The position numbers and the translations under genes are program-made. DNA of 37,684 nt. It comes from Flavobacteriia bacterium. GTDB taxonomy: Bacteria; Bacteroidota; Bacteroidia; Flavobacteriales_D; Crocinitomicaceae. The notes beneath the pieces are model-generated. The model was not told the DNA's origin and made no database searches. It saw only the letters and a program-made list of their open reading frames with translations. The stretch spans positions 1 to 37,684 of the forward strand of contig CANGHE010000002.1 in the NCBI GenBank assembly GCA_947453545.1, given 5' to 3'. Of the stretch, positions 1 to 37,684 are shown piece by piece. Position 1 is the stretch's first letter. Each line of letters opens with the position of its first letter.

Positions 1-2
1 CA

Positions 3-305
3 GCGAATAGAAGAGAAGCTTTACTTGAAGCGGAACTAGATTTGAAAGAAGGAGCGGATATGTTGATGGTGAAACCAGCTTTATGTTATTTAGATGTAAT
101 TGCAGCTTTGAAAGAAAAGTTTACTGCTCCAATTACAGCTTATAATGTTAGTGGAGAGTGTGCAATGGTTTATGCTGCTTCGCAAAATGGTTGGTTAAAT
201 TATGAAGCAACTATGTCTGAAATGCTTCTTAGTATTCGAAGAGCGGGCGCGGATGGTATCTTGACTTACTTTGCTAAAGATTTTGCTACTTTATTGAAAA
301 AGTAA
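3..305 (+). CDS. hemB: delta-aminolevulinic acid dehydratase (porphobilinogen synthase), C-terminal part, truncated by window edge
   Basis: Frame open from base 3: [33 protein letters not shown]...[12 protein letters not shown]...[13 protein letters not shown], characteristic HemB C-terminus. Confidence 0.93.
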
Positions 306-330
306 AATCAATTTTATATTCATTTTTTTA

Positions 331-358
331 TAAGTCTATCATAATTATGATAGACTTA
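331..358. terminator. Rho-independent type hairpin after hemB
   Basis: TAAGTCTATCATaaTTATGATAGACTTA followed by T-run. Confidence 0.8.
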
Positions 359-554
359 TTTTTTTATCCGTAAATATTTAAGAAATGTGATATGTAGATA
401 GATTAAATTGTTTAAATCGTTGTTTGATTATTAATATTTAGAAAATTATAATTAAGTTTTTCTTCTTGATAAGAGATTAAAAATTTTAATACAATAAATA
501 GCAGTTAACATGTTAGTCGTCTATACTAGTTATTTATTAATCGAATTCAGCTTG

Positions 555-1772
555 TTATTCTTCAATAATTGCGTAATTATGTGTCCATTGAAAAAGAATA
601 ATTGTTAAAATATATACGGCAAAGAAATCATTATTTATTTTTCCATTAACCAGAGGAATTACACATGAAATTACACCTAATATACCAATTGTTAAAGCTG
701 TAATTTTGAATAGATGTGGTATTTTTGTTTTTTTATAAATTGCATTAATAGGTAAAATAAAAGTTATTCCAACAACAAAAAGGGGGATGAAATTTGAATT
801 AAATGTAATTAGATAAGTGGTAATTCCTGTAACAAAAAGGATTAAGGATGCGCCTACAAAATTGGTTATTTTTATATCTTCATCACTTAACAATAATTTA
901 CCTAATGAGTTGAATCGTATTAACAAATTACTAATTGGATCAATGATCCACGCTGAAAATATGAGGATTCCCAGCGTAAATATAAAAGGACCAGCAATCA
1001 GAATCGAAACTAATTTAAAAACAAAAAAGAATCCAACTATAAAATACCATTGTTTATTATTTTGAATATTATTCATCCAAAATGAATATTTTAAAAATAA
1101 GCGATAAAATAGATATTTAGCTTTGAGTACTTCCATCATACCTGTTTTAGCAGTATCATAAGTTGGATCAATTCGTAATGTTTCTTTGAAATGATACAAT
1201 GCTTTTTTGTAATCTCCATTTTCTAATAGTACCCATCCTAAACTATGGTGTGTAAAGCAATTATTAGGATTTTCTTTAAGTGCCACTTCAAATGATTCTA
1301 AAGCCTCTTTTTTATTTTTAAGTTTGTTTAACGAAGAACTTCTCATATTTAATCCCAAAGTATTAGTAGGGTCAAACGAGAGTGATTTATTTGCTAATTC
1401 TAACGTTGTTTTGTAATCTTTTAAATCTAGTTTTATTGCCGCTAGAGTTGCATAATAATCTGCATCTTCAGGATCCATTGAGATAGCCAAATTTAAATCT
1501 TCTTCGGCTTTTTGGTATTCATCCAATTGAATATAAACTCTTGCTCTATAATAAAATAGATAATCCCATTCTGGTTCAAGAGCTATTGCACTATTAATGA
1601 TTTGTAATGCTTCATGATATCTATCGAGTTGTAAATAGCATTCCATCAATTTAGAAAGTATGACAGCATCATTAGGATCATCTAAAAGTATTTCTTTAAG
1701 CAGTTTTGAAGCTTCTTTGTATTTCTTTTGAGAAAGTAATACGTCAGCTTTTTGCGTTTTTTCTTGAATCAT
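555..1772 (-). CDS. TPR repeat protein with C-terminal transmembrane segments
   Basis: Multiple 34-residue TPR-like units followed by hydrophobic helices. Confidence 0.8.
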   Translation of the reverse strand: MIQEKTQKADVLLSQKKYKEASKLLKEILLDDPNDAVILSKLMECYLQLDRYHEALQIINSAIALEPEWDYLFYYRARVYIQLDEYQKAEEDLNLAISMDPEDADYYATLAAIKLDLKDYKTTLELANKSLSFDPTNTLGLNMRSSSLNKLKNKKEALESFEVALKENPNNCFTHHSLGWVLLENGDYKKALYHFKETLRIDPTYDTAKTGMMEVLKAKYLFYRLFLKYSFWMNNIQNNKQWYFIVGFFFVFKLVSILIAGPFIFTLGILIFSAWIIDPISNLLIRFNSLGKLLLSDEDIKITNFVGASLILFVTGITTYLITFNSNFIPLFVVGITFILPINAIYKKTKIPHLFKITALTIGILGVISCVIPLVNGKINNDFFAVYILTIILFQWTHNYAIIEE

Positions 1773-3088
1773 TATTTTTTGATGTTTAAATAATTTAATA
1801 CATCATCATATAATCCAGATTCATTAGCGAAAAGCGCATAATTTTTTGCTGTATTAAACCATTCACTTGTGCTCGGTTTGTGTTTTTTTGAAGCATTTAG
1901 TAAATCTTTTGTTGAAATTGGTTCTGGTATACCTGTTTCAAATGATTTTTCTAATTTTTCTTCAATTGCAATATCTATAACTGCTTCAATATCAGCTCCA
2001 GAATATTTTTCTAGTTTTTTCGCTAATAAATTGTAATCAATTGTGTCGATAGGTTTGTTTTTCAACTTAAGTTTTAGAATGGAGATAATTGCATCTTCAT
2101 CTGGAGTAGGAACAAAAACTATACGGTCGAATCTTCCAGGTCTCCTAAATGCGTGATCTAAATCCCAGGGAGAATTTGTAGCTCCTAAAATTAACACACC
2201 TTCATTATCGTTATTAATACCATCTAATTCAAGTAAAAATTGATTGATAAGTTGTTTACTTCCTGAATTTTTCATTTCACTTCTGCTAGTACCAAGTGCA
2301 TCAATTTCATCAAAAAATAATACACAAGGTTTGTTTCTTCTAGCAAGTTCAAAAACTCCATGAAGATTCTTCTCGCTATTACCAATCCACATATCAAGAA
2401 TGTCATTTAGTCCTACACTAATGAATTTGGAGTTTATTTGTCCTGCTGTAGCTTTTGCAATAAATGTTTTACCACAACCAGGAGGTCCATATAGAAGAAT
2501 TCCACCACCAATTTTTTTTCCATAGGCTTTATATAATTCTTGATGTTCAAGAGGTTTAATGATTTTCATCTCAATTTCTTTCTTGATGTTTTCCATTCCG
2601 CCAACATCTTTGAAATCAATTGTGGGTTTTTCTAAAAAGTGATCTTCTTCCTCATCCTCATCTTCAGAATATAAATCTTCTTGTATTTCCTGTTTGATTT
2701 TTAAAATATTATCTAATTTTTCATCTGTAAAAAGAGGGTCTATTTCATGTATTTGTGTATAAATTTCTACTGCTTTTGAAATTGAATTCTCTTCCACAAG
2801 AGCTCTTGTTAGGAGTAATAAGCTTTCCTTATCTTTTGTTGCATGTTGAATAATATCTTCCAGTATAACAATACAAACTGAATACGCACCTTTTTTGAAT
2901 TGAAGTTGTGCAAATTTAAATTTCACATTATAATCATTCGTAATCTGCATTAATTCATTAAAATGAAATTCAGCTTCATCAATGCGATTAGCTTGAAAAA
3001 GTGTTTCTGCAAGATGTAATTTAAGGGGTATATTGTCAGGTGAAAATTTTAATGCTTCTACTAAACTATTAATATTGCTTTGTGACAT
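1772..3088 (-). CDS. TPR-containing AAA+ ATPase (Cdc48/FtsH-like AAA module)
   Basis: GGGILLYGPPGCGKTFIAKA Walker A, CVLFFDEIDALG Walker B, RRPGRFDRIVFVPTP second region of homology; TPR-like N-terminus. Confidence 0.9.
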   Translation of the reverse strand: MSQSNINSLVEALKFSPDNIPLKLHLAETLFQANRIDEAEFHFNELMQITNDYNVKFKFAQLQFKKGAYSVCIVILEDIIQHATKDKESLLLLTRALVEENSISKAVEIYTQIHEIDPLFTDEKLDNILKIKQEIQEDLYSEDEDEEEDHFLEKPTIDFKDVGGMENIKKEIEMKIIKPLEHQELYKAYGKKIGGGILLYGPPGCGKTFIAKATAGQINSKFISVGLNDILDMWIGNSEKNLHGVFELARRNKPCVLFFDEIDALGTSRSEMKNSGSKQLINQFLLELDGINNDNEGVLILGATNSPWDLDHAFRRPGRFDRIVFVPTPDEDAIISILKLKLKNKPIDTIDYNLLAKKLEKYSGADIEAVIDIAIEEKLEKSFETGIPEPISTKDLLNASKKHKPSTSEWFNTAKNYALFANESGLYDDVLNYLNIKK

Positions 3089-3139
3089 GAAATTTAAATT
3101 TGATTTATGATGTAATTAACGAATAATTACGAACAAAAA

Positions 3140-3167
3140 AAAGATGTTTAACAGGTTAAACATCTTT
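3140..3167 (-). terminator. Hairpin terminator at end of the biosynthetic operon
   Basis: AAAGATGTTTAACagGTTAAACATCTTT followed by T-run on the minus strand. Confidence 0.85.
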
Positions 3168-3190
3168 AATTAATTAAGTGAAAATATTGG

Positions 3191-3355
3191 TTAGCTAATA
3201 TAACAACTTGAACCGTCGTTGTGAGAGGTAGACCATGAACCAGCTTCGGTATTAATTACTGTTTCAATAGTTAATTTAGGTGCTACCCAAATTTGTTCAG
3301 CAGAGTTGTTTGTTTCTTGTATCATATTTACTTTGTTTTTCAATGAATAATCCAT
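3191..3355 (-). CDS. Putative RiPP (lasso-like) precursor peptide, 54 aa (44 aa if the inner ATG at 3325 is used)
   Basis: Hand translation: MDYSLKNKVNMIQETNNSAEQIWVAPKLTIETVINTEAGSWSTSHNDGSSCYIS*. AAAGGGA lies upstream of ATG at 3355. WVAPKL resembles the lasso leader YxxPxL motif. Overlaps the 3' end of the AsnB-like gene and is followed by a terminator. Confidence 0.6.
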   Translation of the reverse strand: MDYSLKNKVNMIQETNNSAEQIWVAPKLTIETVINTEAGSWSTSHNDGSSCYIS

Positions 3356-5177
3356 AACTAATCCCTTTAATTAATATGGTATCACAATCTTTTTGTAACT
3401 GAAGATTTGGTGATTTATTAATTTTAGCTAAAATTTCTCTCAGTTTATCAATATTAATAATATGACAAACTGCTGAATTTTCCTCAAATCTAGTAATTAT
3501 TTTATTAATATTTACATAATTTTCTTTAATAAATAATTGAACATCTGATGCTTGTTTTCCTCTGAGTTTATTATTTCTTACATTATCAGGTAAAATACCT
3601 TTCATACTTTCGCGAATGATATAGCGATTATAAAACAAATGATCAGGAAGTGAGAGACAAAAGTTTGTTAACTTTAAATCTCTAGTAGGGTCTACAATAT
3701 TTAAATCATTACGGTATCCGTATTCTTGCCAAACACTACTTACATTTGTGTTCTCAGGACCTATTAATATTAGTCTTTTATCAAAATTGGAAATATTTTT
3801 TGTTTTATGTTGTTGATTATTAGATTCTAGTAATATAGAGTCATTAAATAATTCTTTATTAAAGCAAGAATATTTATTCTGATTTTCTTGTTGAGTATTG
3901 ATGCTATTCGTATTCTTTTTTTTACTTGAATTTAGAATAAATTGTTTTATATATTTTATTTTAGTTTGTAGTTTGATATCTTTTCGTTGAAGTTTTTCAA
4001 GCAGAGTTAAATTATTTAGAGATTCATTCCAAGAGATTGTAGCATTACCAGCAAAACCACCAAACAACGTTTTTATTCCCATTCTATTCGCATTAGAGAG
4101 AATTTCTTGAATCCAATATGTATTACCAGGTGTACCAGGTGGAGCACAATGATTTTCAATATAGCTTTCAATTCCATTTACTAAAGAGCTTTCACTTCCA
4201 TTAACAAAAAAATGTTCGATATTTCCACTGAATTCGGCTGTAGATTTTGAGTATTCTGTTTCGTCACCAAAGTGATGTGATAGTGTTAAACTACTTGAGT
4301 CATATAATGGTACGGAGGTAAATGAGATTAAACTTTGATTTATTTTTTTTAATTCTTTTGCAACTAATGCCGTAACTGAACCTGAATCTAATCCTCCGCT
4401 AAGCATACTACCTAACTTTCCAGTGCTGTGCATTCTCACTTTAACAGCATTTTCATAAAGTTCTAAAAAATGATCGATATAATCTTGGTTGTTTTTATAT
4501 CTTATAGGATCAGGTAAAGAAAAGGAAAAATATTTTTTGTAAGTTACTTCTCTATTTCTTAGTATTAAACAGTGTCCTCTTTCTAATTGAAAAATATGTT
4601 TATAAAGTGTTTTATTCCCTTCATTTGTTGTATTGAATTGATTACTTAACAGTCTAGATTCGTCAATTTCTGTATTATTAGTTGTGTTAAGAATACCTTT
4701 TAAACGTGAGGAGAATACAAAATCATTCTCGTTTTGGGAATAATAAATACCTGTTAAACCAAATTGATCTCGTGCAATAAATAATTCTTTTTTTTCATCA
4801 TTCCAAATAGCAAATGCCCAATCTCCGTGAATATAATTTACACAATTAGTATTCCATTTTTGATATGCTTTTAAAATTAAGATATTATTGGGTGTTTCAT
4901 CAAGAAGAGTAGTTGATAAGTCAAGTAATTTAAATAGTTCCTTTCTATTATCAAGTCTTGCATTCGCAGAAATTGTTAGTTTATCTAATGTATATATTGG
5001 TGATTCATATTTGGCCTCTGGTGTATAAACTGAATGGTAATTACCAAGATAGATAGATTCATTATTCCAGTGCCTAAATTTATCGAAATGGGGAGGTTGG
5101 TTACTAACTTTAAGATGGTCAGTGTTGTAACTATTTGAATTAGTTTCAAATTTATAATTTCCGAAAATTAAACTCAT
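3297..5177 (-). CDS. Asparagine synthetase B-like ATP-dependent amide ligase (lasso-cyclase-like, no N-terminal Cys2)
   Basis: N-terminus MSLIFG rather than MCGI; glutaminase-like fold GDWAFAIWNDEKKELFIARDQFGLTGIYY; PP-loop GSMLSGGLDSGSVTALVA. Confidence 0.85.
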   Translation of the reverse strand: MSLIFGNYKFETNSNSYNTDHLKVSNQPPHFDKFRHWNNESIYLGNYHSVYTPEAKYESPIYTLDKLTISANARLDNRKELFKLLDLSTTLLDETPNNILILKAYQKWNTNCVNYIHGDWAFAIWNDEKKELFIARDQFGLTGIYYSQNENDFVFSSRLKGILNTTNNTEIDESRLLSNQFNTTNEGNKTLYKHIFQLERGHCLILRNREVTYKKYFSFSLPDPIRYKNNQDYIDHFLELYENAVKVRMHSTGKLGSMLSGGLDSGSVTALVAKELKKINQSLISFTSVPLYDSSSLTLSHHFGDETEYSKSTAEFSGNIEHFFVNGSESSLVNGIESYIENHCAPPGTPGNTYWIQEILSNANRMGIKTLFGGFAGNATISWNESLNNLTLLEKLQRKDIKLQTKIKYIKQFILNSSKKKNTNSINTQQENQNKYSCFNKELFNDSILLESNNQQHKTKNISNFDKRLILIGPENTNVSSVWQEYGYRNDLNIVDPTRDLKLTNFCLSLPDHLFYNRYIIRESMKGILPDNVRNNKLRGKQASDVQLFIKENYVNINKIITRFEENSAVCHIINIDKLREILAKINKSPNLQLQKDCDTILIKGISYGLFIEKQSKYDTRNKQLC

Positions 5178-7627
5178 TGTACTATTTCTTTAGTAATGTT
5201 TAGAAATTCACTTTCCATTTTTTCAATGAAAACTGTATTATTTGAAAGTTTTTCATGTTTATTTTCACCAGCTAACTGTTTGTGAGTGAAATTGAAAGAA
5301 ACTAATTGAATAGTTGAGCAATATTTTTTCCAAAATTGTAATTGTACTTCTTTTTTTTTGTCAAAAGCAAATAAATATGTGGGTACTTCACTATTAGTTA
5401 GATTAACAGAATGAAGAATACGTTGTTGTGCAGTGGTATAATGTTTAGTAAAATTATTTTTAATTTTATTTTTAAGCTTTCTAACCCAAGATTGTTTGGA
5501 AGGGGTGTAGTCTAGAATTACATTTGCAAGTATATTTTTATTGAATTGTGCTTTTAAATTTGCTGCAATTTCATGACTAAAAATAGTCCCAGATAATACG
5601 CCAAAAAATATAATTGGTCTTGTTTCATTTAAGAATGAGTTCATTATCTCTTCATTAACTTCCTTAAAATTTTGTTTTCCTTTGTTCCATGAGTTGTAAT
5701 TGGGGTATGAGATTACTTTAACTTCAAATTGTTTTGATATACGATGTATTAATTTTTCATGTCCGTCTCTTAATCCGCATAGCCATGGAAAAAAATAGAT
5801 AACAGGTTTATCTGAAAAGTCAACCTTATTTTTATGTTCTTTGATTGTTTTTATTTTATCTATAACATAAGAAGGAGTCATTTCTTTGTTGATGAAATCA
5901 CTTGGGAAATGAATATTAAATTCTTGTTCAATGTCTACCAAAAAATTTAATAAATCAATTGAATTTGCTGCTGTATCAGCCCAGGTTATGTCTGTTGAAT
6001 AGGTGTTGTTTCCAGTATATCTAGACCAGATGTTCTTAATATTTTCTTCTATTGTATGTGATGTAGTTATATTTGTTTGTTCTAAATTATAATTTTCATT
6101 ATCAATTAATTTTAGTGTATTAAAATCCAACTTGTAATTGGAAAGTAATGGAATTTCATCAATAAAATAATAGTAAGAGGGAACCATAAACTGAGGTAAT
6201 ATGGACTGTATTTCTTGTTGAATTATTGATGTCTCTTGCTTTGTTTGAATGTATGCGACAATTTTAAATTGTTGGTTTATTTCTCGATGTAATATGGCAA
6301 CATTTTCAACTCCATGAATTCTTAAAATTGCTGCTCTAATTTCATCAATTTCAATACGATGACCGTTAATTTTAATTTGTTTGTCTTTTCTTCCAATGAA
6401 TTCCAATAGTCCATTTTCTAGTACTTTACCTATATCTCCAGTTTTGAATTCCCTACTTCCATCAGGGTAGGTAGTGTAATACTGTTTGGTAAGTTCCGCG
6501 TCATTCCAATACCCTAAAGACAGGTATTTACTTCTAACAAATATTTCACCAATTTCTCCCATTCCAATGATGTTTTGAGAAGAATTTCTAATTGTCATAT
6601 CGCGGTCTTCAATTGGATATCCAACTGGTACTAAATTACTTTCTACAACTGTTTGTTTATTGAGAAGCCAATGTCTAAAAAGAGTCGCATTTTCTGTAGA
6701 ACCTATCCCTACATATAAGTTACAAGTATCACTAAAATTTGTTTTATATAGTTCAAAATCAGAACGAAAAATTCGATCTCCAGCTAAATAGATTATTCTA
6801 ACTTCAGGTAAAAATAGTTTTTTATGAACCAGAAATAGTGTTCTAAAAATGGTTGGAATTGCATGAAATATACTTATCTTGTTATCAAGTAGATACGTGT
6901 TTAATGAACTTATAGAATATTTTTTAATATTGGTTAAATACAAGGTTGCTCCAATTAATAAAGTTCCAAAAGTATCTCGTATTGATCCATTTACAGATGG
7001 TGAATAACAATATGAAACTCGATCATCAGAACGTAATTGAATGTAATTTATATATTGCCAAACATCATGTAGATGATTACGTTGATTTTGATACACACCC
7101 TTAGGTTTTCCAGTACTCCCTGAAGTATAAATGATATAAGAAATTGATTTTGATGTAGGTGTTGTAACAATCTTTTTGTCTTGTAACAAATTATTTATTA
7201 ATTTATCTTCATCTAGAACAAATAAGGGGATAATATAGGAAGATTCTATTTGTTTTTCAAACTCTTTATTTGTTATAATTAATTGTACTTCAGCATGTTG
7301 AATTATATCTAGATTTCTTTGAATTGGAAAGTTTGCATCTAGTGGTACGTATGGAATACCAAGTGCTAAACATGCAAATTTGGCGATAATAAAATCTGGC
7401 TCAATATCCAACCAAATAGCAATTGGTTTTTGTGAGTGGATTTGTTTTTTTAGTTCAATAGATTTCTGAGTTATTTCTTTTAATAACTCAGTGTAACTAA
7501 TTTTTTTTCCATTAAATTCTATTGCTGTTTTATATGGAAAACGAGTTGCAATTTTTTGAAGGTGTTCTATAATTGGAACATCAATCCATTCTTTTGGTAA
7601 TAAAGTAAAAGGATTTTCTATAACCAT
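5174..7627 (-). CDS. NRPS-like protein: adenylation domain, carrier domain, thioesterase-like C-terminus
   Basis: YIIYTSGSTGKPKGV, GEIGEIFVRSKYLSLGYW, FKTGDIGKVLENGLLEFIGRKDKQIKINGHRIE; carrier-like NSIDLL; TE-like FFGVLSGTIFSHEIAANL. Confidence 0.88.
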   Translation of the reverse strand: MVIENPFTLLPKEWIDVPIIEHLQKIATRFPYKTAIEFNGKKISYTELLKEITQKSIELKKQIHSQKPIAIWLDIEPDFIIAKFACLALGIPYVPLDANFPIQRNLDIIQHAEVQLIITNKEFEKQIESSYIIPLFVLDEDKLINNLLQDKKIVTTPTSKSISYIIYTSGSTGKPKGVYQNQRNHLHDVWQYINYIQLRSDDRVSYCYSPSVNGSIRDTFGTLLIGATLYLTNIKKYSISSLNTYLLDNKISIFHAIPTIFRTLFLVHKKLFLPEVRIIYLAGDRIFRSDFELYKTNFSDTCNLYVGIGSTENATLFRHWLLNKQTVVESNLVPVGYPIEDRDMTIRNSSQNIIGMGEIGEIFVRSKYLSLGYWNDAELTKQYYTTYPDGSREFKTGDIGKVLENGLLEFIGRKDKQIKINGHRIEIDEIRAAILRIHGVENVAILHREINQQFKIVAYIQTKQETSIIQQEIQSILPQFMVPSYYYFIDEIPLLSNYKLDFNTLKLIDNENYNLEQTNITTSHTIEENIKNIWSRYTGNNTYSTDITWADTAANSIDLLNFLVDIEQEFNIHFPSDFINKEMTPSYVIDKIKTIKEHKNKVDFSDKPVIYFFPWLCGLRDGHEKLIHRISKQFEVKVISYPNYNSWNKGKQNFKEVNEEIMNSFLNETRPIIFFGVLSGTIFSHEIAANLKAQFNKNILANVILDYTPSKQSWVRKLKNKIKNNFTKHYTTAQQRILHSVNLTNSEVPTYLFAFDKKKEVQLQFWKKYCSTIQLVSFNFTHKQLAGENKHEKLSNNTVFIEKMESEFLNITKEIVQ

Positions 7628-7628
7628 T

Positions 7629-8558
7629 TTAGTTCATCTTTTGTATCGTGTTTATCCAATTCGAAATAATTTCATCTTCTGTAGCAACAGGTAATACGCA
7701 TCCACAAAGTATCAAATCTGCATCATTTATATATTCATTAACAAGTTGTTGAATTTCAATAGTATCTTGTGTAGTTTCAATTTTACTAGCAGGAATACCG
7801 ATGATTTTGGGGTAGTTTGTAGTTAACGAATTTGTTGTACTTTCTTCATAATGAATACAAAGGAAGGGAATTTTTTCTTTGATGTTTAAATATATGGATT
7901 CTCCATGAACATGAAAGATTACTGATTGAACTAAATTAGAGGCAAATTCTAAACATGATTCATCAATTGATTTTCCTATTGATGAATATATTTCAGGTGT
8001 TAATTGAGAAATTTGACATGATTGAGTTGCATAATATATTCCTTCAATCCCCAATTCAACATAACGTTGGATTATTTGATTTGTATTTAGCAAAAGTGTA
8101 TTTAGTACTTCTTTAATTAGTTCTGGATTTTCATTTAAATGCTTTAAAAAAAGGTCTAAACCACAAAGTTGAATTGCTTGTGTAACAGGGGAGAAAATGG
8201 TTGCATATACAGGGACATCGTGTATTTCTTTGCAAACAATTTCAGCTGCTTTTAATTGTTCTAAAAGTGGTGGTGGTGTACCTTCAAATAACTGAATTTT
8301 TTTCCAATCAATAAGTTCATTAATGAGTGGACACTCTACAAATCTTCGACCTAAAAAATCACCACTATAGTAATCTTTTAATCCATAACAGGTTGCTATC
8401 CATGTTCCTGCTGGAGTTATTTTAAGAAAGTTTGGTTTGAACTTGTTATAAAATTCAATAGTTTCAGCAGCTAATATTTCTCCAGTTTGGTCAGAAATTG
8501 GATGATGTTTCCAAAAAGATATATTCATATTCTTGTGGTTAAAATTTTTCAATGGCAC
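7629..8558 (-). CDS. Uroporphyrinogen decarboxylase (URO-D) superfamily protein, possibly methyltransferase/decarboxylase-like
   Basis: FLKITPAGTWIATCYG, ATIFSPVTQAIQLCG, VIFHVHGES; URO-D-like length and pattern. Confidence 0.7.
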   Translation of the reverse strand: MPLKNFNHKNMNISFWKHHPISDQTGEILAAETIEFYNKFKPNFLKITPAGTWIATCYGLKDYYSGDFLGRRFVECPLINELIDWKKIQLFEGTPPPLLEQLKAAEIVCKEIHDVPVYATIFSPVTQAIQLCGLDLFLKHLNENPELIKEVLNTLLLNTNQIIQRYVELGIEGIYYATQSCQISQLTPEIYSSIGKSIDESCLEFASNLVQSVIFHVHGESIYLNIKEKIPFLCIHYEESTTNSLTTNYPKIIGIPASKIETTQDTIEIQQLVNEYINDADLILCGCVLPVATEDEIISNWINTIQKMN

Positions 8559-8799
8559 CTAAACCAAATAAGGCAAAGTCGTATTTAGCTGGATCAATTG
8601 GGTCAAAATCCCGTAATTGTTCCATCAATTCTTCTAATGCTTTATCATCGTTTTGTTTTCGTGTTATAAGTCCTAATTTTCTCGAAATATTTGCTGTATG
8701 AACATCTAACGGAACAGATAATTCACTTGATGGGATACTTTTCCAAATTCCAAAATCAACACCTGTTAAGTTGTCACGGACCATCCAACGTAAAAACAT
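8539..8799 (-). pseudogene. C-terminal fragment of host TIGR02757 (DUF2400) family gene, split by the element
   Basis: MFLRWMVRDNLTGVDFGIWKSIPSSELSVPLDVHTANISRKLGLITRKQND...KYDFALFGLGAIEKF aligns with the C-terminus of the intact copy at 8885-9652. ORF 8539-8994 upstream of 8799 is element sequence read through. Confidence 0.9.
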
Positions 8800-8824
8800 G
8801 TTGGTTCGGGTAAATAAGGTAGCA
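8798..8824 (+). repeat. Left terminal att arm
   Basis: Reverse complement TGCTACCTTATTTACCCGAACCAACAT vs right arm TGATACCTTATTAATCCGAAGCAACAT, 4 mismatches. Confidence 0.85.
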
Positions 8825-8884
8825 TAATATTTTATCATATTAAGTGTTACTTTTGTCAAAGATACATTAGATATTTTATTAATT

Positions 8885-9652
8885 ATGGGTTTAACTAAAA
8901 TCGAACTTAAAGAGTTCTTGGATGCTAAAGTAGAAGAGTTTAATACCACTGACTTCATCGCTCCAGACCCAATAAGTGTTCCACATAGATACACCCTAAA
9001 AGAAGATATTGAAATCGCTAGTTTTCTTGCTTCAACAATTGCATGGGGTAATCGAAAGATGATTACAAAGAATGGTCATAGAATGATGGACTTATTAGGT
9101 AATTCGCCTTATGATTTTGTTATGTCTCATGAAGAGCACCAACTTGAAAGACTTGATGGATTTGTTCATCGCACATTCAATGGTGAAGACTTCAAATATT
9201 TCATCAAAGCCTTAAACCATATATACACGAATCATAGTGGACTAGAATCAATCTTTATTAAACATCAAACTGAAGATTCAATTCAACCAGCTATTCATGC
9301 TTTAAATCAAATATTCTTTGAGATTGAGCACCCACAGCGAACTAGAAAACATGTTGCTGACCCTAATAAAGGTAGTGTTTCAAAGAGAATAAATATGAGT
9401 TTGAGATGGTTATGTCGTAAAGACAATACTGGTGTTGACTTTGGGATTTGGGATATTTCACCATCAAAACTTTCATGCCCTTTGGATGTTCACAGTGGTA
9501 ATGTTGCACGTAAACTTGGACTTATTTCACGAGCTCAAAATGATTTAAAAGCACTTGCTGAACTAGACTTAAATTTAAGAGAATTAGACCCTAATGACCC
9601 AGTGAAATATGATTTTGCATTATTCGGTCTTGGTATTTTTGAAGGTTTTTAG
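8885..9652 (+). CDS. Element-borne full-length TIGR02757 family protein
   Basis: 255 aa; LKEFLD...EDIEI..FL.STIAWGNRK...FVHRTFN... and ...LRW...TGVDFGIW...PLDVH..N..RKLGLI.R.QND...KYDFALFGLG match both host fragments. Confidence 0.95.
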   Translation: MGLTKIELKEFLDAKVEEFNTTDFIAPDPISVPHRYTLKEDIEIASFLASTIAWGNRKMITKNGHRMMDLLGNSPYDFVMSHEEHQLERLDGFVHRTFNGEDFKYFIKALNHIYTNHSGLESIFIKHQTEDSIQPAIHALNQIFFEIEHPQRTRKHVADPNKGSVSKRINMSLRWLCRKDNTGVDFGIWDISPSKLSCPLDVHSGNVARKLGLISRAQNDLKALAELDLNLRELDPNDPVKYDFALFGLGIFEGF

Positions 9653-10245
9653 TTTTTCTGTTTGTCCATCAATAACTCGTAACTTCTTTTCAAATCAGAG
9701 TATTCAGAGGTAGAAATCCCCATGTGATTGCACACTTGCTCAATTGTATAACTGCAATCCTTAATCAAACCTAATGAACTATGGTAGTCTGCTATTATTT
9801 TTTGTTCATTTGATTCTTCATCAAATCCATCATCACCTTGTTGATAATTTTCATTGATTATGAAATCCCATTTACTTTTATAGTTTATTAATTTGTTTTT
9901 TAGAACTCGTTTCTCTCCACTATAATCTTCCGTAATATCTGACACAAGCTCACTTGGAACCACATAAATATTTGGAGAGTACTCTGGTTCTTCAAACTTG
10001 TTGTTGTAAACAACGAAAACAATAAAATGATTTTTTTTTGATTCTACATTATTTACAACTAATGAACTATAACCCCTTACTGATTTTACATCAATCGAAA
10101 TTGGTGTTCCATCATTTCTTATTACTCGAATGTCAATACTTTTCTTATTACCTTGACTAACGTAAGCTTCTAATTCTAATCGATATAGAATAGATAAAAT
10201 TAGATACTCACTTGCAATCCCAGTGTTATACGAATTAGCTCTCAT
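9649..10245 (-). CDS. Putative PD-(D/E)XK nuclease-like protein of unknown function
   Basis: GIASEYLILSIL...SIDIRVI...GTPISIDVKSV resembles an E...D...(E/D)xK core. Confidence 0.45.
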   Translation of the reverse strand: MRANSYNTGIASEYLILSILYRLELEAYVSQGNKKSIDIRVIRNDGTPISIDVKSVRGYSSLVVNNVESKKNHFIVFVVYNNKFEEPEYSPNIYVVPSELVSDITEDYSGEKRVLKNKLINYKSKWDFIINENYQQGDDGFDEESNEQKIIADYHSSLGLIKDCSYTIEQVCNHMGISTSEYSDLKRSYELLMDKQKN

Positions 10246-10292
10246 ATTTAGTTTTAATCAAAAATACCATAATTTAATGATTCAATTCATAT

Positions 10293-10757
10293 TCAAATTT
10301 TATTTATGATTTCAATAATACGAGCACAATAAATTTGAACTTCACCTTCATTAACTTCTGCTGGTTTCAATGATGCCATGCTTGGTTTTGTTAGTCTATC
10401 AACTTTTCTACCAGTCTGATTCTTGGTGTTTGCACCAGTTGGATGGTCACTATCGTTTCTAACTTTATTTGATAGTTCCTTTTTACGTTTGTCTTGAGCT
10501 ACCCAATTCTTTGCAAAGGTCACCATCTTATCGAGAATCTTATGCTTCTCAATGTGCTCTGGTGACGTTGATTCAAAATGATTAGCAAATGAATTAAGCT
10601 TTGCTAATTGAGATGTTGTAGCTCTTTGAAGAGCAACATATCTCAAAGCTTCATCATAACCAGCTGGTTTTTTATCATCCAGTATAAACTTTTCTAGATG
10701 CTTCTTTAACTCATCCAATATACTTGTTGGTATTCTTATTAAATCTTGTGATTCCAT
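10293..10757 (-). CDS. Hypothetical protein
   Basis: 154-aa ORF, plausible start, no recognised family. Confidence 0.55.
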   Translation of the reverse strand: MESQDLIRIPTSILDELKKHLEKFILDDKKPAGYDEALRYVALQRATTSQLAKLNSFANHFESTSPEHIEKHKILDKMVTFAKNWVAQDKRKKELSNKVRNDSDHPTGANTKNQTGRKVDRLTKPSMASLKPAEVNEGEVQIYCARIIEIINKI

Positions 10758-10969
10758 ATCTCTCTTTAATTATAAATATCAGAAAATATGGGTTTGCATA
10801 ATTTGAACTCAATTTTATATAAAAAAAATTTTAAGCCATTCCTCATATTTTAAGTTGGTTTTGGATTCTACCCAGATAAGAAAAAATAATAACCAAAATT
10901 GGTAAACAGTTTCCGAACTACATCATACCTCCATTTATTGATGATAGATGTCTCAAAACTGGAGTCATC

Positions 10970-11077
10970 GATTCTCTGGAGAATCTAGCACCAATCAAAA
11001 ACCAAATCATAGGGAGGGATTAAACCAGCATCCCCTCCATTTTTAATCAAAGTGTATCATTTAGGGCATGCTCTAAA
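10970..11077. repeat. Cluster of three dyads in a ~505-bp non-coding gap upstream of the small resolvase
   Basis: GATTCTCtgGAGAATC (10970-10985); GGAGGGAT...ATCCCCTCC (11013-11038); TTTAGGGCATGCTCTAAA (11060-11077). Confidence 0.5.
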
Positions 11078-11202
11078 CTGAACATTATTCAATCATGCAT
11101 TTACTGATTTATATGATGTATTATCACACCACCCTAATTTCATACACCTTGAATGTAATTTATAAAGCCATGGATAACTTTTTAAAAAATAATCATGCAT
11201 AA

Positions 11203-11262
11203 CTTGATTTTTTAGTTAAATAATGCTTATCTTTATACGTGTAAATTAATCAATAGATAATT
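11203..11262 (+). promoter_or_regulatory. Promoter with shared element-specific architecture
   Basis: CTTG-N21-TATCTTTA (Bacteroidota-like TAnnTTTG -7 box) then AATAGATAAT next to ATG; matches two other copies. Confidence 0.65.
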
Positions 11263-11868
11263 ATGAAGGCGAAATACAATAGAATATCATCAATCGACCA
11301 GTCACTTGCTAGACAAACAGCCAATTCATCTAAATTTGATAAGGTATACAATGACAAAATCAGTGGTTGTGTATCATTCTTTGAACGCAAAGAAGCTAAA
11401 AAATTGGTTGCTGAAATTGATAATATTTCAGAAATTCATATAAATGAGCTTTCCAGAATTGGGAGAGATATAATTGATGTTTTGACTGTTTGTAAATTTT
11501 TTAATGATAGAAATGTAAATTTATTTATTGAAAATATAGGAATGTATTCTATGATTAACGGTAAACCAAATCCTACTTTTTCTATGATTGTATCGGTGCT
11601 TTCAAATGTGAGTTGCATGGAACGTGAATCTATGTTGTTTCGTCAAAAACAAGGCATTGAGATTGCTCGTCTTTCTAACAAGTACAAGGGGCGAGCTAAT
11701 GGAGCAACCATGACCGAATTACAAGTGCTTGATAAATACAAAGTGGTGGTGCGTGAATTGAATGCTGGTCAATCATTAAGAAGAAGTGCTTTACTAGGTC
11801 AATGTAGTTTGGGTACTGCTCAACGTATTCAGAAGATATTATTAAATAAAAAATCCCTAGTTGCTTAA
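11263..11868 (+). CDS. Small serine recombinase (resolvase/invertase family)
   Basis: YNRISSIDQSLARQ catalytic N-terminus; INELSRIGRD; C-terminal HTH-like segment. Confidence 0.85.
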   Translation: MKAKYNRISSIDQSLARQTANSSKFDKVYNDKISGCVSFFERKEAKKLVAEIDNISEIHINELSRIGRDIIDVLTVCKFFNDRNVNLFIENIGMYSMINGKPNPTFSMIVSVLSNVSCMERESMLFRQKQGIEIARLSNKYKGRANGATMTELQVLDKYKVVVRELNAGQSLRRSALLGQCSLGTAQRIQKILLNKKSLVA

Positions 11869-11877
11869 CTAGGGATT
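11852..11877. terminator. Hairpin between convergent genes, overlapping the resolvase stop codon
   Basis: AATCCCTAGTTgcttAACTAGGGATT. Confidence 0.75.
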
Positions 11878-11894
11878 AAAATTATCATATTCTA

Positions 11895-12203
11895 CTATTT
11901 ACCTTCGATATAATCAAGAATTCTAATAAGCTCATCAGAATACACATCCTCCACCAGTTTAATCAAGTCACCATTCTTCTTGATAAATGATATAACATAG
12001 GTGTCTATCCATTTCAACTCAATCTTCACAAAAGCTTTGTGCTTAATTCCATTACATTTAAACATTACACCTCCAGCATATTCTTTAGATTCTGGTAGAG
12101 TTGTAAAATTAGTAGCACCAATAGCTGGTAAAAACCACTTGTCACCATTTTTTATTTGAGCGATTATTGTAGATGCAATCTCTTTGTTTGTTATCATTTC
12201 CAT
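11895..12203 (-). CDS. Hypothetical protein
   Basis: 102-aa ORF in element accessory region. Confidence 0.5.
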   Translation of the reverse strand: MEMITNKEIASTIIAQIKNGDKWFLPAIGATNFTTLPESKEYAGGVMFKCNGIKHKAFVKIELKWIDTYVISFIKKNGDLIKLVEDVYSDELIRILDYIEGK

Positions 12204-12391
12204 TCTATTATCTTTTTTGAATACTTAATATTATCACTACTGAATCTTGACTCACACTACCTCTTTGTTTTAGTTTAAAAATAGCTTGGCTTTCACTATT
12301 ACTATACAAATGAAGTGTTGTTTGAGTTTGGGTGCTGTTTACACGATACCTTACTATATAGCTTTCTAATTGCATAATTGTATGTTTAGGA

Positions 12392-12718
12392 TTAATCTAG
12401 ACGACCCCAACTTCTAATGAAAGAGCATTCATCATAAGCTTCTTCTACATAAGCATTAAAACGAATACCAGTAACAGTAGATGATTTAAACAAATTAAGT
12501 AAGTCTTGAAAAGTGTTCGCTGACTTTATACCTTCAGAAGTCCAAACTGATTGGATACTGAACGATTTACCAAATGATTCTTGGTTTAATACTTCATGAC
12601 CGAAAGCATTCAGTGTTTTGTAAGGACAAATTGAGTATTTAGATTGGATACTTAAAGTAACACCTTTAAGGTAGTTTTTTAACTCTTTTATACCGTTTTT
12701 AAATTCTGATGCTTTCAT
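12392..12718 (-). CDS. Hypothetical protein under the shared element promoter
   Basis: 108-aa ORF directly downstream of the conserved promoter. Confidence 0.6.
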   Translation of the reverse strand: MKASEFKNGIKELKNYLKGVTLSIQSKYSICPYKTLNAFGHEVLNQESFGKSFSIQSVWTSEGIKSANTFQDLLNLFKSSTVTGIRFNAYVEEAYDECSFIRSWGRLD

Positions 12719-12779
12719 AATGTTATCTATTACTTATTTTGTTACAACAAAGATAAGCAATAGATAACTACAAAACAAG
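12719..12779 (-). promoter_or_regulatory. Promoter with shared element-specific architecture
   Basis: Minus strand CTTG-N20-TATCTTTG ... AATAGATAAC next to ATG; further GTTATCTATT copies overlap the spacer and lie upstream. Confidence 0.65.
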
Positions 12780-12830
12780 TAATAGATAACTTTATTTAAA
12801 ATAATTACCTATTAGATAACAATTCCATAA

Positions 12831-14126
12831 CTAAAGAACTTCACATTTTATTATTGATATTTTTTCAAGATTATCAATCTTGTTAGATTTTCTTACTTCG
12901 TTTATTTCAAAAGTAACTTGATACGTATCTTTTAGATTGTAATCACCAACAAAAGATTTTAATGAATCAGAAAATTTACCTAATGAAATTTCGTTTTTTA
13001 ATGATTCAAACTTAAATGAATAATTAGTAACATCAAGTGCCTTAAAAATACCTTTTTCAATTAGAGTGTTCTTATCCCCAGATTCTAAAATATTTAAATT
13101 ATTTAATATCTTTTTTGTTTTTTTTATATCAAGTACTTCTGATAAATTTTTCTTATTAGCTGGATTAGCATACTGAACACACAAAGTTAAATCATTTGAA
13201 TTTATTCCTTTAATTAAATTCAAATATGATTGTAAGACTTCATTATCAAGGCTATTTTTAATTTCTTTTAACTTATTTGCATCTAAACTTGCATTAAGAA
13301 TTTCGAAAAGTTTAGTTAGAATCTTTTCAGAATTAGTCTCTGTGTCGAATAAATCAAATTCGTTAGTTATTGGTTTTAAAAACACACTATAAGAAGCAGC
13401 TTTAGTATAAATTAATTCTGTCTCTGAATACCCAATAATCCTATCTAACTCACCTTTTTTTCTTCTTTTTTTAATACTTTTTGTTTTCTTATCAAAAAGA
13501 TTTATTGCTATAGACCTACTTAATTTACTATAGTCAGTTAATATCTCCCCTAAAATAGAACTCTTTATTTTACCAAATCCGACATTAGAATTTTTAGATG
13601 ATTTAAAATGAAGGTTGATTAATTCAGTTTCATTTTTCTCTGCCTCATCTAAAATATTAAAAATTGAAGTTTCTATTTCTTTTAATTTATTAGCTTCTTT
13701 TAGATTAAAGGTAGTTTTTATATTATCTAATTTTTTTGATTCATCTTCATCAAAGTAAATATTGTTTTTGGGTAAATACTCGTAAGGTAAATTTTTAGGT
13801 GATACAACCTTACAACAAACATCTATACCTTCAATATTTTTATCAATTAAAAAAATCAAATCTTTTTTAGGGTTGTTAATCAAGCTAAAATGGCTTATTT
13901 TGCCATTTATATAATCTGCTAAAGATTTAATTTCGACTTCATAGACTAACCACCGATTTACATTATTATTTAATTCGACCCAATCAAAAATAAAAGGAGA
14001 ACCTTCATCGTTGCAATAAACCCCCATTAATGAACCTTCAAAATACAACAAATCACCAACTTTATTCAATTTAATTGGAAAATTTGGTATATCTAAACCG
14101 ATTATATGTCTTAATGATTTACTCAA
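12831..14126 (-). CDS. Hypothetical protein, pair partner of 14119-14565
   Basis: 431-aa ORF, overlaps the upstream gene by 8 nt. Confidence 0.65.
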   Translation of the reverse strand: MSKSLRHIIGLDIPNFPIKLNKVGDLLYFEGSLMGVYCNDEGSPFIFDWVELNNNVNRWLVYEVEIKSLADYINGKISHFSLINNPKKDLIFLIDKNIEGIDVCCKVVSPKNLPYEYLPKNNIYFDEDESKKLDNIKTTFNLKEANKLKEIETSIFNILDEAEKNETELINLHFKSSKNSNVGFGKIKSSILGEILTDYSKLSRSIAINLFDKKTKSIKKRRKKGELDRIIGYSETELIYTKAASYSVFLKPITNEFDLFDTETNSEKILTKLFEILNASLDANKLKEIKNSLDNEVLQSYLNLIKGINSNDLTLCVQYANPANKKNLSEVLDIKKTKKILNNLNILESGDKNTLIEKGIFKALDVTNYSFKFESLKNEISLGKFSDSLKSFVGDYNLKDTYQVTFEINEVRKSNKIDNLEKISIIKCEVL

Positions 14127-14565
14127 TTTTAATATCTTTTATGTATTCGAATATAAATTGGTTGTTTTCATTTTCAAATTCATGAAAATTAAAATGAGAA
14201 GAGGATTTACTAGGTTTGTCTGCCATTCCATCGCTTTCAATTAACTTCAATTTACCTATCCCATTCCCAAAAACTTCAACTAGTAAAGGCTTTCTCTTGA
14301 CTAATTTAATGTATTTTTTTTCAGCTTTTACCAAATCTGTAAACATTGATAATGCAAAGCCATCGCATTTTGATTTGCAATCATCTTCAGAATCAATTCT
14401 ATTTGGTGAAATTAAAAAAGGAGGTAAATGATTATTTATATGAGTCAAATCACTAAATAACCACCTATATACATGGTTATTGATTGACTCAAGATTATCC
14501 ATATTTGGACAATCACAACCCAATTCTTCATGTTTTAAATGATATTTAAATTTTGTGTTACTCAA
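14119..14565 (-). CDS. Hypothetical protein, pair partner of 12831-14126
   Basis: 148-aa ORF, translationally overlapping downstream gene. Confidence 0.6.
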   Translation of the reverse strand: MSNTKFKYHLKHEELGCDCPNMDNLESINNHVYRWLFSDLTHINNHLPPFLISPNRIDSEDDCKSKCDGFALSMFTDLVKAEKKYIKLVKRKPLLVEVFGNGIGKLKLIESDGMADKPSKSSSHFNFHEFENENNQFIFEYIKDIKIE

Positions 14566-14628
14566 TATTAATTATTTTATTATAAATACGTGTTAAGCTA
14601 TCTTTTGTTCCAAATGTAATGAATAAAA

Positions 14629-17600
14629 TCAATTAATATTTAATACATACTCTTCAACATCACCCATATTACTAGCTACAACCATATCGCTACCAATAGC
14701 ATTGAAGTGTTTAACACCACATTTTATTTTCGATGTTTCACTACCTCTTAATCCAAACTCAACGTTTGTAGTTCCTTTTGATTCTACTACAAAGAACAAC
14801 TTCTCTTCAGTATCATCTTTCCAGAGTATTGCCCAATCTGGATTATAAGTACCTAATGGTGTCTCAATTTTGAACCAGCTTGGTAGTTTGGAATAAACAG
14901 AAATGTTTTTACTATGCTCAAACTCTCGAGCTAAACTTGACTCTACTGCTGAATCATAGACTACATACTGGTATGGTGATTTTTCACTCTTCTCAAGATT
15001 ACTTCTTAAATAACCAAATAACTCTTGGTTCTCGAACATTTCTTGACTATAGTATTCAGCATCACCAATCTTTTTGTACTGGATACCATCAATGATATGC
15101 ATCCTCATCTGTTCGTTGATTATGTCTATACAACCTTCTATAAACTTCTGCGGATTGGCTTTAAAATATTTTAGCTTTTGAGTACCAGTAAGTATCTTAA
15201 CAATCGACTTGCGTGTTAATTGAGTTTCATTTTGCAAGTAACTCACTATGTCTGGTAGTCGCTCAACATCTTCATGAATGGTCTGAACTACTTTGGTGTT
15301 TGCTAGTTCTTCAGCATCAACACCAGCTTCTGTAATATGTATTGATGCCTTTGAATAGATTAGCTTACCTCTAACCACTTTAAGTTTTTCATCCAATGCA
15401 TGAATACATTTCTGTATCAATTTGTCTGAATCAAAATCTACAGAAAACGTGGTTTTAAATTTAACCTTCTCCCACAATTCTTTGAACTCTGGGCTATCTA
15501 AAACTCTTCTGTTAACTGATACTACCTCTTTGTCTTTTTGATTCTTTATTTCGAGTTTACCAGCTGTTTCTTTAATCTTTTTGATGATTTGATTAACAAC
15601 ATGTGGTTGCTCCTCAAGACCCTCTGGTAGATTTACAGTGTCATCTCTCAATGCTACTCTTAAAGAATCTTGTACTTTACCTTTGATATCGATATAGCCT
15701 TGTTCTTTCAAGTGATTGTATATTTCTTTTGATTTTTCATGACCAAAATATTCTATATCATCTTCATCAATGTTAACTACGATGTCGCCAAAACTGTGGT
15801 CTTCTATTATTCCGAATTTGATACCAGTATCTTTTTCAACTTCTTTCTGGAAGTTATCTACAAATTCAACATACGATTCTGTAGCCATAACAGTAAGTGT
15901 GTTTACTTCATGACCATAGATTCTTTCACCATCTTGATTCACACATAAACGCAATCCACGACCAATCTCTTGTCTACGTCTTGTTTCAGAACCTCCAGCT
16001 TCTTTAAGTGTGCAAATTTGAAATACATTTGGATTATCCCAACCCTCTTTCAATGCTGAATGCGAAAAGATGAATCTCAATTTAGAATCGAAACTCAATA
16101 ACATTTCTTTATCTCGCATGATTAGGTTATAGGTATCCTCATCTGCATTCGTACTACCATTCGTATCTTTATAGAACTCAAACTTATCTTTCTTGTTAGA
16201 AGCTTTAGACTTCTTATCTATCGAAAAATATCCATTGTGAACTTCTGGTGCTGTACTATCTAAATCTTGTATCCCTTGAAAAAGTATACGATATTTAGGT
16301 TTGTTGATTAGCTTTTTATATTCTTTTTCAAATATTTCTGCATACTCACCATTTGCTTGATTTCCATCTTCATCATACATTCGATATTTTGCTACAGAAT
16401 CAATGAAGAATAAACTCAAAACCTTAATGCCTTGAGGATTTAATATCAATTCTTTATTCAAATGTTCTTCAATGGTTTTACTTATTAAAGCTGTTTTAAT
16501 TTGGTTCTCATCAATAGCACCAATAGCTTCACCTAATTTGATTACATCTTCACGACCAGTAAAATCAATATACTCTTCACCATCTACGGCATATATTTCT
16601 TTTATAATGAATCCTTCGTATTCTGTTCTATCTGTGATTTGTTCTAAATCATAATTAGGTTTGATTGGTATAACTTTTCGAGATATAGAACCATTACTAA
16701 AAATATCTACTTCCACTTTAGCTGTAGGAAAACCTTTGCTAACTTTTACTTCTACTAATCTGATATAGGCATGACTATTTACGCTCTCTGTTTGAACTGA
16801 TGCTACCTCGATTTGCTTCACCAATTTCTTTTCATAAGCATCTACGGCATCCAATTTATACATAAGATTAACCTTCTCTTTATGGGTAGCTGAATACCTA
16901 ACGATAGCCAAAGGATTAAGGTTTTTAACAGCCTTTTTCCTTAACTCGGTACTCATTGTTGTTTGTGGTTCATCTATGATGATAAATGGTCTTGTATTCT
17001 TAATTAGGTCTAATGGTTTATATCCTAACGAATCATTGTACCTATGGATGATGTTTACTGATTTAGTAACATCTTCTGGCTTCTCGAAACTTTTGGCGAA
17101 TGCATCAATATTGATGACCATGATTTCTAATCTATCATTGGTAGCAAAATCTCTTACCTCGTTCAATTTACTACTATCATACACAAAGAAATTGTAGTTC
17201 ACATTATCATTCAACCCTCTCAAGTGCTCTTGAGTAATTTGCAATGATTTGTAAACCCCTTCTTTTATTGGTATCGATGGAACAACAATGATGTGTTTGG
17301 AAAAACCGTACTTCATATACATATCCAGTATCGTTCTTAAATACACGTATGTCTTACCAGTACCAGTTTCCATTTCAATAGTAAAATCTAGATTATTTCT
17401 ATCGATATCATCTTTGGTAGATGGTTTTAATCCATTGCTTAATTGAATATGTTGAACGTTCTCTATCAACTTACCCTCTGTAAGTAACAATCTATTACCA
17501 TATCCAACTTCGGTGAACTCAAAATTTGCTTGTTTTGCGATGTATTCGGGTGAGTAAACTGTAAAGTTTGACTCACACTTATCTTGACCCTTAAAAATGT

Positions 17601-17685
17601 CTACAATCGCTTCTATGGCTTCTTGCTGATATCCTAGTTCGCTATTAAATTGTAACTTCATACTATCTCTTTTTGTATTCACCAA
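14629..17685 (-). CDS. res: Type III restriction enzyme Res subunit (SF2 helicase plus PD-(D/E)XK endonuclease)
   Basis: FTIEMETGTGKTYVYLRTI; FIIIDEPQTT; RRRQEIGRGLRLCVN; C-terminal GTYNPDWAILWKDD..LFFVVESKGTTN. Confidence 0.92.
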   Translation of the reverse strand: MVNTKRDSMKLQFNSELGYQQEAIEAIVDIFKGQDKCESNFTVYSPEYIAKQANFEFTEVGYGNRLLLTEGKLIENVQHIQLSNGLKPSTKDDIDRNNLDFTIEMETGTGKTYVYLRTILDMYMKYGFSKHIIVVPSIPIKEGVYKSLQITQEHLRGLNDNVNYNFFVYDSSKLNEVRDFATNDRLEIMVINIDAFAKSFEKPEDVTKSVNIIHRYNDSLGYKPLDLIKNTRPFIIIDEPQTTMSTELRKKAVKNLNPLAIVRYSATHKEKVNLMYKLDAVDAYEKKLVKQIEVASVQTESVNSHAYIRLVEVKVSKGFPTAKVEVDIFSNGSISRKVIPIKPNYDLEQITDRTEYEGFIIKEIYAVDGEEYIDFTGREDVIKLGEAIGAIDENQIKTALISKTIEEHLNKELILNPQGIKVLSLFFIDSVAKYRMYDEDGNQANGEYAEIFEKEYKKLINKPKYRILFQGIQDLDSTAPEVHNGYFSIDKKSKASNKKDKFEFYKDTNGSTNADEDTYNLIMRDKEMLLSFDSKLRFIFSHSALKEGWDNPNVFQICTLKEAGGSETRRRQEIGRGLRLCVNQDGERIYGHEVNTLTVMATESYVEFVDNFQKEVEKDTGIKFGIIEDHSFGDIVVNIDEDDIEYFGHEKSKEIYNHLKEQGYIDIKGKVQDSLRVALRDDTVNLPEGLEEQPHVVNQIIKKIKETAGKLEIKNQKDKEVVSVNRRVLDSPEFKELWEKVKFKTTFSVDFDSDKLIQKCIHALDEKLKVVRGKLIYSKASIHITEAGVDAEELANTKVVQTIHEDVERLPDIVSYLQNETQLTRKSIVKILTGTQKLKYFKANPQKFIEGCIDIINEQMRMHIIDGIQYKKIGDAEYYSQEMFENQELFGYLRSNLEKSEKSPYQYVVYDSAVESSLAREFEHSKNISVYSKLPSWFKIETPLGTYNPDWAILWKDDTEEKLFFVVESKGTTNVEFGLRGSETSKIKCGVKHFNAIGSDMVVASNMGDVEEYVLNIN

Positions 17686-17696
17686 GGTGAATTTAT

Positions 17697-17807
17697 AATG
17701 TTTCTTAATTTACCCCCAATGTTTCTTAACCTTAATAAAAACATTGTAAATCAGAACTTTTAATAATGGTTTTAAACATTTGTTAATTCGCTTTCAATGT
17801 TTCTTAA
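17697..17807. repeat. Short repeats AATGTTTCTTAA between res and AlbA_2 genes
   Basis: Copies at 17697-17708, 17718-17729 (21-bp pitch) and 17796-17807. Confidence 0.7.
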
Positions 17808-19251
17808 ATACATAAAGTGCATTTACATCACGCTGTTTTTCACTTAATCGAATTAATACACCATCCTCAATAAACTTATTCAAATAACCTCTAATTGTAT
17901 TGATATTTATATTAGTGAACTTCACAAGCTCATCGATGGTTGCTTTATGATTTAAAAACAAATAATGAAAAATGTTACGTTGTGTTTCGTTATATACTTT
18001 CCAATTTTTTTCAATCTTCTCTATCACTGAATCATGAATAGTTTTAGAATGACCACTGATTTTATTTCTCAATATCAAATACACTGTGCTATTACCTTCT
18101 TTGTACTCTGGTATAGATAACATCGATTTCTCCATCGATTCATAAATTCTAGATACACCTTCATTCAATTGACGAACATACCCCATGTCTTCCAAAACTC
18201 TTGCTACACGAGGATTTCTAGCAAATCGTTCCGTTTTGATATTGTCAATCGTTACTTGTGCTGGTAGCGGACCACTATTACTTATCTCTAATCTATCATC
18301 AAAATGCTTGATGTAAATAGCATTACCATGAACGTTATAAGAACGGTGACATAAAGCATTTACAATTCCCTCCAACCAAGCTTCTTCTGGGTACTCTGGT
18401 ACTTTATTAAATCTTCCAGTTTCCATATCTAGGAAATAGTAATCCTTAAATGAAGCCTTTAGAAACGCTTTAAGATGACTGATTAATCGTGGAATGTTAT
18501 TTTCAAAACGTTCATCTTTCACCACATTGTGGTTAACACCCGTCAAGGCTTCTGTACCCTCATATCTTATATATCTTACTGAAGCTGAAGGAATATACTT
18601 TTCTGGGTCTTTAGAGAATAGTAAAGCTGAAGCATTTTTAAACTGATAAACACCGCCTTTTTTAGTAGCCAAATATTTTAACACCAACAAGTCAAGAATA
18701 TCTCCTTTGTAGTTTACCTTTTCTTTGTATTCATTAAGTAAATCATTGTCAAAATCTTCTATTTCAAAATCTTTTACCGTTTCATCTTCAAAACGTCTGA
18801 TAGATTTATCATACTCTAATTTCTTGATTCTATCTAGGTCTAACAAACGGTTCGAATCATGTACTCTCAAATAGACTTTTTCATTTTCTCTTGTACGGAA
18901 AATACGTTCTAATTCTTGTTCTACATGAAATAGAAATACTAGTTTACCATCTATAGTAACCTCTTCCAATTCAATGTTACATGCTGGATGAATGAAATTA
19001 AAGACCAATTTCCTATAGTCATCCAATTTACCTCCAAGTGAATTAAGGTCTTCAATTTCACCCGAATCTGAAACTCCAAAAGCCAATGTTCCTCCATCAG
19101 CATTCAACATACCGATTAATTCTTCAGCTATTTTTATGGGCTTAATGTCCTTTTCTCCAAGTCCTTTACGTTCAAAGTATTGATTCTCTACTTGTGTTTG
19201 TAGATATTCTCTTGTTACTATTGTATTTATTTTTGAAACTGAATCACTCAT
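17794..19251 (-). CDS. AlbA_2 (Schlafen-like) / GHKL-ATPase-like regulator with C-terminal winged helix
   Basis: YFERKGLGEKDIKPIKIAEELIGMLNADGGTLAFGVSDSGEI; GIVNALCHRSYNVHGNAIYIKHFDDRLEISNSGPLP; C-terminal wHTH-like. Confidence 0.88.
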   Translation of the reverse strand: MSDSVSKINTIVTREYLQTQVENQYFERKGLGEKDIKPIKIAEELIGMLNADGGTLAFGVSDSGEIEDLNSLGGKLDDYRKLVFNFIHPACNIELEEVTIDGKLVFLFHVEQELERIFRTRENEKVYLRVHDSNRLLDLDRIKKLEYDKSIRRFEDETVKDFEIEDFDNDLLNEYKEKVNYKGDILDLLVLKYLATKKGGVYQFKNASALLFSKDPEKYIPSASVRYIRYEGTEALTGVNHNVVKDERFENNIPRLISHLKAFLKASFKDYYFLDMETGRFNKVPEYPEEAWLEGIVNALCHRSYNVHGNAIYIKHFDDRLEISNSGPLPAQVTIDNIKTERFARNPRVARVLEDMGYVRQLNEGVSRIYESMEKSMLSIPEYKEGNSTVYLILRNKISGHSKTIHDSVIEKIEKNWKVYNETQRNIFHYLFLNHKATIDELVKFTNININTIRGYLNKFIEDGVLIRLSEKQRDVNALYVFKKH

Positions 19252-19256
19252 TTCTT

Positions 19257-19366
19257 AACCTTGCTTAATTATGGATAAACCTTGCTTAATTTTTAAAACC
19301 CTTTGATTTTAAAGCTTTTTACATATTGTGGATAACCTTGCTTAATTGTGAATAAACCTTGCTTAA
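19257..19366. repeat. Short repeats CCTTGCTTAAT between AlbA_2 and mod genes
   Basis: Copies at 19259, 19280, 19336 and 19357; two pairs each with 21-bp pitch. Confidence 0.8.
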
Positions 19367-21321
19367 ATACTTTTCACCTCCGTAATACCAAATCTTTTTA
19401 ATATCTGAACAGAGTTTGTTTTTTCTACATCTGTGAAACCAGTGTCTTTGAAAATAACCCTACATGCTTCTGGTTGTAGTTCTTGTTTCCATGCTCCAAC
19501 ACCTTCAGCCACTTTACTTGTAATACCATCAGCTAAACAGATAAACAAAGCCCCAACACCAACGTTGAATACCTTTTTGCCTTCTATTAATTTTTCTTCA
19601 ATTGGCAGTGTTAAATCAAGACCATATTTTAACAATATTTCAAATAGGACATCTTCTTCTGTTCTATCAGTTTTGATGTTGTCTTGTGCATCAAATAAAC
19701 TATTATCTAACTCATCTGGATTACCATCCCAACCTTTAACATTTGAACTATCTAGTTTAAATACTTTGAAACCAAGGTCTAAATCTTTAGCTTTTTCTTT
19801 ATTTTCTAGAATAATATTTATTCTAGCTCTTCTTATTCTTTCTTTTCCTATTTCAGAAAGTTTAGTTGGCTTATTTAAACCTATTAAAAAATCGATAGCA
19901 TTTTGTTTTGTCTTTTTTTCATCATCTGTCATACCAGAAACTATTTCAATTTTTTCTGGTAACTGAACACAAATAAACTTTCTAGAACCTCCATCTTCTA
20001 AATTTAATTCCATTACAGAATTAGCTAATGTTCCACTACCAGAGAAAAAATCTAAAATCAATGCATTTTTATCATCTATAAACTGTATTAAATATTTCAA
20101 TAAACTCACTGGTTTGGGAAAGTCAAAAACCTTTGCACCCATTAAATCAACTAAATCGGAACCAGCATTTTCATTTGTCCCAACGTTAACTTTACTGTTT
20201 ATTAAATTTGGTGGAACTTCAGCATCATACTCAAGTTTCTCGTAAGAAGGGCTAAATCTAATCGTTGGTATTTTAATTATTGTTCCATTATTAATTTCAT
20301 TATCAAGATATGATTGACTCCATTTGAATTTAGCTTTCAATTTAACTTGCTTAACAAATACACCATCTTTAACTTCTGTGTCCTCAATTAATTCTACATC
20401 ATAACTATCTGTACCGTACATACCTTTTGCTATAACTCCATTTTGGATGCTTGTTAATACGATATCAGAAGGAAAAATCAGCTCTGAAATCTTATTAGTT
20501 TGATTTAATAAACCATTTGAACTTTGAGACTCTTTCTTAATACCAGTAAATTTCAAATCATCTTTTTTCTTTTGAAAACATATTACATACTCAATTATTT
20601 TTTTACTTTTCTTTGATAAATTAGCTGGTGTTTCTGTTTTTGCCCAACTAAAAACATCTATAAAGTTTTCAGAACCGAATACTTCCTTTCCAATTTTAAT
20701 TAAATTTTCAAGTTCATTATCATCAATATTAATAAATATTAACCCGTCTTCTCTCAATAAGTTTCTAGCTAAAATTAACCTAGGATATATCATATTCAAC
20801 CAATTGGAATGATATCTTCCATCGGTTTCAGTGTTTGATGTTACTTTTTTTCCTTCACTATCAATTTGCCCAGTAATTTGCTGGTAGTTTTTAAGATTGT
20901 CTTTATAATTATCTTTGTACACAAAATCTTTCCCAGTGTTGTATGGAGGGTCAATACTGATAACTTTGATTTTTCCAGCATAGCTTTTCTGAAGTAATTT
21001 CAATACTTCCAAGTTATCACCTTCGATATACAAGTTTTCTGTAGTGTCCCAATTAACACTTTCATCTTTAGCTGGTCTTAAAGTACCAGTGCTTGGTTTA
21101 TGAGCTTCTCTTCTTGCTTGTGTTTTACCAGCCCATGTGAATCTATAATATTCTTCACCCTCTTCAAGTTCATTCCCTAAAACCTCTTGAAGTACAGCAA
21201 AATCAATCTTACCTTCAGTTACTATCTCTGGAAACAATTCTTTTAATCGTTGAATGTTTTCATAAACTAAATCCATGCTTTGTGTTAATTGGTCACCTTG
21301 GTTAATTTTTTCGATGCTCAT
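19363..21321 (-). CDS. mod: Type III-type DNA methyltransferase Mod subunit
   Basis: NLYIEGDNLEVLKLLQKSY..KVISIDPPYNTGKDFVY; LILDFFSGSGTLANSV. Confidence 0.93.
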   Translation of the reverse strand: MSIEKINQGDQLTQSMDLVYENIQRLKELFPEIVTEGKIDFAVLQEVLGNELEEGEEYYRFTWAGKTQARREAHKPSTGTLRPAKDESVNWDTTENLYIEGDNLEVLKLLQKSYAGKIKVISIDPPYNTGKDFVYKDNYKDNLKNYQQITGQIDSEGKKVTSNTETDGRYHSNWLNMIYPRLILARNLLREDGLIFINIDDNELENLIKIGKEVFGSENFIDVFSWAKTETPANLSKKSKKIIEYVICFQKKKDDLKFTGIKKESQSSNGLLNQTNKISELIFPSDIVLTSIQNGVIAKGMYGTDSYDVELIEDTEVKDGVFVKQVKLKAKFKWSQSYLDNEINNGTIIKIPTIRFSPSYEKLEYDAEVPPNLINSKVNVGTNENAGSDLVDLMGAKVFDFPKPVSLLKYLIQFIDDKNALILDFFSGSGTLANSVMELNLEDGGSRKFICVQLPEKIEIVSGMTDDEKKTKQNAIDFLIGLNKPTKLSEIGKERIRRARINIILENKEKAKDLDLGFKVFKLDSSNVKGWDGNPDELDNSLFDAQDNIKTDRTEEDVLFEILLKYGLDLTLPIEEKLIEGKKVFNVGVGALFICLADGITSKVAEGVGAWKQELQPEACRVIFKDTGFTDVEKTNSVQILKRFGITEVKSI

Positions 21322-22088
21322 TCTTGTCCTAATTTATTTTTAATACTTTCTATCTCTTTTCTATGCTTTTGAATCTCAATATTCAGATTCAACTTGGTGT
21401 TGAATTGGCTTTCTTTTTTTATCTGGTTAGTTAGCCTAATAACTTCTTTATCAAGCTTATTTATTTGCTCCAGCATCTGCATATCATCTTCAGTACGTGT
21501 GTGATTTCTAACTAAAGTAGCACCCGTTACCAATGCTGTTTGATAGTTTACAATTGCTTTGATGTAACTCTTGTAGACAGTCTCTAAATTTGTTTTATCC
21601 AGTGCTGTAAAGTTTAAACCATCAAACAAAGCACTAACCAAGTCATCTTTATACAACTTTGTTAGGATTGGTGTTGATATAAGTTTTTCAATGGTTCTTT
21701 TGGTGGTGTCGTTTTGATTAATGCGTTTATCACACGTGTTTATCATAAAATTATCCTCATCCTCAATAATCAATAGGATAGGATAAGGGATATATTTCTG
21801 AAATAATTGAACACACTTGTCACCAAATTGTTGCAAACCCAAACCTTTCAATGTACACACCATTACTTGAATTTCTTCATAGTTGTACATATCATTAACT
21901 TCAGCTGATATATTAGCATTGGCTGGCTTAATACTAGCTAACCAGTTCATGCTCTGTATTTCGTAATTCAATACATTTTTATCCGTTGTAGTTAAATCAA
22001 AACTACTCAAAAAGAATGCTTTCGTAATCTTAACTTCATTAAGACTACGAGCTGGAATATTAAATATTTTATTGTAATTCAACCCCAT
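21318..22088 (-). CDS. DUF4391 family protein
   Basis: Family-like N-terminal pattern and position between Mod and helicase. Confidence 0.7.
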   Translation of the reverse strand: MGLNYNKIFNIPARSLNEVKITKAFFLSSFDLTTTDKNVLNYEIQSMNWLASIKPANANISAEVNDMYNYEEIQVMVCTLKGLGLQQFGDKCVQLFQKYIPYPILLIIEDEDNFMINTCDKRINQNDTTKRTIEKLISTPILTKLYKDDLVSALFDGLNFTALDKTNLETVYKSYIKAIVNYQTALVTGATLVRNHTRTEDDMQMLEQINKLDKEVIRLTNQIKKESQFNTKLNLNIEIQKHRKEIESIKNKLGQE

Positions 22089-25000
22089 TTACTTAATGAT
22101 TAGGTAGCTGATTAATTCAAGATTGGATTGTCTTTCAATTGAATCTTTAACCAATACTGTTCCACCAGCTTTTGCTAGAGAACTCAAACCAACTTCTTCT
22201 TGAACACCAACAATTTCACTGATGGCATTTTTAAGTAGCTTGGTGTATACCTCCATTTTTTTATTCCCTTTGGTTTCTTTGTCAAATTCTGCCACTAACT
22301 CTGGTAGAACCGAATCATTACCCATGCACAATTTTCTGAAGTAATCTAAAGCCAATTTGGTTTGCGAAGCTTTCACAATTTCTTCACCATCATTGCTTAT
22401 ATACACCAAAAAGAATGGATATAAGAGGTTATTTTTAAGTAACCCAGCTAAATCATTACTAGAGTCTTTTAAGCAGTATATAACACCTTCTTTTACTGTA
22501 TCAAGATTTGATTTTACAACAGCATAAGAAGCTACTGGTATATCTTTCAATTCCATTAGCTCTTCATCACTACTTTGTTCTATATCAACCTTAAAATCAT
22601 TGAATGTTAAATCAGTTATGGATATATTACCTTGAACATCTTCTAAATCTAATACCTTATCTTGAAGCTGAATTAATTGTCTTTTACGATAATCTAAATC
22701 TTGCATTTCACTACTATCTTGAGAAATGATATTGTCTTCACCAGTAGCGGAAACATCTAGCATCACCATTCTACCTTTAACTCTGGCAATTAAATCAATG
22801 AAGCTATCCAACTCCATATTTGGAAAGAAGTTAACCAATTGGATTTTGTCATTTATAGAACCAATTCTATCTATACGACCAAAACGTTGAATGATACGAA
22901 CTGGATTCCAATGAATATCATAGTTTACTAGGTAATCACAGTCTTGCAAATTCTGCCCTTCAGAAATACAATCAGTACAGAACAAGAAATCAATCTCATG
23001 GTGTTCATCTGGATATATCTCATCACGTTTCTTTGACCTTGGTGAAAAATGAGTTAAAATCGTACTCAATTCTGCACGAGTATTTGGCATGTTGGTCTTG
23101 TTGTTACCAGAACCAGTTACCAAAGCACTATTGAGTCCGTATTTAGTTTTAATCCACCCATGAAGCTCCTTATACAAGTAATTTGCAGTATCTGCGAAGG
23201 CAGTAAATACAATCACTTTTTTATTATTTGGATTGATTGGTTTATTAATTTTTTCATCAATCAACCTCTTTAATTCCATTAATTTAGCATCTCTTGATTC
23301 ATCAATCAGTTTAATTGAATTCATCAACTTCACCAATATTGACTTGTCTAACTTTAAATCTTGTTTCCAGCGAATCGTGTCAATATCTTGAATAAGCACT
23401 CTTGTTTTACCCCCAACCAATAAATCTTCTAATGTACTATCATCAATATCTATGTCAGTAATGTTTGTTTCAACATCTAAAACACCATTTTTATGTTGCT
23501 CAATTTGTTTTAAATTCTCGTCAACAAAATCCACCAACTTTCCAAGTGTCAACCTAAATGAATGGATTGAGCTTTCAAGTCGTTTTAAAAGGTTTACACG
23601 CATTAAGTATATCAAACTTTGCTCACGGTCTACTTGCTTAAAAACACCTCCAGTATGAGTCTTGATATCGTATTTCTCTTCGTAATACTCTCTCTTTTCA
23701 GAGCGAACATAACCCAGCGGTGTATATGAAGCCAGAGTCAATAAACTTATCTCATCATAAATCTGACCAATATCATGGAACTTTTTCTCTGTATCAATGT
23801 CTGGTGTTAGTGTGATAGGTTTTAATCGGATTGGAAAGTTACCTATGTCTGCTGTATCGTAGTATTTATTAATATGCTTTCTAGAGCGAGCAATGGTTAA
23901 CATATCCAATATTCTGAAGTACTGACCATCTAAATTCTCCATCAACAAATTAACATCCAGATTATTTGGGTCATTGTTCTTATACCAATTAGTAAACCTT
24001 CTTTGAGCATCTCTCATTACTTGAGTGATACTATCGATACCATGTGGTGCAAAATAATTATCATTACCTTCCGAAATGAACGCTATCTGATTTTTTAAAT
24101 CATTCATTTTGTTATTTACTGGTGTCGCTGACAACATCAACACTTTGGTACGGATACTTGATTTAATCACATCATTCATCAATCTTTTATAACGAGTCAT
24201 TCTCTCACTCGTATTTGGATTGTTTCTGAAATTGTGTGATTCATCGATTACCACTAAATCATAAGCACCCCAGTTAATGGTTTCTAAATCCATGTCACCA
24301 GACTTACCTCGTTCTCTGGATAAGTCAGTATGGTTTAAAACATCATATCGAAGCCTATCTTGTGATAAAATATTTCTCCTATCATTTAGGGTGTAAATCG
24401 TCCAGTTATCTCTTAATTTTTTTGGTGCTAAAACCAAAACATTTTTATTCAGTAAGTCATAGTATTTGATTACTGCAACAGCTTCAAAGGTCTTACCAAG
24501 CCCAACAGAATCTGCAATGATACATCCACCAAACTTCTCGATTTTTTCGATTGCACCAATAACTGCATCTTTTTGAAAGTTATACAACAATGACCAAATC
24601 TTGGTGCTCTTTAAACCAATCTTTTCAAGTTTTTCATCTGCTCTTTCATTGATAGACGAGTAACTAAATATCTCTTTTACACTGTACTTGTATATCGCTT
24701 CGGCTGTTATGCTTTTAGTACCTTTTTCTAATCTCTCAACGATGTTATCATTGATTTGTAGGGTACTATTGTTCCAATACTGATTAAAGTATCCAAGGTA
24801 TTGATTATTGGTATCATCAAACGCATTGATAAATATTGGAAAGTCAGACTTTAGTTCACCAAGACTAACTGAATCAAAATCCATTGGTGTTAAAGCATAA
24901 CAAGATGTTAGACCAGCATTCTCAACCAATAAAAGATTTTGATTACCAACAGCACCCTTTCTGAATTCAATTTTATCCTCAATCAAACCAAGCACTTGGT

Positions 25001-25256
25001 TTATTTTATGTTTTCTATCTAAAAGATGGTTCAGTATTGTTTCAGATTTTGAATGTATAAACCTAAAATCATCCTCTTCACTCAAATCAACTGATAGTAA
25101 AACTTTGATTTGTTTGGCTAATTTCAGAGTGTCTATTATTTCAAAAAAAGCAAACGAAGTAAAATGGTTGCAACTCAAATAAACAGTTGATTGGTCGTTG
25201 ATGATGCTTTTGATTTCTTCTATCAATAAAACATCTTGGTTGTTGATTATCTTCAT
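22089..25256 (-). CDS. SNF2/SF2-type helicase, possible PLD-like N-terminal region
   Basis: CIIADSVGLGKTFEAVAVIKYY; DLVVIDESHNFRN; VLMLSATPVNNK; DCISEGQNLQDCDYLVNYDIHWNPVRIIQRFGRIDRIGS. Confidence 0.92.
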   Translation of the reverse strand: MKIINNQDVLLIEEIKSIINDQSTVYLSCNHFTSFAFFEIIDTLKLAKQIKVLLSVDLSEEDDFRFIHSKSETILNHLLDRKHKINQVLGLIEDKIEFRKGAVGNQNLLLVENAGLTSCYALTPMDFDSVSLGELKSDFPIFINAFDDTNNQYLGYFNQYWNNSTLQINDNIVERLEKGTKSITAEAIYKYSVKEIFSYSSINERADEKLEKIGLKSTKIWSLLYNFQKDAVIGAIEKIEKFGGCIIADSVGLGKTFEAVAVIKYYDLLNKNVLVLAPKKLRDNWTIYTLNDRRNILSQDRLRYDVLNHTDLSRERGKSGDMDLETINWGAYDLVVIDESHNFRNNPNTSERMTRYKRLMNDVIKSSIRTKVLMLSATPVNNKMNDLKNQIAFISEGNDNYFAPHGIDSITQVMRDAQRRFTNWYKNNDPNNLDVNLLMENLDGQYFRILDMLTIARSRKHINKYYDTADIGNFPIRLKPITLTPDIDTEKKFHDIGQIYDEISLLTLASYTPLGYVRSEKREYYEEKYDIKTHTGGVFKQVDREQSLIYLMRVNLLKRLESSIHSFRLTLGKLVDFVDENLKQIEQHKNGVLDVETNITDIDIDDSTLEDLLVGGKTRVLIQDIDTIRWKQDLKLDKSILVKLMNSIKLIDESRDAKLMELKRLIDEKINKPINPNNKKVIVFTAFADTANYLYKELHGWIKTKYGLNSALVTGSGNNKTNMPNTRAELSTILTHFSPRSKKRDEIYPDEHHEIDFLFCTDCISEGQNLQDCDYLVNYDIHWNPVRIIQRFGRIDRIGSINDKIQLVNFFPNMELDSFIDLIARVKGRMVMLDVSATGEDNIISQDSSEMQDLDYRKRQLIQLQDKVLDLEDVQGNISITDLTFNDFKVDIEQSSDEELMELKDIPVASYAVVKSNLDTVKEGVIYCLKDSSNDLAGLLKNNLLYPFFLVYISNDGEEIVKASQTKLALDYFRKLCMGNDSVLPELVAEFDKETKGNKKMEVYTKLLKNAISEIVGVQEEVGLSSLAKAGGTVLVKDSIERQSNLELISYLIIK

Positions 25257-25453
25257 TAGCTTTTTACGTTTTCTCGTAATAAATCACGAACACTTACATT
25301 CAATACATTAGCTATCTCAAAAAGAATAGGTAAGCTGGGTTGTCTTCTGTTACCAACATAACTGTTAACCATGTTAAATGATTTTCCAATCTGCTCTGCT
25401 AACCAAGTCTGCTTGACTTTCTTCTCATCCAAAACCTCTTTTATTCTATTCAT
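25256..25453 (-). CDS. XRE-family HTH regulator
   Basis: KVKQTWLAEQIGKSFNMVNSYVGNRRQPSLPILFEIANVLNVSVRDLL. Confidence 0.88.
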   Translation of the reverse strand: MNRIKEVLDEKKVKQTWLAEQIGKSFNMVNSYVGNRRQPSLPILFEIANVLNVSVRDLLRENVKS

Positions 25454-25679
25454 TTGAAAAATGTTAAAGGCTAAAAATAATATAAATTATCTCATCAAAT
25501 GATGTATATAAAATATTCCAATCGGAATTTATTAAGACGTTTTGAACACCTCTATGATAATCCTTGATTCTGAACTAGAATAAATGAATTTCTATGTAAT
25601 CGATATAAGAACTACGTGTGCGACAACACCCAAATCTCGTGCTAAAAGTACCTTTAAAACGCATTAAAATTAGGAAATA

Positions 25680-26027
25680 CTACCGTTTACCTTCCAATAT
25701 TTCCATCGCCTTTTTCAAGTGCACAACTGCTTCATCAACTTCAGCTGGAAACACTTCACTCTTGGTAGCAACAAAAAGCTCTCTTATGTCACAATTCAAC
25801 ACCTTAGAAATATCCATTAAAAGTTTAATGGTCGGTAAATAGCCATTGTCTCCGCAAATATTTGATATGGTTGTCTTGGTTGTACCTACCATTGATGCTA
25901 GTTCTGTTCTACTAACACCTTTTTCCTTCATTACTTGTTTTAGTCTGAATACTTCCATTATGTTTTTTTTGTTACAAACGTACAAATAATTAATCAATGG
26001 GTTATTATTGATAAATAAGTTATTCAT
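25680..26027 (-). CDS. XRE-family HTH regulator; start probably at the internal Met of MEVFRLKQVM
   Basis: MEVFRLKQVMKEKGVSRTELASMVGTTKTTISNICGDN. Confidence 0.85.
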   Translation of the reverse strand: MNNLFINNNPLINYLYVCNKKNIMEVFRLKQVMKEKGVSRTELASMVGTTKTTISNICGDNGYLPTIKLLMDISKVLNCDIRELFVATKSEVFPAEVDEAVVHLKKAMEILEGKR

Positions 26028-26029
26028 TA

Positions 26030-26092
26030 CTTGTTTTATTAGTTATTTTTTACTTATCTTTACATAAAATAATAAAGCAATAGATAACTAAT
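26030..26092 (+). promoter_or_regulatory. Promoter with shared element-specific architecture
   Basis: CTTG-N21-TATCTTTA ... AATAGATAAC next to ATG; divergent from the XRE gene. Confidence 0.65.
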
Positions 26093-26362
26093 ATGAAGAG
26101 CGAAAGAATCAACAGAAGATGGTTTAAGAACCAGTTAGAAAAAGGTAACATTCTTGTTAAATGTAACGGAAAATATACTGATGATTATAACTTCGACAAT
26201 GCTTTCAACTTTTTCATTAACGATGAGTGGACTAAAGCTAATGCTCAAAAGTTTTGTGATTGGTATATTAAATGTATGCACCTTTATGGTGATAAGTCTG
26301 GAATCATTTCTGGGTCATTTGCATCATGTGAATATTGGTCATTTAAACTAAAAGCTCAATAA
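26093..26362 (+). CDS. Hypothetical protein under the shared element promoter
   Basis: 89-aa ORF directly downstream of promoter. Confidence 0.6.
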   Translation: MKSERINRRWFKNQLEKGNILVKCNGKYTDDYNFDNAFNFFINDEWTKANAQKFCDWYIKCMHLYGDKSGIISGSFASCEYWSFKLKAQ

Positions 26363-26433
26363 ACTTTATCTTTTTGTAAAATGGATTATATTTAAAGATA
26401 GAATGTTTTAGAACTAACATAAAAGTTTTATAA

Positions 26434-26474
26434 GCTGGTGCCAGATGGGTTGCTCCATCTGGTTCTCTCCCAGC
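26434..26474 (+). ncRNA. Two-tier hairpin in the leader of the putative polymerase gene
   Basis: GCTGG-tg-CCAGATGG-gttgct-CCATCTGG-ttctctc-CCAGC. Confidence 0.45.
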
Positions 26475-26519
26475 GTTAAAAATGAGAGATATCATAACTA
26501 AAAGAGAGAATAAAAAAAT

Positions 26520-27932
26520 ATGAAACAGAAAACAAAGAAATCATATACCAAGTACAGAACATTGTTCCTACCCAAGCAAATGGTAGATGCCCTAATATTA
26601 AAAGCTCATCAAATTGAATTGGATATTGATATGAATTCTTTGGTCAACATAGGCTTAACTATAATGAATGATATCTTATCCAAATCTAACTTTTACCGCA
26701 CAAACATTGATTATCCCTTTCATGTGATACCTCAAGATTCTCGATATCTTCAACAAAAGTATGGAAATGATTATCATTTATATACTCATTGGTTAGTGGT
26801 TAATGGTGTCATCTGGAATGATAAACCATCTGAAGGTAGAGCCACTCACTTCTATCTTCAACCTACTAATACTTATAATTTAATGATTAATTCAATCTTA
26901 AATGATTCTGGAATGAATGTAGATGATGTGGTATCTACCTATTGTTTAACAAATAACATCATTATATCTACTGAAACCATTGATAATAAAAGGAAAGAGA
27001 AGATAACAAAAAGTAGGATATTTACTGATTGGTATAGGATAAAGATACCAATAACTAAACAAAATAAGAAGTACTTAACAAGAGATTACGAAGAAGATTC
27101 AAAAGGTATTAATAATGCACCAAAGCATATTAAGAAGATGGGTAGTCATTACCGAAAGAACATTGATATTGATTATGATGGTGCAACAGAACATTCATTT
27201 AATCGATACATGAGTGAACTAGAAACAGCTAATACAACAGATGAAGAAATATCAGCATACAAAAGATACTCATCCAGAATATCATCGGTAAATGCTATAA
27301 AAAATGGTAGCAAGAACAAAACTTTAAGATTCAAAAGAAATAACAGCAACTACCGATTAGACACCAACTTAACCAACATGGCTTCCGATTTGAGGGAGTT
27401 TATTATTGGTTATGAAAACAAGAGCTATTTAGACCTCTCAAACTCGCAACCAGTACTGTTTAATGTTCTGCTGAAGCAATATCAAAAGGATGCTTCTGAA
27501 GCTCTTAAAATCGAATTAAATAGATACTTTGAAGTAACAGTAGCTGGTCAATGGTACGAATGTTTAGAGAAAATCTACAACAAAAAAAGAGACGATTGCA
27601 AAACCATTTGGATGGAGATAGCATACTCGAAGAACCATCACCATAAACAAACTAAAGCGAAGTTCATTAAAGAGTTCCCATTGATATATGATATAATCGA
27701 AAACATAAAAAAAGAAGAACATAATCAGTTTGCCATTCACCTACAAAAAGTGGAGAGTAAGATTTTCATCGACAAAATATGCAAAGCACTAGTGACTGAA
27801 AATATTGTTCCCTTAACCATGCATGATGGACTAATAGTACCAAAGGAATACAGAGAAAGAACCCTTGATATTATGCAACAAATCTTGTTAAAAGAAATAG
27901 GTGCTATACCAAACATCAAAATTGAAAACTAA
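26520..27932 (+). CDS. Putative divergent palm-domain nucleic acid polymerase (Pol A / T7-RNAP superfamily-like)
   Basis: Motif A-like SYLDLSNSQPVLF (D305); motif B-like R357DDCK361TIWMEIAY369 (Rx3Kx7Y); motif C-like LTMHD436GLIVP. Confidence 0.55.
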   Translation: MKQKTKKSYTKYRTLFLPKQMVDALILKAHQIELDIDMNSLVNIGLTIMNDILSKSNFYRTNIDYPFHVIPQDSRYLQQKYGNDYHLYTHWLVVNGVIWNDKPSEGRATHFYLQPTNTYNLMINSILNDSGMNVDDVVSTYCLTNNIIISTETIDNKRKEKITKSRIFTDWYRIKIPITKQNKKYLTRDYEEDSKGINNAPKHIKKMGSHYRKNIDIDYDGATEHSFNRYMSELETANTTDEEISAYKRYSSRISSVNAIKNGSKNKTLRFKRNNSNYRLDTNLTNMASDLREFIIGYENKSYLDLSNSQPVLFNVLLKQYQKDASEALKIELNRYFEVTVAGQWYECLEKIYNKKRDDCKTIWMEIAYSKNHHHKQTKAKFIKEFPLIYDIIENIKKEEHNQFAIHLQKVESKIFIDKICKALVTENIVPLTMHDGLIVPKEYRERTLDIMQQILLKEIGAIPNIKIEN

Positions 27933-27946
27933 ATATAATTACAAAT

Positions 27947-28237
27947 ATGAAGCTGGTTAAATACAAGTCATGGAAATGCTACCTAGAATTTGGAGAATAT
28001 CCTAACGGTAGAAAAGCTATAGAGTTAATGAACGCAAAAGATGGTGACCCAGTGCTGGTCGCTACAGTTAACCTTCCTAATGAGTACATTGAACTGGATG
28101 AAGCAATTATCAAAACATACAGTGAAAATGATGGTGTACTCGAAGTTTTAATCAATGCTGGTGTAGTTTCAGCACCAATTCGATATATTGAGTCTGGAAT
28201 GATTAGAGTACCAGTGTGTAAGGTGATTGGTGATTAA
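27947..28237 (+). CDS. Small conserved-looking hypothetical protein (DUF4313-like pattern)
   Basis: 96 aa; between putative polymerase and recombinase. Confidence 0.4.
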   Translation: MKLVKYKSWKCYLEFGEYPNGRKAIELMNAKDGDPVLVATVNLPNEYIELDEAIIKTYSENDGVLEVLINAGVVSAPIRYIESGMIRVPVCKVIGD

Positions 28238-28273
28238 TAATCAGTTCATTTAGGACAAGGAGAAATATTCAAA

Positions 28274-28281
28274 TATATTTG
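28274..28281 (+). promoter_or_regulatory. Candidate -7 box for the large recombinase
   Basis: TATATTTG matches Bacteroidota TAnnTTTG, 17 nt before ATG. Confidence 0.35.
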
Positions 28282-28298
28282 TAAAATAATCGGGGATA

Positions 28299-30071
28299 AT
28301 GTTAGCAATCTATTGTAGAACAAGTAAGTCAAAAGAAGAGGGTACTGATTATTCAATTGAGACCCAACAAAAAGGTGGTATTGCTTTAGCAGAACAGCTT
28401 GGCATGCCTTATGATTTTTTCATTGATGAAGGAGTTAGTGGAACGCTACCAATAGATGAAAGACCAGCATTTTCTGAATTGATGTCGCTCCTAAAACAAG
28501 GGAAAATAAAAGCAATTTATAGCATTGACCAATCTAGAATAGAAAGAGCTACAGAAGTTTGGAGTATATTTTCAGCGGAATGTATACTGAAAAAATGTAA
28601 GTATTATCCGAATGGTATTGAATTAGATTTGAATAATGAGGAAAATATGTTAAATGCAAATTTAATGTCTTTATTCAATTCTTATTATGCTAAACTAACA
28701 TCAAGAAAAGTTAAGCTAGCCAATAAACAAAAAGTTAAAATAGGTAAAACACATGGTTTAAAACCTTATGGATTTAAGAGAGATTCGAACAATAATTACG
28801 AAATTTTTGAGGAGGAAGCTAAACATGTTAGAACCATGTTTAAATTATCCTTGGAAGGCATGGGTGTTTATCTAATTGCAAAAGAATTTAATGAATTGAA
28901 GATACCTACAAAATTTAACAATTTTAAAGGTACTATCAAAAGAATCGATAAATACACTAAACAAGAAGTGGTATTTAAAAAAAGTGATGTTATGTGGAGG
29001 GGTAATGTTATTCATGACATAATTAGAAATCCAATATATAAAGGTCTTAGAATTTGGAACAAAGCTAATCTCGATGAAAGAGCAGAATATAAAATAGATG
29101 CAGTAATCATCGAACCAGAATTATGGGATAAGGTCAATCAAAATCTTGAAAACAATAAGAAAAATGTCGGAAAGAAAGAAACCTACAAATACCTTTTAAA
29201 TGGTTTAATATACTGTAGTCACTGTGGTAATCAAATCATAGGCAAAAAAAGAATGAGAGGTCGTGAGAATACCTACAAATGCAAAGGTAAAAGACCACCT
29301 AATTATGGATGTACTGAAAATCGTGGAATCTATTTACCAAGATTTGAAACATTTATAATTAAGCACCTATTCGAATCAAAAGATTTAAAACGATTATTAG
29401 TAGAAGCACCAAGAAACAATTCTGAAACCGATAATGTTCGTGCAATGTTAAATTCAAAAAAAGATGAATTTAATAAAATCGAAAAGCAAGTAGCTAAACT
29501 CTATAAGTTATTAAAAGACCCAGATTTAGAAGATGATGATAGCTTAAAGTCAGATTATTTAGACTATAAGAAAAAGTCTAAATTTCTGAAAGAAAATATA
29601 GATAATTTAAGTTTAAAATTACTTGAAGTAGAGAATGACCTTCGAAGCAAAAGAACAAAATCATTGATTGAATCCTACACCAGTGAAATTGGTTTTGATG
29701 AAATCAAAAGATTAATTCATTCACTTATTGAAAGAATTGATATACAACATACAAAATTTAATAAGTCTGGTATACACACATTGATTATTAAATATAAAAA
29801 TTTCGAAGACCAATCAACTTTTGTTACAAATTGGCAATCAAAAGAATGGAAATGGATTAACTATTACAAACCTTATACAGAAGATGAACAAGAACTTCAA
29901 GATGAAAAAGACCTAGTATTGTACCTTTTAGAAAGAGCTGGTGTGGATACTAGTAGCGAAGATTTGTCTGGATTTAAGGGGTTTGAATCAATATCTTCAA
30001 AGCACGAATCAATCGTTTTAAATCCAGATGAACTGATTATATTTGAGGATTTTGAAGTGATACCTTATTAA
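28299..30071 (+). CDS. Large serine recombinase (integrase)
   Basis: MLAIYCRTSKSKEEGTDYSIETQQKGG; SIDQSRIERA; recombinase domain; zinc ribbon LIYCSHCGNQIIGKKRMRGRENTYKCKG; coiled-coil C-terminus. Confidence 0.95.
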   Translation: MLAIYCRTSKSKEEGTDYSIETQQKGGIALAEQLGMPYDFFIDEGVSGTLPIDERPAFSELMSLLKQGKIKAIYSIDQSRIERATEVWSIFSAECILKKCKYYPNGIELDLNNEENMLNANLMSLFNSYYAKLTSRKVKLANKQKVKIGKTHGLKPYGFKRDSNNNYEIFEEEAKHVRTMFKLSLEGMGVYLIAKEFNELKIPTKFNNFKGTIKRIDKYTKQEVVFKKSDVMWRGNVIHDIIRNPIYKGLRIWNKANLDERAEYKIDAVIIEPELWDKVNQNLENNKKNVGKKETYKYLLNGLIYCSHCGNQIIGKKRMRGRENTYKCKGKRPPNYGCTENRGIYLPRFETFIIKHLFESKDLKRLLVEAPRNNSETDNVRAMLNSKKDEFNKIEKQVAKLYKLLKDPDLEDDDSLKSDYLDYKKKSKFLKENIDNLSLKLLEVENDLRSKRTKSLIESYTSEIGFDEIKRLIHSLIERIDIQHTKFNKSGIHTLIIKYKNFEDQSTFVTNWQSKEWKWINYYKPYTEDEQELQDEKDLVLYLLERAGVDTSSEDLSGFKGFESISSKHESIVLNPDELIIFEDFEVIPY

Positions 30072-30084
30072 TCCGAAGCAACAT
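30058..30084 (+). repeat. Right terminal att arm, overlapping last codons of the recombinase
   Basis: TGATACCTTATTAATCCGAAGCAACAT, inverted partner of 8798-8824. Confidence 0.85.
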
Positions 30085-30585
30085 TTGTAAGCGTTTAGCT
30101 GAAGATCCCTTTTCAGGGTTTGAAAGGTGTTTTTCTGAGCGTAGATCGTGTTCAACTTTCAAAAAACGGTTTCTAAATTGAATGATTCTTCCTTTGGTTC
30201 CGAAAATAGTCGGGTGTTGTGTAAATACATTTTCTAAACTTCCTTCATGCAGGTAAATATCATGCAATGCTCTGAAAAAGAAGTCTAAGTCTTGTGAATT
30301 GAATGTACGATGTACAAACACTAATTCTTTTGCTTGATCGTTTGTATAGTTTATGATGAACTCGTGAGGTGTATAATTCATTATAGAAACAATGCGATTA
30401 GCACTAGTAATGATAGATTTACGATTACCCCAAGCAATCGTTGCAATTAAAAAACCGATTATTTCAATATCCTCTTTTTTTGTGAATTGATGTACTACTC
30501 CAAGTGGATCACTCTCTAAAAAAAAAGGTTTGTTGAATTCAATTGTTTTATAATCAAGGAATTCCTTTAGTTCATTTGAAGTCAT
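30082..30585 (-). pseudogene. N-terminal fragment (168 codons) of host TIGR02757 gene, split by the element
   Basis: [17 protein letters not shown]...EDIEIIGFLIATIAWGNRK...FVHRTFNS...NPEKGSSAKRLQM; homology stops at codon 168 and the ORF runs into the element to 30037. Confidence 0.92.
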
Positions 30586-31244
30586 TATTCTTCTGAGCTA
30601 AATTTACCATCACGCATAAGTAGCTTTCGATCTGCCATATTAGCCAAAGAGTCATTATGTGTTACGATGACAAAAGTTTGCTTGAATTGATCTCGTAAAT
30701 CAAAGAATAATTTATGAAGTTCTTCAGAGTTTTTAGAGTCTAAATTCCCGGAGGGTTCATCTGCAAAAATTATTTTTGGATTATTAATCAATGCACGTGC
30801 TACAGCAACGCGTTGTTGTTCTCCACCTGATAATTCTGATGGTTTGTGTTCAATTCGATGATTTACACCTAATATTTCAAATAATTCTTCAGCTCTTTTT
30901 TTTGCTTCGCTAGTAGATGTACCTTTTATTAAAGCAGGCAGAATTACATTTTCAATTGCCGTGAATTCTGGTAAAAGTTGATGGAATTGAAAGATAAAAC
31001 CAATGTTTTCATTTCTGAAAGCAGCGATTTTTCGTTGAGAAAGTATAAATGGATTGATACCATTAATTTCTAGTTTTCCAGCATCTGGTTTCTCTAAGGT
31101 TCCTAGTATTTGCAGTAAAGTAGTTTTTCCAGCACCAGATGAACCAACGATGGAAACGACTTGACTAGGAGCAATGTCTAAACTTACACCTTTGAGTACT
31201 TGTAAGTCGTTATAAGAGTGGAGAATACCTTCTGCTTTTAACAT
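30585..31244 (-). CDS. ABC transporter ATP-binding protein (LolD/MacB-like)
   Basis: [58 protein letters not shown]. Confidence 0.92.
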
Positions 31245-31246
31245 GA

Positions 31247-32464
31247 TTATTTTCCTTTCATTTTTAATGAATGACCCATCTTATCCCTTTTAGTACGAAG
31301 GTAAGATTCGTTATGTATGTTGCTTTCAATTTCTATAGCTACATTTTCAACTACTTCTAATCCATAACCTACTAATCCAGTACGTTTAGTTGGGTTGTTA
31401 GAAAGTAAACGCATTTTGTTTACACCTAATTTTCGTAGTATTTGTGCTCCGATACCGTAATCACGTTCATCTCCCTTGAAGCCCAATTGTAAATTAGCTT
31501 CAACGGTGTCTAATCCTTCTTCCTGTAATTTGTATGCTTTCAATTTGTTCATCAAACCGATACCACGACCTTCTTGATTCATATATACAATTACACCTTT
31601 TCCTTCTTTTTCAATTAGTTCCATCGCTTTTTCTAATTGTGGACCACAATCACAGCGACAAGATCCAAAAACATCACCAGTGATACAAGATGAGTGAACA
31701 CGAACCAAAATAGGCTCATCTGCTTCCCAAGTACCTTTTACTAATGCTAAGTGTTCTTGATTCGTATTTTTAACTTGAAAACCATGTAATTTAAAATCAC
31801 CTAATTCTGTAGGCATATCTACTTTAACTACTTCATCAATTAAGGTGTCGTATTTTAAACGATACTCAATTAAATCAGCAATTGATATAATTTTTAAATT
31901 AAATTTTTCTGCAATTACCAATAATTCAGGTAGTCTTGCCATTGTACCATCTTCATTTAAGATTTCTACAATGATTCCAGCAGGCTCAAATCCAGCCAAC
32001 TTAGCTAAATCGATAGCAGCCTCTGTATGACCAGCACGACGAAGAACACCTTCTTTCTTAGCGCGTAAAGGGAATATATGGCCAGGTTTACCTAATTCAT
32101 CTGGATTTAATTCGGGATCAATTAGGGCAAGTATAGTTTTAGCTCTGTCCTGAGCAGAAATACCAGTAGTACATCCATGTCCATTTAAATCTACAGAAAC
32201 AGTAAAAGGCGTTTCATAAGCAGCTGAATTGGTTTGAACCATAAGGTTTAATCCAATTTCATCGCATCGATCTTCAATCAATGGAGCACAAATTAACCCT
32301 CTGCCATGTGTAGCCATGAAGTTTATCAATTCAGGAGTAGCATTTCGTGCTGCTGTTAAAAAGTCTCCTTCATTTTCTCTATCTTCATCGTCAACAACTA
32401 TAATTACTTTCCCTGCTTTTATATCTTCAATTGCTTCTTCTATGGTATTCAATACTTTTGTCAT
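31247..32464 (-). CDS. ribBA: Bifunctional 3,4-dihydroxy-2-butanone-4-phosphate synthase / GTP cyclohydrolase II
   Basis: [51 protein letters not shown]. Confidence 0.96.
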
Positions 32465-32552
32465 TTTCTATCCAAATTGGTATGTAAAATTAACGAATAA
32501 TCTTTGGTTTTGTTTACCTTAGAATTGATTTATGCCTTGAAATTAGGACTAT

Positions 32553-33734
32553 TTATGATTTTTCAATTAAATCAATTAATTTCTGATTCATTGTATACCA
32601 AGAATATTCTTCTTTCATAAAGGTTTGTGCTGCTTTACTAATGTTTTCATAGCAATTTTGGTCAGTCAACAATTTGATAATTTGTTCTTTAAATTCAGTT
32701 GGATTTGAGGCAATTAAAATTTCTTTGTTTGGTATAGCCTTAAGTGCTTTATTAGCTAATTCAGTGGTTATACAAGGGATACCCATAGCCATAGCTTCTA
32801 ATAATTTATTTTGTAAACCAGTTCCAAGAAACATGGGAGCAACGAAAATTCGTGAACTTGCATAACTTAATCGAATATCATTTACCCATCCACTCACGTG
32901 AAAGTTAGTATCTTTCATTTTTATTAATGTTCGATGGGGGTTAATACCAGATATTAGAAAGTTTGTTTTTTGAGGTAATAATGGTTTGATTTGTTCATGG
33001 AGATATTTAACAGCTTCGATGTTAGGAGGGTAACTCATATTACCTGTAAAAACGATGTCGTAAATTTTTTCTGTTTCTATTTTTTCTAAAAAATGAGTTG
33101 AAACACCATTCTCTATAATGGCAATTGATTGGGCTTTGGGGTGTATAATATATGATCTGTCTTGTTCTGAGATAATTGAATGATTCTCAAAGTATTCAAA
33201 GATTTGGCGTTCATACAATGATAATCGAGTAAATTCAAGTTTAAGAATGTATTTCATTAATCCTTTACTCGTCTTTACACGCCTTTCAATTCCTTTTGAA
33301 AACGCATCCATATAATCCAATGTTTTTGGACAGTCGTGGTAATTTTTTACGTACTCGCTTGTACGAACTAATTGCGTATAGATATGATTGGGTTTTACAT
33401 CACGTAGTATTTTTTTAATTTTTGTGTGTATACTTAATTGGTAAAAGTAAGCTACTTGAAAAGGTTTATGTGTGAAAAATGCAAAACATAGCCTCAAATA
33501 TTTAAATAGTGGATTAAGTTTAAATAATTGAATATCTGAACAATATTGCTTAACAATATCAAAATCTGTTGATTTTATATTTTCTTCAATTGTACAAATT
33601 AGATGGATGTTGTATTTCTTTGATAAGTCTTGTATTTGATAGAACGCACGAAGTTTATCTCCCTTTTCGAGTGGATAAGGGAATCGAGAAAGTATAACTA
33701 CTAATGTAGGTTTATATGTTTTCGATAAACTCAC
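32553..33734 (-). CDS. Glycosyltransferase (GT-B, GT4-like)
   Basis: IVFTGNMSYPPNIEAVKYL; FVAPMFLGTGLQNKLLEAMAMGIPCITT. Confidence 0.88.
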   Translation of the reverse strand: MSLSKTYKPTLVVILSRFPYPLEKGDKLRAFYQIQDLSKKYNIHLICTIEENIKSTDFDIVKQYCSDIQLFKLNPLFKYLRLCFAFFTHKPFQVAYFYQLSIHTKIKKILRDVKPNHIYTQLVRTSEYVKNYHDCPKTLDYMDAFSKGIERRVKTSKGLMKYILKLEFTRLSLYERQIFEYFENHSIISEQDRSYIIHPKAQSIAIIENGVSTHFLEKIETEKIYDIVFTGNMSYPPNIEAVKYLHEQIKPLLPQKTNFLISGINPHRTLIKMKDTNFHVSGWVNDIRLSYASSRIFVAPMFLGTGLQNKLLEAMAMGIPCITTELANKALKAIPNKEILIASNPTEFKEQIIKLLTDQNCYENISKAAQTFMKEEYSWYTMNQKLIDLIEKS

Positions 33735-34881
33735 TGATTTTTTGTTGGATATGCTTAGGTTGGTAATGTGTTGCTATATAATTACGTGTTTCTTCTTGTA
33801 TAAAGTCAATGTCTTTTGCTCGTAAATTAGTAATTGCTCTTACAAATGCTTCAGTTGAATTCGCTTGGATGCAACTTTTTGAAGCTATTCCTTGCAAAGC
33901 GATTGTGGTTCCAATAACAGGAACTCCTAGTGATAAGGCCTCTAAAATTTTGATACGAACTCCAGAGCCCGATTGAATAGGTGCTAATAAAGTTCCATGG
34001 TTTAACATGAAATCTTTAACATTCTCAACCTTACCATAAATTTTAATTTCTTTTCGTTGATATTTATAAAACGAAGTGGGTGTGTAAGATCCTGCAATGT
34101 GAAGAATGGCGTTCGAATTGTTTTCTACTATTTTAGGGAATAATTCTTTCATTAAATACAAAGCAGCATCGTAATTTGGTTTCCAATTGTAAGCACCAAT
34201 AAAAAAATAATGATCTGGTAAGCATGTTGCTTTATCGATAGGTAGTTCAATAGAAAATGGAATGTTTTGGATGGCTGTATCTACTCCTTCATTTTTCAAT
34301 AATAGTGCATCTGATGCTGATATTGTTAATATACCATCGATATTCTTAGTTGCTTGTAATTCAAAGTTTTTTAATTTACTTGAAAGCAGTTTTAAGTACC
34401 ATTTTTTTATTGGATTTGTTTCAAATTCAGTATAGTTTTCCCAAATTTTATATTCTACATTAGGTGCTCTTAAAATAATTTTTCCTGAGAAGAATTTTCT
34501 AATTTCTTCTGTATAACAAAGTAAAAATGCACTTTCAATTAAAATTATATCAACACGATACGTTGATACAAGATTACTTAAGATTTGGGCTACCGAATTG
34601 TCGAAAAACCTAGAAACATTATATGAATCCGAAGTGAATAAATGGGTAATTGAAGGTATTAATTTGATACGTGTGTCAATTTCTTGACTGAAAATATTTA
34701 TGTTATGTTGAATTTTTTTCGGGTAGTTTTCTTGTAAAAATGGATGTTTATATGTTGAAAGTGTAAGGTGTGTTATAGAGTAGTTAAGAGCAATTAAATT
34801 TTGTAAAAAAGAATCCATCGCGACGCAACCACCATCAATGATTGGGTAAATGGGTTTGTTAGTAAAATATAGAATATTCAC
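33712..34881 (-). CDS. Glycosyltransferase (GT-B, GT4-like)
   Basis: FFIGAYNWKPNYDAALYL; LLAPIQSGSGVRIKILEALSLGVPVIGT. Confidence 0.88.
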   Translation of the reverse strand: MNILYFTNKPIYPIIDGGCVAMDSFLQNLIALNYSITHLTLSTYKHPFLQENYPKKIQHNINIFSQEIDTRIKLIPSITHLFTSDSYNVSRFFDNSVAQILSNLVSTYRVDIILIESAFLLCYTEEIRKFFSGKIILRAPNVEYKIWENYTEFETNPIKKWYLKLLSSKLKNFELQATKNIDGILTISASDALLLKNEGVDTAIQNIPFSIELPIDKATCLPDHYFFIGAYNWKPNYDAALYLMKELFPKIVENNSNAILHIAGSYTPTSFYKYQRKEIKIYGKVENVKDFMLNHGTLLAPIQSGSGVRIKILEALSLGVPVIGTTIALQGIASKSCIQANSTEAFVRAITNLRAKDIDFIQEETRNYIATHYQPKHIQQKISEFIENI

Positions 34882-36314
34882 TATTTCTTTCTTTTAAAGA
34901 CTTTAATCCAAGCTTCTTTATCAAAAACTTTTGAATCATTGGCAGCACTTCGCATGAGCAGAACTGCTACTGGAGTTAATACGAAAGTAGCTAACCACAT
35001 ACCTATAAATGGAGATGCAGCACCAGAACTAGCAAGTCCTTCACCAACTTCAGATAATACAAAGTAAACCATAAAAAGCAGACATGCAATGACTACAGGT
35101 GCTCCAAATCCTCCTTTACGTACAATAGCTCCAAGAGGAGCACCAACAAAAAAAAGTACCATTATAGCCATGGTTAATGCGTATTTTCTGTGAAATTCTA
35201 TTTTGTAAAGGTTAATATTTAGTTTAATTGTTTTTATAAATTCTTTTTGTCCTAATAAGCTTTCAATTTTTCTTCTAGTTTTAGAAATAGTTTGTTCTAG
35301 AACTATTTTTTGATCAGATTTTGATAGGGACTCAAAAGTAAGATTTGGATTGCATTTTAATGATTTTACTGAAGTAAGATCGTAGTTTTTTACAATATTA
35401 GAATCAGTAAAAAAAATGTCATCTGTTTTTAATATTGATGTAAAGTTTTTTATTATTTGTTTATTCTCATTATGTATTGAATCGAGAGCGTCATCTATCT
35501 GAAATACATTGAGCATTTCGTATGAATTTTTGAATAAATCTTCATCTGAACGATTAATTTTAAATCCGGATAAATCGATTTGATACGTAGCAGATTGGAA
35601 GAAACTTCTTCTTGATGGGTAAAAATTACCTCTCGTCTGTGATTCAAGATTTTCATATTGATTTACACCTAACTCTTCTAGTGCAGAACCATTGTTTAAT
35701 TTAAGAAACAATATATTTCCATCTTTAGAATTATACATTTCAGCACTTTTAGCTTTAATTGTTTTTACAATGTTTGGATCTCTATGATCATGAATAACTA
35801 TATCCTTAAATTTTCCGTCTTTTTCTTCTCCAACCTTAATAGCAAATCCATCTAGTTCTTTAGAATAAGAACCTGGTGAAATTATTTTGGTGATTTTCGT
35901 TTCTTGGATATCGTATATTAGTGCACGCCATTTTAAATTAGCAACTGGAATTACATAATTCGCAAAATAAAATGTGCCTAAACATATTAAGATTACCACT
36001 GTGAATAATGGCCTTATAATTTTATATAGAGATAATCCTGAAGCCTTGAGTGCTGTTAATTCATTATGTTCTGCAAGATTACCAAAAGTCATTATGGAAG
36101 ATAGTAACATAGCAAGAGGGAGTGCAAGAGGAATCAAACTTGCAGAAACGTAAAATAATAATTCTAATATTATTGTTACTTCTAGGCCTTTACCCATTAA
36201 ATCATCAATGTATTTCCAAAAGAACTGCATTATCAGCATGAACATGGAAATTATGAAGGTAATTACAAAAGGTCCAATAAAAGATCGAATACTAAAAACA
36301 GATAATCGTTTCAA
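34881..36314 (-). CDS. LptF/LptG family permease
   Basis: N-terminal membrane domain; KYALTMAIMVLFFVGAPLGAIVRKGGFG typical of YjgP/YjgQ. Confidence 0.9.
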   Translation of the reverse strand: MKRLSVFSIRSFIGPFVITFIISMFMLIMQFFWKYIDDLMGKGLEVTIILELLFYVSASLIPLALPLAMLLSSIMTFGNLAEHNELTALKASGLSLYKIIRPLFTVVILICLGTFYFANYVIPVANLKWRALIYDIQETKITKIISPGSYSKELDGFAIKVGEEKDGKFKDIVIHDHRDPNIVKTIKAKSAEMYNSKDGNILFLKLNNGSALEELGVNQYENLESQTRGNFYPSRRSFFQSATYQIDLSGFKINRSDEDLFKNSYEMLNVFQIDDALDSIHNENKQIIKNFTSILKTDDIFFTDSNIVKNYDLTSVKSLKCNPNLTFESLSKSDQKIVLEQTISKTRRKIESLLGQKEFIKTIKLNINLYKIEFHRKYALTMAIMVLFFVGAPLGAIVRKGGFGAPVVIACLLFMVYFVLSEVGEGLASSGAASPFIGMWLATFVLTPVAVLLMRSAANDSKVFDKEAWIKVFKRKK

Positions 36315-36335
36315 AGGGGAGGGTTTTCTTAATAA

Positions 36336-36725
36336 CTATGCTCCTAAATGTCTTTTTAATTCTTGAATTTGACTGTCCCACAAATGTTTTGCTTCTTTTA
36401 AGTCGTCTTCATCGGCGAAATCTACGATTTTAAAAACAAGTGATTTAGTCAATGGATCTAATGCGTAATTGAATTCAAAAAACACATCGTTTCCTTCTTC
36501 TTCATCGTTTAACCATTTGAAACGAACATAAGAACCTGATTTTTTTTGTTTTAATCTTGCCTTTTCTTCTGATTTGTTCCAAATGAAAGTATATACATCT
36601 TCTTTTACATTTACATCATCAGCAAACCATTCTGCCAATCCAGCAGGAGTAGAGACACTATTTTCTAAGACTTTAATGGAAACTTTAAGTAAATACTCTA
36701 ATTCAAATTTTATTTTAGTACTCAT
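36336..36725 (-). CDS. START-like domain (AHSA1-type) protein; start at MSTKIKFELE favoured over the longer ORF
   Basis: KIKFELEYLLKVSIKVLENSVSTPAGLAEWFADDVNVKEDVYTFIWN. Confidence 0.75.
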   Translation of the reverse strand: MSTKIKFELEYLLKVSIKVLENSVSTPAGLAEWFADDVNVKEDVYTFIWNKSEEKARLKQKKSGSYVRFKWLNDEEEGNDVFFEFNYALDPLTKSLVFKIVDFADEDDLKEAKHLWDSQIQELKRHLGA

Positions 36726-36938
36726 ACCGGAGGCAGTTAATATATTAATTTCAATAAACGTAAAGATAATACAATGTTTTGACTTACTAAACACAATGAA
36801 ATTAATAAATAGATTTATTTTGTTTTTTTAATCTACTTATTAATAGTGGTTTAAAAAATAATTAATTAAGATTTTAATATTCTTAACCTTGATTTAAAAA
36901 TTATTAATATATTTGCCCACGATTTTAACCAATCAATG

Positions 36939-37012
36939 GCGGGTTAGCTCAGTTGGTTAGAGCGCAGGATTCATAACCCTGAGGTCACGAGTTCAACTCT
37001 CGTACCCGCTAC
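36939..37012 (+). tRNA. tRNA-Met (CAT anticodon)
   Basis: Cloverleaf: acceptor GGCGGGT/ACCCGCT, loop TTCATAA, T-arm ACGAGTTCAACTCTCGT. Confidence 0.93.
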
Positions 37013-37015
37013 TAA

Positions 37016-37040
37016 AAAGCCTCTTTCTAGAGGCTTTTTT
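37016..37040 (+). terminator. Terminator after tRNA
   Basis: AAAAGCCTCTttctAGAGGCTTTT plus T-run. Confidence 0.85.
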
Positions 37041-37079
37041 GCATTTTATCCACTTCCATTCAAAATATTTAGCACAAAA

Positions 37080-37108
37080 AAAAGCGAAGATGTTATTTCT
37101 TCGCTTTT
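37080..37108 (-). terminator. Terminator downstream of 37127-37621
   Basis: AAAAGCGAAG...CTTCGCTTTT hairpin; T-run on the minus strand. Confidence 0.75.
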
Positions 37109-37126
37109 CAAAATTATCTTATACTC

Positions 37127-37621
37127 TTATTCTTCAACTTTAACAGCTTTTTTACGTGGTGCACGTTTTGGTTTTTCTGTTACTTCCTCTACAACAACCG
37201 CATCTTCAATTACTTCAGCTGATTCATTTTCTGCAACTTCAATCGTTAAATTACCTGATTTGTGCAATAAGTTATACCATTGGAAAATCTTTTTAACATC
37301 CGAAAAGTATACACGTTCTTGATCGTAGTTAGGAAGTATTTCTAATAAATAGTTCTCAAGAGTCGTTTTATCTTCTTTATGTGAAGGTGCTTCACCACCA
37401 TTTTGTTTTTTGTAGATAGCTTCTAAAACAGAAGTTAAAGCAACATCTTCATCGTAGGTGTAAACACTGATGTCTTCCAATGCAGATATTCTATCGGTAG
37501 AATAAGCTGGAACACGTTTATTATCTTCTAAAGATTCAACGATTAAGTTGTTTTTTCCTTGTGCAACAACTTTAAACAAACCTGGTTTACCAGAAATAGC
37601 AATAATACCTGTTAAATTCAT
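37127..37621 (-). CDS. DUF5606-like protein
   Basis: MNLTGIIAISGKPGLFKVVAQGKNNLIVESLED pattern, charged C-terminal tail. Confidence 0.7.
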   Translation of the reverse strand: MNLTGIIAISGKPGLFKVVAQGKNNLIVESLEDNKRVPAYSTDRISALEDISVYTYDEDVALTSVLEAIYKKQNGGEAPSHKEDKTTLENYLLEILPNYDQERVYFSDVKKIFQWYNLLHKSGNLTIEVAENESAEVIEDAVVVEEVTEKPKRAPRKKAVKVEE

Positions 37622-37684
37622 TCGATCTAATTTATTTGTTCAAAAATACGTAAATATTGAAATTAGCCAATTAATTTTTAATTA

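Follow-up and report, generated by a model that had tools for sequence, protein, structure and literature searches.

A lasso-type precursor and a paeninodin-clade cyclase share a conserved operon with an adenylation-carrier-thioesterase fusion in a Flavobacteriia genome

A four-gene operon on the minus strand (3191-8558) of a 37,684-nucleotide stretch of Flavobacteriia DNA, here called the window, encodes an MtaA/URO-D-like protein, a fused adenylation-carrier-thioesterase (A-CP-TE) protein, an AsnB-like protein and a short precursor peptide. The window corresponds to contig C2 in a genome bin of 2.87 Mb, which comprises 289 contigs and is estimated to be 74% complete. At the level of sequence, the identity of the precursor, its RRE-type WxxPxL leader, the placement of the cyclase in the paeninodin clade and the conservation of the operon including the precursor are all documented. 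We consider it fairly probable that the operon represents a variant of the paeninodin lasso type, with a leader that is cleaved off in trans and a core that the A-CP-TE protein probably acylates in the way of NosI/NosJ/NosK in nosiheptide; the ring, its threading and the acylation are what we infer. We would like to emphasize that the operon is described here as lasso-type and not as an established lasso cluster, because in the simplest reading both an acid at core positions 7-9 and local B1 and B2 proteins are lacking, and as a variant rather than an ordinary member, because B1 and B2 are missing and extra enzymes are present.

A first-pass annotation had pointed to a lasso-type precursor at this locus, and this proposal holds in view of the WxxPxL leader, the Thr at W+13 and the paeninodin-clade AsnB encoded in the same operon. 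The precursor ORF (3191-3355, minus strand) encodes 54 aa from the ATG at 3355 (MDYSLKNKVNMIQETNNSAEQIWVAPKLTIETVINTEAGSWSTSHNDGSSCYIS); its coordinates, length and sequence agree with those given earlier, as does its overlap with the end of the AsnB gene, which amounts to 59 nt (AsnB stop 3297, first ATG of the ORF 3355). The inner ATG at 3325 gives a peptide of 44 aa with the Trp at residue 13, and since its N-terminal length then equals that of the orthologue in another genome, G026 (METQKNDNAKKEW...), this ATG is probably the true start. A short ORF that overlaps AsnB and has no match in Pfam or NCBIfam could be a chance reading frame at the AsnB end, but the probability of this appears negligible. 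A profile built from ten other precursors, with the window sequence left out, retrieved the ORF with E=1.6e-8, whereas none of the others among the 314 window ORFs reached significance (0.12 for the next-best), indicating that it is real and not due to chance, and the pattern W..P.[LIVM].{7}T in ORFs of 25-70 aa is expected only 0.03 times per Markov-shuffled window. The syntenic precursor orthologue in G026 refutes a chance frame in practice. The end of the operon is marked by a terminator-like AU-rich hairpin plus U8 (3135-3167, minus strand). The terminator previously noted 3' of the ORF corresponds to a perfect hairpin of 12 bp with eight U after it (3140-3167; MFE -10.7 kcal/mol, z = -2.9), which a stock terminator scan did not detect because it is AU-rich.

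The leader contains the motif WVAPKL at residues 23-28 (3272-3289, minus strand), the predicted binding site of the B1/RRE protein. As the suggested YxxPxL-type leader implied, this motif fits the pattern [Y/W]xxPx[L/V/I/F/A], which has been demonstrated structurally (PMC13381572). The W and P are invariant in the precursor alignments, as is Thr36 (3248-3250, minus strand), which is predicted to occupy position -2 and lies exactly 13 residues after the Trp, a spacing as in paeninodin-like leaders. The structure of a paeninodin-type leader places these residues at W-15, P-12 and L-10 (PMC13381572), and Thr(-2) is a rule for lasso leaders, with Ile/Val as rare exceptions (PMC10368454). Because the two registers agree, the core is predicted to be AGSWSTSHNDGSSCYIS (3194-3244, minus strand; A1, D10, C14, C-terminal S17), in which Ala38 is residue 1 and Asp47, the sole acidic residue of the core, is residue 10. 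The first-pass annotation had preferred a core with Gly at position 1 and Asp at position 9, adding as a caveat that Thr at -2 would start the core at Ala and make the Asp residue 10. The caveat describes the canonical register and is supported by the published leader register and by the relatives, all of which are consistent with core +1 two residues after the conserved Thr. The Gly1-Asp9 register is less likely and was set aside as first choice, since Glu would then occupy -2 and Thr -3, as seen in no relative. The alternative candidate core to AGSWSTSHNDGSSCYIS is GSWSTSHNDGSSCYIS, and an Asp at position 9 requires cleavage between Ala38 and Gly39.

In the canonical register, an acid occurs at core position 7-9 in all ten precursors compared, a feature that the window precursor lacks. 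Known lasso rings comprise 7-9 residues (PMC5067487; PMC10368454). A ring closed between Ala1 and Asp10 would be one residue larger than any described, and a search for literature on lasso peptides with 10-membered rings gave no lead in titles or abstracts. The Asp at position 10 suggests either an unprecedented 10-residue ring, a shifted cleavage after Ala38 (G1-D9), or decay or loss of function, between which the sequence alone cannot decide.

The AsnB-like protein (3297-5177, minus strand; 626 aa), the predicted macrolactam cyclase (C protein), belongs by its motifs and by phylogeny to a paeninodin-type clade. The catalytic Cys2 of glutamine-dependent synthetases is absent, SGGLDS is retained, and the second motif reads GFAGNATISW, where usual synthetases carry GxGGDE or GADE. 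The same motif occurs in the lasso cyclase of Priestia aryabhattai and in an unannotated homologue from Paenibacillus cellulosilyticus. In a maximum-likelihood tree, the window, G026 and G657 cyclases group with those of paeninodin type from Priestia and Paenibacillus in a clade with support of 100/99; AsnB proteins of the exopolysaccharide type and the Bacteroidota lasso cyclases with GGDE lie outside it. The best plasmid matches of the protein likewise lie in lasso loci of Paenibacillus and Priestia, whose cyclases are 28-30% identical to it; both clusters are ordered C-A-kinase-B1-B2, and the precursor from Priestia carries a paeninodin-family annotation. The best NCBIfam model is that for lasso cyclases, NF033535, with a score of 267 bits that falls under the 525-bit cut-off; this cut-off does not discriminate here, because the cyclase of L027, which is a complete lasso cluster in this genus, also scores only 254 bits. 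Together, clade and model bear out the earlier view that an AsnB of lasso-cyclase type is encoded in the operon of the precursor. The AsnB genes of exopolysaccharide-type loci in the genus (L028), which keep Cys2 and the GADE/GGDE motifs, lie outside the cyclase clade and were set aside.

A profile search of 240 genomes of the family revealed one further such locus, G026:C39 (CAIUKX010000039.1), from an uncultured Flavobacteriales bacterium of another genus. Its four genes (310, 812, 616 and 43 aa) match those of the window in kind and order and lie on one strand, and the three enzymes share 45%, 48% and 41% identity with those of the window. The G026 precursor (METQKNDNAKKEWAAPAIIVETIDQTLAGVPGVTSDAACSVLS, which includes ...WAAPAIIVETIDQTLAGVPGVTSDAACSVLS) has Asp at canonical core position 9, and the core contains one Cys in both operons. 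The neighbouring genes differ, being serS and a nifU-like gene in G026 (by reading of translations) and DUF2400 and AAA-ATPase genes in the window, which argues that the four genes are the unit. No further copy of the four-gene operon was found in 399 order-level genomes. Apart from the G026 operon, an A-CP-TE alignment scan returned only ordinary adenylation enzymes that have no AsnB or URO-D relatives adjoining them, and a scan of the genome contigs with a single AsnB sequence gave no match. Conservation of the peptide beside homologous AsnB genes, on which the first-pass annotation had staked its proposal, is evident from the orthologous operon in G026 and from further AsnB-precursor pairs in G002, G657, G609 and the Firmicute paeninodin-type clusters.

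The operon could also be a decaying or strain-variable lasso locus that makes no product, having lost the partners of its precursor and cyclase genes while the stop codon of AsnB moved into the precursor gene and the Asp of the ring shifted to position 10. Such a history would account for the missing local B1 and B2, for the roughly 12 residues by which the window AsnB runs past the end of its orthologue and into the precursor, and for the different content downstream of hemB in a second contig of the bin, which has a 98% identical hemB end and another precursor. However, all four genes are intact and have the P-loop, the carrier Ser and the candidate thioesterase triad in common with G026 at 41-50% identity, which implies long selection, and the precursor is still recognisable; we regard decay as rather improbable.

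Members of the precursor family also occur elsewhere in the genome of the window (G000). A search with the window ORF identified a 43%-identical relative on contig C36, and further precursors include a 43-aa peptide near an AsnB gene on C32 and an incomplete peptide where C271 ends. Relatives are also present in the sister species G002, G008 and G009; the pattern W..P.[LI] and a Thr at W+13 are common to all family members aligned, and the precursor profile yielded few new lasso loci over 396 genomes of the phylum. The orphan precursor-like ORF on C36 (L003:16494-16643) lies directly 3' of a gene for a large protein with a secretion-tail-like C-terminus, and no cyclase was recognised on the stretch examined. 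The locus on C32 (L016:8261-12167) is a second lasso-type locus, with a GGDE-type AsnB, a family-28-like glycosyltransferase, a 182-aa protein and the precursor MNKELFTWEAPQLNIIDIQATLSGSSPMPNEATWCFPTSGAIG. Positions 1-307 of the window and contig C271 (L055) share a hemB end with 98% identity over 307 bp and then diverge, and the end of C271 encodes a different lasso-type precursor, NWEAPQIITLDVEITNSGVGPGSDAGGCEHT; this divergence after a shared hemB end suggests that the hemB-linked site may exchange lasso-type genes between strains. Two clusters without a cyclase, L038:7332-9750 (G008:C41) and L037:5798-7813 (G009:C87), encode, in this order, B1, an array of tandem precursors (six for G008 and three for G009), an HprK-like kinase and a lasso B2. 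Their cores are very short and hydrophobic (e.g., SLGGFFRMSP, SVFDFFRCS), with no acid at 7-9, so that they resemble linear phosphorylated peptides but have a lasso-type B2 peptidase.

Neither the RRE protein B1, the transglutaminase-like peptidase B2 nor an exporter is encoded in the window operon or in the G026 operon. This absence went unmentioned in the first-pass annotation, which was right about the precursor and the class of its partner enzyme and less so about the Gly1-Asp9 register. Contig C10 of the same genome encodes a B1 (75.9 bits to NF033536, cut-off 80) and a B2 (68.2 bits to NF033537, cut-off 33). The C10 locus (L009; G000:C10:20000-29410) also contains two HprK-like kinases, a sulfotransferase, an APS kinase, an FAD/NAD-binding flavoprotein and an ABC transporter, and neither a precursor nor a cyclase was found in the part of C10 examined. 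In the sister species L027 locus, B1, HprK, sulfotransferase, cyclase, precursor, B2 and transporter are all together, and G657 (99% complete) has a full lasso cluster and, on a different contig, a separate A-C pair with a cyclase of the window type, with one B2 gene above the cut-off. Given B1 and B2 on C10, and the distant A-C pair and single B2 gene in G657, it is plausible that the C10 proteins serve the window operon in trans; the lack of a B2 in G026 (94% complete, two models) counts against this. PqqD-like proteins on C71 and C6 were considered as alternative B1 proteins and rejected, as neither adjoins B2 or AsnB. The one on C71 (L010:5320-6839) has a long C-terminal tail and adjoins an HprK-like P-loop protein, glycosyltransferases and an ABC transporter, and may belong to another RiPP-type locus.

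The fused A-CP-TE protein (5174-7627, minus strand; 817 aa) was characterized by domain matches, fold and alignment, with a match to AMP-binding (2.4e-51) and a weak one to PP-binding (0.0013). Its A domain aligns well with amino-acid activating domains; both orthologues carry Asn for Asp235 and Arg at 239 (GrsA numbering), and the replacement of Asp235 in both makes an alpha-amino acid an unlikely substrate. The carrier Ser556 and the candidate triad Ser679-Asp706-His782 are conserved in the G026 orthologue. The C-terminal 220 residues have a thioesterase fold, with matches that include TesA, EntF, RifR and NosK (5v7o). Two structure models were built on two-sequence alignments and have mean pLDDT values of 71 and 67. 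The first gene of the operon (7629-8558, minus strand) encodes a URO-D/MtaA-fold protein of 309 aa from the GTG at 8558, with a probable start at the ATG at 8528. It matches PF01208 above the cut-off, its closest folds are MtaA and HemE, and it has a C-terminal CGC and, at the putative zinc site, HxH...C where MtaA has HxC. It may act in thiol or methyl transfer, or just as well in decarboxylation of the acyl unit. Searches of the literature recovered no paper that combines lasso peptides with uroporphyrinogen decarboxylase and no report of carrier-protein-based acylation of a lasso peptide. It should be noted that the acyl substrate, its acceptor and the role of the URO-D-like protein are guesses from the architecture. 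Acylation of the core on Cys by the A-CP-TE protein is a tentative preference, Cys being favored as the putative acceptor because the cores of both operons have one.

The A-CP-TE fusion, conserved beside cyclase and precursor, also fits a scenario in which the AsnB-like enzyme makes no threaded lasso and was recruited to form a different amide bond in a RiPP that contains Cys, such as one between the peptide and an acyl unit made by the A-CP-TE protein. Recruitment would explain both the absent B1 and B2 (including the genome of G026, without B2) and an ill-placed Asp as the sole acid at core position 10. We nevertheless consider it unlikely, since the leader retains the lasso RRE motif and Thr spacing, the G026 orthologue has its Asp at canonical position 9, and the cyclase clusters with paeninodin-type lasso cyclases. 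If the operon is the paeninodin-type variant that we favor, the leader would be bound and removed by the C10-encoded B1 and B2, with the cut after Glu37 and Thr36 at -2. AsnB would then adenylate Asp47 and join it to the Ala38 alpha-amine to give a 10-residue ring, or, if cleavage were shifted to before Gly39, a 9-residue ring. The A-CP-TE protein may activate a carboxylic acid, probably not an alpha-amino acid, hold it on its carrier domain and transfer the acyl group to the core, most likely to the Cys, in the NosI/NosJ/NosK manner, and the MtaA/URO-D-like protein could alter the acyl group or methylate a thiol. The fully specified version, a 10-residue Ala1-Asp10 lasso that is Cys-acylated by A-CP-TE and matured by B1 and B2 from another locus, seems doubtful as a complete account.

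A lasso ring-closing enzyme is paired here with enzymes not known from lasso pathways. Mining strategies that require B1 and B2 beside the cyclase and an acid at 7-9 would miss both the window operon and the G657 A-C pair. If the operon works as proposed, precursor-cyclase pairs can rely on leader peptidases encoded at a distance, carrier-bound acyl groups can be added to lasso peptides as they are to thiopeptides, and the size of lasso rings may exceed the 7-9 limit. Elsewhere in the window, positions 11263-30071 are likely a mobile defence island, in which two serine recombinases (11263-11868 and 28299-30071) flank a restriction-modification system of type III (14629-17685, 19363-21321) together with a helicase of the HKD/SNF2 type (22089-25256).

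Among known systems, the paeninodin-like lasso peptides of Firmicutes (C-A-K-B1-B2-D clusters) resemble the window operon in that C lies immediately upstream of A, and also have a leader of WxxPxL type whose Thr is at W+13, a GNxTISW-type cyclase motif and a C-terminal Ser in the precursor. Unlike these clusters, the window operon has URO-D-like and A-CP-TE genes in place of kinase, B1, B2 and transporter, the sole acid of its core is at 10 instead of 9, and the cyclase identity is only 28-30%. The linear polyphosphorylated peptides (LPP) of Bacillota have a similar lasso-like leader motif, which is read by a discrete RRE, and some genomes contain both kinds of pathway (PMC13381572); LPP clusters have no cyclase and a signal-peptidase-like leader peptidase, whereas the window operon has a cyclase and no peptidase. 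The URO-D-like protein resembles MtaA, a methylcobalamin:coenzyme M methyltransferase, in its fold (4ay8, E=1.1e-10) and by a weak central sequence match, but differs from it by HxH versus HxC at the putative zinc site, and no corrinoid protein gene was recognised near its gene. Proteins of the MtaA/URO-D family are TIM barrels with a thiol-binding zinc site of the form HxC...C. In nosiheptide biosynthesis, NosI, NosJ and NosK activate, carry, and release or transfer an indolic acid, and the LclJ/LclI/LclK set of lactocillin is convergent (PMC5585349). The window operon, known by domain and fold only, likewise places adenylation, carrier and alpha/beta-hydrolase domains in a RiPP operon, but with the three functions fused in one protein, beside a lasso-type cyclase and without thiopeptide enzymes.
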